64,000 nucleotides of DNA from Pseudofrankia sp. DC12 (GTDB taxonomy: Bacteria; Actinomycetota; Actinomycetes; Frankiales; Frankiaceae), in the NCBI RefSeq assembly GCF_000966285.1, contig NZ_KQ031391.1, forward strand, positions 1,636,640 to 1,700,639, in the 5' to 3' direction. The first letter of the stretch is position 1; the number at the start of each line of letters is the position of its first letter. The position numbers and the translations under genes were made by a program. The notes under the pieces are model-generated. The model worked only from the letters and a program-made list of their open reading frames with translations, searched no databases and was not told the origin of the DNA. Of the stretch, positions 1 through 64,000 are shown one piece after another.

Positions 1-1
1 C

Positions 2-277
2 GCCGACCGCGAGGCCGACTACCTGCGCTTCCTGAACAACCTGGCCATCCCACCAGACAACAACGGGCCGGAGCGCGACATCAGAATGGTCAAGCTGAGA
101 CAGAAGGTCTCCGGCTGCCTGCGCTCCCTCACCGGCGCCCGCCAGTTCTGCGCACTGCGCAGCTACCTCTCGACCACCGCCAAACACGGCCTCGCCATGC
201 TCGACGCCCTCGTCCAACTCGCCGAGGGCCGCCCCTGGCTGCCCACCAACACCCAAGCCCCCACCGCCACCGCGTGA
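2..277 (+). CDS. IS66 family transposase, C-terminal end (cut by window start)
   Basis: The reading frame is open from base 2 and encodes the C-terminal end of an IS66-type DDE transposase, including the stretch NNGPERDIRMVKLRQK followed by VSGCLRSLTGARQFC. This catalytic-domain tail, with its conserved N-N-x-x-E-R-x-I-R signature, is characteristic of IS66 TnpC proteins. Only about 91 residues lie in the window, so the integrity of the full protein cannot be judged. The bases after the stop contain an interrupted inverted repeat that may belong to the element end. The frame shows no internal stop, so this copy could be intact upstream. Confidence 0.85.
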   Translation, partial: ADREADYLRFLNNLAIPPDNNGPERDIRMVKLRQKVSGCLRSLTGARQFCALRSYLSTTAKHGLAMLDALVQLAEGRPWLPTNTQAPTATA

Positions 278-283
278 CAACCA

Positions 284-317
284 GTAACCGTCAGCCAAGA
301 AACACCTGACTAGTTAC
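284..317. repeat. Interrupted inverted repeat after the IS66 stop
   Basis: GTAAC and TCAG on the left (284-294) are mirrored by CTGA and GTTAC on the right (306-317). The position just after the transposase stop suggests a terminator or a piece of the IS66 end. The arms are short and imperfect, so this is weak. Confidence 0.3.
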
Positions 318-1122
318 CGAACGTTTTAGTGCCACTAACATCCTCCGTTTTTGCACGGTGCAGCAACCCTGCGCGGATACGGCAGGCTCTTTGTGAAAAC
401 GGGCGGCAGGTTGCCCGGGGAGAAGGCGCGAAACATCGACCGCACGACTTCTGGGCGGTTGCGTGATCATCTTCTGCTTGCTGCACGATTTCCAAACGGA
501 TAGCGGTTCGCTGATCGGTTCCGCCGGGGCGTCCTGTGAATTGACACAGCGACTGAGCGCACTCACGGAGCGCTGGTGGTGTTACTTCGAAGAATACTTT
601 AGATCGACTAGTGGCCCTGGCGCGGCAGGGCGCGCCACCATCGGGCCGGCAATGCTGGCGGCAACGGGCGTCAGGAGTTAAGTCGAGTCATTGGCCGCTA
701 CTGATTGGAGCGGCACCCGAAAGTCGAATCATCGTACGCCGAAGATGGCCGTGGCACATCGCCGTGCACAGCCGGACACCTGGCGTCATCCAAAAGCCTT
801 GGTGCGATTGACATGTTGTCGAGCGGGAGCGGCTGAACGGTGTCGCGGGCAAATCGTGGCACGATTCGGTCCTTATCGCAATGAATTACTCTGCGTGCGC
901 CTTTTCTGCAGATCCCGAGCGTCTACGTGATCTGACTTCGTATCGGCTGAGCAGGAACGATCGGCCTTCTTGGCTGGACGGTCGTGTCCTTGCAACTTGC
1001 ACGGAGCGTGACAGCCAATTGCCTAGACTCTTGCCAGGGCCGCCAGGAGCGGTGTCCTCGCCAAGTCACCGATCAGCTACGATTGGTAACGATCTCTCTG
1101 TGGGGATGGACGTCTGGCGGCA

Positions 1123-1172
1123 GGGCAATCCCAACGACGCCGGGATCGGGCAATCCCAACGACGCCAGGATC
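1123..1172. repeat. 25-bp tandem repeat, two copies
   Basis: The unit begins GGGCAATCCCAACGACGCC and occurs at 1123-1147 and 1148-1172, differing at one base (G versus A at unit position 20). A third GGG follows. Two abutting copies without spacers do not make a CRISPR array. The repeat may reflect slippage or an old duplication. Confidence 0.8.
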
Positions 1173-1499
1173 GGGCGTCGACGGGAGGATGCCGTGGCGC
1201 GCGTGCGCCGGGACCTGCGGACTGGTCCCGCAGCGTACATCTCGGATGACACGGCGGGGCTGCGGGCGCCTGCGGCGACCTCGGTTGGCCCCGCTCCAGC
1301 ACCCGGCCGCGGGTTCACTCAGTGATCGCTTGGTTTCTCGACGCGGCCCGGTTGACTCACAGACCCTCACCTACGGATACCAACGAAGAGCCGACGCCTC
1401 GGCGAGGGCAAGCACACGTCGCCGGACGCCGGAAGGTATGAGCGGGCAACCACTGGCTCGTCCAGTTCAGCACGGCGGCGCGAGCTCCTTGATCGCCTT

Positions 1500-1740
1500 G
1501 ACCGAAGACGGTCCGCGACGTCGACAACGTCCGCGACAACGCTGCGGCCGAGAGCACAAACGACCTCTACACAACGAGATGCACAGACCCGCCGTCTGGA
1601 AGACGCCTCGCCAGGTCAAGGTCGCGACACTACCAGTCGACTGACCGGTGCGGTCACCGCAGCCCGCGCCAAGCGTGTGCCACCCGCCGAGGGCGAATCG
1701 GCCAACCACAGACGAAGCGCGTCGCCGTCGGCGACCGTGC
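1500..1740 (+). pseudogene. Decayed IS3-family transposase tail
   Basis: Read across at least two frames, the stretch resembles the C-terminal part of the IS3-type integrase-core transposase. One frame gives DNAAAESTNDLY, matching the usual D-N-A-L-A-E-S-x-N-x-L-Y block that holds the catalytic Glu. The next frame gives EMHRPAVWKTPRQVKVATL, matching the I-H-R-x-x-P-W-K-T-x-x-Q-V-E-x-A-T-L block. A further piece, PPAEGESANHRR near 1680-1715, resembles the P-P-A-E-F-E-x-x-Y-R-R end. Frameshifts and a stop separate the blocks, so the gene is dead. Boundaries are approximate. The call rests on remembered family consensus and needs a profile search. Confidence 0.45.
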
Positions 1741-2308
1741 TCTCAGCGGAACAGGTAGAGCGTCGGGACATCTTCTGGCAGAGCAAGCCGAGCGGACGGG
1801 ACGACGATGCCCCGAGCCTCCGCAGCGTGGCATGCATCGACACGAAAGGGACCAGCGCGTTCGAACCTCGCCGTGTCCTCGCGCCGCCTGCCAGCGGTTC
1901 GTCGAGAGAAGTCCTTGTCGATATCAAGCCGACTCAAGACCGCGGCCGGATCGATGCGAGTCCGCCCCTGGGCGCTGCGTGTTCAGGTGCCTTGGTGTGG
2001 TCGCGCCGCCAGCGTGACCTGGCCAAACCGGAGTGAACGGCCCGTCGCTGCTTGAGGCCGCTCGGCGGTCGCAGATCCCTGGCGCACCGTACAGCACGGT
2101 GCCCACCGCCGGGAGAGGTAGACTCGCGGGTTCACGTCGTCCGTGGTGTCGCAGCACGACGCCGCTCGACTTGATCCGACACGGCCTGTCGCCGCGCTTG
2201 GTCGGGCACGGCCCGCACCGGAGGGATGTTTGACAGGCGCCTCGTGGGTTCGCATTGGGGATGCTGGCGGCGTTGGACAGCCCTAGGCGGCGGTGCGAGA
2301 CTAAGGGG

Positions 2309-2836
2309 ATGAGCATCGGTGTTCAGGCCATCCTGCCTACGGCGCGACGGCGAGGCATGCAAATAGCGCTAATTGCGTTCTCCATTGGCATGGTCACGGC
2401 GACGTTGAGCGGCTGTGGCGCCCGCAGCATCGCGGAGCGAACATATTATGGGCCGCCGGCGGGGGCCAAGGAGCCGACCGGTGGTTGGGTAGTCGGGGAT
2501 GTCGGCGCGGCCGTGGCCGTGATTGAGGCGCCTGACCAACTCCACGTGGCGATCTGGGAGAATCCGATGTGCCACGGGATTCCCGAATCCCTGAAGGTCA
2601 TCGATCCGCATACGGTCCAAATTATTTTCCACAAAGACGGCGTCAAAGGCTGCCGGAAGGACCCAAATTACCCGAATGGCACCGGCCCGCTCACCAGCGT
2701 ATTGCGGCTCGACCCTCAGAAAGTCGACAGCGCGAAGGACGTGCGTGTCCTAGTCAGCTTCGCTGGCGGCGGTTCCGGAGAGCCCCTCGACGACGGAGGC
2801 GGCATCATCGCACATCCGATTGCAGCCAGCCGGTAG
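2309..2836 (+). CDS. Small predicted lipoprotein of unknown function
   Basis: A 175-residue protein with a bacterial lipoprotein signal: a basic N-terminus, a hydrophobic run (LIAFSIGMVTATL) and the lipobox LSGC, putting the lipidated Cys near residue 36. The mature part is hydrophilic, with two further cysteines, and has no domain I recognise. It contains WENPMCHGIPESLKVIDPHT. The start is uncertain. ATG 2309 sits directly against AAGGGG, whereas ATG 2357 would give a compact 20-residue signal peptide preceded by GAGG, and an upstream in-frame start exists at 2255. The gene stands alone between decayed IS elements and has lower GC than the core of the window, which fits acquired DNA. Its function is unknown. 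Confidence 0.65.
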   Translation: MSIGVQAILPTARRRGMQIALIAFSIGMVTATLSGCGARSIAERTYYGPPAGAKEPTGGWVVGDVGAAVAVIEAPDQLHVAIWENPMCHGIPESLKVIDPHTVQIIFHKDGVKGCRKDPNYPNGTGPLTSVLRLDPQKVDSAKDVRVLVSFAGGGSGEPLDDGGGIIAHPIAASR

Positions 2837-3117
2837 TGAATCGTCCCCGGTTGTACGGAGACTCTGACACGCCGCTAGGAAGCTTGGTGCGAGGATTAGG
2901 AGTCCGGCCGATGTCGATGCCGCGGGCGTGGGATTTCCTCCTACAGGGCCGCGGACCGGCAGTGGGCCGAGTGTGTGGGTAGTGGAATCCACGGACGTGG
3001 TGTACGGGTTGTGATCGAACAGTGACCTTCTGGAGTGGCGGTCCGGGAAGTGGGACGGCCACCGCGTGATCCTCTTCGAGAACCGTTCAAAGATCTCGAA
3101 GATGGAGGAACACTGCG

Positions 3118-3591
3118 ATGGCCGTGCGACCGACTGTGCCTGATGCGGAACTGGTCGGCAAGGAACTGATGATGGCGAGTCCGGATCTGTTGGGCGCGTT
3201 GGTGAAAAGGTTCGCGGATTCCCTGATGTCCGCGGGGGCGGACGCGCTGTGCGGCGCGGAATACGGGGAGATCTCGGCTGATCGGGTGAATCGTCGGAAT
3301 GGTTACCGGAACCGGGAGTGGGATACCCGGGCGGGCACCGTCGAGTTGCGGGTCCCGAAGCTGCGCGAGGGCACCTATTTCCCGGACTGGCTGCTGACCC
3401 GGCGCCGGCGGGCCGAGCAGGCGCTGATCTCGGTCGTCGCTACCTCCTATCTGCTGGGCGTCTCAACGCGCAGGGTCGACAAGCTCGTCGAGCAACTCGG
3501 CGTTTCGGGCATTTCGAAGTCGCAGGTGTCCGAGCTCGCGACGCATCTCGGCCTCGATCGTTCACGGGGTTGGCGGGGCTTCGCTGGGTGA
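3118..3591 (+). pseudogene. IS256 (Mutator) family transposase, N-terminal fragment
   Basis: The 157-residue frame begins like IS256/Mutator transposases and contains the diagnostic blocks RRNGYRNREWDTRAGTVEL, VPKLREGTYFPDWL and VSTRRVDKLVEQLG, then breaks off at SKSQVSELATHLG. Members of the family are about 400 residues, so the whole DDE catalytic region after the N-terminal third is missing. The frame runs out into the edge of the IS1380-type element on the opposite strand (3562 onward). The missing part does not reappear on the far side of that element, which points to a deletion rather than a simple insertion. It is almost certainly inactive on its own. Confidence 0.85.
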
Positions 3592-5094
3592 GCGGCGACC
3601 AGGGTTTGTGATCTTGGTTTCCTGTCTGTGGGCGGGGTGGGATGACGGCGGTCGCGTCGTGGCGCCGGGTCCACGGCCCGGAGGGGGTCCTTCCACTGCT
3701 CGTCGGGGCGGGGGGTGGGTGGTCAAGGTCGGGGTGGGCAGGGCCCTGACCCGGTTCCAGGCGCCGAGGGCGGTGTCGAGCCAGGGCCAGTCGGCGCGTA
3801 GGTGCAGCCGGCGTTTCCGCTGGCCGTGGGTGAGCCGGGCGGGCAGGTCGAACAGGCGGAAACGCAGGAGCTTGATGGAGGCGTCGCGCAGGTGTCCGGG
3901 TTCCAGGGCGAGCCAGCGGTAGGCCGCGAGCAGGTTGCCGGCGAGTAGGACGATCTGGGGCCAGGCCTTGTTGATTCTCCAGTGGCGCGACGGCCAGCGG
4001 TTCAGGCCGATCGCCTTGCCCTGTTTGACGTCGTTCTCGACGTGGACGTGGGAGCGGTGGCGGGCATCGAGCCAGGCGAGCTGGCCGGCGTTCGCGTTGA
4101 GGGCGATCAGCTGGTAACGCCGGCCCTGCTGTTTCTCCTGGTCGGTGGCGCGGGCCAGGTACTTCGGGTGCAGCGGCTCGTCACGGACCAGGATCCGCAG
4201 GCCGGGGATCTTCTCGGTCCAGGCGGACAGGTCGAGCAGGCCGGTCAGCTCGGCGACGTAGGCGTTCTCGACGACGTCACCGGCCTGGTCGATCGCCGGG
4301 GTCCACGCCGCCGCGGGGAGTTTCGCGATCGCGGCCAGCTCCCGGTCGGTGCGGGGCCAGCCGACGGAGAACTCCCAGCGCCGGCCGCGCCTCCCGCCGC
4401 CGGACGCTATGTGTCCGAGTAGTTCGTGGGAGAAGCCCGCGCCGTCGAGGCGGATCAGCAGCCGGTGGCGGTAGGCGCCCGGGATCCGCTCGACCGCCCG
4501 GGTCAGAGTGGCGATGTCGTCGGCGGCGTCGTTGGACGTGGCGTTGCCCGGCCGCGGGTCGACGACGAGCAGGTCGTCGGTGTTGTCGCAGGTAGCCAGG
4601 TTCGGGGAGAACCCGACCCCGCCCTTGTAGGTCGCGGTTTCGCCTGCTCCTTGTCCTGCGACCGGGACAACACCAGCGAGGCGTCCAGGTCGACCACCGT
4701 GATCCCGGTCAGTTCCTTCCCGGCGACCGTCAGCCACGGGAAACCCTCGGGCCGGGCGGCCAGCAGCCCCCACCAGCGGCGGCGGAACGCGGACACGGCT
4801 CGCACCAGCCGCCCGAGTGTCTCCTCGTCGGCCTCGTTCAGGAACCGCCACACCGTCGGCGTTCGAGGCCACCGGCCCGGTTACCGGGGCGAGGTGGCGC
4901 AGCCCCTGGAAGTCACTGATCGCCTCCCCGCCGAGCAGCGACGGAGGCGACCAGCCGGTCATCGTCCCCGACGAACTCCAGCCGGTCAGCCCACCCGGCA
5001 CCTGGCGTAGCCTGCACGGAAGAGGTGCACCTACCTCACACGGACGCGGTCCTAGACAAATCGCATCCTTACTGGTCAGGTGCACCTCGATCAC
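3562..5094 (-). pseudogene. IS1380-family transposase, frameshifted
   Basis: The C-terminal two thirds read as an IS1380-type DDE transposase: TATYKGGVGFSPNLATCDN, then RLLIRLDGAGFSHELL, and later HVHVENDVKQGKAIGLNRWP with NKAWPQIVLLAGNLLAA. The N-terminal part is in different frames. VWRFLNEADEETLGRL and the catalytic block ITVVDLDASLVLSRSQDKEQA lie in another frame between about 4640 and 4860, while GGEAISDFQGLRHLAP is back in the first frame upstream of about 4867. At least two frameshifts (near 4640-4660 and near 4860-4870) therefore disrupt it, and the extreme N-terminus also looks damaged. The last residues overlap the truncated IS256 fragment. I could not resolve clear terminal inverted repeats. 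Confidence 0.8.
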
Positions 5095-5176
5095 GTTCCG
5101 GCAAGGTCAGCCCGGCATATCACCTGCCCCGGTGAAAGACGGAGGCTGGCAGGACTTGACGGAGAAGGAGAGAACT

Positions 5177-5218
5177 GTGCCGCTGTTGCATGTCCTCGAC
5201 CTGAGCGGCACGGCGTGA
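5177..5218 (+). CDS. Possible 13-codon leader peptide coupled to the oxidoreductase
   Basis: GTG at 5177 is preceded by a strong ribosome-binding site (GAAGGAG, six bases upstream) and encodes only MPLLHVLDLSGTA before TGA at 5216-5218. That stop overlaps the GTG at 5215 that can start the oxidoreductase, in the classical GTGA coupling arrangement. Either this is a real leader peptide that delivers ribosomes to the next gene, or it is the tail of a gene truncated by the neighbouring IS element, since the same frame is open farther upstream. The good ribosome-binding site favours a true start here. Confidence 0.4.
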   Translation: MPLLHVLDLSGTA

Positions 5219-6747
5219 CGCCGCAGGGTGCTGTCACGCCCACCGACGAGATGTTCGACGTGATCGTCATCGGGGCCGGTCCGGCCGGCGAGGTGGTGGC
5301 CGGGAGGATGGCCGACGCCGGGCTTTCGGTGGCCGTGGTCGAGCGCGAGCGGGTAGGCGGCGAGTGCTCGTACTGGGGGTGCATCCCGAGCAAGACGCTG
5401 CTGCGGCCAGGGGACGTGATCGCGGCGGCCCGCCGGGTGCCCGGGGCGGCGAGCGCGGTCACCGGCGAGATCGACACCCCGGCCGCGTTCGACCGCCGGG
5501 ACGAGATGGTAGGCGGCTACTCGGACGAGGGCGCGGTGCCGTGGCTGGTGGACCGCGGGGTCACGCTGGTGCGCGGCCGCGGCCGGCTGGCCGGCCCGCT
5601 GCGGGTGGACGTCGACACCGCCGACGCGATCATCCAGCCGGACGAGGACGCGCCGACCGGGACGATCCGGCGGCTGGCGGCCCGCAAGGCCATCGTGCTC
5701 GCGACCGGGACGAAGGCCTTCATGCCGCCGATTCCCGGCCTCGCCGACGTCCAGCCGTGGGACAACCGAAGCGCCACCGGGGCCACCGCGGTTCCGCGCC
5801 GTCTGGTGGTGCTGGGCGGCGGGGCGGTCGGAACCGAGCTCGCCCAGGGGTTCCGCAGGCTCGGCACGGCCGAGGTCACCATCATTGAGGGACAGCCCCG
5901 GCTGCTCGCGCGTGAGGAGCCGTTCGCCGGCGACGAGGTCGGCGCCGCGTTCGAGGCCGAGGGCATTACTGTGCGCACCGGCTGCCGTGTGACCGCCGTC
6001 CGGCGGGCCGGGGACGTCGCCGCGGCGGGGCCGGCGTCGTCCAGCGAGCGACGGCGACCGCCCGTCGTGGTGACCCTGGACAGCGGCGACGAGCTGGAGG
6101 CCGACGAGATCCTGGTCGCGGTCGGACGCCGGCCCGCGACCGAGGACCTTGGCCTGGAGACCGTCGGCCTGGCCCCCGGCCGGCCGGTCACCGTCGACAG
6201 CAGCCTGCGCGCCCTCGGCGTGACACCGCCCCCCGGCTCCGAAGGCGACGGCTGGCTGTACGCGATCGGCGACGTGAACGGGCGGGCGCTGCTGACCCAC
6301 ATGGGCAAGTACCAGGGCCGGCTGGTCGCCGACCTCGTCGCCGGCCGCCGGGACGCGGCGGGGACGGTGCCCGTCGAGGTCGCGGGCGAGCGCCTCATCC
6401 CCCGCGTCACGTTCACCGACCCGCAGGTCGCGGCCGTCGGGCTGACCGAGCAGGCCGCCCGGGAGGCCGGCCTGCCGATCCGGGCGGTCTCGGTACCCAC
6501 CAGTTCGGTCGCCGGTTCCTCGGTCCGGGGCGTGAACCTGGTCGGCACCTCCCAGCTGGTCGTCGACGAGGAACGCCGCGTGCTCGTCGGCGCCACCTTC
6601 ACCGGCCAGGACGTCCAGGAGCTCCTGCACTCGGCGACGGTGGCGATCGTGGGTGAGGTGCCACTGGAGCGGCTCTGGCACGCCGTCCCGTCGTTCCCCA
6701 CCGTCAGCGAGGTCTGGCTCCGACTGCTGGAGAACTACGGCCTGTAG
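5215..6747 (+). CDS. FAD/NAD(P)-dependent pyridine nucleotide-disulfide oxidoreductase
   Basis: A class I flavoprotein disulfide reductase of about 510 residues, of the dihydrolipoamide/mercuric/mycothione reductase family. It has an N-terminal FAD motif (VIVIGAGPAGEVVAG), the redox-active pair GGECSYWGCIPSKTLL, a central NAD(P) motif (VVLGGGAVGTELAQG) and a C-terminal dimerisation domain. The usual catalytic H-x-H-P-T-x-S-E near the C-terminus reads VPSFPTVSE. The proton-donating His is therefore replaced by Phe, and ordinary lipoamide or mycothione reduction is doubtful. A quinone-type or other acceptor is more likely. The start at GTG 5215 overlaps the stop of a 13-codon reading frame; ATG 5251 is an alternative closer to the FAD motif but with a poor ribosome-binding site. 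Confidence 0.85.
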   Translation: MTPQGAVTPTDEMFDVIVIGAGPAGEVVAGRMADAGLSVAVVERERVGGECSYWGCIPSKTLLRPGDVIAAARRVPGAASAVTGEIDTPAAFDRRDEMVGGYSDEGAVPWLVDRGVTLVRGRGRLAGPLRVDVDTADAIIQPDEDAPTGTIRRLAARKAIVLATGTKAFMPPIPGLADVQPWDNRSATGATAVPRRLVVLGGGAVGTELAQGFRRLGTAEVTIIEGQPRLLAREEPFAGDEVGAAFEAEGITVRTGCRVTAVRRAGDVAAAGPASSSERRRPPVVVTLDSGDELEADEILVAVGRRPATEDLGLETVGLAPGRPVTVDSSLRALGVTPPPGSEGDGWLYAIGDVNGRALLTHMGKYQGRLVADLVAGRRDAAGTVPVEVAGERLIPRVTFTDPQVAAVGLTEQAAREAGLPIRAVSVPTSSVAGSSVRGVNLVGTSQLVVDEERRVLVGATFTGQDVQELLHSATVAIVGEVPLERLWHAVPSFPTVSEVWLRLLENYGL

Positions 6748-6917
6748 GCCCGGTCGGGCCATCCCGGGACGGCCGGGCACTTGTCGGCCCCGGACGTGGT
6801 GGCCTCGCGGCATACGCTCGGAAGTCGAGTCGCCGAACCCGGCCCACACCCGTTGGAGCCGGCGCCGGCGGTGGGACGGACCGGCGCTGGGCCGCGCTCG
6901 ACGAGAGGTGGTGCCGC

Positions 6918-7412
6918 ATGCCGTCGCACCCGGCGAGAAGTGCCGGCCTGCTGCTCTTCCGGACCGTCGACGGCGTGACCGAGGTGCTGATCGGGCATCT
7001 GGGCGGCCCGTTCTGGGCGCGCCGGGACGCCGGCGCCTGGTCGATCCCGAAGGGCCTGACCGAGCCGGGCGAGGACCTGCGCGCCGCCGCCGCACGGGAG
7101 TTCACCGAGGAGATCGGCGCGCCGCCGCCGGCCGGTGCCTGGCTGGACCTCGGCGACGCCCGCCAGTCCACCGGAAAGATCGTGACGGCGTACGCGCTGC
7201 GCGGCGAGTTCGACCCCGCGACGGCGGTCAGCAACACCTTCGAGATGGAGTGGCCGCGCGGCTCCGGCCAGGTCCAGTCCTTCCCCGAGATCGACCGGGT
7301 CGCCTGGTTCGACGTGGCGACCGCCCGGACCAGGCTCCACCCCGGCCAGGTGACGTTCCTCGACCGCCTGCTCGAGCTGCTGAACCCGCCCGGCGAGGCT
7401 CAGCAGGCCTGA
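6918..7412 (+). CDS. NUDIX hydrolase
   Basis: A 164-residue protein with a complete NUDIX box, GLTEPGEDLRAAAAREFTEE followed by IGA, matching G-x5-E-x7-R-E-U-x-E-E-x-G-U, so the metal-binding and catalytic glutamates are present. The N-terminus (SAGLLLFRT, then GHLGGPFWARRDAGAWSIPK) resembles actinobacterial NUDIX proteins that act on nucleoside diphosphate derivatives such as diadenosine polyphosphates. The exact substrate cannot be told. ATG 6918 is preceded by GAGAGG at a good distance. The gene converges on the kinase gene, with a perfect palindrome between the two stops. Confidence 0.9.
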   Translation: MPSHPARSAGLLLFRTVDGVTEVLIGHLGGPFWARRDAGAWSIPKGLTEPGEDLRAAAAREFTEEIGAPPPAGAWLDLGDARQSTGKIVTAYALRGEFDPATAVSNTFEMEWPRGSGQVQSFPEIDRVAWFDVATARTRLHPGQVTFLDRLLELLNPPGEAQQA

Positions 7413-7431
7413 CCGGGCCCGGCTGCCAGAC

Positions 7432-7447
7432 CCGACGGCGCCGTCGG
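7432..7447. terminator. Palindrome between convergent genes
   Basis: CCGACGGC/GCCGTCGG is a perfect 16-bp palindrome in the 35-bp gap between the NUDIX stop (7412) and the kinase stop (7448), with CCGGGCCCGG just before it. Its position suits a bidirectional, U-tract-less terminator of the kind common in GC-rich actinomycetes. Confidence 0.5.
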
Positions 7448-9037
7448 CTACCCGGCCGCCGCGATCTTGATGCCGCAGCCGGGCTCGGCCAGGTAGACCT
7501 CGGTCGGCGCGCCGGGGTTCAGGGTGACCGGGCCGGCGCCCTTGTGGGCCGTGGTGAAGTCGAGCGTCCGGCCGTCGACCGCGCGCAACATCAGATCGCA
7601 GGTGTCGGCGTCGCCGAAGTCGATCGGATCGACCGAGATCGGGCCCGGGGCCTGGAAGGACTGTGTGTCGCCCGAATAGGCCTGCTGCGCGAAGGGCAGC
7701 GGGACGTCGCCCGAGCCCTGCTCGGGGGTCACGGCGCACTCGTCGTTGTTGACGGTCCAGTGGAACACACCGGTCACGGAGACCTGGTAGGTCTTGCGGC
7801 CGTAGATCCCGTCGACCTTCCCGCGCTCGACGCCCCCGCCGTCCAGGACGGTCACCGTGCAGCCCTGGTCGTCGTTGCCGGTGATCTGGTCGTCGATCGT
7901 GATCCGCCACGGCGCGTCGGCCGTGAACTCGCTCGAGCTGCCCGCGCTCGCCGGCGTCTGCCCGCTGTCGCGGGTCGCCAGGAGGCCGACGAGCGTGCCC
8001 GCCGCCGCGAGCAGGAGCACGCCGCCGACAACGAACGTCGCGATCAGCCTGCGCGACCGGCGCGGCCTGGCCGCCGACGGCGGCGCAGCCTGGCCCGCCG
8101 CGACCGTCGCCGACCACGGGGGTGTCGGCGCCATGGCCACGGGGGTGGCGGGTGGAGTGTCCCCCGGCTTGGTCTGCAGAACCCGCGTCACTGGGAGACT
8201 GACATCGCTCGGCACCGGGCCGACCAGGGTGGCGTAAAGGTCCGCGGCGGTCGGCCGGGCGGCTGGGTCGCGGGCCATCGCGCTCGCGACCACGTCGCGC
8301 AGCGCCGGCGCGATCAGCTCACGGTCGACGGCGGGCTCGGCCGCCGCGACCCGGTGCAGCACCAGCTCCGGGGTGCCCGTGCCGAACGGCGCCTTCCCGG
8401 TCGCCGCGTAGCAGAGCAGCCCGCCCCAGGCGAAGACGTCCGCCGCGCCGGTGACCTCCAGGCCGGATACCTGCTCGGGCGAGTGCCAGCCTGGCGTGCC
8501 GACGAAATGCCCGGTCGAGGTCAGTCCGGCCGCGTCAGCGGCCGCCGCGATACCGAAATCAATGACCTTTGGACCCTGCGCCGTCCACAACACGTTCGAC
8601 GGTTTGAAGTCACGGTGGATCAGGCCGGTCGCATGAATCGAGAGCAATGCCTCCGCGAGCCCGGCGCCCAGCAGAAGCTGCTCGTCGGCGTTCAGCGGGC
8701 CATGCTCGCGCACGTGCTCGGCGAGGTTGAGCGCGTCGACGAACTCCGTCGCGAGCCAGGGCCGAACCGCGGCCAGCTCGAAGTCGACGAGGCGGGCCGT
8801 CCGGGTGCCCCCCACCCGGAAACAGGCCTGTACCTCACGCTGGAACCGGCGCCGGAAATCCGGGTCGTCGGCGAGGTCCTCCCGGATGAGCTTCACCGCC
8901 ACCCGCCCGAAGGGGCCTTCGGCGAGATAGACGACGCCCATGCCACCAGCGCCGAGCCGGCCCAGGACCCGGTGGCGGCCCAGCATCTCCGGGTCGCCCG
9001 GGCGCCTCTCCTGCAGGGGAACACCGGTCTCGGTCAT
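7448..9037 (-). CDS. Membrane-anchored serine/threonine protein kinase (PknB-like)
   Basis: A 529-residue Hanks-type kinase. It has a Gly-rich loop LGAGGMGVVYLAE, catalytic Lys in VAVKLI, HRDFKPSN (residue about 142), DFG (about 157) and GTPGWHSPEQ for the activation and P+1 loops. The kinase domain ends near residue 270, followed by a Pro/Thr linker, one membrane span (about 329-354, LIATFVVGGVLLLAAAGTLV) and an extracellular domain of about 175 residues with four or more cysteines and no PASTA repeats. The outer domain is unknown; it may sense ligand or be disulfide-folded. ATG 9037 is chosen because a kinase-like N-terminus follows directly, and the 26 extra residues upstream are not conserved-looking. 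Confidence 0.88.
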   Translation of the reverse strand: MTETGVPLQERRPGDPEMLGRHRVLGRLGAGGMGVVYLAEGPFGRVAVKLIREDLADDPDFRRRFQREVQACFRVGGTRTARLVDFELAAVRPWLATEFVDALNLAEHVREHGPLNADEQLLLGAGLAEALLSIHATGLIHRDFKPSNVLWTAQGPKVIDFGIAAAADAAGLTSTGHFVGTPGWHSPEQVSGLEVTGAADVFAWGGLLCYAATGKAPFGTGTPELVLHRVAAAEPAVDRELIAPALRDVVASAMARDPAARPTAADLYATLVGPVPSDVSLPVTRVLQTKPGDTPPATPVAMAPTPPWSATVAAGQAAPPSAARPRRSRRLIATFVVGGVLLLAAAGTLVGLLATRDSGQTPASAGSSSEFTADAPWRITIDDQITGNDDQGCTVTVLDGGGVERGKVDGIYGRKTYQVSVTGVFHWTVNNDECAVTPEQGSGDVPLPFAQQAYSGDTQSFQAPGPISVDPIDFGDADTCDLMLRAVDGRTLDFTTAHKGAGPVTLNPGAPTEVYLAEPGCGIKIAAAG

Positions 9038-9208
9038 CGTCGGCGGTGCCCCCCAGCAGTGCGGACTCACAAGGTCAGGCGGCGCGAAGCGACCGCGCAC
9101 GGCTGAATATGCCACGCGCCGCGTGAGGCGGGACGACCGGTCGCAAAGCCGACCTCCGTCCTCCGACAGCCGCCCGGCTCGGCATTTCGCCGCAGCCCCG
9201 GGAAAGCG

Positions 9209-9991
9209 CTAGCCGCGGCCGGAGTCGAAGAACAGCGCCACGGTGAGGGCGCCCGGGTCAAGGACACCGCGGGCGACGTCACCGACATAGGAGGCCCGGC
9301 CACGGCGGGCGCGCAGCGGCTCGGTGGCCAGGGCGCCGTCCCGGGCGGCCTCGGCGGCGAGCGCGATGCCGGCCGGTAGGTCCAGCCCGTCCGCGACGGC
9401 GGCCGCGAGCGCGGCCGCGGCGGGCACCATCGCGTCGACCATCGTCTTGTCGCCCGGACGCGCCTTGCCGAGCCGCTGGACCGTCGCGGTGCCGGCCTCG
9501 ACCCCGGCCGCGAGCTCGGCGAGCGTGAGAACCGAGCCCTCCGCGGCCCGGCCGATGCCCCGAAACCACAGCCCGAAAAGCGGGCCAGACGTGCCGCCGG
9601 TGTTCAGGAACCCGTGCGACACGCCGAGGAAGACCGCGCCGGGCGTCGTCGGCCGCGCCTGTTCCAGCCGGGCCCGGACCCGCCGCAACGCGGCCAGGAT
9701 GTTGGTCCCGAAGTCCCCGTCGCCGGCACGCCGGTCCAGCTCGCCCAGCTCGGCCGCGTCGTCGGAGAACCGCCGGTGGAACGCCTCCACCCAGGCCCAC
9801 GCGCCCGCCACGTCCAGGCCGCCGCCCAGCCTGCCTGGACCGCCCGGCCCGCCCGGCCCGGCATCCGGCCCGGCATCCGGCCGTGCCGCTCCGGCGTGGG
9901 CGGGCTGCCCACCGGCTGCCGCGCCCGGGCCAGCCTCGCTCGTCACGCCCTGGTCCCGGCCTTCGTTGGTGTCCACCGCTGTTCCGTCCAC
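9209..9991 (-). CDS. dhaL: Dihydroxyacetone kinase subunit DhaL-like
   Basis: The DhaL/DAK2 nucleotide-binding subunit of a dihydroxyacetone-type kinase. The signature RRAGDGDFGTNI carries the aspartates that hold the Mg-ADP/ATP, and SHGFLNTGGTSGPLFG and RPGDKTMVDAM are further DAK2 blocks. About 60 N-terminal residues are a Gly/Pro/Asp-rich low-complexity tail with AGPDAGPGGPGGPG. I place the start at GTG 9991, preceded by GGAGGGGG six bases upstream, rather than at GTG 10018. It lies 92 bp downstream of dhaK on the same strand, so the two are probably co-transcribed. No DhaM phosphotransferase gene is in view, so whether the phosphate donor is ATP or PEP cannot be decided. Confidence 0.85.
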   Translation of the reverse strand: MDGTAVDTNEGRDQGVTSEAGPGAAAGGQPAHAGAARPDAGPDAGPGGPGGPGRLGGGLDVAGAWAWVEAFHRRFSDDAAELGELDRRAGDGDFGTNILAALRRVRARLEQARPTTPGAVFLGVSHGFLNTGGTSGPLFGLWFRGIGRAAEGSVLTLAELAAGVEAGTATVQRLGKARPGDKTMVDAMVPAAAALAAAVADGLDLPAGIALAAEAARDGALATEPLRARRGRASYVGDVARGVLDPGALTVALFFDSGRG

Positions 9992-10083
9992 TTCGCCCCC
10001 TCCGGCACGCCGCCCCACCTGTCACCCACGGCCCCCCCGCCCGCACCGCGCCACTCCCCTGGTCAGGCGCCCGGCCGGCCTGG

Positions 10084-11130
10084 TCACCAGCTCAGCGCGA
10101 TCGTGCGGACCGGGGCGTCCCACAGTGAGACCAGCTCGTCGTCGGCCCTGGTCAACGTCACCGAGGCGCCGGCCATGTCCAGTGACGTGACGTACGGGCC
10201 GACGAGCGCCCGTTCGATCGTGATGCCGGCCGCCGCGAGGATCTTCGCGACCCGCCGATGGATGACCGCGAGCTCCAGGCTCGTCGTCGCCCCCAGGCCG
10301 TTGGTGATCGCGATGACCCGGTCGCCGCGGCCGATAGCGAGATCGGCGACCAGCGGCCGGACGAGCAGGTCGGCCAGTTCGTCGGCCGAGGCGAACGCCC
10401 GCCGGCCGACCCCGCGCTCCCCGTGGATCCCGACGCCGAACTCGACCTCGTCGCGCGGCAGCTCGAACGACGGCCGCGGGTCACCCGGATGGGCGCCGGC
10501 CGCGAGCGCGACGGCCATCGACCGCGACGTCGCCGCGACGCGCTGCCCGAGCGCGGCGACCCGGGCCAGATCGGCACCGGCCGCGGCGGCGGCACCGACG
10601 ATCTTCTCGACGACGACCGTCGCCGCGGTTCCGCGCCGGCCCGGCCCGTCGCCGGTGGCGGACGCCGTCGCCAGGTCGTCGTCGACCAGCACCTGGCGCA
10701 CCTCGATCCCGTCATCGGAGGCGACCTCGGCGGCGATCTCGAAGTTCAGCACGTCGCCGGTGTAGTTCTTCACCACGTGCACCACCCCGGCCCCCTCCGA
10801 CACGGCCTGGGTGGCGGCCAGGATCTGCCCGGCGGTGGGGCTCGCGAACACCGCGCCCGGGACCGCGGCGTCGAGCATCCCGGCGCCGACCATCCCGACG
10901 TGCAGCGGCTCGTGCCCGGACCCGCCGCCGGAGAGGACGGCCACCCGCCCCGCGGGCGGGGGCTCGGCCCTGACGACGAAGCTGGGATCCCGATTCCACC
11001 GGATCAGGCGTGGATAGGCGGCTTCCAGACCTTCCAGCGCCTCCTCGACGATGGCGTCGGGATCGTTGACGAACTGCCGCCGTGGCGCCTCGACGCCTGG
11101 CTGGGCGGGGATCGAGTCCTGCGCGGTCAT
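10084..11130 (-). CDS. dhaK: Dihydroxyacetone kinase subunit DhaK-like
   Basis: The substrate-binding DAK1 subunit, about 348 residues. The blocks VLSGGGSGHEPLHVGMVG, PTAGQILAAT, VVKNYTGDVLNFEIAAE and EFGVGIHGERG are typical; the last carries the His that forms the hemiaminal with dihydroxyacetone. It would phosphorylate dihydroxyacetone, or a related short ketose, together with the DhaL subunit encoded downstream. ATG 11130 is used; the four-residue longer start at 11142 has no better ribosome-binding site. It is divergent from the 6-phosphogluconate dehydrogenase gene, with a 257-bp shared upstream region, so the two may be controlled together in carbohydrate breakdown. Confidence 0.88.
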   Translation of the reverse strand: MTAQDSIPAQPGVEAPRRQFVNDPDAIVEEALEGLEAAYPRLIRWNRDPSFVVRAEPPPAGRVAVLSGGGSGHEPLHVGMVGAGMLDAAVPGAVFASPTAGQILAATQAVSEGAGVVHVVKNYTGDVLNFEIAAEVASDDGIEVRQVLVDDDLATASATGDGPGRRGTAATVVVEKIVGAAAAAGADLARVAALGQRVAATSRSMAVALAAGAHPGDPRPSFELPRDEVEFGVGIHGERGVGRRAFASADELADLLVRPLVADLAIGRGDRVIAITNGLGATTSLELAVIHRRVAKILAAAGITIERALVGPYVTSLDMAGASVTLTRADDELVSLWDAPVRTIALSW

Positions 11131-11387
11131 CGTCGGCCACACTCCGGCGCTCTCATAGCCCGGGGTCTACACCCGCTCAGCCCACCGGATCAAGAACCGA
11201 ACGCCTCCGGCGGGGCCGGTTGGCGGGGCCTGCGGGCCGAGGGGCACAGTGGTGCGGGACGTGCCGAGGCCGGCACGGTTTGTGGCAAGCACGACGGCAG
11301 CACCGGCTTGGAGCCGGTCGTCGGTGGTGGTAGGTCCGTAGGCGGCGGACTCGGGTGGGTACACGCGCGACGAGCGGAGAGACCAAG

Positions 11388-12407
11388 ATGCAGCTGGGGA
11401 TGATCGGCCTGGGCCGGATGGGCGCCAACCTGGTGCGCCGGCTGCAACGGGCCGGGCACGAGTGCGTCGTCTACGACGTCAACAAGGACGCCGTCGCCGC
11501 GCTCGCGGCCGAGGGCGCCACCGGCACGACCACGCTGGAGGAGTTCGCCGCGGCGCTGACCACCCCGCGGGCGGCCTGGGTGATGGTCCCGGCCGGGCTG
11601 ACCGGCGACACCGTCCTCAGGCTCGCGGGCCTGCTCGAGCCGGGCGACATCATCATCGACGGCGGCAACTCCTACTACCGCGACGACGTCGACCGGGCCA
11701 AGGCGCTCGGGCCCAAGGGCATCCACTACGTCGACGTCGGCACGTCCGGCGGCGTCTTCGGCCTGGAACGCGGCTTCTGCCTGATGATCGGCGGCGAGCC
11801 GGAGGTCGTGGCGCACCTGGAGCCGCTGTTCGCGACCATCGCCCCAGGCGTCGGCACCGCCGAGCGCACTCCCGGCCGCTCCGGCGACCCGGTCCCGGCC
11901 GAGCAGGGCTACCTGCACTGCGGCCCGGCCGGCGCCGGCCACTTCGTGAAGATGGTCCACAACGGCATCGAGTACGGCATGATGGCTGCCTTCGCCGAGG
12001 GCCTGGGCGTGCTGAACAAGGCGAACATCGGCAAGGCCCTGGCCGGCGAGCACGACGCCGAGACCAGCCCGCTCACCCACCCCGAGTACTACCAGTACGA
12101 CCTCGACGTGCCGGCGATCACCGAGGTGTGGCGGCGCGGCAGCGTCGTCGCGTCCTGGCTGCTCGACCTGACCGCCGCGGCGCTGGTCGAGGACCCGGAG
12201 CTGGCCCAGTTCGGCGGCCGGGTCTCCGACTCCGGCGAGGGCCGCTGGACGGTGCTCGCCGCCGTCGAGGAAGGCGTACCCGCGCACGTGCTGACGGCTT
12301 CCCTCTACGAGCGCTTCAGCTCCCGCGGCGAGTCGCTCTACTCCGACAAGATCCTCTCGGCCATGCGCAAGCAGTTCGGCGGCCACAGCGAGAAGCCGGC
12401 CAGCTGA
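11388..12407 (+). CDS. gnd: 6-phosphogluconate dehydrogenase (decarboxylating), short form
   Basis: A 339-residue enzyme converting 6-phosphogluconate to ribulose 5-phosphate with release of CO2. It has the N-terminal dinucleotide motif [15 protein letters not shown], followed by an acidic residue at the end of strand 2 (VVYDVNKD), which suits NAD preference. The substrate motif [10 protein letters not shown], the block [20 protein letters not shown] and the catalytic region [21 protein letters not shown] are all intact. The length matches the short NAD-linked Gnd class rather than the 470-residue NADP enzyme. ATG 11388 has GGAGAG upstream. It is divergent from dhaK/dhaL and followed by a strong hairpin. 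Confidence 0.9.
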
Positions 12408-12450
12408 GCCCGATCCCCCTGGGCGCAGGCGGCCATCCCCGTCAGAGCCC

Positions 12451-12487
12451 GGCGGCACCTGCCAGGTACGCACTGGCAGGTGCCGCC
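12451..12487 (+). terminator. Perfect 14-bp hairpin after gnd
   Basis: GGCGGCACCTGCCA (12451-12464) and TGGCAGGTGCCGCC (12474-12487) pair perfectly around a nine-base loop. It starts 44 bp after the gnd stop. There is no U tract, but stem length and position support a terminator. Confidence 0.7.
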
Positions 12488-13189
12488 GTCGCGCCACGGC
12501 GATCTCCCTGACGCTGTGCCGCGACGTGCCGCGCTGCCGCGGTGCGCTGCGCCGAGGCGTGCCGTCGCGGGATGCTTCGTCGAACTGAAGGGCTGGGAGG
12601 TCACCGAGTCACGGCCGACCACGCGCCGCACCGGTCGCCGTTCGGACCGCATCGGCCGCCCGTCTGCTCGTCGGCCGGCACCCGCCCGGAGCGCCGCCCG
12701 CGGGGACCGAGGGACTACGTCGACCGTGACCTCCGCGCCTCACTCCCGCGCACGTGGAACGGTCGTAGGCGCACCGAAGGCGACCGACACCTCACGGTCG
12801 CCCAGCACACGGTCTCCGCGTTCCGCTGAACGAGCTCGGCAGCTCCCGTGCTGCCCGCGGCGACCTGCACCGCCTCCCCCGACAACCCGCTGGTGACCGC
12901 GCCGCGGTACGCGAAGATCACCCACCGGACGGCCACCGCGACCGGCCCGCCAGATCCGGCAGCCCACTGCCCACTGCCGACTGCCCACTGCGAAAATCAC
13001 TCCCTCGAAGGCTGTCGCGCCCAGAACGACGAGCGCGCCGCATCGCGGAACGCGTAGATCATCTCTGCGACGTCATCCGCCGAGTGCGGGGGAACACGAT
13101 CGGCAGCCGGCACGCGAGGCGTTCCTGGATCCCCGCGATGGGCTGCGGGCGGACACGATCCGGCGTCAGGTCGGTCGGCAGACATGGGT
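12488..13189. other. Gene-free stretch with a short simple repeat
   Basis: About 700 bp without a convincing gene; translations on both strands lack domains or good starts. At 12961-12991 the motif CCCACTGC recurs three times in imperfect tandem. The stretch may hold gene remnants, but I recognise none. Confidence 0.5.
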
Positions 13190-13960
13190 TCAGAGCTCCC
13201 GAGTCAGGACGCAGGGGTCGTACACGAAGGGCCGGGTGGAGGTAAGCGGCCAAAACCCGTGCTTGACAAGAATGGGCTCGGAGCTGGGTAGCGCGTCAGT
13301 GAACACCAGCTTGCGGCCCCGCGTGTGGGCCTCCTGCAACCTGGCCCCGACTATCGCCTTGAACAGGCCCCGCCGTCGGTACGCGGTCTTGGTCCGACCG
13401 CCGGCCAGCTCGGCAGAGCCGCTGCCGGCCTGGTAGTGGATGCGCCCACCCGCGACGGGCTCCCCGCCGACGTATGCCACATAGACGCTCATCGTTTCTG
13501 GGGCCTCGCGCAGGATGTACGCCAGCCGCTCTCGCTCCTGCTCCGGGTTCTTACGGCCGATCTCCCGGGCGATCTCGGCGTAGTCGGCGAGTCCCGCCTC
13601 ATCCGGCACCCGGTACAGCTCGCGGTCCGCCGGAGTGCTGAACGCCGCAAGGTTGGCGTCAGTCAGCGCCATCACGAGAACCTGCTCGGGGTCGTCGGGC
13701 TCGAACCCGGCGGCGACCAGCCGCTGCGGGAGGTCCACTGGACGGTCGTGCCCGTAGACCTTCCATTCCAGGGTGTACGCGCGCTCCTCTGCCAAGGACA
13801 TTTCCTCACGGATGACGTCGTCGGCCAGGTCCGGGGAGAGGTGCGAGTAGACGATCCGGCATTCCGTAGCACGGTCGTCGTACTCGCGGACCACGCCGCC
13901 GCGTCCGGCGGCCACGCCGGAGGCCCGACGCTCCGCGTCCAATTCGGCGAGCGTATCCAT
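13190..13960 (-). CDS. GNAT-family N-acetyltransferase
   Basis: A 256-residue protein with a C-terminal GNAT domain. The block ELAGGRTKTAYRRRGLFKAIVG contains the R-x-x-G-type acetyl-CoA pyrophosphate loop, and MSVYVAYVGGEPVAGGRIHY is the preceding beta-4 strand. The first 120 residues (YGHDRPVDLPQRLVAAGFEPDDP) look like a second, degenerate GNAT half, giving a tandem-GNAT architecture. ATG 13960 has GAGAGG about nine bases upstream. The acceptor substrate is unknown. It stands alone on the minus strand between a gene-free stretch and a truncated HNH gene. Confidence 0.8.
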   Translation of the reverse strand: MDTLAELDAERRASGVAAGRGGVVREYDDRATECRIVYSHLSPDLADDVIREEMSLAEERAYTLEWKVYGHDRPVDLPQRLVAAGFEPDDPEQVLVMALTDANLAAFSTPADRELYRVPDEAGLADYAEIAREIGRKNPEQERERLAYILREAPETMSVYVAYVGGEPVAGGRIHYQAGSGSAELAGGRTKTAYRRRGLFKAIVGARLQEAHTRGRKLVFTDALPSSEPILVKHGFWPLTSTRPFVYDPCVLTREL

Positions 13961-14127
13961 GATCCCGAGCCTCTCGAGGGTCTCGGCGTAAGGGCCGGGG
14001 TGACGGCGACGACCCCATTACACCAGGCACGAGCGACGCAGGCTCGGCCGATCCGGTAGGCCCTGCCGCCCAGCGTGCGAACGCTCACGGCGGGACGGAC
14101 CCCGCCACGCGGCTCGCCCAGAGGCTG

Positions 14128-14739
14128 TTGCGCTGCGACAGCGGGCCTGGGGTCGGCCTACCTCTCGCGGCGCTGTCCCGGCTGGGCTGCGACGCGCTGG
14201 TTCGGGCCCTGGTCCGGGACGAGGGTGGGAGCCCGCTGGCCCTGGGCCGCCGGCGCCGGATGCCGACGCGACGGCTGCGGGACGCCGTCCACGCCCGCGA
14301 CCAGGGGACCTGCCAATACCCGGGCTGCGCCCACACCCGCTGGCTGCAGATCCACCATCTGCGGGAGTGGCTGGCCGACGAGGGCATGACGGATCTGGAA
14401 AACCTGACCCTGCTGTGCAGCCGCCATCACTCGCTGATCCACGACGAGAAGATTCGGCTGCGCCGCCGGGTCAACGGAATGATCGAGGCGGTGATGCCCG
14501 ACGGATTCGTCCTGATCCGGGCGCCGCGCCTCGGCCCGGAGACCGGCCTCGCCCCAGGGCCAGGCGCAGTCCCGGGGGCTGGCCTCGCCGAACAGCTCGC
14601 CGACGCTACCGGGCACGTCGCGGCCGACGCCATCCGCACCCGAGACGGCGGGCGCCTCAGCTGGGACGACTCGCTCTACGTCCTCATGCGCCATCGGCGT
14701 CCACCCGACGGGGCGCCCACCGGAGACCGAGCCGCCTGA
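14128..14739 (+). pseudogene. Truncated DUF222/HNH endonuclease-like protein
   Basis: The frame matches the C-terminal part of actinobacterial DUF222-HNH proteins: ALSRLGCDALVRALV, then LGRRRRMPTRRLRDAVHARD, a Cys pair in GTCQYPGCAHT, and the HNH core IHHLREWLADEGMTDLENL with LLCSRHHSLIHD. These proteins are normally 400-500 residues with an N-terminal DUF222 region, which is absent here. The frame stays open upstream of the TTG at 14128 but loses similarity. The nuclease motif residues themselves are intact, so a shortened active nuclease is possible but less likely than a 5'-truncated gene. Confidence 0.7.
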
Positions 14740-14860
14740 TGTGACGTGACTCGGGCCCCGAAAGGCCCACGTCCGGCATGACCCGCGCCGCGGCGCGTGC
14801 CTGGTGGTCGCGATCTCGCGCTGGTACCGCGACCACCAGGCTTCGATCGCTACCCGGGGC

Positions 14861-16513
14861 TCAGTCGACGTCCAGGTCGATCTCGTGGTCCGTCGCCCGG
14901 TGAGGTGGGCACTGATCGGGCAGCCCACTCGCGACCGCACCCCCAGCGACGTTGGGACCGCCGAACAGGCCGGGACCACCGCCGAACGCGGGTCCGCCCA
15001 GTGCCAGGCCTACAGCGGGGCCGAAGGCCTGGTCGAGCGCCGGGCCGAAGGCTTGGCCGAACGGCAAGGCGCCTGGGCCGCGGGCGGCACGAGGGACACC
15101 GGGCCAGCCTCGTTGGCGCAGGGTGGTCGCGATGGCGGTGCCGACCCGGTCCGGTTCCTCCATGAGCAGATGCCGGGGCACCCGCAGGACGAGCCGGTTG
15201 CGCCGGTCGAAGCCCCGGGAGTCGGCTGCCAGAGACCACGGGCCGGCCGCTGGGGCTAGCCCGCCGGGGCCGCGAGCGCTGACAGGCCCGGCCGCGGGGG
15301 CCGGGGCTTCGGTGGCGGTGCGGATGCCGGGAGCCGACACGGCGCCGATCTCGACCCGGACCTGCCAGGCCTCGTAGAGCAGGTCGAGGCGCCCGGGAAG
15401 GCGGGAGTCGGGCCGGCCGCGCAAGGCGGGCGGCAGGCCGTGGCGCGCCTCCAGTCGGCGGTACAGCAGGTCGGGGACCCACGGGGCGCCGGCGTCGAGG
15501 TCGTCGAGAACGTCGCCGATGATCTGGCGGCGCGCGATCGGGCCACGCCGGGCCAGCGCCGCCCGGATCTCGTCGGACTCGACGATCCCGCTGGCCACTG
15601 CGAGGGCGAGCAGGGTCCGGGCGTCGTCGTGGCTGGGCGCCCACTCGGCCATGTCCACCAGTGACCGCGGCAGCGTGGTGCGCGGTGGCCAGCCGTCCCG
15701 GTGCAGGTCCTCCTCGCCGAGCCGGGCGGTGGCGCGCAGCTTCACCCCGGGACGAGGCGTGACCCGGCGGCCAGAGGCGAGGATGACCGTAAGCCAGGGC
15801 TCCCCGCAGCCGCGCAGACCGCCGAGCGCCGCCGCCGAGGCACCGCCGAGCAGCGCGTCCGGACCGATCGACACCAGGGCGCACCACAGGCGCTGGATCA
15901 GCGTCAGCGGGCCGGCCTGGGTGACCAGGACGTCGCCGGAGTAGAGCTGCCACAGGCCGGCGTCGACCCGTCGGCGGATCTCGGTCCGGGAGAAGCCTGC
16001 GGCGACGGCCTCTTTCATGGTCAGGACGCCGTCGCGCTGGGGGGCGAGCCACGCGGGCTGCTGGGCGCCGGCGGCCGCGGCCCGCTGGCCGTCGCGCGCG
16101 GCAGGCACCGGCGGACCTGCCGGCGGCACCACCGCCAGGCCGCCGAGGCTGGACAGGCCAGCGCCCCCGCCGCCGAGCAGGCCAGCATCCCGAGGCGAGC
16201 CAGTACCGCCGGACAAGTCAGTACCAGCGGGCAGGGCAGTACCGCCGGGCAGGGCCGTACCGCCGGGCAGAGCCGTACCGCCGGGCAGAGCCGTACCGCC
16301 GGGCGAGCCAGCGCTCCCGGCGAAGCCAGTACCGCCGGGCAGGGCAGCACTGCCGGCGAAGCCGGGGCGGTTGGAAGAGCCGGTACTGCTGGACGAGCCG
16401 GCGTCGAGGGGTCTGAGCCCGTCGGGCCCGGGCCGGCCGGACGAGCTAAGGTCGGCGACGAGGGTCGCGCCGGACCGGGACACGGAACCATGTGGGGCGC
16501 GCTGCGATCTCAT
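14861..16513 (-). CDS. AbiEi/DUF559-like protein with repeat-rich N-terminus
   Basis: A protein of about 550 residues. The first ~150 residues are low complexity and include a GGTALP repeat. They are followed by a winged-helix-like block, MKEAVAAGFSRTEIRRRVDAGLW then VLVTQAGPLTLIQRLW, like the N-terminus of AbiEi-type antitoxins and of actinobacterial DUF559 proteins. A degenerate restriction-endonuclease-like C-terminal region follows (RPDSRLPGRLDLLYEAWQVRVE, then RRNRLVLRVPRHLL). This C-terminal region is interrupted by Ala/Pro-rich sequence, and the tail is a Gly/Phe/Pro repeat (FGQAFGPALDQAFGPA). No toxin partner is adjacent. The start is uncertain: ATG 16513 and GTG 16522 are both possible, and the conserved part begins much later. 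Confidence 0.55.
   Translation of the reverse strand: MRSQRAPHGSVSRSGATLVADLSSSGRPGPDGLRPLDAGSSSSTGSSNRPGFAGSAALPGGTGFAGSAGSPGGTALPGGTALPGGTALPGGTALPAGTDLSGGTGSPRDAGLLGGGGAGLSSLGGLAVVPPAGPPVPAARDGQRAAAAGAQQPAWLAPQRDGVLTMKEAVAAGFSRTEIRRRVDAGLWQLYSGDVLVTQAGPLTLIQRLWCALVSIGPDALLGGASAAALGGLRGCGEPWLTVILASGRRVTPRPGVKLRATARLGEEDLHRDGWPPRTTLPRSLVDMAEWAPSHDDARTLLALAVASGIVESDEIRAALARRGPIARRQIIGDVLDDLDAGAPWVPDLLYRRLEARHGLPPALRGRPDSRLPGRLDLLYEAWQVRVEIGAVSAPGIRTATEAPAPAAGPVSARGPGGLAPAAGPWSLAADSRGFDRRNRLVLRVPRHLLMEEPDRVGTAIATTLRQRGWPGVPRAARGPGALPFGQAFGPALDQAFGPAVGLALGGPAFGGGPGLFGGPNVAGGAVASGLPDQCPPHRATDHEIDLDVD
16198..16362. repeat. 18-bp minisatellite inside the AbiEi/DUF559-like gene
   Basis: The unit GTACCGCCGGGCAGRGCC recurs about five times almost perfectly between 16219 and 16320, with degenerate copies on both sides. 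It encodes the repeated hexapeptide GGTALP on the minus strand. Its length is a multiple of three, so copy-number change would keep the frame. Confidence 0.85.
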
Positions 16514-16608
16514 GGGAATCACAATGAACGCGGCAGATCAGACATTCAATGCACAACCACACCACTGTGGATGAGTTCGGGACAAACTACGCATACTCTA
16601 CCAAATCA

Positions 16609-16627
16609 CTGGCACCATCGGTGGCAG
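16609..16627 (-). terminator. Imperfect hairpin after the lipid operon
   Basis: CTGGCACC/GGTGGCAG around ATC, with one mismatch, lies 10 bp beyond the stop of the last operon gene (16637) in a locally AT-richer stretch. It is a plausible but weak terminator. Confidence 0.35.
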
Positions 16628-16636
16628 CGTCGGACG

Positions 16637-18517
16637 TCAGCCTTCCATCCGTGCCACCACACGATAGGTGTTGGAGCGGTCTCCTTGGCGCATATACGAA
16701 GTCAGTGCGGCACCGACGGTTCCGGCGAGCACCGCCGGGACGATCGACGCGGTCAGCACCGTCCCACGGGCTAGCCAACGGATCGGGGACGACGGCGAGC
16801 CGGGCAGCCACGGCAGCGTCGGGCTCGGCGCCACCGCCTGGGTCATCAGGCCCACCGCGGCGAGCAGGTCGCCGGGCTGGTGCGCCGCACCGAACTGGAC
16901 CAGGACGGTCCGCATCCCCCGGTCCTCGAGGGCCGCGACCAGGTTGTCGACCGGGATCAGCTGACGCACCCCAGGGACCCCCCAGCCCGGCCAGTACCGG
17001 CCCAGCCGCCGGGCGCCGAGACCGGCCGGGTTCGGCAGCTCGGCGACCAGGAGCCCGCCCGGGCCGAGCGCCTTGGCGGCCGCGTCGAGATCCTCGGACG
17101 GGTCGCGGCTGCGTTCCAGGTAGCCGAACATGCTGATCACGTCGTAATGGCCGGTCACCGCCTCGGCGATGTCAGCGAAGCTCGCCGGGTAGGCCCGGTC
17201 GACCCAGCCGCGCCGCCGCGCCTCGCCGATGGACTCCGCCGGCCCGACCCCGTCGAACACTGCCCGCGGCCAGACCGTACGGGCCGCGTTGCAGAACGAG
17301 CCGACCCCGGCGCCGACGTCCAGCCAGGCCCGCGGCCGCAGAAACGGCCGCACCAGCTCGGCCCGGGCCCGCAGCCGGGCGGCCTTGGCGGCGACGGCGA
17401 CCTCGGTCTTCGCCGCGTTCATGCCGTCCTGGCGGTCTCGTTCATAAAGCACCCGGCCGGCCGGGGTCAGCCGCGGGTTCTGGAACAGATGGCCGCAGAC
17501 GAGGCACTCGTCGAGCTGGAAGCGTCCCGGCTTGCGTAGCTCCAGATCGGGCGAGACGAGCCGGACCCGGAGCTCGGGCGACCCGCACCAGGGGCAGTCC
17601 GGCCACGGGCGGGCGAGGAACATCTCCGGGCCGTCGGCGAAGGCCCGCTGGTAGCGGGCGCGGCGGGCCGCCGACTCGGCCTTGGTCTTCGCCTTGACCG
17701 GGTCGGCCGGCAGGCCGGCGGCCTTGGCCTCGGAGGCGGCGCGCTGCTGGCGCCGCCAGGCCCGGACCGTGCTGATCGAGTACTCCACCCCGGCCGTGAT
17801 CCGCACGATCGGGCTGCGGATCAGGTCGCGGGGGGCGACGGGAACCCGCCCCGCACAGACGAAGAAGGGCTGGCACCAGAACAGCGCGGTCGCGGCGAGG
17901 CCCCACGGCCGGTTCAGGTGCACCCCGACGATCGTCGCGATGTCCCGCAGCGTCGGGTAGATGTTGTTCATCGGCCGGACGGCCGACCAGCACCGCCGCT
18001 GAACCCGCACCCGGGTCGCGCCGTCGTCGCGGGCGGCCCGCAGCCCGGGCAGCACCGCGAGGTCGGTGCTCGCGGGCGCGTGGCGCTTCAGCTTCTCGGT
18101 GACCTCGACGAGCTCGACCGGGGTGTAGTCGTCGCGCACCTCGACGCCGGCCCGATCCGCGGCCTCGGCCCGAACCAGCAGCGCCTGGAACGCGCCTCGG
18201 CCCGGGGCGAGCCGGTTGGCGCGGTAGGTGCGGGTGTCGACCATGCGGGCGACGTCCAGCGCACGCTCGATCGTGAGGTCGGCCGGGATCAGGTCGAGGA
18301 CGTCGAGCCGCTCCCGGCTGGCGTGGTAGCTGGCGGACCGCTTCGCGGCCTCGGTCAGCTGGACGCCGGCGGCGCAGATGAACAGGTGGTCCGGGTCGGT
18401 CGGCCGGCCCGACGCCGGCAGCGTGTCCAGCCGGCGCAGCCGGCCGCGCAGCCGTATCCCGTTGACCATCAGCCCCAGCACGACAAAGATCGGCGCCCAG
18501 GAAAGTACGGTCACCAC
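16637..18517 (-). CDS. Membrane-anchored zinc-ribbon/SAM-methyltransferase protein
   Basis: A 626-residue protein with an N-terminal membrane span (VLSWAPIFVVLGLMVNGI), about 290 residues of unrecognised sequence, a four-cysteine zinc-ribbon-like pair (CPWCGS near residue 309, CLVCGH near 339), then a class I methyltransferase core. The core has the SAM motif WLDVGAGVGSFCNAART (about 397) and YDVISMFGYLERSRDP. A probable second span lies near 585-610 (LTASIVPAVLAGTVGAALT). The Cys-pair-then-SAM layout recalls sugar- and lipid-modifying C-methyltransferases. It is the last gene of the lipid-synthase operon, 10 bp after the glycosyltransferase stop. I infer membrane-associated methylation of the glycolipid or its sugar. 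GTG 18517 or GTG 18514 can be the start. Confidence 0.7.
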   Translation of the reverse strand: MVTVLSWAPIFVVLGLMVNGIRLRGRLRRLDTLPASGRPTDPDHLFICAAGVQLTEAAKRSASYHASRERLDVLDLIPADLTIERALDVARMVDTRTYRANRLAPGRGAFQALLVRAEAADRAGVEVRDDYTPVELVEVTEKLKRHAPASTDLAVLPGLRAARDDGATRVRVQRRCWSAVRPMNNIYPTLRDIATIVGVHLNRPWGLAATALFWCQPFFVCAGRVPVAPRDLIRSPIVRITAGVEYSISTVRAWRRQQRAASEAKAAGLPADPVKAKTKAESAARRARYQRAFADGPEMFLARPWPDCPWCGSPELRVRLVSPDLELRKPGRFQLDECLVCGHLFQNPRLTPAGRVLYERDRQDGMNAAKTEVAVAAKAARLRARAELVRPFLRPRAWLDVGAGVGSFCNAARTVWPRAVFDGVGPAESIGEARRRGWVDRAYPASFADIAEAVTGHYDVISMFGYLERSRDPSEDLDAAAKALGPGGLLVAELPNPAGLGARRLGRYWPGWGVPGVRQLIPVDNLVAALEDRGMRTVLVQFGAAHQPGDLLAAVGLMTQAVAPSPTLPWLPGSPSSPIRWLARGTVLTASIVPAVLAGTVGAALTSYMRQGDRSNTYRVVARMEG

Positions 18518-18527
18518 GGCAACGAGC

Positions 18528-19730
18528 TCAGCCCAACAGCTTCTCGATGTGCGCCGCGGCCGCGGTCACCCCGCCGGCGGCGGCGAACTCGGCGCGAAGC
18601 CGGTCGGCGGACGCCCGGATCTCCGGGTCGTCGAGGACCGCCCCGACGGCCGCGGCGACCCCGGCCGCGTTGACCCGGCCGAACCGGACCCGCACGCCGG
18701 CGCCGGCCCGGGTGACCTGCTCGGAGATCACCGGCTGGTCGTCGCGCACCGGGGCGACCACCAGCGGTACCCCCATCGACAACGCCTCGCAGACGGTGTT
18801 GTTGCCGCCATGGCAGACGACAGCCGAGAGCCGGCCCATCAGTTCCAGCTGCGGCACGGCGGGACGCACGAGCACGTCGGCCGGCGCGGCGGCGGCCAGG
18901 TCATCGACGATGCCGGGCGGCGCGACGACGATCGTCTGCGCCCGGTCTGCCATCCCGGCGAGTGCCTCGGTCGCGACGCGCAGGAACCGGCCGCCGGCCT
19001 CCCGGGTGACGGTGCCGAGCGAGACGAGTACCTGGGCGCGCGCCGGGTCCAGCCAGTCCCACGGGAAGTCGTCCGACGGCTGGCGCAGCCCGGCGGCCGA
19101 GCCGATGAACTCCGTCCGCGGCGGCAGCGCCGCGACCGCGTCCGGAGTGCGCAGCAGCCCGGTGACCGAGCAGACCAGGGTCAGCTGGTCGGAGAACCGG
19201 AGGTCGCCGCGGGCGGCCTCGGGCGCCGGGACGCCGGCGGCCACCTGGAACTCACGCAGCTGGTCGACGACCCACTGGCCGACCGCGGCGATCACCCCGT
19301 ACGGGTTGTCGAACTCGGCCGAGGTGGTCGCGAGCGTCACCCAGCGCAGGCCCTGGCGCCGCGCGAGCAGGGCACCACCGACCGCCTGCTGGTCCACTAC
19401 GACGACGTCGGGATGCCACTTCTCGACGATCGGCTCCAGATCCCGGGCCATCGCCGCCCCCAGCGGGAGCAGGAAGTCCTCCCACAGGAACTTGAACGAG
19501 CCCGTGCCACGCTGGCGGCGCGACTTCTCCTCGACCTCGGCCCGCGCCTCGGCGGTGAGGTCCTCGGGCAGCTCGACCAGCCGCAGCGGCCCGGGCACCA
19601 GGGACCGCACGACGCTCGCGTGACCGGCGACCGCGACGTCGTGGCCACGTTCCGCGAGCTCGCCGGCGACTCCAATGGCCGGGTAGACGTGCCCGGCCAA
19701 TGGCGGGACGACGAACAGGATGCGAGCCAC
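18528..19730 (-). CDS. GT1-family (MGT-like) glycosyltransferase
   Basis: A 400-residue GT-B glycosyltransferase. The N-terminus ILFVVPPLAGHVYPAIGVAG is the acceptor-domain signature of the macrolide/UDP-glycosyltransferase group. The C-terminal donor-binding block reads AVVCHGGNNTVCEALSMG followed by VPLVVAPVRDDQP, where H-G-G-N-N-T binds the nucleotide-sugar phosphates and D-Q is the sugar-contacting pair. It lies between the hydrolase and the methyltransferase in the same operon. I infer transfer of a sugar from a nucleotide donor to a hydroxyl on the acyl/polyketide product. The donor and linkage cannot be told from sequence. Confidence 0.88.
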   Translation of the reverse strand: MARILFVVPPLAGHVYPAIGVAGELAERGHDVAVAGHASVVRSLVPGPLRLVELPEDLTAEARAEVEEKSRRQRGTGSFKFLWEDFLLPLGAAMARDLEPIVEKWHPDVVVVDQQAVGGALLARRQGLRWVTLATTSAEFDNPYGVIAAVGQWVVDQLREFQVAAGVPAPEAARGDLRFSDQLTLVCSVTGLLRTPDAVAALPPRTEFIGSAAGLRQPSDDFPWDWLDPARAQVLVSLGTVTREAGGRFLRVATEALAGMADRAQTIVVAPPGIVDDLAAAAPADVLVRPAVPQLELMGRLSAVVCHGGNNTVCEALSMGVPLVVAPVRDDQPVISEQVTRAGAGVRVRFGRVNAAGVAAAVGAVLDDPEIRASADRLRAEFAAAGGVTAAAAHIEKLLG

Positions 19731-19775
19731 TCCTGATCACTCCCCGATGGTTCGGTCTTTGCCTGACGCCGAGAC

Positions 19776-20813
19776 TTACTGTTCGCGCTGCGCCGCCCCG
19801 GCTGAGGCCCGGGGCTCCTTTCGTGACGCGCCGACCGCTGCCGAAGTTGCGCTGGCGCCAGCCGGGACATGCTGCGGGACGGCCGCGGCCCGCTCCGCGC
19901 TCTCCCCGGCCTCGGCGCGCGCCGCCCGGCGCTCGGCGTTGAGGTCCGCCGGGATGGTCCGCGAGAGCACCCAGTCGGCCAGCTCGAACTTCTTGCCCTC
20001 GTGCAGCTGGTAGGCCGGCATCTGCTCGTCGCGGTGCAGCACCCACCAGCGCAGCAGCTCGCGCAGGTAGTCGGCGGCCTCGCGCAGCACCATGTGGGTG
20101 TGGTGTTCGAGCACCACCAAGGTGCAGTCTGGCACCAGCCGGGCCAGGCCGTCACCCTGCTCGATGATCTCGGAGTTGCCGCCGTAGATGGCGAGCACCG
20201 GCGCCGGGAGGGCGCTGAGGCGCTCCGGCGAGAACGGCTTCGTCGCCAGCATGTCCTCGGCGACCGTGGTCTCGCGCAACAGCGCCTGCGCCGAGCGCAT
20301 GATGCGCCCGACCGCGCGTCCCGCGCTGAACTGCAGCCACTCCTCGACCTCGTCGTCGGAGATGGCGGCCAGTACCTGGGTGAGCGAGCGAGCCATCTCC
20401 TCGCCGAGGCCCTCGATCCGGAACGGCGGCTCGATCAGCGTGAGGCTCGCGACCCGGTCGGGGTACTCGACGCCGTAGGTCAGCGCGAGCGTGGCGCCAT
20501 AGCTGTTGCCGACCAGGTGTACCGGCCGATCGATGCCGAGCTCGCCGAGCACCGCCGTGAGGTCGGCCATCGCAGTGGCGATGCCGTAGCCGCTTGGAGT
20601 GCGCTCGCTCTTGCCGTGCCCGCGCAGGTCGTAACAGACGACCTCACAGCCGGCGTCGGCCATCGCATTGCCCAGCGAGAAATAGAAGCTCGCCAGGTTG
20701 TCGATCACCATGCCATGCAGCATGACGACGACAGGTGCATCGGGACGCGCGCCACCGCTCGGCGCGAGCCGCTGGACATGCAGCCGCACGCCGTTCGCGA
20801 CGATCTCAGCCAC
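19776..20813 (-). CDS. Alpha/beta-fold hydrolase with C-terminal extension
   Basis: A 345-residue protein with an alpha/beta-hydrolase fold: oxyanion region VVMLHGMVID, nucleophile elbow GNSYG (Ser near residue 104) and a late His in HHTHMVL. At the usual acid position the sequence is LAIYGGNSEII, so the normal Asp is missing or replaced. About 95 residues follow the fold (RDEQMPAYQLHEGKKFELAD onward) and end in an Ala/Glu/Arg-rich tail. GTG 20813 is a well-supported start, with AAAGGAG eight bases upstream. It lies between the free ACP and the glycosyltransferase. As no thioesterase domain is present in the synthases, this protein is a candidate for product release or acyl transfer. Confidence 0.8.
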   Translation of the reverse strand: MAEIVANGVRLHVQRLAPSGGARPDAPVVVMLHGMVIDNLASFYFSLGNAMADAGCEVVCYDLRGHGKSERTPSGYGIATAMADLTAVLGELGIDRPVHLVGNSYGATLALTYGVEYPDRVASLTLIEPPFRIEGLGEEMARSLTQVLAAISDDEVEEWLQFSAGRAVGRIMRSAQALLRETTVAEDMLATKPFSPERLSALPAPVLAIYGGNSEIIEQGDGLARLVPDCTLVVLEHHTHMVLREAADYLRELLRWWVLHRDEQMPAYQLHEGKKFELADWVLSRTIPADLNAERRAARAEAGESAERAAAVPQHVPAGASATSAAVGASRKEPRASAGAAQREQ

Positions 20814-20921
20814 GGTTGGACTCCTTTCTCGACATGCCATCCCGGCACGTCGACGTCGCCAGCCCCACCAGCCCTACTGGTACTACCAGGCCCGTCGGCG
20901 CCGCCGGCAGGCGGTCCATGC

Positions 20922-21257
20922 TCACGAGCCGACGCCGGCCCGCAGCGAGTCGGCGATGAAACGGACGACCTCACCAACCTGCATGTTGATGACCTTGTCG
21001 ACGTCCATCTCGGCAAGGAAGCCGACGAAGTCGACCTTGTCCCCGTAGGTGACCCGCATCCGGTCGGCGAGGGTCACGAACTCGATGCTCTCCAGCTCGA
21101 GGTCCTCGTTGAACGAGGTGTCCATGGTGATCTCCATGTCCACCACGTACTCCTCGCCGATCACCTCCCGCAGCATCTCGGCGACCTCACCGAGAATCCG
21201 CGTGTCGAGGGCATCCAGCGCCGGGTCGGCCGGACGGAGGGTGTCCTGCATGGTCAT
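20922..21257 (-). CDS. Stand-alone acyl carrier protein of the lipid operon
   Basis: A 111-residue ACP. The phosphopantetheine attachment site reads NEDLELESIEFVTL, with Glu in place of the common Asp before the modified Ser. Helix 1 (ILGEVAEMLREVIGEE) and helix 3/4 (VGEVVRFIADSL) are recognisable, with an insertion (YGDKVDFVGFLAEMDVDKVI) between helices 2 and 3. ATG 21257 has AAGGAG ten bases upstream. It sits 70 bp after the second synthase and 108 bp before the hydrolase. It could carry the starter or the finished chain to the hydrolase or glycosyltransferase. It differs clearly from the primary-metabolism AcpP at the right end of the window. Confidence 0.88.
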   Translation of the reverse strand: MTMQDTLRPADPALDALDTRILGEVAEMLREVIGEEYVVDMEITMDTSFNEDLELESIEFVTLADRMRVTYGDKVDFVGFLAEMDVDKVINMQVGEVVRFIADSLRAGVGS

Positions 21258-21327
21258 GTCGTCTGCGCTCCTTCGTCAGGGGTGCTCAGGTTTCCGGGTT
21301 CACGGGCTTCGGCGGCCGCTGGCCCGG

Positions 21328-24300
21328 CTACCCGGTGCCGACCTGGTGGTCGGGCTCGATGGCCTGGTCCGCCGGGACCAGTTCGGATAAGGCCCGCGGC
21401 AGGCGGGCACGGGCACCCCGCTCGACGGAGGGCGACGTCCAGGCCACGACGTGGTCACCGATCCGGACGCCGTCGGTGCCGCCGGTCTCCCGCCGCACCC
21501 GGCCCATACCGTCGACGGTACGCACCGCCACCCAACGTCGGCGCAGGTAGCCCGTCACACCGCCCGCCGCCGGGTCCACGGCGCCCTCGTCCGGCGCCGG
21601 GTCGGCGAGCACGGTGACCCGCAGCAGCAGCGGCGGCTCGGCCAGCGCCGACTCGGCCGGGCGCGGCGGCGGCGACTTGATGCCGTCGGCGGTCACCTGG
21701 TCGGGCCCGAGGACCTCACCGGCCGGGTCGTCGACATCCAGTCCGAGCTCGATGGCCAGGTCGACACCGGAGTCGCTCACCCCGGCGCCGACGGGCACGA
21801 CCAGGTCGACGACGAACCGGCGCGGCCGGCCCAGCAGCCCGGTGCCGTCGGCCTTGGCGACGGCCTCCTTGGCCGCCCAGATCCGGGCGAACCAGGCGGC
21901 CGCGGCCAGCTGGGCGGCCTCGTCCTCGGCGCCGGTGCCGGGCTCGGCCGGGCCCACCTGGGCCGCCTCGGCGGGGGGCCGGACGGCGTCGGCGTTGCGC
22001 TTGGGGTCTGCGGCACCCGCGACCAGCGCGGCGTGCAGCTGGCGCTCGGCCGGGGTGAGCCCGGCCGCGTAGGCACCGGCGGTCCGCACCGCGACGGTCT
22101 CCAGGTCGATGCCGACGTCACCCTCGGAGTCGACCAGCGCGACGGCCAGGTCCACCTTGTGGGCGATCGAGAGGTTGGGCAGCGGTCCGGCCGGGATACC
22201 CGGCCGCTCCGGGACCTTGGTGATCACCGGCCGGCCGCTCGCGTCGTTGTCGACGGTGACCTCGATGCCCCAGACCGGCCCGGCTCCGCGTGCCCACAGC
22301 CAGCGGCGGACCGCGTCGGACGCCGCGATCCGGCCGAGCAGCCATTCCCGGGCCGCACGTGGGTTCTTCCCGGTCAGCACCCGGCGGCGTTCGGCGTCCA
22401 GGAAATGGCGGACGACCAGCTCCCGGGAGGCGATGTCGCGCCAGTAGTCCGGGACGACGACCCAGCCGTCCGGGCGCGGCTCGGCGACGGTGTTGCGCTC
22501 CGGGTCGCGCATCAGCAGCCACAGCCAGGCGTTCGCCGTGAACCGCCGGTCGGTCCAGCCGGTGACCTCGCACCAGACCGTGCCGTCCGCCGCCCGGACC
22601 TCCAGGTCGGCCGTGACGGTCTTGGCCGCGATGTCGCGGATGCGGGTCACGCAGGTCATCCGGTCCCCGGGGGCCGGATCGGCGCCGTAGAAGCGCATCT
22701 CGGTGACGGCCTGCGGCAGCAGCAGCGAGTCGACGTCGAGGTACTGGGTGGCCCAGTACCCGTAGAGCTGGCCGATCGTGTCGAGCAGCGCACCCGGGGC
22801 GCCGGTGACGACCAGCTGGCCGCGCGCGCCCAGCGGGGCGATCGCGTCCACGTGGGTGATGCCCTGGTAGCTGGGGCCGTGGAACATCCACCGGCCGCCG
22901 TAGAGCTCCGCTGCCTGGTGCGGCGACGGGACCTCGTCGGCCAGCCGCCCGTCGGGGGGCAGGTCGACGCTGGACGACGTGTGGGCGGGGGCCGCGGGGA
23001 AGGCGTCACCGAACACGACGGTCACCCGGGCGTAGCCGTCCATCGAGACCCGCACCGCGCCGTCGGGCAGCTCGGTGCAGGCGATGGTCACCTCGACCGC
23101 CGGCTCGATGGCGACCCAGCGCAGCGCCCGGACGTCCCGGACGGCGACGACCACGCGGCCGGGGGCGAGCGCCCGCGCCTCGTCGATCATCATCTCCAGC
23201 ACGGCGGTCATCGGCATGACCGGGAAGCGGTCCGACCGATCCTTCCAGCCGGGTGGCTGCCGGTAGAAGCAGTGATCGATGACATGCGGCAGCTCCGCCA
23301 GCGACAGCGTCCGGCGCACCGTCTTCGTGATCGGGCCGGGGCCGCCGACGACGACCGGCGCGGCGCGCGGCGGCGCCGCGGGCGCCGGTGCCGTCACCGG
23401 GGTCGGCGGCGCGGGGTGAGCCACGCCATTGCCAGCCGCGCCATTGCCGGCCGCGCCCGGACCGCCGGGACCGCCGGGACCGGCCGGGGCGGTCCGCGGC
23501 CGGGTCAGCAGGGAGCCGGGCGCCCAGGCGGCGGCCGGCACCGCGGCACGGCGGCGGTCCCAGCTCGCCTGGACGTCCGCGAGTACCGACGCCGTCTCCG
23601 CCAGCGCCAGCCCGAGCTCCGCGAGCACCGGATGGTCCACCGCCCCGGCCAGGGGCACGGGTGGGACCGGATCAGCCGTGGCGGCGGTTGGGACAGGACC
23701 GTGGGCAGGCGCGGCGGTGGGCCGGCCCACGGACGCGAGGTCGCCGAGCAGCGCCGGGGCGTCCGGCCCGAGCCGGACCATCGGCGAGCCCAGCCGCAGC
23801 AAGGTCGGCTGCCCGCCGCGCCGCGTCGGCGTGGCCGCCGGCCGCGCGGGCTCGGCCGTACCGTCAGGCGCCGTCGACGCTGCCGGCGCGGGGGCGCCCG
23901 GTGCTGCAGAGGGACGCTGGCGGCAGGGCAGCAGATCAAGCCGGGGCGCGCCGCCCTCGGCCCAGACCGCGGCCGCGACGCGGCGCAGCTGGTCGAGGCC
24001 AGAACGCTTCGGGCTGTTCGACACGACCGTCACGTGGTCAGAAGCAGGCGCCTCACCCGGCGCCGCGCCGGCCCGGGTGGTCCCGGCCAGCGTGTCGTCG
24101 ACGAAGCCGGCGACGCTGCCCACGCCGACCTGGACGAACATCCGGACGCCGTCGGCGTACAGCCGCTCGGTGAGCTGGCGGAACCGCACCGGCTCCAGCA
24201 GGTGGCGCACGGCCAGCTCACGGATCGCGCCCGCTTCGGCCGGGTAGGGCGCGACGGTCGTCGCCGACCAGACCGGGACGACCGGGCTGGCCAGCGGCAT

Positions 24301-26760
24301 CGCGGCCATCGGGGAGTGTTCCAGATCCAGGTAGGGCCGCAGGAACGGAGAGTGGAACCCGGACCGGAACGGCAGCACCTGGCCGAGGACGCCCTTGGCC
24401 CGCAGCCGGGCCAGCGCCTCGGTGACGCTTGCCTCCTTGCCGCAGATCACCGACTGGTGCGGGCAGTTGTCGTGCGAGACGACGATGTCCGGGAGCCCCG
24501 CGATCGCCTCGGTCACCAGCTCGACACCGCAGCCGACCGCGCCGAAGAAGACGCCGGGCACCTCGACCGACCCGGGGTCGAAGCCGCTGATGAACGCGTC
24601 GACGAAGTCGTTCGGGACCATGCCCGACGAGATCATCGCGTTCCACTCGCCGATGCTGTGCCCGCCGACCAGGTCGGGGACGATCCCGAGCCGGCGCAGG
24701 GCGAGGTCGAGAACCCGGCCGACCTCGACGCTGGCCCGCCCGTGGCCACCGAGGACGCCGGTCTCGCCCAGGTCCGGCATCGGCAGCTCGAAGTGCGCGC
24801 AGACGTCGTCGATCCGCGGCGAGAACTTGTCCTCGAGCCCGCAGAACAGGAACGCCAGCCGCCCGGTCTGCTCGGTCTCGGGCGCGCGCGGCGCCGGGAC
24901 GGGGCCGCCGGCGGTGGCGGCGGCGGCGGCGGGCCACCCAAGCAGCGGGTTCTTGGTGAACCAGAGGTCGTTGCGGCCCCGCCAGGGGGTCCCGCGCTTG
25001 ACGATTGTGCGGGCCAGCGCGAGCCGGCGCGGGGTCGGCGCGACCAGCGCGAGCCGGCACGGCCCCCCGGTCGGCGGGCTGGCGGCGTCGTCGCGGGCGA
25101 GCAGCTCCGCGTCGGGAACGGCGAGTTGGGCGGCGAGCTCGGCGGGCGTCGCGGCGACGAGCAGAAGAACCGGCTCCGCCGTCGGATCGGCCGCCGGCGT
25201 CACGGGCCCGGAGCCGGTAGCCCCGACGGGCACCGCGGTGGCGACCGGCGCCGGGAACGTGCCGGCGAGCGACGGCGCCGTCCGGTCGGGCGCCTCTTCG
25301 AGCACGGCGTGCGCGTTGATGCCACCGAAGCCGAAGGCGTTGACGCCGGCCCGGCGCGGCCCGTCACCGATCGGCTGTGCCCAGGGCGTCGCGGTCAGCA
25401 CCGGGGCGAACCGGGTGCCGGCGAACGCGGGGTGTGGGTCGTCGCAGTGCAGCGTCGGCGGCAGGGTGCGGTGGCGCAGCGCCAGGGCCGCCTTGATCAG
25501 TCCGGCGGCGCCCGCGGCCGGCATGGTGTGCCCGATCATCGACTTGACCGAGCCGAGCCCGATCGTCGCTGCAGCCGGGCCGGCCGGGCCGAAGACCTCG
25601 GCCATGCTGGCGAGCTCGGCCGCGTCGCCGGTCGGCGTGGCGGTGCCATGCGCCTCGATCAGGCCGACGGCGCCCGGCGCCCGCGGGTCCAGCCCCGCGT
25701 CGGCCCAGGCCCGGCGGACGGCGGAGGCCTGGCCCTGCGCGGCGGTCGCCATCAGCGAGGACGTCCGCCCGTCGCTGGCCATCCCGGTGCCGCGCACGAC
25801 CGCGTGGATCAGGTCGCCGGCGGCCAGCGCGTCGGAGAGCCGGCGCAGCACCACCAGGCCGACGCCCTCGCCGATGAGCACCCCGTCGGCGCCCTTGTCG
25901 AACGGGCGAATCCGCTGCGACGGCGAGAGCGCCCGCAGCATCGCGAAAGTGGACCAGAAGGTCGGCTCGTGCACGATGTGCGCACCACCGACGATCATCG
26001 TGTCGGCGCGCCCGAGCCGCAGCTCGCGCACGCCGGCGTCGAGGGCGACCAGCGACGACGCGCAGGCCGCGTCGACGGTGTAGGCGGGGCCGCGCAGGTC
26101 GAGCCGGTTGGCGATCCGGGACGCGGCCAGGTTCGGCACCAGCCCGATCGCCGCCTCGGGCCGCTCCGGGCCGAGCTTGGCGACGAACGCGTCGTGGACA
26201 CGCTCGATCGCGTCGTCGGGCAGGTCGGGCAGGACCTCGCGCAGGGTGACCGCGACCTGGCGGGCGGTCTTGACACGCTGCTCGATCCGGGCGAACGCCG
26301 GGCCGAAGTAGCCACCCCGGCCGAGCACCACGCCGACCCGGTCGCGGTCGGTCAGCCGGTCGGTGCCGCCCGCGTCGGAGATCGCCTCGGCGGCGAGCCG
26401 GAGCGCCAGCATCTGGTCCGGCTCGGCCCACTCGACCGCGATCGGCATGATGCCGAACTCGGTCGGGTCGAAGGTGGCCAGCTCGTCGACGAACCCGCCG
26501 CGCCGCGTATAGAGCCGGTCGGCGCGGGGCGTGCCCGGCGGCGGGGTGGTGGCCGCCTCCGGCCGGTGGAACTCGTCGTCCCAGCGGCCGGGCGGCGCCT
26601 CCCGGATCGCGTCGATGCCGCCGGCGATGTTCGCCCAGTAGCGGTCCAGGTCGCCGGCACCCGGGTACAGCGCCGCCATCCCGACGATCGCGACCGGCTC
26701 ACCGCCAGCGCCGTCGGGACCGAGGTGGCCCGCCCTGGGATGGTCAGCCATGGAAGGCAT
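21328..26760 (-). CDS. Multidomain lipid/polyketide synthase, KS-AT-DH-PPTase
   Basis: An 1810-residue megasynthase subunit. Ketosynthase (about 20-470): VAIVGMAALYPGAG, catalytic Cys in VDAACASSLVALDAG (about 230), IEAHGTATPTGD and GSVKSMIGHTMPAAG. Acyltransferase-like domain (about 600-930) with GGHSIGEWNAM. Hotdog/dehydratase-like domain (about 1140-1430) around LPHVIDHCFYRQPP and FPVMPMTAVLEMM. C-terminal 4'-phosphopantetheinyl transferase (about 1490-1740) with GDVGIDLETV and WAAKEAVAKADGTGL, able to activate the operon's ACPs. It has no ACP, KR or thioesterase. The gene overlaps the upstream synthase by 17 bp (or 8 bp if ATG 26751 is used), so the two are translationally coupled. The layout resembles the Pfa/enediyne/secondary-lipid synthase branch. 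Confidence 0.88.
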   Translation of the reverse strand: MPSMADHPRAGHLGPDGAGGEPVAIVGMAALYPGAGDLDRYWANIAGGIDAIREAPPGRWDDEFHRPEAATTPPPGTPRADRLYTRRGGFVDELATFDPTEFGIMPIAVEWAEPDQMLALRLAAEAISDAGGTDRLTDRDRVGVVLGRGGYFGPAFARIEQRVKTARQVAVTLREVLPDLPDDAIERVHDAFVAKLGPERPEAAIGLVPNLAASRIANRLDLRGPAYTVDAACASSLVALDAGVRELRLGRADTMIVGGAHIVHEPTFWSTFAMLRALSPSQRIRPFDKGADGVLIGEGVGLVVLRRLSDALAAGDLIHAVVRGTGMASDGRTSSLMATAAQGQASAVRRAWADAGLDPRAPGAVGLIEAHGTATPTGDAAELASMAEVFGPAGPAAATIGLGSVKSMIGHTMPAAGAAGLIKAALALRHRTLPPTLHCDDPHPAFAGTRFAPVLTATPWAQPIGDGPRRAGVNAFGFGGINAHAVLEEAPDRTAPSLAGTFPAPVATAVPVGATGSGPVTPAADPTAEPVLLLVAATPAELAAQLAVPDAELLARDDAASPPTGGPCRLALVAPTPRRLALARTIVKRGTPWRGRNDLWFTKNPLLGWPAAAAATAGGPVPAPRAPETEQTGRLAFLFCGLEDKFSPRIDDVCAHFELPMPDLGETGVLGGHGRASVEVGRVLDLALRRLGIVPDLVGGHSIGEWNAMISSGMVPNDFVDAFISGFDPGSVEVPGVFFGAVGCGVELVTEAIAGLPDIVVSHDNCPHQSVICGKEASVTEALARLRAKGVLGQVLPFRSGFHSPFLRPYLDLEHSPMAAMPLASPVVPVWSATTVAPYPAEAGAIRELAVRHLLEPVRFRQLTERLYADGVRMFVQVGVGSVAGFVDDTLAGTTRAGAAPGEAPASDHVTVVSNSPKRSGLDQLRRVAAAVWAEGGAPRLDLLPCRQRPSAAPGAPAPAASTAPDGTAEPARPAATPTRRGGQPTLLRLGSPMVRLGPDAPALLGDLASVGRPTAAPAHGPVPTAATADPVPPVPLAGAVDHPVLAELGLALAETASVLADVQASWDRRRAAVPAAAWAPGSLLTRPRTAPAGPGGPGGPGAAGNGAAGNGVAHPAPPTPVTAPAPAAPPRAAPVVVGGPGPITKTVRRTLSLAELPHVIDHCFYRQPPGWKDRSDRFPVMPMTAVLEMMIDEARALAPGRVVVAVRDVRALRWVAIEPAVEVTIACTELPDGAVRVSMDGYARVTVVFGDAFPAAPAHTSSSVDLPPDGRLADEVPSPHQAAELYGGRWMFHGPSYQGITHVDAIAPLGARGQLVVTGAPGALLDTIGQLYGYWATQYLDVDSLLLPQAVTEMRFYGADPAPGDRMTCVTRIRDIAAKTVTADLEVRAADGTVWCEVTGWTDRRFTANAWLWLLMRDPERNTVAEPRPDGWVVVPDYWRDIASRELVVRHFLDAERRRVLTGKNPRAAREWLLGRIAASDAVRRWLWARGAGPVWGIEVTVDNDASGRPVITKVPERPGIPAGPLPNLSIAHKVDLAVALVDSEGDVGIDLETVAVRTAGAYAAGLTPAERQLHAALVAGAADPKRNADAVRPPAEAAQVGPAEPGTGAEDEAAQLAAAAWFARIWAAKEAVAKADGTGLLGRPRRFVVDLVVPVGAGVSDSGVDLAIELGLDVDDPAGEVLGPDQVTADGIKSPPPRPAESALAEPPLLLRVTVLADPAPDEGAVDPAAGGVTGYLRRRWVAVRTVDGMGRVRRETGGTDGVRIGDHVVAWTSPSVERGARARLPRALSELVPADQAIEPDHQVGTG

Positions 26761-29700
26761 CCGCCTCGCCGCACAGGTAGACGACCTGCGCCGGGCCGGT
26801 CGGGGTGGACAGCTCGCGCAACAGCGCGGCGACCCCCTCGGCGGGCTCGATCAGGCCGATCCCGCGCCGGGCGTACTCACGCTCGAGCTCGGCGGACACC
26901 ATGCCACCGCCCTCGGCACGCCAGGGGCCCCAGTCGACGCTGACGACGCGGCCCGGGATTCCCGCCGCGTCGGCCGAGCCGGGCAGAACGGTAGCCGGGT
27001 ACGTCCGGAACACCCCGGCGTGCGCGTTCGCGAGTGCGTCCAGGGTGTCGTTGGCGGCCGCGTAGTCGACCTGGCCGCGGTTGCCGAAGACGCCGGCGAC
27101 GCTGCCGAACAGGACGACGAAGCGGGGGCCGCCGAGGTCGCGGCCGCCGGGCGCGGCGGAGCCGGTCTCGCGCTGGCACCGGTCGCGGCGCAGCGCGCCG
27201 AGCAGCGCCCGGGCCCCGTCAACCTTGGTCGAGTACACCCGGGCGAACGACTCGGGCGTCTTGTCCCGCACGAGCCGGTCCTCCAGCACACCGGCGCCGT
27301 GGACGACGCCGTCGAGCCGGCCGCGGCGGGCATAGACGTCGGCGACCACGGCCCGCACGGCGGCGGCGTCCCGGACGTCGACGGCGTGGTAGCGGACGCT
27401 CGCCGCCGTGCGGTCGAGCTCGGCGAGGGTCGCCCGGACCTCGCGCTCGGCGAGCAGCCGGGCCAGTCGGGCCTCGATCTCCGCGGGCTTGCGCATCCCC
27501 GTGGCGATCAGCGCCCGGCGCAGCGCCGGGGCGTCGGCGGCACCGGCGGTCGCCGGGTCCTCGGGGGCGGCCGGTGGCGGGGTACGGCCGATCAGCTCGA
27601 CGTGCGCACCGGACCGGCGCGCGATCTCCACGGCGAGCCGCGCGGTGATCCCACGCGCGCCGCCGGTCAGGAGCACCACCGAGTCCGGTCCCAGCTGGGC
27701 TGTCTCCTGCGCGGCGACCGCCTCGGCCGCTGCCGGCTGGGCGAGCTCCACCGGGATCACCCGCAGGGCCGAGCGGACGCCGTCGCGGTGGCCGACGACC
27801 AGCGGAGCGTCGTCGGCGAGCATCTCGACGAGCAGCGACTCGGCGATCCGGCGGGGCGCCTCCTTCGGGTCGACGTCGACGACCCGGACGGCCACGTCCG
27901 CCAACTCGTAGGCGAGCGTCCTGGCCAGGCCCGCGAAGCCGGCGCCGGCGGCCGGCCCCGGGTCCACGCCGGCCGCGGCGCGGCGGCCGAAGTCGCCGCC
28001 CAGGCCGCTGGCGAGCACGAGCCGGCGGGTACCGCCGCCCGCTGCGCCCGGGCCGATCGCCGCGGCCTTCAGCGCGGCGAACGCCCCAGGCAGCTCCGCG
28101 GCCGACCCGGTGGCCCCGTCCAGCGCGGCGACCCACAGCAGCCCGTCGGCCGCGACCCCGCCGCCGAGCTGGGCGGCCAGGTCGGGGGCGCCGGCATCAA
28201 GCAGCCGGACCGCGGCGCCCGCCTGCTCCAGCAGGTCGGCGAGCTCCAGGCCGACACCGAGGCCACCCTCGACGACGGCGAACCGGCCGCCGGCCAGCAA
28301 GCCACCGGCCGCGCCGGCGCGGGAGGCGAGCGCCTCGGCCACGGTCAGCGCCGCCGGCAGCGGTGCCGGCTCGACGACGAACCTGCGCAGCGGAATCCGC
28401 GTGCTCGGGGCCGCTACGGCGTCTGTCGCGCTCTCCGGCTCGCTCGCGGCACCGCTGGTGTGCGCGACGATCCAGTCGACGATGCCGTCCACCGTCTTGA
28501 TCGCCGCCAACTCCTCCACCACCGACTCATCCAGCTCGCCACCCTCGGCACCCGCCAGACCAAGCCGACCCGCCAACTCCCCCAAAATCTCCGTCCGCTT
28601 GATCGAATCGATCGACAGATCCGCCTCCAGGTCAAGACCCGGCTCCAGCATCTCCGCCGGATAACCCGTCTGCGAACCGATCACCTCGACGACCGCGTCC
28701 AACACCACACCACGGCCCGCCGGCGCGCCGGCACCCGGCGAGGCGGCGGCGGGTGCCGGCGGCACCGGCTCCACCGGCAGGGCCTGCGCGGGGATCGCCA
28801 GCGGCCGCCCGGCGGCCCCGGCCGGCTGCGTGCCACCAGGCTGGAAGGCCCGGGGCGTGACGCCCGTGAGGCCCAGCCCGTCGAGCAGTGCACCGTCGTG
28901 GCCCAGCGCGGCCGGGTCCTGGAAGGCGGCCGGGTCATAGGAGCCGCCGCGGCCGAGGTAGCCGAGCACAACGTCACGCTGCGCGGCGACCAGGTCCCGG
29001 GTGGTCCGCAGGAACTCCAGCACCGCGGCGTCGGCCGGCCGGGTGACGTCCGGCGCGGCCGACAGCGCGACCGGCCCAGGCGCGGCGACGAGCGGCGCGG
29101 CCAGTTCCAGGACCGCCGGCGGCTTGAGGCCACCGGCGACCGGCTTGCCGTCCGCGGTACGCACGTAGGCGCCGTCGACCAGCCAGCCCGGCCGGCGGGG
29201 TGCCTGCGCGACGGAGACGGCCTTGGCGTCGCGGCCGGCGAACAGCGGGGCGACGTCGACGGGGACACCCGCTGCGGCCAGCTCGGCCACGGCCACCAGG
29301 AGGCGGCGCAGGCCTGGCTCGCCGGCGACGTCGGTGGCGACGGCCCGGTGCGGCCGGCCGGCGAGGATCTTCCCGACCAGGCCGGTGAGCACCCGGCCGG
29401 GCCCGGCCTCGACGAACGTGCGGACCCCGGCGGCGTACATCGCCTCGACCTGCTCGACGAACCGGACCGGCGCGGCGACCTGGCCGGCCAGCGTCGCCCG
29501 CACCTCGTCGCTCGTGCCCGGGTAGGGGGCTCCGGTCGTGTTCGCCCAGACCCGAATGTCGGCCGGGCGCACGTCGAGGCCGGCGAGCACCTCCGCGAGC
29601 GTGCCTGCGGCACCGGCGACGACCGGGCTGTGGAACGCGGCGGCGACCGGGATCTGCTTGGCCGCGAGCCCGGCGGCCGACAGCGCGGTGAGCGCCGCGC

Positions 29701-32700
29701 CGACGGCAGCGGTCGAACCGGAGATGACCGTCTGCTTCGGGGCGTTCTGGTTGGCGAGCACGACCTCGCCGGCCAGGCCACCGGCCGCGGCGAGGGCGGC
29801 GCGGATCTTCTCCGCGGTGGCGGAGACGGCCGCCATGGTGCCCGGGTCGTCGCCGGCCGCCGCGAGGATCGCGGCGGCGCGCGCCTCGGAGAGCCCTACC
29901 AGGTCGGCCTGGTCGAGGGCGCCGCCGACGGTCAGCGCGACCAGCTCGCCGTACGAGTGGCCGGCGAGGTCGTCGGGGCGGATGCCCAGCGTGCCCAGCA
30001 GCTGCGCCATCGCCAGGTCCGCGAGGCCGAGGGTCGGCTGGGCGGCCCGGGTGTCGGTGATGGCGGCGACCTGCGCGTCCGCCTCGGCCCGGCTGAACGA
30101 GGCCGGCGGGAACATCGTGTCGGCCAGGTGCGGGCCGTGGGCGAGCAGCTCGCGCAGCCGCGGGAACGTGACGAACAGGTCCGCGAGCATCCCCGGCCGC
30201 TGGCTGCCCTGGCCCGGGAACAGGAACCCGACCCGGCCCGGGCCGGCGGCGTCGTCGGCCGTCTCGGGCGCGACGAACAGCCCGGCCCGCGGGTCGGACT
30301 GGAACGAGCGCGCCCGGGCGAGCGCGGTGGGCAGCTCGTCGAGGTCGGCGACGACGAAGGCGAGCCGTACCGGCCCGGACCGGTCATCGGCGACCGTGCG
30401 GGCCAGGTCGCGCAGCCGCCACGGCCGCCCGGCGGACTCGTTCGTCTCGGCCAGCTCGGCGAGCCGGTCGAGCCGGCGGGCCGCACCGGCCCGGTCCGCG
30501 GCGCGGATGACGAACAGCTCAGCCGGCCACTGGCCCAGCCCGTGCGCCGGCTCTGGCGCGCCGTCATACGCCGAGAGAACGACGTGGAAGTTCGTGCCGC
30601 CGAAGCCGAACGCGGACACCCCGGCGTGCCGCTCGGCCGCCGGCGCGGCCCACGGGCGCGCGGCCCGCTCGAAGGTGAACGGGCTGGACCCGGCCTCCCA
30701 GGCCTCGTTGGGCCGGGTGATGTGCAGGGTCGGCGGCCGGACCCCGGCCGCGAGCGCCCGGGTGGCCTTGATCAGGCCAGCCATCCCGGCAGCGCACTTG
30801 GCGTGGCCGATCTGCGACTTCACCGAGCCGACGGTGATGCTGCCCGGCTCGGCGCCGTGCTCGGTGAACACGTCGGTGAGGGTCGAGAGCTCGGTCCGGT
30901 CGCCGACCACGGTGCCGGTGGCGTGCGCCTCGACGAGGCCGACCTCGGACGGCGACACCCCGGCCCGCCCGTACGCGCGCTCCAGCGAGAGGACCTGGCC
31001 GGCGCGGCGCGGCGCGGTCAGGCCGAGCGCCCGCCCGTCCGACGAGCCGGCGACGGCCCGGACCACGGCCTGGATGCGGTCGCCGTCGCGCTCCGCGTCG
31101 GCCAGCCGCTTGAGCACGACCACCGCGACGCCCTCGCCGAGCGTGATCCCGTCGGCTGTCGAGTCGAACGACCGGCACCGGCCGCTGGGCGACAGGGCGT
31201 GCACGGAGGCGAACATCAGGAAGTCGTTCAGGCCGTTGTGGGTGTCGGCGCCGCCGCAGAGCACCATGTCGGCGTTTCCGGCGACGAGCTCCTTGCAGGC
31301 GGCGTCGAGGGCCGCGAACGACGACGCGCAGGCGGCGTCGACGGTGAAGTTCGACCCGCCGAGGTCGAGCCGGTTGGCGACCCGGCCGGCGATGACGTTG
31401 GCCAGGATCCCGGGGAACGAGTCCTCGTCCAGCTCGGGCAGGTGGTCGTCGAGCTCGGGCGGAAGGTCGCCGAGCAGGGACCGGAAGCCGGCCCGCAGCC
31501 CGTAGGCGCCGGAGAGGTCGGCGCCCGCCTCGGCGCCGAAGACGACGGAGGTGCGGGAGCGGTCGAACGAGCGGCCGGGCCGCCGGCCCCCTGCCTGCTT
31601 GTCACCGCCGATCCCGGAGTCGTAGCCGGCGTCGCGCAGCGCCCTGGCCGCGACCTCCAGCGCGAGCAGCTGGCCGGTCTCGATGCTGCGCAGCGAGCGC
31701 GGCGGGATGCCGTAGGCGAGCGCGTCGAACGGCACCGGCGGCAGGAAGCCGCCCCACTTCGACGGGGTCATCTTCCCGGCGTCCTTGACGAACGCGTCCT
31801 CGGCGTAGAAACGGTCCGCGTCGAACCTGTCCGCCGGCACCTCGGTGACCGCGTCGACACCGGAGACGATGTTCGCCCAGAAGGTCTCGACGTCCGGAGC
31901 GCCCGGGAAGACCGCGGCCATGCCGACGATCGCGATGTCGAGCGACCGGGCCGTCTCGCGGACGGCGGCCACCGACCGCGCCGCCGCGTCCTGCCGCGTC
32001 CCCTCGACCACCGCCTCGGAGCCGGCCTGGGCCGGGACCTCGACGGGGGCCAGGCCCAGCTCGGCGGCCCGGCGCGCGAGCGCGTCGCCCGCGCCCGTGG
32101 TGACCTGCTCGTGCAGCGCGGGGACGGTGGTCCGCTCGGCCCGCAGCGCGGCCACCTGGCCGATCATGAACATGCCCTCGGCCGCCTGGGTCGACGGGTC
32201 GACGGTCACCAGCGCGCCACCGTCGCGGCGGACGCCCTTGCTGGCGATCCGCAGCCGTCCGAGGTTGAGGCTCTCCAGCTCGGCCCACATCTCCTGGCGG
32301 CCGCGCCCTGCGGCGGCCAGGTCCGCCCGGGCGGCGAGGAAGGTGTCGACGAACGGCGAGCGGACGCACCGGGTGGCGTGCCCTGGCGAGGTCTCCAGCA
32401 GGACGGTCCGCTCGCAGGCGAGCGCCGCGTCCTGGAAGCCGGGCTGGATCGCGCCGGTCGCCACCGCCTCGTCCGTGAACAGGTAGGCGGTGCCCATCAG
32501 GGCGCCGACCTTGGCGCCGCGGGCCGCCAGCGGCGCCGCGACGGCCGCGACGGCCGCGGCCGACGCCTCGTCGTGCACCCCGCCGGCGAACAGCAGGTGC
32601 AGCTCCTCGAAGAACGTCCCGCCGGCCCGCTCGCCGGCGGCCAGCAGCCCGGCGACCTGGGCCTCCCAGAGCGCGAAGCTCGCCCGCGGCCCGACGTGCC

Positions 32701-34285
32701 CGCCGCACTCGCGGCCCTCGAAGACGAACTTGCGCGCGCCGTCGGCGACGAACCGGTCCAGCAGCCCCGGCGAGGGGACGTGCAGGAACGTGTCGATCCC
32801 GGCGGCCTCCAGCGGCGCCGCCTGCGCCGGCCGGCCGCCGGCGATCAGCGCGCACGGCGGCCGCACGGCCAGGACCGCCTCAAGCTGGGCGGTGCGCACC
32901 TCCGGCGGCGCGAAGCCGAGGATCCCGACGCCCCATGGCAGGTCGCCGAGCAGCTCGGCCGTCTCGGCCAGCAGCGCCCTGGACTGCTCGCCGGTCAGCA
33001 GCGCGAGCGCGAGGAACGGCAGCCCGCCGCCGTCCGCGACCGCCTTCGCGAAGCCGGGGACGTCGCTCACCCGGGTCATCGGGCCCTGGGCGAGGGGGTA
33101 GCGCAGGCCGCGTGCGGCGGCGAACGGCGCGCCGGCCGCGAGCGGGCGCAGGCTGGCCGCGGTGGCCAGCTGGTCGCTGATCGAGGCCCGGACGGCGCCG
33201 ACGACGCCGCTGGCGGTGACATACCGGTCGGCCAGCGGGCCGGCGAAGGCCCCGTCCTGACCGATCGGGAGGAGCTGTGCCCGCAGGTCCCGGGCGCCCA
33301 GCCGGGTGGCGACGTCGGCCGCGGTGGGCAGGCCGTCCGCGCCGGCCGGCAGGGTGCCGTCGGAGGCGATCTCGCCCCCGGTGTCCCGCAGGTCAGGGGC
33401 CGTCTCGGCGGCGGCCGGCGGCCGGGCGAGATCGCTGGTCGGCGCCGCGGTCAGGCGTGCGACCGGGAGGTCTGGGCGGGTGTACACCCGGTGGTCGCCG
33501 ACCAGGCTGGTCTCGCTGCCGTCCATGGCCCGGATGGCGCTGGCCACCTCGGCGGGCAGCTCGGCCTCACGAACCAGGGCGAGCTGGGCGTCCAGGACGA
33601 CGCCGGCCGCGCCAAGGGCGACCGCGCCGGCCGCCGAGTGCGGCCCGATCCCGCCGGCGGCCCAGACCGGGGCCGGCGCGCCCGCCCGGGTCGTCAGGCC
33701 CGCGGCGCGCAGATGCTGCAGAAGGGTGAACGTGGTCAGGTCGCCGACCAGGCCGCCGGCCTCACTGCCGCGCGCGACCACGCCGTCCGCCCCGGCCGTC
33801 AGGGCCGCGCGCGCGCCGGCCACCGAGGTCACCTCGACGAGCACCCGGCGCCGCGCCGCCGGCCCGGCCGCGTTGGCGACGTCCCAGCCGGGGGTCGGCG
33901 CGGAGGTTGTCGGCCGGGTCTTAGCAAGCAGGTCCGGGTCGGCGAGCAGGACGAGATCGACGCTGGACGGCAGGTCCTCAGGACCGAGCGGCGCCGCCGG
34001 GCCGACCCGGACCGCGAACGCGGCGCACCAGCGGGCGGCGTCGGCCAGCGCCCGCCGGGCGCGGGCGGCGTCCCGGCCCAGATCGAGTACTCCCAGGCCA
34101 CCGGCCCGCTCGACGGCCGCCACCAGCGCCGCGTTCGGCTCCGCGAACGGGGTCACGACGGCGACGAGCTCCCGGGCTGCCGGCGTCGGTGCTGGCCAGG
34201 TGCCGGTCGCGGGGACCGGCACGGTTGCCGCGTCGCCCGGCCGGGTGGGGCGGACTGGGTCGAGCTGACTGGAAGTCCTGGTCAT
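26744..34285 (-). CDS. Multidomain lipid/polyketide synthase, NPD-NPD-KS-AT-ACP-KR
   Basis: A 2513-residue megasynthase. Two nitronate-monooxygenase/PfaD-like barrels come first. The first (about 10-230) has GSEAGGLVGD, lacking the usual His; the second (about 310-640) has RYPLAQGPMTRVSD and GRECGGHVGP with the His kept. Ketosynthase (about 785-1230): DIAIVGMAAVFPGAP, Cys in VDAACASSFAALDAA, EAHATGTVVGD, GSVKSQIGHAKC. Acyltransferase (about 1350-1650): FLFPGQGSQRPGML, GHSYGELVAL. A single ACP (about 1850-1935) with LEADLSIDSIKRTE. Ketoreductase (about 2200-2480): VVLLTGGARGITARL. ATG 34285 is chosen for its strong ribosome-binding site (AGGAGGA, eight bases upstream). The flavin barrel probably supplies the enoyl reductase function, as PfaD does. 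Confidence 0.9.
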   Translation of the reverse strand: MTRTSSQLDPVRPTRPGDAATVPVPATGTWPAPTPAARELVAVVTPFAEPNAALVAAVERAGGLGVLDLGRDAARARRALADAARWCAAFAVRVGPAAPLGPEDLPSSVDLVLLADPDLLAKTRPTTSAPTPGWDVANAAGPAARRRVLVEVTSVAGARAALTAGADGVVARGSEAGGLVGDLTTFTLLQHLRAAGLTTRAGAPAPVWAAGGIGPHSAAGAVALGAAGVVLDAQLALVREAELPAEVASAIRAMDGSETSLVGDHRVYTRPDLPVARLTAAPTSDLARPPAAAETAPDLRDTGGEIASDGTLPAGADGLPTAADVATRLGARDLRAQLLPIGQDGAFAGPLADRYVTASGVVGAVRASISDQLATAASLRPLAAGAPFAAARGLRYPLAQGPMTRVSDVPGFAKAVADGGGLPFLALALLTGEQSRALLAETAELLGDLPWGVGILGFAPPEVRTAQLEAVLAVRPPCALIAGGRPAQAAPLEAAGIDTFLHVPSPGLLDRFVADGARKFVFEGRECGGHVGPRASFALWEAQVAGLLAAGERAGGTFFEELHLLFAGGVHDEASAAAVAAVAAPLAARGAKVGALMGTAYLFTDEAVATGAIQPGFQDAALACERTVLLETSPGHATRCVRSPFVDTFLAARADLAAAGRGRQEMWAELESLNLGRLRIASKGVRRDGGALVTVDPSTQAAEGMFMIGQVAALRAERTTVPALHEQVTTGAGDALARRAAELGLAPVEVPAQAGSEAVVEGTRQDAAARSVAAVRETARSLDIAIVGMAAVFPGAPDVETFWANIVSGVDAVTEVPADRFDADRFYAEDAFVKDAGKMTPSKWGGFLPPVPFDALAYGIPPRSLRSIETGQLLALEVAARALRDAGYDSGIGGDKQAGGRRPGRSFDRSRTSVVFGAEAGADLSGAYGLRAGFRSLLGDLPPELDDHLPELDEDSFPGILANVIAGRVANRLDLGGSNFTVDAACASSFAALDAACKELVAGNADMVLCGGADTHNGLNDFLMFASVHALSPSGRCRSFDSTADGITLGEGVAVVVLKRLADAERDGDRIQAVVRAVAGSSDGRALGLTAPRRAGQVLSLERAYGRAGVSPSEVGLVEAHATGTVVGDRTELSTLTDVFTEHGAEPGSITVGSVKSQIGHAKCAAGMAGLIKATRALAAGVRPPTLHITRPNEAWEAGSSPFTFERAARPWAAPAAERHAGVSAFGFGGTNFHVVLSAYDGAPEPAHGLGQWPAELFVIRAADRAGAARRLDRLAELAETNESAGRPWRLRDLARTVADDRSGPVRLAFVVADLDELPTALARARSFQSDPRAGLFVAPETADDAAGPGRVGFLFPGQGSQRPGMLADLFVTFPRLRELLAHGPHLADTMFPPASFSRAEADAQVAAITDTRAAQPTLGLADLAMAQLLGTLGIRPDDLAGHSYGELVALTVGGALDQADLVGLSEARAAAILAAAGDDPGTMAAVSATAEKIRAALAAAGGLAGEVVLANQNAPKQTVISGSTAAVGAALTALSAAGLAAKQIPVAAAFHSPVVAGAAGTLAEVLAGLDVRPADIRVWANTTGAPYPGTSDEVRATLAGQVAAPVRFVEQVEAMYAAGVRTFVEAGPGRVLTGLVGKILAGRPHRAVATDVAGEPGLRRLLVAVAELAAAGVPVDVAPLFAGRDAKAVSVAQAPRRPGWLVDGAYVRTADGKPVAGGLKPPAVLELAAPLVAAPGPVALSAAPDVTRPADAAVLEFLRTTRDLVAAQRDVVLGYLGRGGSYDPAAFQDPAALGHDGALLDGLGLTGVTPRAFQPGGTQPAGAAGRPLAIPAQALPVEPVPPAPAAASPGAGAPAGRGVVLDAVVEVIGSQTGYPAEMLEPGLDLEADLSIDSIKRTEILGELAGRLGLAGAEGGELDESVVEELAAIKTVDGIVDWIVAHTSGAASEPESATDAVAAPSTRIPLRRFVVEPAPLPAALTVAEALASRAGAAGGLLAGGRFAVVEGGLGVGLELADLLEQAGAAVRLLDAGAPDLAAQLGGGVAADGLLWVAALDGATGSAAELPGAFAALKAAAIGPGAAGGGTRRLVLASGLGGDFGRRAAAGVDPGPAAGAGFAGLARTLAYELADVAVRVVDVDPKEAPRRIAESLLVEMLADDAPLVVGHRDGVRSALRVIPVELAQPAAAEAVAAQETAQLGPDSVVLLTGGARGITARLAVEIARRSGAHVELIGRTPPPAAPEDPATAGAADAPALRRALIATGMRKPAEIEARLARLLAEREVRATLAELDRTAASVRYHAVDVRDAAAVRAVVADVYARRGRLDGVVHGAGVLEDRLVRDKTPESFARVYSTKVDGARALLGALRRDRCQRETGSAAPGGRDLGGPRFVVLFGSVAGVFGNRGQVDYAAANDTLDALANAHAGVFRTYPATVLPGSADAAGIPGRVVSVDWGPWRAEGGGMVSAELEREYARRGIGLIEPAEGVAALLRELSTPTGPAQVVYLCGEADAFHG

Positions 34286-35519
34286 CGACTGGTCCTCCTG
34301 AGCCAGTGACGCGCGCGGCGACACCGGAGTACGGGCTGCGGGGTGACGGCTGCCATCCCGCCGCGACGGCCATTCCCCAGGCCGCGCCGCTGCGGCCGAA
34401 CGGGCTCGCCGGACAGGCCTGTCGTGAGCATCATCACCGCGCCGGTTTCGCCACCGGAGCAGCGGGCCCTCGGCCACTCGCGCGATGCCGCGCCGGCGAG
34501 CCAGTACACGCGTGCGCCACAGCCTTGGTCATCTCGAAAAACAACGTCTCCAGGTGCCGTACTACGGGCGCCGCCGGGCATGTCCGGACGCACCCGGGTC
34601 GGGTTTCACGCGAGTCCCCGGCTACCCGTCACGTAGGTACGACGCGTAGCCGAGAAGCTTCCTGGGAATTCTAGCCGGCCGCAGAGTGATCTCTGCGCGG
34701 TGGCACCAGCTGAGCCTGGTGGAGCTGTACAGACCATGCCTGTGCGTGTCCAGGCGGTCAACCGATAACGATCGTGCCGCTGCGCTGCCGCGACCCGGCC
34801 GGCGAAAGATACCGGCATCCGACGACGAATCCGATGCGGTCGAACCGGCCACTCTCGGCGGTTGGAGCACCACCGCTCCGTTCCTTCCGAATGAGGTCCG
34901 CAGACACCGTCCGGCGTTTCTCGGCACCTTTTCGCCACAGCGGGTCCGAAAAAATCTTTGCCTGACACAATCCCGGGAAACAAATTCATGACGCGAGTCC
35001 GCAAAGCAAAGCGAACTACGCCCGGAAGGGGCGGGTCTACGACGCGGCGGCCTGGGCTGTGGCCGTGACGGAGCCAGCCCGCGCGGGGCCGGGCGGCGCC
35101 GCGGACGTTCGGCCCTTGCGTGTCCGCACGACACGCCGGTCCTCGGCAAACGGTGCCGGGGCCGACCGCGGGGCTACACCGGGGTGGCACGTTCCGGCTA
35201 GTCAGATCGGGGGGTTACGTGCGACCACCGTGCTTGCTGCCAGCGGGGTGCCCGCGCGCTCACCGCTTGCCCCGTCAAATGCCGGCCGCCCGCGCCGAGA
35301 ACGACCCACGGCGTTCACGACGACGCCCGTCAATCGGGCACCGGGGCGCACCGCCGCTGGAGGCAGTTCATACCCGACTCGGCCTGCCGCGCGCCCAAGC
35401 GGGAGCCGCCCGGCGACCGTGCGTATCGCGGGTCGAGGCTTTCCCGGAACACGCGTGATTCGGTCGTTAACAGCAAAAACCAGACAAGGCAGGCATTCAG
35501 CCTGCAGCGGGCCGGGGCC
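34286..35519. other. 1.2-kb gene-free stretch upstream of the lipid-synthase operon
   Basis: No convincing gene on either strand. The centre, about 34,930-35,000, is locally AT-richer than the rest of the window (runs such as GAAAAAATC and AACAAATTC). It probably holds the promoter and control region of the operon, which is read leftward from 34285. I cannot place a promoter with confidence. Confidence 0.55.
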
Positions 35520-35579
35520 CCAGGCGGGGGCCCCGCCTGGGCACCCCCGGACCTCCGGGCGCCCGGCCTCGGCGCCCGG
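35520..35579 (-). terminator. Two perfect hairpins after the LuxR gene
   Basis: CCGGGCGCC (35555-35563) pairs with GGCGCCCGG (35571-35579) around seven bases, 8 bp beyond the regulator stop. CCAGGCGGGG/CCCCGCCTGG (35520-35540) follows at once. The double stem probably insulates the regulator from the lipid operon. Confidence 0.65.
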
Positions 35580-35586
35580 CGCCGAC

Positions 35587-36702
35587 TCACTCCCGGCCGG
35601 CGCTCGCACCCGGCGTCGACGGGCCCATCTCACGTTGCCAGGCAAGGGCCAACTGGGTCCGGTTGGTGCAGGCGGTCGCGACCAGTGCGTGCGTCAGGTG
35701 GTGCTTGACGGTGTCGATACTGATGCACAGCGCCTCGGCGACCTGGCGGTTCGAGTGGCCCTCGGCGACGAGCCGCACCACGTCTCGCTCCCGGGCGGAG
35801 AGCTTGGCGGTCACCGCCGGGCCGGTGTTGGCGCGGACGTGGAACCGCAGCAGGTTGCCCAGATGCCGGCCGAGGACCGCCGCGATCGCTCGGTCACGCG
35901 GGCCGAAGGCGCCCGGCCGAGGATCCAGCAGCGAGATCACCGCGCCTATGTTCACCGGCCCGGCCAGCCGTAGCAGCAGCTCGGAGTGGATGCCCTGTGC
36001 GCGCAGGAACCGTTCCATCCGCAGCCGGATCTCCGGCCGGGCCGGGTTGCCGACGTCTTCCAGCGTGACGAGGCCGCGCTCCCGGATGAGCCGGAGGCTT
36101 TCCGGGTCGGAGAACACCTCCAGCCCGCGGTAACGGTCCAGGAAGGGACCGGCCATCCGCAACGCGAGCCCACGTCCGGACGGGCGCGGGTCCTGGAAGG
36201 CGGCTTCCAGGGTCGGACCGATGAAGAAGGCCGAATTCCGGTATCCGAGATGCCGCGACATGGCGTCGAGGACGGCCTCGCGGAACGCGGGCAGCGTGGG
36301 CGCACGCTCACAGTCCTCGACGAGGCGCAGGATGCCGCGCAGCTCGGCCGCGCCGAGGGCGAGGTCGCGCGGTGCCTGACCCGTGCGCGGGCTCAGCTGG
36401 GTACGGGCCTGCATTCCGACCACCGCCGGGCGAACCGGCTGAGCTCCCATTCCGGCGCCGCGTACCCGGTCGACCGCGGGGGACGACGAATTTCCCACCA
36501 TCGAGGCGTTCGCGATCGGCGCGTTCCCGCCCGCTCCTGGATGCCGGTGAACGCCCGCGGCGTCGACCAGCGGAGCTGGTCCGCGTAGGACAGCGGAGGG
36601 TGTGTCGATGGTCACCGGTCTCGGCTGGCGACGAAGATGAGACATTCCGGCTGTACCGGCCACATCGGTATCCGTCTCGCCATCAAGCATGCGGTCGGTC
36701 AC
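35587..36702 (-). CDS. LuxR-family transcriptional regulator with GAF-like sensor
   Basis: A 371-residue protein. Residues 1-110 are low complexity. The middle (about 115-285: ELRGILRLVEDCERAPTLPAFREAV to IGAVISLLDPRPGAFGPRDR) resembles a GAF-type sensory fold. The C-terminus is a LuxR/NarL helix-turn-helix, LSARERDVVRLVAEGHSNRQ then VAEALCISIDTVKHHL. It has no receiver domain, so control would be by ligand rather than phosphorylation. GTG 36702 has GGAGG eight bases upstream. It is the nearest regulator to the lipid-synthase operon and points the same way, which makes it the first candidate for its control. Two strong hairpins in between argue that it is transcribed separately. Confidence 0.82.
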   Translation of the reverse strand: MTDRMLDGETDTDVAGTAGMSHLRRQPRPVTIDTPSAVLRGPAPLVDAAGVHRHPGAGGNAPIANASMVGNSSSPAVDRVRGAGMGAQPVRPAVVGMQARTQLSPRTGQAPRDLALGAAELRGILRLVEDCERAPTLPAFREAVLDAMSRHLGYRNSAFFIGPTLEAAFQDPRPSGRGLALRMAGPFLDRYRGLEVFSDPESLRLIRERGLVTLEDVGNPARPEIRLRMERFLRAQGIHSELLLRLAGPVNIGAVISLLDPRPGAFGPRDRAIAAVLGRHLGNLLRFHVRANTGPAVTAKLSARERDVVRLVAEGHSNRQVAEALCISIDTVKHHLTHALVATACTNRTQLALAWQREMGPSTPGASAGRE

Positions 36703-37331
36703 GCCCGCCTCCGGGTCCGGTCGACGCCAGGCTCAACTGCACAGCTAACGAGGTGTCCGGCGGCCGGGGCGGGCGCCTTGGGCCGCCAGAGCGCCGCTGC
36801 GACGATCGGCGCGGACGGTTCGGCGTCCCGGGTCGAGGCCGCCGGGGTATTACCGACCAAGCTGGACATGTTGGGTCAGCGTAGGGGCACCCTCGGAGGC
36901 ACGCCAGACGCCGGGCAGGACTTTCTACCCCTTGCGAACGTTGACGGCGGCTTTCGAGATCAACACAGGGCCTAAAGTCCCGCGAGAGCGCTCCCTCTCT
37001 ATGGAGAGTTACGAATTGGATTCACCCGGTAGTTGTTGATCGCATTCCGACTACCCGAACGGGCTAGTCACGCTCTGCACACATGGGCCATTCTCTGCAC
37101 CGCTGGCACGACCGGGCCAACGCCCCCGCACCGACTCTGTGTAACAGGTTGCTACCGAGGGTACGGTCCCTGGCGACACGGTCCGCCCGTTCCGACCCGT
37201 TCGGTCGCGGCACTCACCGTGCCCGCGACCGGGTCCCGCGCCAGGCCTACAGCCGTCCGCCCACCACGAGGGGCGCGACGTCCGACGGCCAGCGGCGAGC
37301 CGGAACCGCGGCCCGAGAGGGGTGAGGAACG
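36703..37331. other. Gene-free stretch between divergent genes
   Basis: About 630 bp between the LuxR gene and the DUF6458 gene, which diverge. No gene seen. Small dyads are present: CTCTC/GAGAG near 36990-37010 and GGTAGT/ACTACC near 37030-37060. They may be regulatory sites for either gene. Confidence 0.45.
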
Positions 37332-37646
37332 GTGACCATCGGCTCGTCGATCTTCATGATCGTCGTCGGCGCGATCCTCCGATACGCGATCACCTGGCGG
37401 GTTCAGGGCCTGAACCTGCCGGCGCTGGGCCTGATCCTGGCAATCGCGGGCATCGTCACCCTGGTGCTCCGGCTGATCTGGCTGTTCAACCCTGGCCTCG
37501 GCGAACGGGCGCCGCGCCCACCCGCCTGGCTCCCGGACGAGCTGGGCGACTGGACAGCCAATCCCGCGAACACGCCGCCCCCGGCCGCGCCGCGGCCGGC
37601 GACCACCGGCCCCGACGCGTGGCGACCGGGCGGCTTCCGCCAATAG
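37332..37646 (+). CDS. DUF6458-like two-helix membrane protein
   Basis: A 104-residue protein with two membrane spans (IGSSIFMIVVGAILRYAI and LPALGLILAIAGIVTLVLRLIWL) and a Pro-rich cytoplasmic tail. The N-terminal pattern M-x-I-G-x-S-I-F-x-x-x-V-G-A-I-L-R is the mark of an actinobacterial family of small membrane proteins (DUF6458). The function is unknown. GTG 37332 has GAGGA about five bases upstream. It stands alone, divergent from the LuxR gene. Confidence 0.8.
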   Translation: MTIGSSIFMIVVGAILRYAITWRVQGLNLPALGLILAIAGIVTLVLRLIWLFNPGLGERAPRPPAWLPDELGDWTANPANTPPPAAPRPATTGPDAWRPGGFRQ

Positions 37647-37829
37647 GAGGCCCGGTCCCGGCTCAGCACTCGGCGCCCGCCGAATGCCGCCACTCGACTG
37701 CGGTGCGTCACCGCCACGTACGGTGACGCACCTGCGCCGGACGGGGGCAGCGTGGCGCGGGACCCCTTCTGGAACATACCGCGCCAACGTGCGCGAACGC
37801 GGCGCAGCCGCCGCCTCCCCGGGCGGCCC

Positions 37830-40800
37830 TCAGAGCAGGTGCAGAGCGCGGGCGCGGTGCACGGCATCGCGCCGGCGAGCCACGTCGAGCTTGCGGTAGA
37901 TGCTTTTCAGATGCGTCTTCACGGTGTTGACCGAGACGTAGAGCTCGGCGGCGATCTCGGCTGTCGTCAGCATGGTCGGCAGGTAGCTGAGCACCGCCAG
38001 CTCGCGTTCGCTCAGCCGGTCCGCCCCACGCCCGGCCCGGCCGGCCGACGGCTGACCCGCGTCCCGTGCGCGCTCCCCGGGCAGCGGGCTCAGGCCGCCG
38101 CCCGCCAGCCGTACCTCCGTGCCAGCCGGTCGCGGGCCGTCTGCCCGGCCGGGCGGACCGGACGGGCCGGGGCCGCGCGCGCCGTAGCTCGGCGCGCCGC
38201 CGTGGGCGCGGTCCGCGGCATCTCGGTGGCTGAGCCCCCGGCGGTCCGCCGTCGCAGGCCCAGGCGGGTAACGTCCAGGCCCGCCAGGCGGCAGGGGCCC
38301 AGGCGTCGCCGGCCGGCCTGCCGGCCCTGGCCGCGCCGCCCGCGCCGGCTCCCCCTGCGCCGGACCATTGAGGGCAAGCGACGGCGGCCCGGCGCCGGCA
38401 CGGCTGAGGTCGCCGCCCGAACCCGCCGCCCGCCCGCGGTCCTCCAGGCCCGCACCAACAGGAGCGGACGGGTTGCCGCCGGCCAGCAGCGGCGCCTGGC
38501 GGGCGGTCGGCACGGTGACGGCGCCACCCCGGTCGGATCGGGGCGCGTCCGGGCCGACCGAAGCCGAATCGGCCGAGCCGGTCCGTGCCCGGGTATCCGG
38601 CGCTCCGGACCTGCGGGCTCCGGCCGGCCGGCGCGGCTCGTCCCGGGCGGCCGCCAGGCGCAGCGCGGCGACCAGGGCCGGCGCCGCGTCCGGCAGGCCG
38701 GGGTGTGCGTCGGTCAACGCCACGATCTCCGGCCCGAGCTCCAGGAACGGCCGCACCAGCAGCTCGTCCTGGGCCAGCGCGAAGGCTCGGGCGAGCAGCC
38801 CGCCCGCCTGGGCCCCGTCGCCGCGGCGCGCCGCGGCGACCGCGCTGATCGCGCACGCGGCGACGACACTCGCTGAACCGCCACCGTCCGCCCGAAGCAG
38901 CGGGGCGACCGCGAGTGCCGCCGCCGCCGCTTCGCCCTGTGCCAGGTGGGCCCGTCCCCTGGCCAGCCGGGCCGACGGCCGCTCGCGGCGGCCAGCGGGA
39001 TCCGGCGGCCCGAGCAGCCGCAGCGCCGCGTCCGGGTTCCCGCCGGCGACCAGCAGGTCTGCCTGGGTCGCCTCGCGCACCAGGACGAGCAGGCCGGGCG
39101 CCTCCCGTGCCGGGAACGCGGCGAGCGTGCGCCTGGCGGCCCGCAGGTCCTCACCGGTGCGCCGGCCGAGCCGCAGCCAGGCGCGCAGCAGGTTCACCAG
39201 GTCGGGCAGCTGCCCGGTGTCGCCCGCCGCGTGTGCGGCGAGGTCCGCCCAGTCGAGGCCCCCCGCGGTGTCGCCCCGATGGCCGGCCGCGGCCGCCAGC
39301 GCCAGCAGCGCCTCGGCGACGCCGGTGAGCGCGGGCGCCTCGGCGAGCCAGGCCAGCCTATCGGTGTCCGGCTGGCCGGCCGGCGGGCCGCCGCGGGCGT
39401 GGCCAAGGACCGCGGCGCCGGTGCCGGAACCGGCACCGAGCTCCGCCGCTCCCGGTCCGACAGCATCGTTCGCCGTGGCCGGCGCCGGGCCCGCGGGGGC
39501 GGCCGTACGCAGCCGGACGGCGGCGGCGAGCGCGGCGGCGGCGGCCTCGTCGGCCTGCCGCAGCCGTCCGCGCAGCGCATAGCCGAGGGCCAGCGCACCA
39601 AGGCAGCCGACGGTCGCGCCGGACAGCCGGGCCCGCCGGGCCTCGGCGAGCGCGACCCGCAGCGCGTCCTCCGCGGCCTCCAGCCGGCCGCGCCACAGCT
39701 CGGCGCGACCGCGGGCGGCGAGCGCGAGCGGCCGCAGACCGTCTGGCAGTCCCGCCGCGGGGCCAAACTCGGACGCGACGCGCACCCGCAGCACCCGACG
39801 GGCCGCCGCCAGGGTGGTGTCCACGTCCCCGGCCAGCTCGGCGCGGCGCAGCTCGACCGCCTCGATCGCGACGAGAAGCACTCGTCGAGCCGACGCCAGC
39901 GTGCCGCCGCTGTTGGCCACGGCCGGCGGTCCTGGCTGACCTGGGCGCTCCGTGCCCGCGCCGCCTCCGCTCGGCCCCGCCGTCGGGAGCCCGAAAAGCC
40001 CGGAGCGGGCCAGCTCCAGGTGCTCTCCGGCGGTCACGGCGTCGCCGGCGAGGACCCGCGCCAGGGCGGCCGTGATGGCGCACTCCGGGCCCAGGCCGGC
40101 GGCACGGTCCGGGAAGCTCGCGACAAGCGCGGCCAGTTCGGGCAGCTCGCCCTGCAGGATCAGCGGGACCGTGCCGCGCGCGACCAGGCAGGCCAGGTAG
40201 CGCCAGTCACCGGCCCGGCGGGCGTGGCGCGCCGCGTCGACCAGCCGGCGGTTCGCCGCGTACCAGAGCGCGGCGCGCAGGTTCAGCTCGGCCTCGTCCT
40301 CGGCCGGGTCGCGTCGCAGGGTCTCGCGCAGCATCCCGCGCAGCAGGGAGTGGTAGCGGTACCAGGAGGTCGGGGCCACCGCGACCGCGCCCGCCGAACA
40401 CGCGTCGCCGGACGGCGTTGTACCGGCTGTGGCGACGCCGGCCGAAGCACCGGCACCCGGCGGATCCGTCCCGTAGCCGAGGTCCCACGGAAGGCCGGAG
40501 TCGGTCGCCGCCGGGCCGTGGGCCTGCGCCGCGGCGGCTACCGGCGCGGCGAGGACGGCACCGGCCGCGAGCTCGGCCAGCAGCCGCGCGCCGGCCTCCG
40601 GTTCGGCCGCGACGACGTCGGCCAGCGGCGCGCACACCGCGTCGAGCACGCTGGTCCGCAGCAACAGCCGGCGTATCGGCCCCGGCAGGGTGGCGAGCGC
40701 CTCCGCCCGCAGGTACTCGGCGACCGGGGCGAACGCGGCTGGGGGCAACGGGGCCCCGGCCGCGCCGGCCCGGTCGGTGTCGGCCGGGCCGCCACCGGCC

Positions 40801-41825
40801 GGAGCCTGCGCCCCGACACGCTGCGGCCCGGCGGTCACCGCGGCGAGTGCGCGTCCGCCGGACAGCTCGCTCTGGCTGGCGGTCAGAGCCGCGAGATCGG
40901 CCGTGGTCGTGAGGCCCGCGGCGGCGAGCCGCAGCCCGGCGGCCCAGCCCGCGGTGGCGGCCAGCAGGCCGGGGCCCGCCGCGGCCGGTACCCGCATCGC
41001 CGCGAGCAGCCGGTCGGTCTCGGTGGCGTCGAACGCGAGCAGCTCCGGACCGATCTCGGTCAGCTGGCCCGCGGCCCGGGCCCGGTGCGCGGCCACTGGG
41101 ACCCGTCGGCCCGAGAGCACGAGCCGCAGCCCGGTCACCCCGGCCGCGAGCAGCTCCAGGCCGGCGATGTCCGCCGGGCCGCCGACGAGCCCGAGGTCGT
41201 CGACGATCAGTACCAGCGGCTGGGGCCGGCCGGCGGCCAGCGCGTCGAGCAGCTCTCGGCAGAACAGGTCGGCGGCACCCCCCGGAGCCGGTGGGCGCAG
41301 CCGGGCCAGCGCGCCGTCCAGGTCCGCCTCGGGGTGGGCGCGCAGCGCCACGAGCAGGTGCTCCCAGAACGACGCCCGGGGCGGGGGCGGGCCGTCGGCG
41401 GGAGCAGCCGGGGGCTGGGCCGCCGCCGGGTCGTCGGGCCCGGCGGGTACCGGCGCGACATCGGTCGCCGGGTCGACCTGGAGCCAGACCAGCGGCAGGG
41501 CCTCCCGGCGGGCGAGGTACCAGGACGCGAGCAGGGCCGTCTTGCCGCAGCCCGCCGGTCCGCGCACGATCGTCAGTGCCTGGCCGCAGGACGCATCGAG
41601 TAGTTCCCAGAGCCGCGGCCTGGGTATATGAGGAACGGGCAGCGCGGGTGGCGTGAGCCGGCTGCGCAGCGGTCGCAGGCCGGCCGCCACGGCCTCGGGC
41701 CTCGCCGCCGCGCTCGCCGGCCGTCCAGGTCCGCGCGGGCTCCCGTCCGGCTCCCCTGGACCGTCGCCCGGCTTTCCGGGACCGTCGCCCCGCGCTCCGG
41801 GAACGTTGTCACGCTCGCCCGGCAT
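37830..41825 (-). CDS. Giant LAL-type (MalT-like) LuxR transcriptional regulator
   Basis: A protein of 1331 residues. It has an N-terminal AAA/NACHT-like ATPase with Walker A RGPAGCGKTALLASW (about residue 90) and a probable Walker B LVLIVDDLGLV. A long Ala/Leu-rich helical repeat region follows, as in MalT-type regulators, and then a Pro/Gly/Arg-rich linker of roughly 150 residues (about 1100-1260). The C-terminal LuxR helix-turn-helix reads LSERELAVLSYLPTMLTTAE followed by YVSVNTVKTHLKSIYRKL. Such regulators bind an inducer and ATP, oligomerise and activate transcription. ATG 41825 is placed where the conserved-looking protein starts, after a G-rich stretch. It is not adjacent to an obvious target; the DUF4193 gene lies upstream on the same strand. 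Confidence 0.85.
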   Translation of the reverse strand: MPGERDNVPGARGDGPGKPGDGPGEPDGSPRGPGRPASAAARPEAVAAGLRPLRSRLTPPALPVPHIPRPRLWELLDASCGQALTIVRGPAGCGKTALLASWYLARREALPLVWLQVDPATDVAPVPAGPDDPAAAQPPAAPADGPPPPRASFWEHLLVALRAHPEADLDGALARLRPPAPGGAADLFCRELLDALAAGRPQPLVLIVDDLGLVGGPADIAGLELLAAGVTGLRLVLSGRRVPVAAHRARAAGQLTEIGPELLAFDATETDRLLAAMRVPAAAGPGLLAATAGWAAGLRLAAAGLTTTADLAALTASQSELSGGRALAAVTAGPQRVGAQAPAGGGPADTDRAGAAGAPLPPAAFAPVAEYLRAEALATLPGPIRRLLLRTSVLDAVCAPLADVVAAEPEAGARLLAELAAGAVLAAPVAAAAQAHGPAATDSGLPWDLGYGTDPPGAGASAGVATAGTTPSGDACSAGAVAVAPTSWYRYHSLLRGMLRETLRRDPAEDEAELNLRAALWYAANRRLVDAARHARRAGDWRYLACLVARGTVPLILQGELPELAALVASFPDRAAGLGPECAITAALARVLAGDAVTAGEHLELARSGLFGLPTAGPSGGGAGTERPGQPGPPAVANSGGTLASARRVLLVAIEAVELRRAELAGDVDTTLAAARRVLRVRVASEFGPAAGLPDGLRPLALAARGRAELWRGRLEAAEDALRVALAEARRARLSGATVGCLGALALGYALRGRLRQADEAAAAALAAAVRLRTAAPAGPAPATANDAVGPGAAELGAGSGTGAAVLGHARGGPPAGQPDTDRLAWLAEAPALTGVAEALLALAAAAGHRGDTAGGLDWADLAAHAAGDTGQLPDLVNLLRAWLRLGRRTGEDLRAARRTLAAFPAREAPGLLVLVREATQADLLVAGGNPDAALRLLGPPDPAGRRERPSARLARGRAHLAQGEAAAAALAVAPLLRADGGGSASVVAACAISAVAAARRGDGAQAGGLLARAFALAQDELLVRPFLELGPEIVALTDAHPGLPDAAPALVAALRLAAARDEPRRPAGARRSGAPDTRARTGSADSASVGPDAPRSDRGGAVTVPTARQAPLLAGGNPSAPVGAGLEDRGRAAGSGGDLSRAGAGPPSLALNGPAQGEPARAARPGPAGRPATPGPLPPGGPGRYPPGPATADRRGLSHRDAADRAHGGAPSYGARGPGPSGPPGRADGPRPAGTEVRLAGGGLSPLPGERARDAGQPSAGRAGRGADRLSERELAVLSYLPTMLTTAEIAAELYVSVNTVKTHLKSIYRKLDVARRRDAVHRARALHLL

Positions 41826-41982
41826 CCCCACCACCCCCCAGCACCCACCGTACGGTAGCTGTGAGGTCACCCTCTGTCGCGGCCGCGCGTCGCTCCCCGC
41901 GGGCTTTCGCTGGCGTCCGCAGGGGCATTGACCGCGTCGCGCGCCAATCCCGGGCACGCCGCCGGATCGGTGCGCGGGCGGG

Positions 41983-42279
41983 TCAGGCGGCGCAGTCCGA
42001 GCAGACCGCGCGACGTACGTCGGCGAGCTGGCTGCGGTGGTGCACCAGGAAGCAGCTCGTGCAGGTGAACTCGTCCGCCTGGCGCGGCAGCACGCGCAGG
42101 GCGAGCTCGTCGTCGCGCACCTCCGCGTCGGGCAGGTCCAGTTCGGTCTCAAGGGCGTCCACGTCGTCGCCCAGGTCCGCGGCCGCGCCGACCCGCTGTG
42201 CCTTCAGCGACTCCAGGCTCTGTTCCTGGAGGACGTCATCCCCGTCGCCGCCGCGCGGGGCATCGAAGTCTCGAGCCAT
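41983..42279 (-). CDS. DUF4193 family protein
   Basis: A 98-residue actinobacterial protein with the family's hallmarks: N-terminal MARDFDAPRGGD, an acidic middle (SLESLKAQR) and the C-terminal four-Cys motif ADEFTCTSCFLVHHRSQLA ending CSDCAA, which likely binds zinc. The function is unknown, but the family is widespread in actinomycetes, often in single copy. ATG 42279 has AAGGAG at good spacing, which excludes the six-residue longer start. It lies 157 bp upstream of the LAL regulator on the same strand. Confidence 0.9.
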   Translation of the reverse strand: MARDFDAPRGGDGDDVLQEQSLESLKAQRVGAAADLGDDVDALETELDLPDAEVRDDELALRVLPRQADEFTCTSCFLVHHRSQLADVRRAVCSDCAA

Positions 42280-42670
42280 GCCTCTCCTTCCGTCCACTTC
42301 TTGATGCCGGTGACGCCGGCCAGGCCGTGGCCGAACGCCACCGGGTCCCGCCAGCGGCGGGCCGATCTCGCCGGGTCAGACGAGGCGTTCGCCGTGGGCC
42401 CGCCGCCGGCGAGCAGCGCGCCCGGCATAGGCCACTTCCACCGCTATACCCAGGCTCGCTTACCCGAACGGATCGGATGGTCACAATACGCAATGCCCAT
42501 GGCGCGCAGAGATCCCCGCGCCAAATGTCCACGTTTGGCCATGCCGACGCCCGCCCAGGCGGGCCGGCCACGCCCGGATCACCGGAGACGGTGCGAAGGA
42601 TACGGGCCCGGAGCCGCCCCGGGCCAATCTCAAGGCGGTCTCCTCGTGTCTGACCCGTCACATCCAAGCA
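42280..42670. other. Gene-free stretch
   Basis: About 390 bp upstream of the DUF4193 gene. I see no gene, tRNA or strong hairpin. It includes a less GC-rich segment near 42,450-42,500 that could hold the DUF4193 promoter. Confidence 0.45.
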
Positions 42671-42964
42671 TCAGGGGCGCTGCGTCTGGAAGGGGTCGTG
42701 CTCGGTGAGCAGCCGCTCCAGCCGGACCTGGTCGACCCGGTTGATCACGCCCGCGGCCTCCTGCTGGTCGCGCACACATTTGGCCAGCGTGAAGGACGAC
42801 GTGACGACGTAGAGCAGCCCGAGAAGGACGAAGGCACGCATCCACCCGTCGCCGGGCAGGTGGGCGGCGGCCCAGAGGACCGCGATGATCGAGATCCCGA
42901 ACGAGATCGCCGACTGGACGAGGAACGCGGTAGTGCTGCGCGAGGACGGCGCCTTGGTAGCCAT
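42671..42964 (-). CDS. YiaA/YiaB-like two-helix membrane protein
   Basis: A 97-residue protein with two membrane helices (AFLVQSAISFGISIIAVLWA and WMRAFVLLGLLYVVTSSFTL) followed by AKCVRDQQE. This matches the YiaA/B two-helix domain family, where the S-S-F-T-L-A-K-x-x-R-D-x-x-E end is conserved. The family has no firm function. ATG 42964 is preceded by only a weak GGCGG site, but the longer frame upstream is clearly antisense to the histidine-kinase gene. It is divergent from that gene with a 162-bp gap. Confidence 0.85.
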   Translation of the reverse strand: MATKAPSSRSTTAFLVQSAISFGISIIAVLWAAAHLPGDGWMRAFVLLGLLYVVTSSFTLAKCVRDQQEAAGVINRVDQVRLERLLTEHDPFQTQRP

Positions 42965-43126
42965 GCCGCCAGTTTCGGGAGCCGGCAGGCGCCCCGCCTG
43001 AGCGCCGACACCCGAATCGTCCTGAGTAGGAACGCTCAGGGCGGGACTGCCCGGTTCTGCCACACTGCTCCCGGCGGCCTCGGTGCGCCATTCGCACGCA
43101 CAGCGACACGACTGAAGGAGACAGCG

Positions 43127-44362
43127 GTGTTCCCCACCGTCAGCCCGGCGGCCTACCCGGCCGGCCCGGACGGCGTCCGTGGGGCGCTGTGGCGGTCGCT
43201 GGCCGTCTTCCGCTGGGTGGCCTTCGGCTATGCGGCGATCGCGGCCGGAGTCCGCCTCCGCCACGCCGACCGGCCTGCGCTCGGGCTTGCCCTGATCGGG
43301 GTGATGGCCGCCTGGTCGGTGGCCCTGACCGCGGTGGTGCCGAGCGCCAGCCGGTCCCGGCCTCGGCTGCTGCGAGCGCTCGCCGTGGCCGACCTCGCCC
43401 TGTGTGCCGCCCTCGTGGTCGGCGCGGAGCTGGTCGGCCCCCGGCCGAGCCACGCGCTGCCGATGATCTGGGCGATCAGCGCCGTGTTCGGTGTCGCGCT
43501 CGTCTGGGGCACGGTCGGCGGCGTCGTCGGTGGGCTGGTCATCTCGGCGGCCTTCTTCGTCGAGTGGGGCACGCTGACCGACTCCCTGGTCAGGACCACC
43601 TTGCAGACGCTGCTCGCCGGGGCGGTCGCCGGGTACCTGACCCGGACCGCGCTGCGAGCGGAGGCCACGGTGGCCACCGTGCTCGCCGCGCGGGCCGCCG
43701 ACGCGCAGCGGGCCCGGCTGGCCCGCGCCGTGCATGACGGCGTGCTGCAGGTGCTCGCGCTGATCGCCCGGGAGGCGCCGCGCGGCCTGCCCGCCGACCA
43801 GGTCGCCCGGCTGGCCGCCGAGCAGGAGTCGGTGCTGCGCGACCTGCTGCGGGTCGCCGGCCCCGGCGAGGCCCCCGTCGACCCCGCCTGGCCGGGTGCC
43901 CCGGCCGCCGGCGAGCGCACCGACCTTGCCGAGCTGCTGGTCCGGCTCGCACATCCGCCTACAGGCCGCACCGACGAGCCGCTGAGCGGGACGGGCGAGC
44001 ACGCCGGTCTCCCAGCACCGCGGGTGACGGTCGCGACGCCGGGGGTCCCGGTGCCGCTGGCGGCCCACCGCGCCGCCGAGGTGGTCGCGGCGGTGCGCGC
44101 CGCGCTCGACAACGTCGCCCGGCACGCCGGTCCGGCTGCGTCCGCCTGGGTGCTGGTCGAGGACGACGGCGACGAGGTGCTGGTGACGATCCGGGACGAC
44201 GGGGTGGGCATCGCCCCTGGGCGCGCCGACGAGGCCGCCGCGGCGGGCCGGCTGGGGCTCGCGGTCAGCATCCGCGGCCGCGTCCGTGACCTGGGCGGCG
44301 ACGTCACCGTCCTCGGCGGGCCGGGACTGGGAACGGAGGTTGAGCTGCGTGTCCCCAGATGA
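43127..44362 (+). CDS. MacS-type sensor histidine kinase
   Basis: A 411-residue kinase. Five or six hydrophobic segments fill the first ~190 residues. The phosphorylatable His sits at about residue 203 in LARAVHDGVLQVLALIA, the HisKA_3/NarL-type context. The C-terminal HATPase has AALDNVARHAG (N box), IRDDGVGI (G1) and GTEVEL at the end. The architecture fits the actinobacterial MacS family. GTG 43127 has GAAGGAG upstream. The next gene, a response regulator, overlaps its end by 14 bp, so the pair is translationally coupled and surely a two-component system. The stimulus is unknown. Confidence 0.88.
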   Translation: MFPTVSPAAYPAGPDGVRGALWRSLAVFRWVAFGYAAIAAGVRLRHADRPALGLALIGVMAAWSVALTAVVPSASRSRPRLLRALAVADLALCAALVVGAELVGPRPSHALPMIWAISAVFGVALVWGTVGGVVGGLVISAAFFVEWGTLTDSLVRTTLQTLLAGAVAGYLTRTALRAEATVATVLAARAADAQRARLARAVHDGVLQVLALIAREAPRGLPADQVARLAAEQESVLRDLLRVAGPGEAPVDPAWPGAPAAGERTDLAELLVRLAHPPTGRTDEPLSGTGEHAGLPAPRVTVATPGVPVPLAAHRAAEVVAAVRAALDNVARHAGPAASAWVLVEDDGDEVLVTIRDDGVGIAPGRADEAAAAGRLGLAVSIRGRVRDLGGDVTVLGGPGLGTEVELRVPR

Positions 44363-45083
44363 CAGGCCGCCGCGGCCGGCCGCGCGCGGGCACGCCGCCG
44401 GGCAGCCGCCGCGGGTGGTGGTCGTGGACGACCATCCGCTGTGGCGCGACGCGCTCGCCCGCGACCTGGACCAGGCGGGCCTTCCGGTGGTCGGGACGGC
44501 CGGGTCCGTCGCCCAGGCGCTGCGGGTGGTGGCCGCGACCCGGCCCGACATCGTCGTGCTGGATCTCTCACTGCCGGACGGTTCGGGCGTCGAGGCCATC
44601 CGGGCGCTGCACGGGGGCGACAGCGGCTTCACCGGCTCGGTGCTGGTGGTGTCGGCGTCCGGGGAGCAGGCGGACGTGCTGGCGGCGGTGAAGTCCGGTG
44701 CGTCGGGCTACCTGGTCAAGTCGGCCCGGCCCGAGGAGCTCGTCGACGCGGTGCGCCGGACCGCCGACGGAATCCCGGTGTTCGGCGCTGGCCTCGCGGC
44801 GCTGGTCCTCGGCGACATGTCCCGGGCGGCGCGGCGCCCAGCGGAGCCGGGGAGGCCGAGCCTCACGGCCCGGGAGATCGAGGTGCTGCGTCTCGTGGCC
44901 AAGGGCCTGTCGGCCAAGGATGCCGCCGCCCGGCTCGGCGTCTCACCGCGGACCGTGCAGAACCACGTCCACAACGTCCTCGGCAAGCTGCGGCTGCGCA
45001 ACCGGGTCGAGCTGGCCCGGTTCGCCGTCCGGGCGGGCTACGACGAGATCGGCGACGGACCGCCGCCGGCCGGTCAGAGGTAG
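44349..45083 (+). CDS. NarL/LuxR-family response regulator
   Basis: A 244-residue regulator. The receiver domain has the acidic pair VVVVDDHPLWRD, the phospho-acceptor Asp at about residue 72 in IVVLDLSLPDGSG, and the switch residues in VLVVSASG and GYLVKSA. The C-terminal LuxR helix-turn-helix is LTAREIEVLRLVAKGLSAKD then LGVSPRTVQNHVHNVL. GTG 44349 lies inside the end of the kinase gene, with GAGG just upstream. It is the partner of the MacS-type kinase. Its stop overlaps that of the convergent GroES-like gene by 10 bp. Confidence 0.92.
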   Translation: MSPDDRPPRPAARGHAAGQPPRVVVVDDHPLWRDALARDLDQAGLPVVGTAGSVAQALRVVAATRPDIVVLDLSLPDGSGVEAIRALHGGDSGFTGSVLVVSASGEQADVLAAVKSGASGYLVKSARPEELVDAVRRTADGIPVFGAGLAALVLGDMSRAARRPAEPGRPSLTAREIEVLRLVAKGLSAKDAAARLGVSPRTVQNHVHNVLGKLRLRNRVELARFAVRAGYDEIGDGPPPAGQR

Positions 45084-45451
45084 AGCCCGGTCAGCCCGTC
45101 GTCGAGGCGCTCGGCGGCGACCGCATGGACGTCACGCTCACGCATCAGGACGTAGGTGGAGCCGTGCAGCTCGACCTCGGCACGGTCCTCCGGGTCGAAC
45201 AGCACCCGGTCACCGATCTGGATGGTGCGCACCGCCGTCCCGACGGCGACGACGTCCGCCCAGGAAAGCCGCTTCCCCATGTGGGCCGTGGCAGGAATCA
45301 CGATGCCGGCCTTGGAACGCCGGTCGATCGAGTCCTCACGCGGCTCGACGAGCACTCTGTCATGCAGCAGCCTTATCGGCAGCGAACCGGCGCGCATGTC
45401 GACCCCGGCCGTGCCACCGAGGCCGTTGACACCACCGGAAAGACTGGTCAC
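45074..45451 (-). CDS. GroES-like (Cpn10 fold) protein
   Basis: About 125 residues with the Cpn10 fold: LPIRLLHDRVLVEPRE, RRSKAGIVIPATAHMGKRLS (mobile-loop region), VVAVGTAVRTIQIGDRVLFD and EVELHGSTYVLMRERDVHAV. It is an actinobacterial GroES paralogue with a family-typical end, GLTGLYL, rather than the main chaperonin: there is no groEL beside it and the mobile loop is altered. The start could be GTG 45451 or ATG 45397. Neither has a good ribosome-binding site, and the shorter form already contains the whole fold. Confidence 0.82.
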   Translation of the reverse strand: MTSLSGGVNGLGGTAGVDMRAGSLPIRLLHDRVLVEPREDSIDRRSKAGIVIPATAHMGKRLSWADVVAVGTAVRTIQIGDRVLFDPEDRAEVELHGSTYVLMRERDVHAVAAERLDDGLTGLYL

Positions 45452-45886
45452 GGGCGGCAGACTACTCCGCCGTCCGCCGCTGGTCGCCGGTCCCATAGCC
45501 GGCTTGTGGACCAGTGCGCGTTCCCCACCCGTCCGGCACCACCATCCGGTTCGCCCGCCGTCACGGCCACCAGCGAGAACCGGGCCGGCGAGGAGACGCC
45601 CGGCAGCGCCGCGACGCCCGCCCGGAAGGCCCCGGATGTCCCGGAAGCCGCCCGCCGCGCGGGCACATTCCCAACGGGGTATAAGCTGCCGCCCATCGCC
45701 CGGAGTTGGCCAGATCCACACCTTGGTCGGATCCACACCGGGGGGGCGCGGGCAGGCACCCGCGGACGAGCCGACTCATCCCGCCTCGAGCGGGGGCCCG
45801 CCGATCGGCGCACGCGGATCAGCGGGGGACGCGCTTCGGCCATGCGCCGGTCGGCACACGACGCAGCTCACGGGACGGGACACAAC
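45452..45886. other. Gene-free stretch with a direct repeat and a possible -10 box
   Basis: Between divergent genes. GATCCACACC occurs twice, at 45713-45722 and 45730-45739 (17 bp apart), and TATAAG lies at 45680-45685. The repeat spacing of about one and a half helical turns could suit a regulator site for the 45887 gene. No gene seen. Confidence 0.4.
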
Positions 45887-46534
45887 ATGGCACTCCGCAT
45901 CAGTGTGGACCTTGACGGCCTGCGCTGGGCCGATCTGTTCCGGTTCGTCGACCTCGCCCGCAACGGGGGCATCGGCCCGGACGACCAGGTCGACGTGATC
46001 ACTTACGGCAGCGACCCGATGTCGGTCAGCCTTTCGGCCCGGATTTTCCCGCAGTCCGACGGCTTCCTGGCGGTCGAGCCGGACGGCGGCTCGGACGCGC
46101 TGCGCTCGTCGCCGCTGTCGATCAGCGCGGCGCCAGCCACCAACGGCTCGGCGCCCTTCGGCTACGAGTCCGCGCCGGACCGCTCGGCGCCCTCGAACGG
46201 CTCGCACTACCCGGCGTTCGACAACGCGCCCGAGCGGCCGAGCAGCCCGCCGCCGTCCTACCCGGCCTACGACGCGCCGGCGGACCGAGGCGCGCCCGCG
46301 CAGGGCGGCAACCACTACCCGGCGTTCGACAACAGCCAGCCCGACCGTATGCCGGGTGGCGGCGGCAGCCCGTACGCCGGCTTCGAGCCCGCGTTCGACC
46401 GCGGCGCGCCCGGCAAGGAACTGCCCGGCGGCAACCCGGCGGACAGCCCCTACATCGAGGAGTTCGCTCGCCTGCAGGAGGGCCTGATGCGTCAGGTCCG
46501 CCGCAACGACGAGGTTCGGCCCGAGCGCGCCTGA
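45887..46534 (+). CDS. Low-complexity protein with Tyr-Pro-Ala-Phe repeats
   Basis: A 215-residue protein. The first ~65 residues form an ordered-looking domain (MALRISVDLDGLRWADLFRF, then FVDLARNGGIGPDDQVDVIT). The rest is disordered and contains four spaced aromatic repeats: HYPAFDNAPER, SYPAYDAPADR, HYPAFDNSQPDR and PYAGFEPAFDR. A short helical end, IEEFARLQEGLMRQVRRN, follows. I do not recognise the family. The repeat pattern resembles sticker-and-spacer disordered proteins. ATG 45887 follows a GGGACGGGA stretch. It is followed by a perfect 10-bp hairpin and then by another disordered protein gene on the same strand. Confidence 0.7.
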   Translation: MALRISVDLDGLRWADLFRFVDLARNGGIGPDDQVDVITYGSDPMSVSLSARIFPQSDGFLAVEPDGGSDALRSSPLSISAAPATNGSAPFGYESAPDRSAPSNGSHYPAFDNAPERPSSPPPSYPAYDAPADRGAPAQGGNHYPAFDNSQPDRMPGGGGSPYAGFEPAFDRGAPGKELPGGNPADSPYIEEFARLQEGLMRQVRRNDEVRPERA

Positions 46535-46556
46535 CCGCGCCGGCCCGGGGAGGCCC

Positions 46557-46583
46557 GGCGCCGGACACAACGAGTCCGGCGCC
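46557..46583 (+). terminator. Perfect 10-bp hairpin
   Basis: GGCGCCGGAC (46557-46566) pairs with GTCCGGCGCC (46574-46583) around ACAACGA, 22 bp after the preceding stop. It is a likely terminator without a U tract. Confidence 0.65.
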
Positions 46584-46685
46584 GAGGCGAACGCGCGCCA
46601 CGATGACCGACGAGTCGCAGGTCTGGTCCAGGTTGCCGGGTACCGCCCGCGCGTCGCGCCGACGCATGGTGCATGCTTGGTCATA

Positions 46686-48488
46686 ATGGAGGATCAGGAC
46701 GTTTCCGACGTCGAGCGCTATCACGGCCGACTCTGCTCGGAACTTGACATGATCAGGAGCGGGCCGGTGCTTGCCGGCCCGCGCACGATCGAGCACATCC
46801 GTTCGCTGCTCGCGCTGATCGACCTCCACCAGCCCAACGAGTTCGACGTCTGCCTCGGTTGCGACCGGCTCTGGCCCTGCGCCTCCGTGGTCGCCGTCAC
46901 GGGCCTGCCGCCCGAGCTTCCAGGGATCGACGACGAGGTTGCCCCGCCGCGGCCGCTGCCCGGCGCCACCCGCCGTGCCATCACCAACGCGATGTCGGGC
47001 GCGCATGCCATCCCCGGCGCGGCCGCCCAGCCGCGGACCGGCGCCCAGCCGATCCCGCACGCGCAGCCGGTAACGGGCCAGCAGCCGATCATGAACCCGG
47101 CCCGGCCCGGCGGCACGACGACCGGAGCGCACCCGGTCATGACGCCCGACGGCCGCATGATGCCGGGGAACCTGCCGGAGCCGCCGGGCCCGCGCCTCGC
47201 CGTCGCTCCGCCGCCGCCAGCCGTATCGCCACCGTCGTCCCAGCCACCGTCGTCCCAGCCACCGGCCGGGCCGCCGACGGTCGGCCGGCCGGTGCTCATC
47301 CCGGCGGCCAACCGCTCGGGCCCGCCGTCCACCCCGCCACCGACCAGTCCGCCACCGACCGGTCCGATGCCACACATTCCGCCGCCGGGCGAGAGCTACC
47401 CGGCGTTCCCGCCGCCCGTGACGACGAACAGCAACCCGGCGTTCCCGGCTCCGGGGACCACTGCCGCGAGCCTCGGCTTCCCGCCGCCCGGGATGACCGG
47501 GGGAAGCCCGATCCTGCCGCCGCCCCGCATGACGGGCGGCGTCCCGCTCGCACCGCCGGCGCGGTCCGAGGAAGACCCGTTCCTCAGCTCCGGCCCGCAG
47601 CAGGGCCGCAGCGCCGGCGGCCAGGGCTTCGGCCCGCCGGCCCGGCCCGCCACCCGGCAGCCCGGCCCGGCTCCGCAGCAGCAGCCGCGACACCAGCCTG
47701 GCGGGCCGCCTCGCCAGCCGGCACCCCAGTCAGGGCAGCTGGCTGGGCGCTACCCCGAGCAGGGCTCCCGCCCGGGGGGCCAGCGACCCGGCGGCCTCGG
47801 TCCAGGCGCACCGCCCAGCAGCCAGCCAGGCGGGCCCGGCGGGCAGTCGGGGCCGCCCAGCCAACAGCTGCCACCGGGACACCAGCTACCCGGCCAACAG
47901 CAGCTGCCCCCGAGCCAGTCGGGGCCGCGGCCGGCTGCGGCCCGCGGCGGCTACCCGGGCTCCCCGAACGGCCAGCCCGGTTTCCCGCCGGGAGGACAGC
48001 CGGGTCCGGCGCACCCGGGAACGGCGATGCCCGGCCAGGGCGGGCCCGGCGGGCAGCCTGGCCAGGGCCGCGGTCCCGCCGCATACCCGCCCCGACAGCC
48101 ACCGGGGCCGACGGACGGGCGGCCGGGCCCCGGCTACCCCGGCGACCCGCAGGGCCGGCCGGCCGGCCCGCCACCGGCCGGGCAGCGGCCCGCCGGCCCG
48201 AACAACGGAGTCACGGACCAGTTCGGCGTGCTGGGCCTTGACGGGCTGCCGGGCTCGATCGACCCACGCCTGCGGCCCCACGCCGGTCCGCCGCGTGGCC
48301 AGAGCCGCTCGATCGCGGCGCCACCGCCGCCGCACCGCTCGATCCACAGCGACAGCGTCGACCCGGCCACGGGCCGCCCGCTCGACCCGATGGCACGCCG
48401 CCCCGGCCAGCCGCCGCTCACCGACGACATCACCCCGGAGTGGATGACCCGGCGCGACCCGATCCTGGACGGCATCGACGTGATCTAG
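46686..48488 (+). CDS. Proline-rich disordered protein with small conserved N-terminal domain
   Basis: A 600-residue protein. The first ~75 residues look folded: RYHGRLCSELDMIRSGPVLA, then TIEHIRSLLALIDLHQPNEF, and a compact C-x2-C-x4-C cluster, CLGCDRLWPC, which could bind metal. From about residue 90 to 510 the chain is Pro/Gly/Gln-rich and lacks structure. A better-conserved end follows (about 520-600), with TDQFGVLGLDGLPGSIDPRL and EWMTRRDPILDGIDVI. The family is unknown to me. ATG 46686 is used; TTG 46677 is an alternative three codons upstream. It resembles its neighbour at 45887 in having a small head domain plus a long disordered region. Confidence 0.68.
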   Translation: MEDQDVSDVERYHGRLCSELDMIRSGPVLAGPRTIEHIRSLLALIDLHQPNEFDVCLGCDRLWPCASVVAVTGLPPELPGIDDEVAPPRPLPGATRRAITNAMSGAHAIPGAAAQPRTGAQPIPHAQPVTGQQPIMNPARPGGTTTGAHPVMTPDGRMMPGNLPEPPGPRLAVAPPPPAVSPPSSQPPSSQPPAGPPTVGRPVLIPAANRSGPPSTPPPTSPPPTGPMPHIPPPGESYPAFPPPVTTNSNPAFPAPGTTAASLGFPPPGMTGGSPILPPPRMTGGVPLAPPARSEEDPFLSSGPQQGRSAGGQGFGPPARPATRQPGPAPQQQPRHQPGGPPRQPAPQSGQLAGRYPEQGSRPGGQRPGGLGPGAPPSSQPGGPGGQSGPPSQQLPPGHQLPGQQQLPPSQSGPRPAAARGGYPGSPNGQPGFPPGGQPGPAHPGTAMPGQGGPGGQPGQGRGPAAYPPRQPPGPTDGRPGPGYPGDPQGRPAGPPPAGQRPAGPNNGVTDQFGVLGLDGLPGSIDPRLRPHAGPPRGQSRSIAAPPPPHRSIHSDSVDPATGRPLDPMARRPGQPPLTDDITPEWMTRRDPILDGIDVI

Positions 48489-48509
48489 GCGCCGCCCGAA
48501 GGTGGCGCC
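48488..48509 (+). terminator. GGCGCC-armed hairpin overlapping the stop region
   Basis: GGCGCC at 48488-48493 and 48504-48509 pair around GCCCGAAGGT, immediately at the end of the proline-rich gene. It is a likely terminator. Confidence 0.45.
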
Positions 48510-48762
48510 CCCACTCCGGCGGAGCCGGGCCACCCAGTGCGTCAACGGCCGGGCTCGACCCGGCCACCGGTTGCCAGGGGTTTGCGGCACAGGCAGCGGT
48601 GGCAGGCAACCAGCAGGAACACGTTCCGCGCCTGGCCTTCGGGCCCGGACCTGGCGCTCGGGTCCGGGTCGCGCGAGCCCTGCGGCTCGGGCCGCACGTC
48701 ACGGTTGGGCATACGCGGCTGGGCTTCTACAGCCGGACCGGTTCGCAGCTGGAGGGTGGGGC

Positions 48763-49224
48763 GTGGCGGACGATCTGACCGCTCGGTTCGACCTGCTCGC
48801 GGACACGAGTGCCGCCGGCCAGGCGAGGCGACTCGTGTCCAACCTGCTGGCCGCCTGGAACCGCGCCGAGGACGCGGATGTGGCCCGGCTGCTGATCAGC
48901 GAGGTGGTCACCAACGCCGTCCGGTTCGCCGGGCGGCTCACCGCGCTGCAGCTGGCGCTCGTCGCGCACCCGGACCGCATCCGGTTCTTCGTCGGCGACG
49001 GAAGCCCGCTGCATCCTGTGCTGCGCACGGTGCACCCGTCCGACGAGTCGGGCCGCGGCATCCATCTGGTCGCGACGCTGGCGAGCGCCTGGGGCGTGGT
49101 GCACCCACCGGCGGAGGAGGGCCATGGCAACCAGGAAGGCCACGGCAAGCAGGTCTGGTTCGAGCTCTGTACGGGCGGCCCGACGGTCAGTCGCACCGGC
49201 GTGCCGGCCAGCCAGGAGGCCTGA
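48763..49224 (+). CDS. Anti-sigma-factor-type ATP-binding protein (RsbW/HATPase_c_2)
   Basis: A 153-residue GHKL ATPase-fold protein of the kind that acts as an anti-sigma factor or serine kinase. The N box is LLISEVVTNAVRFAGRL, the G1 box is in VGDGSPLHP and the G2 box is DESGRGIHLVATLA. It has no transmembrane or sensor domain. GTG 48763 is preceded by GGAGGG, and the upstream frame is unlike the family. No sigma factor or anti-anti-sigma gene is adjacent, so the target is unknown, as is usual for the many orphan copies in actinomycetes. It converges on glutathione peroxidase with a strong hairpin between. Confidence 0.87.
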   Translation: MADDLTARFDLLADTSAAGQARRLVSNLLAAWNRAEDADVARLLISEVVTNAVRFAGRLTALQLALVAHPDRIRFFVGDGSPLHPVLRTVHPSDESGRGIHLVATLASAWGVVHPPAEEGHGNQEGHGKQVWFELCTGGPTVSRTGVPASQEA

Positions 49225-49226
49225 CC

Positions 49227-49250
49227 GGCGCCGCGCCGGAACGCGGCGCC
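49227..49250. terminator. Perfect 9-bp hairpin between convergent genes
   Basis: GGCGCCGCG (49227-49235) pairs with CGCGGCGCC (49242-49250) around CCGGAA, in the 49-bp gap between the anti-sigma stop and the peroxidase stop. It probably serves both genes. Confidence 0.65.
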
Positions 49251-49273
49251 TCGTCGTCGGCCAGGCCGGCCGG

Positions 49274-49768
49274 TCAGCCGTTCAGCGCCTGCTCGATGGT
49301 GGCGCGCAGCTCCGGGTCCGCCGGCTCGACCCCGGGACGGAACCGGCCCAGCACGCGACCGTCGGCGCCGACGACGAACTTCTCGAAGTTCCAGGTGATG
49401 TCACCCGCGGCTCCGGCCGAGTCCGCCGTCTCGGTCAGCACCTGGTAGATCGGGTGCCGGCCGGGCCCGTTCACCTCGACCTTCTCGGTCAGCGGGAAGG
49501 TCACGCCGTAGGCCGCCGAACAGAACTCGGCGATCTCGTCGGGCGTGCCCGACTCCTGGCCCATGAACTGGTTGCAGGGAAAGCCCAGCACCGTGAAGCC
49601 CCGGCCGGCGAGCTCCTCGTGCAGCGCCTCGAGACCTGTGTACTGCGGGGTGAGGCCACAGCGGCTCGCGACGTTGACGACGAGCGCGACCCGCCCGCCG
49701 GTCAGCCCGCCAAAGGTCGCCGGCTCGCCACCCAGAGTGCCGACCGCCAGATCCAGACTGTCGGACAT
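49274..49768 (-). CDS. Glutathione peroxidase family protein
   Basis: A 164-residue thiol peroxidase. It has the active-site Cys in VNVASRCGLTPQY, the Gln block in VLGFPCNQFMGQE and the Trp-Asn pair in ITWNFEKFVV, so the Cys/Gln/Trp/Asn tetrad is complete. It would reduce hydrogen peroxide or organic peroxides. Since actinomycetes lack glutathione, thioredoxin or mycothiol is the likelier reductant. ATG 49768 has GGAGG at good spacing, which excludes the 18-residue longer frame. Confidence 0.92.
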   Translation of the reverse strand: MSDSLDLAVGTLGGEPATFGGLTGGRVALVVNVASRCGLTPQYTGLEALHEELAGRGFTVLGFPCNQFMGQESGTPDEIAEFCSAAYGVTFPLTEKVEVNGPGRHPIYQVLTETADSAGAAGDITWNFEKFVVGADGRVLGRFRPGVEPADPELRATIEQALNG

Positions 49769-50136
49769 CGAGCTTCCTCCCGTCGGGCTCCGGCGCCACA
49801 TATCGTCATGACTGTCAGGCATGGGGCGATCCGGGCCACACCGTTACTTCTTCCGTCAGACCGCCAACGGACACCCGACAGCGGGGAGTTCCGTCGCACG
49901 GCACACCCACACTGACCGTTGTACCGCCCAGTCGTGGCCGGCACTTCGGAACCGTCACGACCGGTGACGCCGAAGCCGGACGCCCCGGCCGGTGGCGCCG
50001 GTCGCGTCGATGGCCGAACGCGCATGGCCGTGCGCACAATGATGACGGGCGGAGCGGGCAGTCCCGGACAGTAACCGATCGACTCCGCCCGAACCGTCCT
50101 GGCCCGAGGGGAGCCCCAGTCATCGAGACTCCGACG
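49769..50136. other. Gene-free stretch between divergent genes
   Basis: About 370 bp. No gene, RNA or strong hairpin seen. It should hold the promoters of the peroxidase and the LPG-synthase-like gene. A good ribosome-binding site, GAGGGGAG, lies at 50106-50113. Confidence 0.4.
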
Positions 50137-51264
50137 TTGTTGGCAGCGGACGCGACCGGAGCGACGACGCTCCCCACGTCACCGGCCGGGCTGCCACTGC
50201 TGGGTCGAGGCTCACGCGACGGCGGCGACGCGGCGCGCGACCGAGCACCAACCAGCCTGGGAGACCGCGCCCTCGCCGCGACCGAGCTGGACTTCGGCGC
50301 CCGCTCGGCGCTCCGGCCGCCCCGGCGGCGCACGGTCCTGCTCGCGGTGGTCCTCGGGGTGCCGCTCGCGGTGCTCGCGGTCCAGTTCCGCGCCGAGGTC
50401 GAGCACCAGCTGGCCGACATTCCGGCGCCGAGCTGGCCGTGGCTGCCGCTGTGCGGCCTCGGCACGGTCCTCTACTACGTCTCGAACGGGGTCGCGCTGC
50501 GCGCCGGCAGCGGGCTGCCGGTGGGCGTGCGGGTCGCGACGGGGGTGCAGTTCGCCGCCGCGGCGGCGAACCGCATCATCCCCGCGGGCCTCGGCGCGAT
50601 CGCCATCAACCTGCGGTTCCTGGAGCGCCGTGGCCTCCCCCGCTCGGCGGGCGTCGCCACGATCGCCTCCATCCGGGTCGTCTGCGGCCTGGTGCACATC
50701 GCGGCGCTCGTCTGCGTCGCCGGGCTGCTCGGCGACTCGCGGATGACCGCCGCGCTGACCGGGCCGCTGCGCGACACGATGTCCAGCGTCGGCCTCGGGC
50801 CGGTGTGCATCGGGGTCGGCGCCGTCCTCGCCGTCCTCGTGGTGGTGCTGACCCGCCATCGGGTACGCGACCGGCTGCGTGGCCCGCTGGCGACGTTCCG
50901 GGCGCATCTGAGCGGGCTCGCCCACTCCCCCGGCCGGGCCGCGGCGCTCAGCGGCTCGCTGGCGGGGACGAAGGTCGCCCAGGTGATCGCGCTGACCGCC
51001 AGCGAGCGGGCGTTCGGCGGCAACGTCAGCGTGCTGTCGGTCGCGGCCGTCTACCTGGTCGGCTCGGCGGTGGCGGGCGCCGCCCCGACGGCCGGCAACG
51101 TCGGCGCGATCGAGCCTGCCCTCGCGATCGGCCTGACCGCCGCCGGTGGCCCCGCCGCCGCGATGGTCACCGCGGTCCTGGTCTTCCGGCTGATCACCTA
51201 CTGGTTGCCGGTCGCGCCGGGGGTCATCGCGCTGACGGCGCTGCGCCGGCGCGGCGACCTATAG
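50137..51264 (+). CDS. LPG-synthase-like multispan membrane protein (UPF0104 type)
   Basis: A 375-residue protein with about seven or eight membrane spans, matching the lysylphosphatidylglycerol-synthase transmembrane family. The block FAAAAANRIIPAGLGAIAIN LRFLERRG, and later AVAGAAPTAGNVGAIEPALA and LVFRLITYWLPVAPGVIAL, are the family's marks. There is no C-terminal aminoacyl-transferase domain, so it is the flippase-like half only. The start is unclear. TTG 50137 is given, but the ribosome-binding site GAGGGGAG points to ATC 50122, a rare in-frame start, five codons upstream. It overlaps the convergent phosphatase gene by 6 bp. Confidence 0.83.
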   Translation: MLAADATGATTLPTSPAGLPLLGRGSRDGGDAARDRAPTSLGDRALAATELDFGARSALRPPRRRTVLLAVVLGVPLAVLAVQFRAEVEHQLADIPAPSWPWLPLCGLGTVLYYVSNGVALRAGSGLPVGVRVATGVQFAAAAANRIIPAGLGAIAINLRFLERRGLPRSAGVATIASIRVVCGLVHIAALVCVAGLLGDSRMTAALTGPLRDTMSSVGLGPVCIGVGAVLAVLVVVLTRHRVRDRLRGPLATFRAHLSGLAHSPGRAAALSGSLAGTKVAQVIALTASERAFGGNVSVLSVAAVYLVGSAVAGAAPTAGNVGAIEPALAIGLTAAGGPAAAMVTAVLVFRLITYWLPVAPGVIALTALRRRGDL

Positions 51265-52017
51265 CGCGCGGGCGGCGGTGCCGGGCTGGACGGCGTCCAG
51301 CCCGGCGTCCGGCGCGGACGGGTGCAGGTTGAGCGAGCCGAGCACGCGGGTCTCCCGCTCGTGCCCGAGGATGGTCAGGCTCGCCGGCTCCACCAGGAAC
51401 GACGCGCCCCGGGCCGCGTCCATCCCGAGCCAGCGGGCGACCAGCACCCGGGACATGTGCCCGTGGCCGACCAGCGCGACGTCGCCGTCACGCAGCAGCG
51501 GCAGCGCCCGGGCCAGTACCGCGTCGGCCCGGGCGGCGATGGCAGCGGCCGTCTCCCCGCCGGGCACCCGGCCGGTCCAGATGGTCCAGCCCGGCTGACT
51601 CTCGCGGATCCGGGGCGTCGTCAGGCCCTCCAGGTCGCCGTAGTCCCACTCGGCCAGGTCGGGCCAGACCTCGCGGGCGGCCACGTCAGCCGTCGGCGGG
51701 CGCACCCCGTCGACCCCGTCCTGGCCATGCCCCGCCCGCCCGCCGACGTGACCTGCCCACCCGCCGCCCATGGGCGCGGCGATCAGGCCGGCCAGGTCGG
51801 CGGTGCTGATCGCGCGAGTTCGGGGGCTGGTGGCGACAAGTGCGAACCGGAAGCCCCGCAGCGCCGGCAGCAGCGCGGCCGCGCGCCGTTCGCCGTCGGG
51901 GGTGAGCGGAATGTCGGTGCGGCCGGTATGGCGGCCCGACCTGCTCCACTCTGTCTCTCCGTGCCGGATCAGCACGATCCGGCCGGCGGGCACGCGGCCG
52001 TGGCTGTCAAGACTCAC
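51259..52017 (-). CDS. Histidine phosphatase family protein
   Basis: A 252-residue phosphoglycerate-mutase-like phosphatase. The phospho-His motif is IVLIRHGETEWSRSGRHTGR, with a conserved Arg in VATSPRTRAIST, the Glu-containing region AEWDYGDLEGLTT and the second His in VALVGHGHMSRVLVARWLG. A Gly/His-rich insertion (GGGWAGHVGGRAGHGQDG) separates the halves. The sequence fits phosphatases of small metabolites such as alpha-ribazole or sugar phosphates; the substrate is not clear. GTG 52017 is the start. It lies 77 bp after the DUF3618 gene on the same strand. Confidence 0.88.
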   Translation of the reverse strand: MSLDSHGRVPAGRIVLIRHGETEWSRSGRHTGRTDIPLTPDGERRAAALLPALRGFRFALVATSPRTRAISTADLAGLIAAPMGGGWAGHVGGRAGHGQDGVDGVRPPTADVAAREVWPDLAEWDYGDLEGLTTPRIRESQPGWTIWTGRVPGGETAAAIAARADAVLARALPLLRDGDVALVGHGHMSRVLVARWLGMDAARGASFLVEPASLTILGHERETRVLGSLNLHPSAPDAGLDAVQPGTAARAL

Positions 52018-52094
52018 TCGGCGTCCCCAGGCTCACTAGGCGTCCAGGCTTCCCAGTCGGGAGAGTAGTCGCCGCTGCCTGGGCGGCGCTGGCC

Positions 52095-52460
52095 TCAGGC
52101 GCGGTGCCGGCGGCGGCGGCGCCTGGTGGTGCCCACCACCAGCAACATCGTCGCGCCGACGGCGAGCGCGACCCGGCCCCACCGGACAGTGCGGGACCCA
52201 CCGGTAGAACCCTGCGCTCCGGACGGCCGGGCCGCGGCCAGGCCCGCACCCGCGGCAGGGGCGTCGGCCGCGAGCTCGAGCGGCCGGCCGTGGTGGCCGG
52301 CCCGGGCGCGCAGCTCGGCGAGCTTCGCGCGGGCCTGCTCGCCCGCGCGCTCGGCGACCCGGCGGGGGTGGACCAGCTCCGCGATCGCGTCGATGGTCTC
52401 CGCCAGCTCGGCGCGTGTCTCCTCGATCTGGCGCTGGATGGTCGCCGGGTCCTGCGGCAC
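52095..52460 (-). CDS. DUF3618-like small membrane protein
   Basis: A 121-residue actinobacterial protein. The N-terminus DPATIQRQIEETRAELAETI DAIAELVHPRR is the DUF3618 signature, an amphipathic helix that often precedes an LPxTG-less membrane tail. A single membrane span (VALAVGATMLLVVGTT) and a terminal basic stretch (RRRRRRHR) end the protein. The function is unknown. GTG 52460 has GAGAGG upstream and starts directly at the signature, so the 18-residue longer frame is not used. Confidence 0.82.
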   Translation of the reverse strand: MPQDPATIQRQIEETRAELAETIDAIAELVHPRRVAERAGEQARAKLAELRARAGHHGRPLELAADAPAAGAGLAAARPSGAQGSTGGSRTVRWGRVALAVGATMLLVVGTTRRRRRRHRA

Positions 52461-52788
52461 GGGTGCGACCTCTCGTCTCGCCAGCCACGGTCCGCGCGCA
52501 CTCGGGACGCGCAACCCGGGCCAACGGTAGGTGGAGCGTTGACGGGTCCATCACCAAGAGTGCCAGAGGAGGCAACGGCTGACGAGCGGAAACGGAGGTC
52601 AGGCCGAAGGGTCACGCCCGGCCCGGCGCAGGGACGGCCGGGCCGCACCTCACGCCACCCCTCGCCGGTTGCGGTTACCGTAACAACGTCCCGTCACTAC
52701 AGTTGGTCGATCAGTCACAGGCAACCGGCGCGCCAGAACCCTTCCGGAGACGTCCGCTCGTCTGCCCATGTTCTCAACGCGGAGGACC
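52461..52788. other. Gene-free stretch between divergent genes, with a dyad
   Basis: GTTAC-C-GTAAC at 52674-52684 is a perfect 11-bp dyad. It lies roughly 105 bp upstream of the SCO1 start, in a less GC-rich segment. No gene seen. Confidence 0.45.
52675..52703 (+). promoter_or_regulatory. Possible promoter of the SCO1-MauE-DsbA operon
   Basis: TTACCG at 52675-52680 and TACAGT at 52698-52703 are 17 bp apart, a spacing that suits a housekeeping-type promoter. The match to consensus is moderate and the -35 lies within the dyad, which would allow repression. Confidence 0.3.
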
Positions 52789-53502
52789 ATGGTCACCACC
52801 TCGCCGGCCGACGTCGCCGTCCGTCGCGCGGCCCGCGTCCGCCCGCCGGCCGCGCGTACGGCGCCGGTCGCGGCGATCGCGCTGACCGCGCTGTTCGCGG
52901 CGGCGGCCTGCGCCGACCACACCCCCGGGATGAAGGCGGCGATCATCGACGACCGGCGTGGCGACGGGATGCACGGGATCAGCCCGACGACACGCGTGCC
53001 GATGCCGCCGCTCGAACTGACCGGCACCGACGGGCAGCCGTTCGACCTGCGCGCCCGCACCGCCGGGCTGGTGACGCTGCTGTACTTCGGCTACACGCAC
53101 TGCCCGGACGTCTGCCCGACGACGATGGCCGACCTCGCCGCCGCGCTGGGCGCGCTCGACCCGGCGGTACGCGGCCAGGTCCGCGTCGTCTTCGTCAGCA
53201 CCGACCCAGCCCGCGACACGCCGGCCGTGCTCGCCAGCTGGCTGCACCACTTCGACCCCGGGTTCGGCTTCTACGGCCTGACCGGCCCGTTCCCGGAGAT
53301 CCAGGCGACGGCACGCACGCTCGGCGTCGGGGTCCCACCGCCGACCGCACGCGCGGACGGCGCGATGACGCAGAACCACGGCGCCGACGTGCTGGCGTTC
53401 GGCCGCGACGGCGGCCTGGCGCTGCGCTACCCGCCGGGCACCCAGATCACCGACTACATCCACGACCTGCCGGTCCTGGTGCGCACGGGAGCGCCGCGGT
53501 GA
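52789..53502 (+). CDS. SCO1/SenC family copper-binding lipoprotein
   Basis: A 237-residue SCO protein with an N-terminal signal and a probable lipobox (AAAACADH). The thioredoxin-like domain has LLYFGYTHCPDVCPTTMADL, with the Cys-x3-Cys copper motif, and the distal copper His in MTQNHGADVLAFGRDG. SCO proteins deliver copper to the CuA site of cytochrome oxidase and act as thiol-disulfide factors outside the membrane. ATG 52789 has GGAGG close upstream (ATG 52768 lacks one). Its stop overlaps the start of the next gene (GTGA), so the three genes SCO1, MauE-like and DsbA-like are coupled. Confidence 0.9.
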   Translation: MVTTSPADVAVRRAARVRPPAARTAPVAAIALTALFAAAACADHTPGMKAAIIDDRRGDGMHGISPTTRVPMPPLELTGTDGQPFDLRARTAGLVTLLYFGYTHCPDVCPTTMADLAAALGALDPAVRGQVRVVFVSTDPARDTPAVLASWLHHFDPGFGFYGLTGPFPEIQATARTLGVGVPPPTARADGAMTQNHGADVLAFGRDGGLALRYPPGTQITDYIHDLPVLVRTGAPR

Positions 53503-54206
53503 GCCGTCAGCTGCTGGTGGGTGGCGCGCCGCCGCACTGGGGGCGAGTGGCCTCGACCCTGCTGCGCGTCGGGCTGGGCGTGCTGTGGCTGGTCGCCGGG
53601 TCCCTGAAGGCCGGCGACGCGGACGGGATGGTCCGCTCGGTGCGGGCGTTCCGGATCCTGCCGGAGGCGCTGGTCCATCCCGTCGCGTACGCGGTGCCGT
53701 TCGTGGAGATCGCGCTCGGCGTCCTGCTCCTGCTGGGCCTGGCCGTGCGAGCCGGCGCACTGCTGTCCTGCCTGCTACTGGCCGTCTACATCGGGGCGAT
53801 CGCGTCCGCCGCCGCCCGCGGGCTGCACATCGAGTGTGGCTGCTTCTCGAAGGGCGGCGACCTCGCGAAGAACGCGCCGACCCATTACACATCGGAGCTG
53901 GTCCGTGACAGCTTGCTTCTGTTGGCCAGTGTGCTGCTGACGGTCTGGCCCCACGGCTACCTGACGCTGGACCGCCTGTTGTTCGGCCCGGCCGCGGACG
54001 ACCGGCCCGCGGCCTCCAGTGATCTCGACGACGACTGGGACGACGCCTCGTGGGACGACGACGACCGGGGTGACGGCCGTCGGGGCGACGGTCACGACAC
54101 CGACGACAGCCGCGACGGCGGGGACTGGCAGGACGGGTACCGGGCGCGGGCGGGAGACCGGCCGCGGTCTGGGGACAGGGCGGGACGAATGAGGCGTGAG
54201 CGATGA
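53499..54206 (+). CDS. MauE/DoxX-like membrane protein
   Basis: A 235-residue protein with four membrane spans in the first ~150 residues (VGLGVLWLVAGSLKAG, AYAVPFVEIALGVLLLLGLA, LSCLLLAVYIGAIASAAA, SLLLLASVLLTVWP). It has the conserved motif IECGCFSKGG, whose two cysteines are typical of the MauE family that works with disulfide-forming partners. The C-terminal ~70 residues are a very acidic, disordered Asp/Arg/Gly tail (DLDDDWDDASWDDDDRGDG). GTG 53499 overlaps the SCO1 stop and its own stop overlaps the DsbA-like start (ATGA). I infer an electron shuttle for periplasmic thiol chemistry. Confidence 0.85.
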   Translation: MSRQLLVGGAPPHWGRVASTLLRVGLGVLWLVAGSLKAGDADGMVRSVRAFRILPEALVHPVAYAVPFVEIALGVLLLLGLAVRAGALLSCLLLAVYIGAIASAAARGLHIECGCFSKGGDLAKNAPTHYTSELVRDSLLLLASVLLTVWPHGYLTLDRLLFGPAADDRPAASSDLDDDWDDASWDDDDRGDGRRGDGHDTDDSRDGGDWQDGYRARAGDRPRSGDRAGRMRRER

Positions 54207-55012
54207 GCACAGGCGCGGGACGCGGATCCGGCCGAGGCAACGGCCCGGGCGCGGGCCGCTCCGGCGGCGGGGTCGACACCGGCCCCCGGCCGGACCGGGA
54301 CCCGCGCGGGGCGGCGCGCCGTGAGCGGGCCGCCGCGGCCAGGGCACAGGCCGCGGCGCGGGAGCGGCGGCGCAAGCAGATGATCGTGTTCGCCTCGGTA
54401 CTGGGCATCATCATCGTCGCCGCCGTGATCGGCATCGTCGTGCAGAACTCCCGCCAGCACTCGAAACCGGTCGTCCTTCCGGCCACGGCGACCGGCCAGG
54501 ACAACGGCATCGTCGTCGGCAGGGCGGCCGCCCCGGTCACGGTCGACTTCTACGAGGACTTCCAGTGCCCGGTCTGCCGGCAGTTCGAGACCACCACCGG
54601 CCCGACGGTGCGGTCACTCATCGACGCCGGGAAGATCAAGACCGTGTACCACATGATGTCGTTCATCGGGCCTGACTCGGTCCGCGCCGCCAACGCGGGC
54701 GCCGCCGCGGCCGATGCCGGGAAGTTCGAGGACTACCACACGGTGCTGTTCGCCAACCAGCCCACCGAGAACTCCGGCGGCTTCAGCAACGACAAGCTCA
54801 TCCAGCTCGGCTCGCAGGTGGGTCTGACGTCGCCCGCCTTCACCGGCGCGGTGAAGTCGGGCAAGTTCGATGGCTACGTCGCCAAGGTCGCGGACAGCGC
54901 GTCCAGGCGGGGGGTGACCGGCACACCGACCGTGATGGTCGACGGCAAGACGCTGTCCCAGGACCAGTTGCTCCCCGACCCGTTCAAGGCCGCGGTCAAC
55001 GCCGCCGGCTGA
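54203..55012 (+). CDS. Membrane-anchored DsbA-family thioredoxin-like protein
   Basis: A 269-residue protein. The first ~60 residues are Gly/Arg-rich and cytoplasmic, followed by a single membrane span (MIVFASVLGIIIVAAVIGIVV) and an outside DsbA/thioredoxin_4 domain. The active site is DFYEDFQCPVCRQFE (Cys-Pro-Val-Cys) and the cis-Pro loop is RRGVTGTPTVMVDGK. It would form or rearrange disulfides in exported proteins. ATG 54203 overlaps the MauE stop. Together with SCO1 and MauE it probably forms a membrane redox relay, perhaps for cytochrome oxidase maturation. Confidence 0.9.
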   Translation: MSTGAGRGSGRGNGPGAGRSGGGVDTGPRPDRDPRGAARRERAAAARAQAAARERRRKQMIVFASVLGIIIVAAVIGIVVQNSRQHSKPVVLPATATGQDNGIVVGRAAAPVTVDFYEDFQCPVCRQFETTTGPTVRSLIDAGKIKTVYHMMSFIGPDSVRAANAGAAAADAGKFEDYHTVLFANQPTENSGGFSNDKLIQLGSQVGLTSPAFTGAVKSGKFDGYVAKVADSASRRGVTGTPTVMVDGKTLSQDQLLPDPFKAAVNAAG

Positions 55013-55401
55013 CACGGTCGCCCACGATCGCGGTCTGCGCCCTCCGGTGGTCTGAAAAGGTCCTGAAGACGACAACCAGAGGGCCCAAACGACGATCAGG
55101 GGCGAGAGGCTGGCCGGGCCGCCGTCCGACCTCGCCCGCGTCCGTCCTCGGGCCGATGAGAGATGCTGCTCCACGTGGTCGCGCCGACAGGCGGCGCGCC
55201 TGGTCAGGGCAGGTCCGGTGACAGTCCGGACCGGGGGAACTCGGCGGGATCGCGTCGACATCTGCCGGGTCCGATCGGGCCTGCCGGGTGCCGCCGCCGG
55301 CCCGGCCCAGGCAGATCCTTTCCCGCTCGACCCGCAGGACCCGACCGCGCTCGGCGTCGGGGCGGCCCCTGCGCGGCCGGGCGGCAGACGCCCAGGAGTT
55401 C
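55013..55401. other. Gene-free leader region with a stable hairpin
   Basis: Upstream of the dienelactone hydrolase gene. GGTCCGG (55212-55218) pairs with CCGGACC (55226-55232) around TGACAGT, and further GC-rich stems lie at 55185-55200 and 55265-55315. The segment TCAGGGCAGG next to the hairpin recalls part of the FMN riboswitch, but the other conserved blocks are absent. It may be a structured leader. Confidence 0.35.
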
Positions 55402-56166
55402 GTGTTGTCCGTGACCAGGCTCGATGTGCCCACCGACGACGGTGTGATGGACGTCCACCTGCACCTTCCGGCCGGGCATCCGGCCGACGACGGCCCCGCG
55501 CTGCCCACTGTGATCATGTACCCGGACGCGTTCGGCGTTCGGCCGGCGACGGACGACATGGCCCAGCGGCTGGCCGATCTCGGCTACGCGGTGGCGCTGC
55601 CGAACGTCCACTTCCGCACCCGGGACGCCCTCCCGTTCGACCCGAAGACCGCGTTCTCCGACCCGGCGGAGCGGGCCAAGCTGGGGCAGGTCATGACGGT
55701 GGCCAACGCCGGCGCCATGGCCGCCACCGGCGCGCTGCTGGCGGCGCTGGCCCACGTGCCGGCGGCGAACGCCGACAAGGTCGGCACCACCGGCTACTGC
55801 ATGGGCGGGCGGCTGTCGTTTCTCGCGGCCGGCACGTTCCCGGACCGGGTCGCCGCCGCAGCGTCGTTCCACGGCGGCCGGCTCGCCGTCGCGGACGACC
55901 CGGCGAGCCCGCACACCCAGGCCGACCGGATTCAGGCGAGGCTGTACTTCGGGGTGGCGGACGAGGACGGCTCCTGCACCCCCGAGGACCAGGCCCGGCT
56001 CGCGGCCGCGCTGGACCAGGCGAAGGTCGACTACCGGCTGGAGCTCTACCCCGGCGCCCGGCACGGCTTCGCGGTCACGGACCACCCCGGCGTCTACGAC
56101 GAGAAGGCCGCGGAACGCCACTGGGAGCACACCGCCGAACTCTTCGACGCCGTACTGAAGGCGTAG
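55402..56166 (+). CDS. Dienelactone hydrolase family protein
   Basis: A 254-residue alpha/beta hydrolase. The nucleophile is the Cys of GTTGYCMGGRLSF, as in true dienelactone hydrolases, with the acid in VADEDGSCTPED and the His in PGARHGFAV. It fits carboxymethylenebutenolidase-like enzymes acting on dienelactones or small esters. Start choice is between GTG 55402, TTG 55405 and GTG 55411, all just after AGGAG (55394-55398); the first is given. A possibly structured leader precedes it. Confidence 0.87.
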   Translation: MLSVTRLDVPTDDGVMDVHLHLPAGHPADDGPALPTVIMYPDAFGVRPATDDMAQRLADLGYAVALPNVHFRTRDALPFDPKTAFSDPAERAKLGQVMTVANAGAMAATGALLAALAHVPAANADKVGTTGYCMGGRLSFLAAGTFPDRVAAAASFHGGRLAVADDPASPHTQADRIQARLYFGVADEDGSCTPEDQARLAAALDQAKVDYRLELYPGARHGFAVTDHPGVYDEKAAERHWEHTAELFDAVLKA

Positions 56167-56215
56167 CACCTCGCCCGTGCCCGGCCGGCGTGGCGCCCCG
56201 GACCCGGCCGGCGGG

Positions 56216-56701
56216 TCAGGCCGCGGTGAGCCCCAGCTCGCGGATCAGTTTGGCGACGTGGCCGGTCGCCTTCACGTTGTAGAGCACCTTCTCCAGGGTG
56301 CCGTCGGCCCCGACGACGAAAGTCGAGCGGATCACGCCGGTGGTCACCTTGCCGTACATCATTTTCTCGCCGTAGGCGCCGTACGCGGTCAGCACCGCGC
56401 GATCGGGGTCGGACAACAGCGGGAAGGTGAGGCCCTCGTTGTCACGGAACTTCACCAGCGCCGCGGGCTTGTCCGGGGAGACGCCCAGCACGTCGATGCC
56501 GGCGTCGTTCAGCTGGGCGAGGCTGTCCCGGAAGTCGCAGGCCTGCTTGGTGCAGCCGGGCGTGCTCGCGCGCGGGTAGAAGTAGACGACGACCCGCCGG
56601 CCCCGGTACGAGGCCAACGACACGTCCTTGCCGTCCGCGTCCGGGAGCGTGAAGCCGGGGGCAACGTCGCCCGCGGCCAGGCGAGCCGAGAAGTCGGTCA
56701 T
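56216..56701 (-). CDS. bcp: Thiol peroxidase, Bcp/PrxQ type
   Basis: A 161-residue peroxiredoxin. The peroxidatic Cys lies in YFYPRASTPGCTKQACDFRD, with the resolving Cys five residues later, the pattern of thioredoxin-dependent Bcp/PrxQ enzymes. Further blocks are APGFTLPDADGKDVSLASY and GVIRSTFVVGADG. It reduces peroxides in the cytosol using thioredoxin. ATG 56701 is chosen, as the 25 residues upstream are unlike the family. It is divergent from a DinB-family gene with a 125-bp gap. Confidence 0.93.
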   Translation of the reverse strand: MTDFSARLAAGDVAPGFTLPDADGKDVSLASYRGRRVVVYFYPRASTPGCTKQACDFRDSLAQLNDAGIDVLGVSPDKPAALVKFRDNEGLTFPLLSDPDRAVLTAYGAYGEKMMYGKVTTGVIRSTFVVGADGTLEKVLYNVKATGHVAKLIRELGLTAA

Positions 56702-56826
56702 GGTCGGAAACCTAGCGCCGTGCCGCCGGAACCACCAGACCGCGTCCCGCCACGGCCTGCCTGGGCGCGACCGCACCTGCCGGGAAATGGCTCGAGACTG
56801 TCACAGGTCGACGGCACGATGCCGGC

Positions 56827-57345
56827 ATGACGTGGACTGCCCCCAAGGTCAACCGCCGGGACGAGCCAGGCATCGCGGGTGAGCGCGAGATGCTCGAGAG
56901 CTGGCTCGACTACCACCGCGAGACGCTGCTGCTCAAGTGCGCGGGCCTGACAGCCGAGCAGCTGCGCGAGCGCGCGGTACCTCCGTCGTCGCTGTCGCTG
57001 CTGGGCCTCGTCCGGCACCTGGCCGACGTGGAACGTTCCTGGTTTCGCCGCAGACTCGACCAGCAGGACGTCGAGTACCGCTTCATCAGGGAGGACAACG
57101 AGAACTCCGACTTCGACGACGTCGACACGGCGGACCCCGACGAGGCGTTCACGGCCTTCACGACGGAGGTCGAGACCTGCCGCGCCGTGGCGGCCACGCA
57201 TGGCCTGGAGGACACCTTCGTGGACCGGCGCGGCCAGCGGCTCAGCCTGCGCTGGGTCTACGTCCACCTGATCGAGGAGTACGCCCGCCACAACGGCCAC
57301 GCCGACCTGCTCCGCGAGCGCCTCGACGGCTCCGTCGGCGACTGA
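56827..57345 (+). CDS. DinB/DUF664 family protein
   Basis: A 172-residue four-helix-bundle protein of the DinB superfamily. The His residues that would bind metal lie in GLVRHLADVERSWF, and VHLIEEYARHNGHADLLRE at the end carries the other two. This three-His layout is typical for the DUF664 branch, which includes mycothiol- or bacillithiol-dependent transferases. The substrate is unknown. ATG 56827 is used. It converges on another DinB-type gene. Confidence 0.88.
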   Translation: MTWTAPKVNRRDEPGIAGEREMLESWLDYHRETLLLKCAGLTAEQLRERAVPPSSLSLLGLVRHLADVERSWFRRRLDQQDVEYRFIREDNENSDFDDVDTADPDEAFTAFTTEVETCRAVAATHGLEDTFVDRRGQRLSLRWVYVHLIEEYARHNGHADLLRERLDGSVGD

Positions 57346-57392
57346 CGGCCAGCGGCCGGATAGCCGTCGGCCTGCCCGGTCGCACGGCCGCG

Positions 57393-57905
57393 TCAGCCCG
57401 GGGCCAGCAGGCCCCGCAGGATGGCCGCCTGGCCGGCGTGCTGGAGATCGTCGGCGATCACGCTGACGAGGCGGACGGCGAGGGTGACTGGAGGATCCCA
57501 GCGGGTGTCGACCACGCGGTCGAGGTCCTGGTCGCCGAGCGTGGCGACGTAGCGCAGGGTCGCGGCGTGGACGGCGTTGTAGTAGGCGGTCAGCAGGCCG
57601 GGGTCGCTGACCCGGACGCTGTCGACCTGGTCCGACGTGTGGCCGTATCCATGTGACTCCGCCGGCAGCGGCAGGCCGAACCGGTCCACCCAGCCGGCCG
57701 CGGTCCAGACCTGCTCGGTCCCGGCGACGTCGGCCACGTGGTCATCCTGCACCCGGGCCAGGTGCCAGACCAGCCAGGTGATCGAGTTGGCCCGCCCCAG
57801 CGGGCGGTGGTTCAGCTGCTCTGCGGTCAGCCCCGCCACGGCCTCATGGACCGCCTCCTGAACCCGTCCGAAGCCGTCCGTCAACAGGTCAGCGGTGGTC
57901 ACCAT
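57393..57905 (-). CDS. DinB-superfamily protein (DUF664-like)
   Basis: A 170-residue DinB-type protein: TADLLTDGFGRVQEAVHEAV, GRANSITWLVWHLARVQDDHV and DDLQHAGQAAILRGLL hold the expected three His positions. It also resembles mycothiol-dependent enzymes of the maleylpyruvate-isomerase type. It differs enough from its convergent neighbour (56827-57345) that the two are not a recent duplication. ATG 57905 is used, dropping 29 unlike residues. Confidence 0.87.
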   Translation of the reverse strand: MVTTADLLTDGFGRVQEAVHEAVAGLTAEQLNHRPLGRANSITWLVWHLARVQDDHVADVAGTEQVWTAAGWVDRFGLPLPAESHGYGHTSDQVDSVRVSDPGLLTAYYNAVHAATLRYVATLGDQDLDRVVDTRWDPPVTLAVRLVSVIADDLQHAGQAAILRGLLAPG

Positions 57906-58093
57906 GGCCGCGTGTCTCCCGTCGCCCGGCGCACCGGTCCCGACAACCTCGCGCCGCCTCGCGGTCCCGGACCGGCCCGCCACCGCCCGCACCCGGCCGG
58001 CGTTCCCTGTCTACCGCCGGCCGGGTGCCGACGGGCGACCGGGCGGTGAAACGGGCCGCGGCCGGTCGGTGGCCGGCCGCGCCAGCGCACCGC

Positions 58094-58639
58094 TTAGACC
58101 TCGGTGGCGAAGGTGGCGGCCCATTCGTTGACCCGGGCGATGTAGGTCCGGGTCTCGGCGAAGTCCGGTATGCCGCCGGCCGCCTGGACGGCCGACGGGC
58201 CCGCGTTGTAGGCGGCCAGCACGAGGGCGACCCGGTCCCCGGGCAGGTGGCCGACGAGCGCGGCGAGGTGCTGCTCGTAGCGGGCGGCCGACGGGATCGC
58301 GTCGAGCGGGTCGAGCGGGTCGGCCACGCCGTCGCCGTCGCCATCGATGCCGAACTCGGCCCAGGTCTTCGGAAGGAACTGCATCATCCCGACGGCGCCC
58401 GCGTGGGACACCACCGAGGAGTCGAAGCGGCTCTCCACCCGAGCCTGGGCCGCGAGCTGGGCGGCCGAGAGCAGTCCGTACGTGGTGGCGGCGGCGCGGA
58501 AGGCCGGAATGAGGTCCGTCGGGATCAGGCTGCTCGACCTCATCGGCAGCACCTGCGAACAGGCGCCGAGCAGCGCGGCGACCACGGTCACCAGGCCCGC
58601 CACGAGGACGGGCGACTGGCGTGTTCGCTGGCGGGACAT
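58094..58639 (-). CDS. Lytic transglycosylase (SLT) lipoprotein
   Basis: A 181-residue exported protein. It has a signal with the lipobox LLGACSQ and then an SLT/lysozyme-like domain. The catalytic Glu lies in QARVESRFDSSVVSHAGAVG followed by MMQFLPKTWAEFG, with a later AYNAGPSAVQAAGG. An Asp-rich DGDGDGVADPLDPLDA loop resembles a calcium-binding site. It would cleave peptidoglycan glycan strands. ATG 58639 gives a proper signal peptide; the 72 residues upstream in the frame are not real. Confidence 0.9.
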   Translation of the reverse strand: MSRQRTRQSPVLVAGLVTVVAALLGACSQVLPMRSSSLIPTDLIPAFRAAATTYGLLSAAQLAAQARVESRFDSSVVSHAGAVGMMQFLPKTWAEFGIDGDGDGVADPLDPLDAIPSAARYEQHLAALVGHLPGDRVALVLAAYNAGPSAVQAAGGIPDFAETRTYIARVNEWAATFATEV

Positions 58640-58834
58640 CGCCTCATTGTGGCCGCCTCGCCACGGCCGTGTCCGGCATCTGCCACGGCACGTCGCGAGC
58701 CGGGGCCTCGGAGCACATCCGGCAAGACGGCCAGCGGCCCTCCGCTGGGAACCGCGGCGGACCCGACCGGCGCCGGTCGGGGGCACCCGCGGTGTCCGGC
58801 CCGGACGGCACGGTCGGCGGTCCCGCGGTGAGGC

Positions 58835-60388
58835 ATGCTGGAGGCCGTGACACACCCTCCGGCCAAACCGGCATCCGCCCGCCGGGACGGGTCGCCACCA
58901 GCCGCCCGCCAGCAGCCAGCGGCCGAGGTGACGTCGCCACGGCCGCCCGGCCCGCCCGCCGGGGAGTCATCCCCGGTGCCGGCGCAGGCCGCGGCCCAGG
59001 ACCCGGGCGCCGCGACCGGGGAGACCGCCAGCCGCCCCGACGCGGCCACGAACGACGCCGTCATCCGCCGGATCGAGCGGGCCAGCGGGCTGCTGGCGAA
59101 CAAGGCCGTGGCCAGGATGTCCGAGCAGCTGCCGTGGTACCCGGGCATGTCGGCGCGGTACCGGGCCGACATCCAGCTGGTCGTGCAGGCGGGCATCGCG
59201 TCGTTCGTCGAGTGGTGCCGGCGCCCGCAGCACGCCCGGGAACTGTCCAGCGACGTGTTCCGGGTGGCGCCGCGCGAGCTGGTCCGGGCGGTGACCTTCC
59301 GCCGGCTTGTCGATCTGGTCCGGGTGGCGGTCGAGACGATCGAGGCCGAGGTGCCGAACATCGTCGACCCGGAGCACGAGCAGCGGGTGCTCGCCGACGT
59401 GCTGCGCTACTCCCGCGACATCGCGTTCGCCGGCGCGGTGGTGTATGCCCGGGTCGCCGAGGAACGCGGCGCCTGGGACGCCCGGCTCGAGGCGCTCGTC
59501 GTCGACCACGTCGTGCGCGGCGACCAGGACCGCGCGCTGTCCTCGCGCGCCGCGGCGGTGGGCTGGCGCAACCCGCCCGCGGTGACGGTCGTGGTCGGCG
59601 CGGCACCGCCGCAGGCGCCGGAGGCGGTCGTGGACGAGGTCCACCGGCTGGCCCGTTCGGGTGGCCTGGAGGTGCTGACCAGCGTGCACAACCAGCGGCT
59701 GGTCATGATCGTGGGCGGCCGGTTCCGCACGACCGACGTCCTCGGCGACGGGCCGGCGGGCGCAGACCCGCCGGCCGGCCCGCCTGCGGCCGTCGCGGCC
59801 GGCGGCGGCGCGGTGCCGCGCGAGGCAGCGGCGCGCGCCGTGGCGGCCGCGACCGGTGACCCGAACCGGCCGAGAAGCCGGCGGGGCGCCGACGGTGAGC
59901 TCGCCTCCGGCGTCGAGTCGGCGGTGGCGGCCGCCGAGGTGCTGATGTCGGCCTGCGGGCCCGGTCCGGTCGTGGTCGGGCCCGTCGCGGCGGACCTGGC
60001 GGGCGCAGCCGAGTCGGCCCGGGCGGCGATCGCCGCCGCCGACGTGGTCGCGGCCTGGCCCGCGGCGCCGCGGCCGGTGACGGCCCGCGCGCTGCTGCCG
60101 GAGCGGGCGCTGGCCGGTGACGAGGGGGCGCGCCGGGCGCTCATCGACGAGGTGTACGTCCCGCTGCGGGACGCCGGGGCGCCGCTGCTGGAGACGGCGG
60201 GCACCTACCTCGACTTCGGCGCCTCGCTGGAGGCGACGGCGAAGGCGCTCTACCTGCATCCGAACACGGTCCGGTACCGGCTGCGGAAGGCATCCGAGAT
60301 CTGCGGCCTTGACACCGCCGAGCACCGGCAGCGTTTTACCCTGCACATAGCCCTGCTCCTGGGCCGCCTGGACAGCACACGGGCGTAG
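58835..60388 (+). CDS. fasR: PucR/CdaR-type regulator, likely FasR
   Basis: A 517-residue regulator with a disordered first ~70 residues, a helical middle (MSEQLPWYPGMSARYRADIQ, RELVRAVTFRRLVDLVRVAV) and the C-terminal PucR-type helix-turn-helix FGASLEATAKALYLHPNTVR then YRLRKASEICGL. In Streptomyces coelicolor the gene directly before fabD-fabH-acpP-fabF encodes FasR, a PucR-like activator of that operon. The same order and family are seen here, so I call it FasR by synteny. A Pro/Ala-rich insertion is present near 310-350. The start is ATG 58835 or GTG 58847. Confidence 0.87.
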   Translation: MLEAVTHPPAKPASARRDGSPPAARQQPAAEVTSPRPPGPPAGESSPVPAQAAAQDPGAATGETASRPDAATNDAVIRRIERASGLLANKAVARMSEQLPWYPGMSARYRADIQLVVQAGIASFVEWCRRPQHARELSSDVFRVAPRELVRAVTFRRLVDLVRVAVETIEAEVPNIVDPEHEQRVLADVLRYSRDIAFAGAVVYARVAEERGAWDARLEALVVDHVVRGDQDRALSSRAAAVGWRNPPAVTVVVGAAPPQAPEAVVDEVHRLARSGGLEVLTSVHNQRLVMIVGGRFRTTDVLGDGPAGADPPAGPPAAVAAGGGAVPREAAARAVAAATGDPNRPRSRRGADGELASGVESAVAAAEVLMSACGPGPVVVGPVAADLAGAAESARAAIAAADVVAAWPAAPRPVTARALLPERALAGDEGARRALIDEVYVPLRDAGAPLLETAGTYLDFGASLEATAKALYLHPNTVRYRLRKASEICGLDTAEHRQRFTLHIALLLGRLDSTRA

Positions 60389-60692
60389 CCGCCGGTTGTA
60401 GATCGCCGACGGCCAGCCGTCGCGCGCGGCACACGAACACGGCTCGCGCCTCGTGCGTGACCTACAGCCGCGAGAATGCGAGCATGGTCAGCTGACCGCA
60501 GGTTACCGGTGCGACACCGGTCACATCCACCGACTTAACAGGCCTGTCACACGGTTGTCGGCCGTCGTCCAGCGACGCGGCTAACGCACCCAACCGGGCG
60601 GCGGGTTTTGTAGGTCCGCTACAACGAGCCGTCGGCACATCGGTGAGTGGCCGCCAGCGACAGGCCACCGCCGCGAAGGGTTAGGTAGACAG
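60389..60692 (+). promoter_or_regulatory. Promoter/control region of the fab operon
   Basis: The 304 bp between fasR and fabD are less GC-rich than the genes. TTGTAG at 60608-60613 and CTACAA at 60619-60624 form a perfect dyad around GTCCG, 69 bp before the fabD start. A second symmetric element is ACCGGT-GCGAC-ACCGGT near 60508-60524. The first dyad is my candidate FasR site. Confidence 0.5.
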
Positions 60693-61691
60693 GTGCTCGC
60701 GATTCTCGCGCCAGGCCAGGGCGCCCAGACCCCAGGCATGCTGCACCCGTGGCTCGGTCTCCCCAGTGCCACGGCTCGGCTGCGTTGGTTCTCGGCGGCG
60801 ACCGGTCTGGACCTCGTCGAGCTCGGCACTGAGGCGACGGCAGAGACGATCAAAGACACGGCGGTGGCGCAGCCGCTCATCGTGGCGTCCGGCCTCCTCG
60901 CCGCGGAACAGCTCGGCCTGCCCGGCCTCGCGGGCCCGAACCTGCGGGTGGCCGGACACAGCGTCGGCGAGATCACCGCCGCGGCGCTCGCCGGCGCGCT
61001 CACGCCGGAGACCGCGCTGGTGCTGGTGGCGCTGCGCGGCCGCGCGATGGCAGCGGCCTCCGCCGTCACGCCGACCGGCATGTCCGCGCTGCTCGGCGGT
61101 GACCCGGACGCGGTCGCCGCGCATCTGGAGGGCCTCGGCCTGACGCCCGCGAACCGCAACGGTGCCGGCCAGATCGTCGCCGCCGGCGACCTCGCGGCGC
61201 TCGCGCGGCTGGCCGACGAACCACCGGCCGGAGCCCGCGTCCGGCCGCTCACCGTCGCCGGGGCGTTCCACACCCACTACATGGCCTCGGCCCGCGACAC
61301 GCTCGCCGCGGTCACGCCCGGCATCGTGCCCGGCGCGCCTCGCGTCGGCCAGGTGTCGAACGCGGACGGCGCCGTCGTCACCGACGGTCCCGAGGTGCTG
61401 GCCCGCCTGGTCAGCCAGGTCGCGAGCCCGGTCCGCTGGGACCTGTGCATGGCGACGCTGCGCGAGCTGGGCGTCAAGGCCGTCATCGAGCTGCCGCCGG
61501 CGGGCACGCTGGCCGGCATCGCCCGCCGGGAGCTGCCTGGTGTCCGGGTCCTCGCGGTGAAGAGCCCCGACGACCTGGCCGCCGCCCGCGAGCTCATCGC
61601 CGAGCACGTCGGCGCCGAGCAGCCCTCGGTCGTGATCCCCGCTCCCGCCAGGGAACTGGTACCCACCACTGTCCACGCCGGGGAGGCTTGA
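60693..61691 (+). CDS. fabD: Malonyl-CoA:ACP transacylase
   Basis: A 332-residue FabD. It has APGQGAQTPGML at the N-terminus, nucleophile Ser in VAGHSVGEITAAALAG and catalytic His in VAGAFHTHYM, with LRGRAMAAAS contributing the Arg that holds the malonyl carboxylate. It loads malonate onto AcpP for type II fatty-acid synthesis. GTG 60693 starts the conserved protein. The stop overlaps the fabH start by one base (TGATG), so translation is coupled. Gene order matches the Streptomyces fab cluster. Confidence 0.95.
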   Translation: MLAILAPGQGAQTPGMLHPWLGLPSATARLRWFSAATGLDLVELGTEATAETIKDTAVAQPLIVASGLLAAEQLGLPGLAGPNLRVAGHSVGEITAAALAGALTPETALVLVALRGRAMAAASAVTPTGMSALLGGDPDAVAAHLEGLGLTPANRNGAGQIVAAGDLAALARLADEPPAGARVRPLTVAGAFHTHYMASARDTLAAVTPGIVPGAPRVGQVSNADGAVVTDGPEVLARLVSQVASPVRWDLCMATLRELGVKAVIELPPAGTLAGIARRELPGVRVLAVKSPDDLAAARELIAEHVGAEQPSVVIPAPARELVPTTVHAGEA

Positions 61692-62632
61692 TGACCATCG
61701 GAGCACGCGTGCTCGGATTCGGTACCTACCGACCGGTCCGCGTCGTCACCAACGACGATCTCGCCCAACGAGTCGAGACGTCCGACGAGTGGATTCGCAC
61801 CCGGACCGGCATCGCCACCCGGCGGATCGCCGACTCGGACGAGACCACCGTGATGATGGGCGCCGCCGCCGCGGAGAAGGCGCTCGCCGCTGCCGGCCTC
61901 ACCGCCGCCGACATCGGCCTGGTGATCACCGCGAGCTGCACCAGCCCGTCGCAGATCCCGGGCGCCAGCCCGCAGATCGCGCACCGGATCGGCGCCCTCT
62001 CGGCCGGCGCGCTGGACATCAACGCGGGCTGCGCGGGGTTCTGTTACTCGCTGTCCCAGGCGGCCGACACGGTCCGCTCCGGCTCGGCCCGCCACGTGCT
62101 GGTGGTCGCGACGGAGCGGCTCTCGGACTACGTCGACTGGGATGACCGGACGACCTGCATCCTGCTCGCCGACGGCGCCGGTGCCGCGGTGGTGGGCCCG
62201 AGCGAGGCCGACGAGATCGGCCCGGCGGTCTGGGGCCACGACGGCTCCCGGCCGGACGTCATCAGAGTGCCCGGCTACGGCGACAACCTGTTCCGGATGG
62301 AGGGACAGGCGGTCTTCCGCTGGGCGATCACCCTGGTGCCGGCGCTGAAGAAGATCTGCGAGCGGGCCGGGGTCGCGCCGGAGGAGCTGGCCGGCGTCGT
62401 CCCGCACCAGGCCAACCTCAGGATCATCGAGGCGCTCGTGAACGGCCTCGGCGCCAAGAACGCCGTCATCGCCCGCGACGTGGTCGACGCGGGCAACACC
62501 TCGGCGGCCAGCATCCCGCTGGGCCTGGCCCGGCTGCTCGACGCCGGGGAACTGCGGCGCGGCGACCCGGTCCTCCTGTTCGGCTTCGGTGCCGGCTTGA
62601 CCTACTGTGGCCAGGTCATCCGCTGCCCCTAG
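61691..62632 (+). CDS. fabH: Beta-ketoacyl-ACP synthase III
   Basis: A 313-residue FabH, which condenses a starter acyl-CoA with malonyl-ACP. The catalytic Cys lies in INAGCAGFCYSLSQAADTV, with His in VVPHQANLRIIEALV and Asn in VDAGNTSAASIPLGLARL, completing the Cys-His-Asn triad. The N-terminal SDEWIRTRTGIATRRIA is typical. ATG 61691 overlaps the fabD stop. A GC-rich hairpin region of 165 bp separates it from acpP. Confidence 0.96.
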   Translation: MTIGARVLGFGTYRPVRVVTNDDLAQRVETSDEWIRTRTGIATRRIADSDETTVMMGAAAAEKALAAAGLTAADIGLVITASCTSPSQIPGASPQIAHRIGALSAGALDINAGCAGFCYSLSQAADTVRSGSARHVLVVATERLSDYVDWDDRTTCILLADGAGAAVVGPSEADEIGPAVWGHDGSRPDVIRVPGYGDNLFRMEGQAVFRWAITLVPALKKICERAGVAPEELAGVVPHQANLRIIEALVNGLGAKNAVIARDVVDAGNTSAASIPLGLARLLDAGELRRGDPVLLFGFGAGLTYCGQVIRCP

Positions 62633-62648
62633 GCCGGGCGTCGCGGGC

Positions 62649-62663
62649 GGCTCCGCCGGAGCC
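62649..62663 (+). terminator. Hairpin between fabH and acpP
   Basis: GGCTCC (62649-62654) pairs with GGAGCC (62658-62663) around GCC, with extra flanking GC pairing. It may act as an attenuator or RNA-processing site that sets a different level for acpP. Confidence 0.4.
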
Positions 62664-62797
62664 CGCCCACGACACCGCTCGGGGGGCGGCCCCCTGGAAC
62701 CCCCATCTGCCGGGCCTGCCCGGCCCAGGGCCGCACCCGCGGGTGGCAGCACCAACAACTGCACGTGACTCCCCTGCCCGATCAAGAAAGGTCCCCG

Positions 62798-63046
62798 ATG
62801 TCCCAGACTGATGTCCTCGCCGGTCTCGCCGAGATCCTCGAGGAGGTGGCCGGCGTCGAGCCCTCCGACGTCACCCCCGAGAAGACCTTCATCGACGACC
62901 TGGACGTCGACTCGCTGTCGATGGTCGAGGTCGTGGTCGCGGCCGAGGAGAAGTTCGGCGTCAAGATCCCGGACGACGACGTGAAGACCTTGAAGACCGT
63001 CGGTGACGCGGTCTCGTACATCCAGAAGGCGGGCGTCGCGGCGTGA
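62798..63046 (+). CDS. acpP: Acyl carrier protein of primary fatty-acid synthesis
   Basis: An 82-residue ACP with the canonical phosphopantetheine site DDLDVDSLSMVEVVVAAEEK and a helix 3-4 region IPDDDVKTLKTVGDAVSYIQ. ATG 62798 has AAGAAAGG upstream. The length and DSL motif are those of housekeeping AcpP and differ from the LES-type ACP in the lipid operon. Its stop overlaps the start of fabF (GTGA). Confidence 0.96.
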   Translation: MSQTDVLAGLAEILEEVAGVEPSDVTPEKTFIDDLDVDSLSMVEVVVAAEEKFGVKIPDDDVKTLKTVGDAVSYIQKAGVAA

Positions 63047-64000
63047 CCAGATCCCCTAGGCGGGTTGTGGTCACCGGCCTCGGGGCGACCACTCCGCTCG
63101 GGGGCGATGTGGCGTCCACGTGGGAGGGCCTGCTCGCCGGCCGGTCCGGCGTCCGCACTCTCACCGAGGACTGGATCGAGACGGTGCCGGTCCACATCGC
63201 CGCCCCGCTGGCGGTCGAGCCTCCGCTCGGCCGTGTCGAGGCCCGCAAGCTCGACCGGACCCAGCAGATGGCTCTGGTCGCGTCCCGGGAGGCGTGGGCC
63301 GACGCCGGCTCGCCGGAGATCGACCCGCTACGGCTTCAGGTCTGTCTCGGCTCTGGCATCGGCGGCGTGCTGACCCTGCTCTCCCAGCACGACGTGCTGC
63401 GCGAGCAGGGCTTCCGCAAGGTCACCCCGCACGTCGTCCCGATGCTGATGCCGAACGGGCCGGCCGCGACGGTGGGCCTGGCGTTCGGCGCGAAGGGCGG
63501 GGTACGTGCCCCGGTCAGCGCCTGCGCGTCGGGCACGGAGGCGATCGCGCTCGCGTACGACCTGATCAAGCTCGGCCGCGCCGACGTCATCATCGCGGGC
63601 GGTACGGAGGCGGCGATCCACCCGCTGCCGATCGCCGGGTTCGCGCAGATGCAGGCGCTGTCGCGGCGGTCCGACGACCCGGCGGCCGCCTCGCGGCCGT
63701 TCGACAAGGGCCGTGACGGGTTCGTCCTGGGCGAGGGCGCCGGGATCCTGGTGCTGGAGGCCGAGGACCACGCGAAGGCCCGCGGCGCGCGGGTCTACGG
63801 CTACCTGGCGGGCGCCGGGATCAGCTCCGACGCGTACCACGTGGCGGCGCCGGAGCCGACCGGCGCCGGCGCGGCCAGGGCGGTCACCGAGGCGCTGGAG
63901 ACCGGCGAGCTGATGGCCGGTGATGTCGCGCACGTCAACGCGCACGCGACGTCGACACCGGTCGGTGACCTTGCCGAAGCGAAGGCGCTGTACCTTTCAC
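63043..64000 (+). CDS. fabF: Beta-ketoacyl-ACP synthase II (cut by window end)
   Basis: The first ~319 residues of FabF: RRVVVTGLGATTPLGGDVAS, catalytic Cys in APVSACASGTEAIALAYDLI, GGTEAAIHPLPIAGFAQMQA, FDKGRDGFVLGEGAGILVLE and the first catalytic His region VNAHATSTPVGDLAEAKAL. The second His lies beyond the window. GTG 63043 overlaps the acpP stop. It elongates acyl chains on AcpP and completes the fasR-fabD-fabH-acpP-fabF order. Confidence 0.95.
   Translation, partial: MTRSPRRVVVTGLGATTPLGGDVASTWEGLLAGRSGVRTLTEDWIETVPVHIAAPLAVEPPLGRVEARKLDRTQQMALVASREAWADAGSPEIDPLRLQVCLGSGIGGVLTLLSQHDVLREQGFRKVTPHVVPMLMPNGPAATVGLAFGAKGGVRAPVSACASGTEAIALAYDLIKLGRADVIIAGGTEAAIHPLPIAGFAQMQALSRRSDDPAAASRPFDKGRDGFVLGEGAGILVLEAEDHAKARGARVYGYLAGAGISSDAYHVAAPEPTGAGAARAVTEALETGELMAGDVAHVNAHATSTPVGDLAEAKALYLS

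Follow-up and report, generated by a model that had tools for sequence, protein, structure and literature searches.

A probable Type M secondary-lipid synthase operon of Pseudofrankia sp. DC12 and its putative role in glycolipid synthesis independent of nitrogen fixation

Six genes on the minus strand of the DNA analysed here (the window, a 64-kb stretch of the Pseudofrankia sp. DC12 genome; positions 16637-34285) very probably constitute, judging from domain layout and orthology, the 'Type M' secondary-lipid synthase that was catalogued in 2011 from genomes including those of Frankia ACN14a, CcI3 and EAN1pec, with stress on nitrogen fixers (Shulse and Allen 2011, PMC3098273). The reading that we lean towards, as somewhat probable, is that this operon joins a long-chain acyl synthase to a dedicated sugar-tailoring module, and that the product is a glycolipid of general use in Frankiaceae, unrelated to nitrogen fixation. 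What appears to be new, from comparison of sequences, is the tight link of the synthase to one module of glycosyltransferase, hydrolase and acyl carrier protein (ACP), its homology with Type P synthases, and its independence from nitrogen fixation.

The first gene (26744-34285; its ATG is preceded by AGGAGG) encodes PKS-A, a synthase of the order NPD-NPD-KS-AT-ACP-KR recognized by Pfam, NCBIfam and catalytic residues, and the second (21328-26760) encodes PKS-B, of the order KS-AT-DH-PPTase according to Pfam and catalytic residues. They are followed by genes for a free ACP (20922-21257), an alpha/beta hydrolase that is probably a thioesterase or acyltransferase (19776-20813), an MGT-like GT1 glycosyltransferase (18528-19730), and a SAM methyltransferase that has a Zn-ribbon and, at its N-terminus, a hydrophobic helix (16637-18517). 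With the hydrolase start taken as the GTG at 20813 behind AAAGGAG (the longest open reading frame begins at 20840), the gaps from PKS-A through to the methyltransferase are -17, +70, +108, +45 and +10 bp, reproducing exactly the initial annotation of six genes on one strand separated by -17 to +108 bp. A promoter scan of the operon region returned no promoter-like site, and a terminator scan placed no terminator-like site between the six genes; four terminator-like sites were predicted (compared with 2.5 in shuffled sequences), those of the minus strand lying inside the PKS-A and methyltransferase genes. From the sequence we infer that the six genes form one co-transcribed operon. The arrangement is not due to chance, because relatives have the same gene order and the same six genes are annotated on a Streptomyces plasmid. 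At 58835-63046, approximately 25 kb from the Type M operon, the plus strand encodes a regulator of the PucR type, a FabD-like acyltransferase, a FabH-like synthase and an ACP. These genes are likely to form a FAS II operon, which would make the synthesis of ordinary fatty acids a separate process.

Both domain orders had been proposed in the initial annotation and were recovered by Pfam together with catalytic residues in aligned relatives. PKS-A has two NMO/NPD stretches, KS, AT and KR, and a single carrier domain (28556-28699, minus strand; residues 1927-1974) that has one DSIK-type motif but falls just under the PP-binding threshold (20.1 bits versus a cut-off of 20.8). Its second NPD domain (NPD2; 32081-33109, minus strand; residues 457-799) has a FabK fold by structural comparison of a model, and is thus predicted to be a FabK-like enoyl reductase, in agreement with the earlier suggestion that enoyl reduction was probable. 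In the model of NPD1, residues 36-280 contain eight strands at high pLDDT, and the structural comparison hardly touched this domain; NPD1 is missing in 4 and partial in 1 of 62 aligned PKS-A sequences, where the available stretch ends in or near it. PKS-B has KS, a partial AT, DH (PS-DH) and a PPTase (ACPS) domain (21814-22116, minus strand; residues 1549-1649) that scores 31.8 bits against a cut-off of 25; the catalytic motifs of the latter are present in the window and altered in some relatives. The catalytic residues of the KS, AT and DH of PKS-B are invariant in 74/74 aligned sequences (residue counts used 74 of 80 PKS-B and 62 of 66 PKS-A sequences, short pieces being left out). There is one KS stretch in each protein, both with an intact Cys-His-His triad, so neither contains a CLF. 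Among 66 PKS-A sequences, one ACP motif is found in 46, two in 14, three in 1 and none in 5 that are truncated or unread, and the number differs even within Frankiaceae, since L087 and L088 have two motifs, L086, from the same genus as the window, has three, and the window has one. Searches of PDB sequences with the operon proteins returned general PKS, GT1 and hydrolase relatives.

The free ACP was identified through a DLELESI motif (LESI) that includes the carrier serine, conserved in 79 aligned sequences, and has no relative among PDB sequences at a threshold of 0.001. The hydrolase belongs to Abhydrolase_1, and many hydrolases are among its PDB relatives, as is a chain that resembles thioesterases (3qit, 'Polyketide synthase'). 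The glycosyltransferase passes the cut-offs of the broader GT1 families PF06722 (EryCIII-like_C) and PF00201 (UDPGT) and retains the conserved motifs GH, near the N-terminus, and RDDQP, but scores only 147.6 bits against TIGR01426, the MGT subfamily (curated cut-off 260); the designation 'MGT-type' therefore holds at the level of GT1 and not of the subfamily, and because of this low score the acceptor cannot be read from the family. The enzyme initially annotated as a membrane methyltransferase is indeed a methyltransferase (Methyltransf_23) with one hydrophobic stretch (residues 1-23), but a second is weak (approximately residues 585-606), so that the label 'membrane' holds only in part; the rest consists of a Zn-ribbon, whose CPWC and CxxC do not vary among 26 selected sequences, and a SAM domain. 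It has no relative among PDB sequences at 0.001. A fold search with its structure model (pLDDT 82) gave the Zn-ribbon sugar methyltransferases MtmC, KijD1 and TcaB9 as top matches (TM to target 0.41-0.45), a weak hint of sugar methylation since many prenyl-diphosphate and other small-molecule methyltransferases match about equally well (TM to target up to 0.64).

Scanning the genomes of GTDB with PKS-B yielded at least 575 confirmed relatives among at least 591 stretches, of which the best 80 were kept; being the best matches, these loci are close relatives by choice. With five more taken by coordinates they make 85 loci; 72 of these have 4.5 kb or more of sequence past PKS-B, and the 13 with a short flank or a missing PKS-B end were left out. 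Among these 72 close relatives, the ACP, hydrolase and glycosyltransferase genes are each found downstream of PKS-B in the same direction in 70. L034, a fragment of PKS-A, has none of these genes, L037 has the synthase without the ACP and glycosyltransferase, and L024 lacks the hydrolase. The methyltransferase gene is co-directional in 46 and not in 26, and lies on the opposite strand in L035 and L042. A fused ABC exporter gene directly follows the glycosyltransferase gene in nine loci (L008, L009, L047, L048, L050, L060, L062, L067 and L089), in the position that the methyltransferase gene occupies in other relatives; no examined locus has both co-directionally (p 3.7e-5 for the exclusion, uncorrected for kinship, with eight of the nine exporter loci in one Streptomyces-rich clade). 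This placement suggests that the product is exported in those lineages; within the window, no ABC exporter gene adjoins the operon.

Among the best matches listed are relatives in Streptomyces, Sulfidibacter and Teredinibacter, and the unit itself recurs in Sulfidibacter (Acidobacteriota) and, with the glycosyltransferase and hydrolase genes swapped, in Teredinibacter (Pseudomonadota). All six genes are annotated on the linear 869-kb Streptomyces plasmid NZ_CP108492.1 (L090), with 4-bp overlaps at three junctions; IS3 and IS6 transposase genes a few kb downstream of this cassette indicate a possible route of transfer. Only 2 of 72,556 plasmid records have a relative of the glycosyltransferase (E<=1e-40), in both cases beside a PKS-B match. 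In a FastTree phylogeny of PKS-B with long branches flagged, the Frankiaceae sequences that group with the window form a single branch of 12 (support 100), and PKS-B of a second DC12 cassette (G000:C1:5093000-5108000; L089) lies elsewhere, adjoining a Kutzneria sequence. This second cassette is divergent (42% identity to the window unit in PKS-A, 43% in PKS-B, 38% in the ACP, 37% in the hydrolase and 39% in the glycosyltransferase), is followed by an ABC exporter gene, has no methyltransferase gene, and encodes a PPTase without part of the KEAxxK motif. The same locus (5.10 Mb) was considered as an enediyne-type synthase, an identification rejected in favour of a second cassette with ACP, hydrolase, glycosyltransferase and exporter.

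Within the Frankiaceae, 32 of 35 genomes have a match to the DH-PPTase part of PKS-B (E<=1e-20), and the same 32 have one to the glycosyltransferase (E<=1e-60). Of 43 glycosyltransferase matches, 41 are located 1.2-2.5 kb from a PKS-B match; the remaining two are a contig-edge fragment (G002:C301) and a match on G017:C108 without PKS-B. The latter (G017:C108:120100-121284), of 59% identity, is an additional glycosyltransferase copy in its genome. Six PKS-B matches, in turn, lack an adjoining glycosyltransferase at E<=1e-60 (G030:C368, G034:C58, G012:C140, and second loci of G001, G005 and G031). Comparison of DC12 with G029 of the same genus gave dN/dS ratios of 0.20 for PKS-B, 0.06 for the ACP, 0.10 for the hydrolase, 0.15 for the glycosyltransferase and 0.14 for the methyltransferase. 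The closest named relative among the best 80 kept is Frankia sp. AgB1.9 (90%).

Orthologues accompanied by all of the ACP, hydrolase, glycosyltransferase and methyltransferase genes are present in G001 and in G003 (which has a single PKS-B match), genomes that we take to be those of Frankia ACN14a and CcI3. The Type M synthase of Renibacterium, still called uncharacterised in a 2026 paper, consists of a fused pfaDA and a fused pfaBC with a PPTase domain (PMC13291983), the same layout as PKS-A and PKS-B. The window unit differs from Type M as presented in the available text of PMC3098273 in that no glycosyltransferase is mentioned there and nitrogen fixers are stressed. A search of the open-licence literature found no product for a Type M or hglE-type synthase with a glycosyltransferase. 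The closest typed synthase is Type P (Azotobacter ArsA/ArsD, with a copy on a Beijerinckia plasmid), of which the NPD(two stretches)-KS-AT-ACP-ACP-KR protein is colinear with PKS-A (39% over 2071 columns for Beijerinckia) and the DH-PPTase protein matches residues 1113-1649 of PKS-B (29% over 592 columns). Type P synthases make C22-C26 chains for Azotobacter phenolic lipids (PMC3098273), with chains of C23-C25 ascribed to ArsA and ArsD named as a PPTase (PMC4824345), and the Beijerinckia strain is not known to make phenolic lipids, according to the available text of PMC3098273. Unlike the window unit, which has no type III PKS domain among its six genes, Type P is accompanied by type III PKS genes that serve the head group, lacks a second KS-AT fused to the DH-PPTase, and has a nearby glycosyltransferase that is GT4-like rather than GT1. 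Type M can be read, from these alignments, as a Type P-like synthase with an extra KS-AT on its DH-PPTase protein and with the ACP, hydrolase and GT1 enzyme where Type P has type III PKS enzymes.

The initial annotation, whose interpretation is supported in part, named polyunsaturated fatty acids and cyanobacterial heterocyst glycolipids as products of the Pfa-type family and, should the host be Frankia, found a role in vesicle or envelope glycolipids attractive. Neither a polyunsaturated fatty acid synthase nor a vesicle lipid tied to nitrogen fixation fits this operon well. That the operon encodes a polyunsaturated fatty acid synthase, with the glycosyltransferase and methyltransferase as chance neighbours, is very improbable: PKS-A and PKS-B share the KS-AT-ACP-KR core of the superfamily with Pfa synthases of Types A and B and score 838 and 442 bits against the PfaA model TIGR02813, but both scores are under its cut-off of 1010; instead of a KS-CLF pair, two DH domains and tandem ACPs (four to six in Type A), the window pair has one KS stretch per protein with a full triad, one PS-DH stretch and one ACP motif, with enoyl reductase domains fused in front and the PPTase behind; and the glycosyltransferase is linked in 32/32 synthase-bearing Frankiaceae genomes. 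Likewise improbable, if less so, is an envelope lipid that resembles heterocyst glycolipids and shields the nitrogenase of Frankia vesicles. The hgl island (Type F) resembles the Type M unit in combining an iterative synthase with a glycosyltransferase, and some Type M relatives also have an ABC exporter, but hglC is KS-CLF-AT without DH (PMC3098273), whereas the window unit has DH and no CLF. In favour of the vesicle lipid, the conservation of Type M in three nitrogen-fixing Frankia has been remarked on (PMC3098273), and 24 of the 25 Frankiaceae genomes (out of 35) with NifH above cut-off have the synthase. Lipids of the related Types F and P also have their place in envelopes of differentiated cells. 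The exception, G026, is 100% complete and has neither synthase nor glycosyltransferase; moreover, DC12 is an atypical Nod-/Fix- isolate (PMC4541282), the best NifH match in its genome (one contig of 6,884,336 bases) scoring 32 bits against a cut-off of 394, and AgB1.9 is one of a group of strains in which nif genes are reportedly missing (PMC8542509). The synthase is kept by 8 of the 10 genomes without NifH over the cut-off, missing in G014 (94% complete) and G016 (63% complete), and the 35 genomes give no support for an association of NifH with the synthase (Fisher p 0.19, for a small sample uncorrected for kinship). Since G029 also has no NifH over the cut-off, its low dN/dS ratios with DC12 indicate that the pathway is maintained without nitrogen fixation. 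Retention of the operon by non-fixing Frankia, the relatives in Streptomyces, Sulfidibacter and Teredinibacter, and the description of Frankia vesicle envelopes as hopanoid all argue against the vesicle lipid; the product is probably not a nitrogen-fixation lipid, although a vesicle role confined to nitrogen-fixing strains may exist.

A more serious but still rather unlikely alternative is that the six genes make a glycosylated polyketide that diffuses away, as an antibiotic or signal would, and not a structural lipid. The glycosyltransferase is nearest to macrolide-type GT1 enzymes, the unit is patchily distributed outside the family (21 of 358 genomes, within a class sample in which 53 of 393 match at E<=1e-40), it occurs on plasmids near IS elements, and nine relatives have the exporter. 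Against this, most antibiotic clusters are not nearly universal in a family as the synthase is in Frankiaceae (32/35), the six-gene unit shows neither a regulator of its own nor deoxysugar genes, and the closest typed synthase, Type P, makes alkyl chains. For the glucosyl-lipid antibiotics of the fattiviracin and glucolipsin group, considered as a product class, no gene cluster is described in the titles and opening lines of abstracts among the papers listed.

Returning to the glycolipid pathway, the sequence itself shows which domains and catalytic residues are present, that gene order is conserved and dN/dS low, and that genomes without NifH have the unit; chain length, saturation, sugar, order of steps, export and role we infer as follows. 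PKS-A and PKS-B would act jointly as an iterative, malonyl-using synthase, the carriers of which would be armed by the PPTase of PKS-B; the KR, DH and FabK-like NPD domain would reduce the chain, which, like that of Type P synthases, would become long and for the most part saturated. Takeover or release of the chain may then fall to the free ACP and the hydrolase, the GT1 enzyme may attach a sugar to a hydroxyl or carboxyl group of it, and the methyltransferase may modify the sugar or head group, the product most likely being an envelope or exported glycolipid. We propose, tentatively, that this is a near-universal glycolipid pathway of Frankiaceae that depends on neither nitrogen fixation nor symbiosis and couples a Type P-like long-chain synthase to a dedicated ACP-hydrolase-glycosyltransferase head-group module, which recurs in three phyla and on plasmids.

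Type M, singled out in 2011 for its conservation in nitrogen-fixing Frankia, is now decoupled from nitrogen fixation by its retention at low dN/dS in Fix- relatives, and its chemical model would be Type P rather than the polyunsaturated fatty acid synthases. Since it keeps company with one particular glycosyltransferase, hydrolase and ACP, a synthase that had no name becomes a glycolipid pathway open to testing, and the compact six-gene cassette of a Streptomyces plasmid brings expression in a laboratory host within reach. If the proposal is true, the ACP-hydrolase-glycosyltransferase module on a Type P-like synthase would define a new class of bacterial glycolipids.
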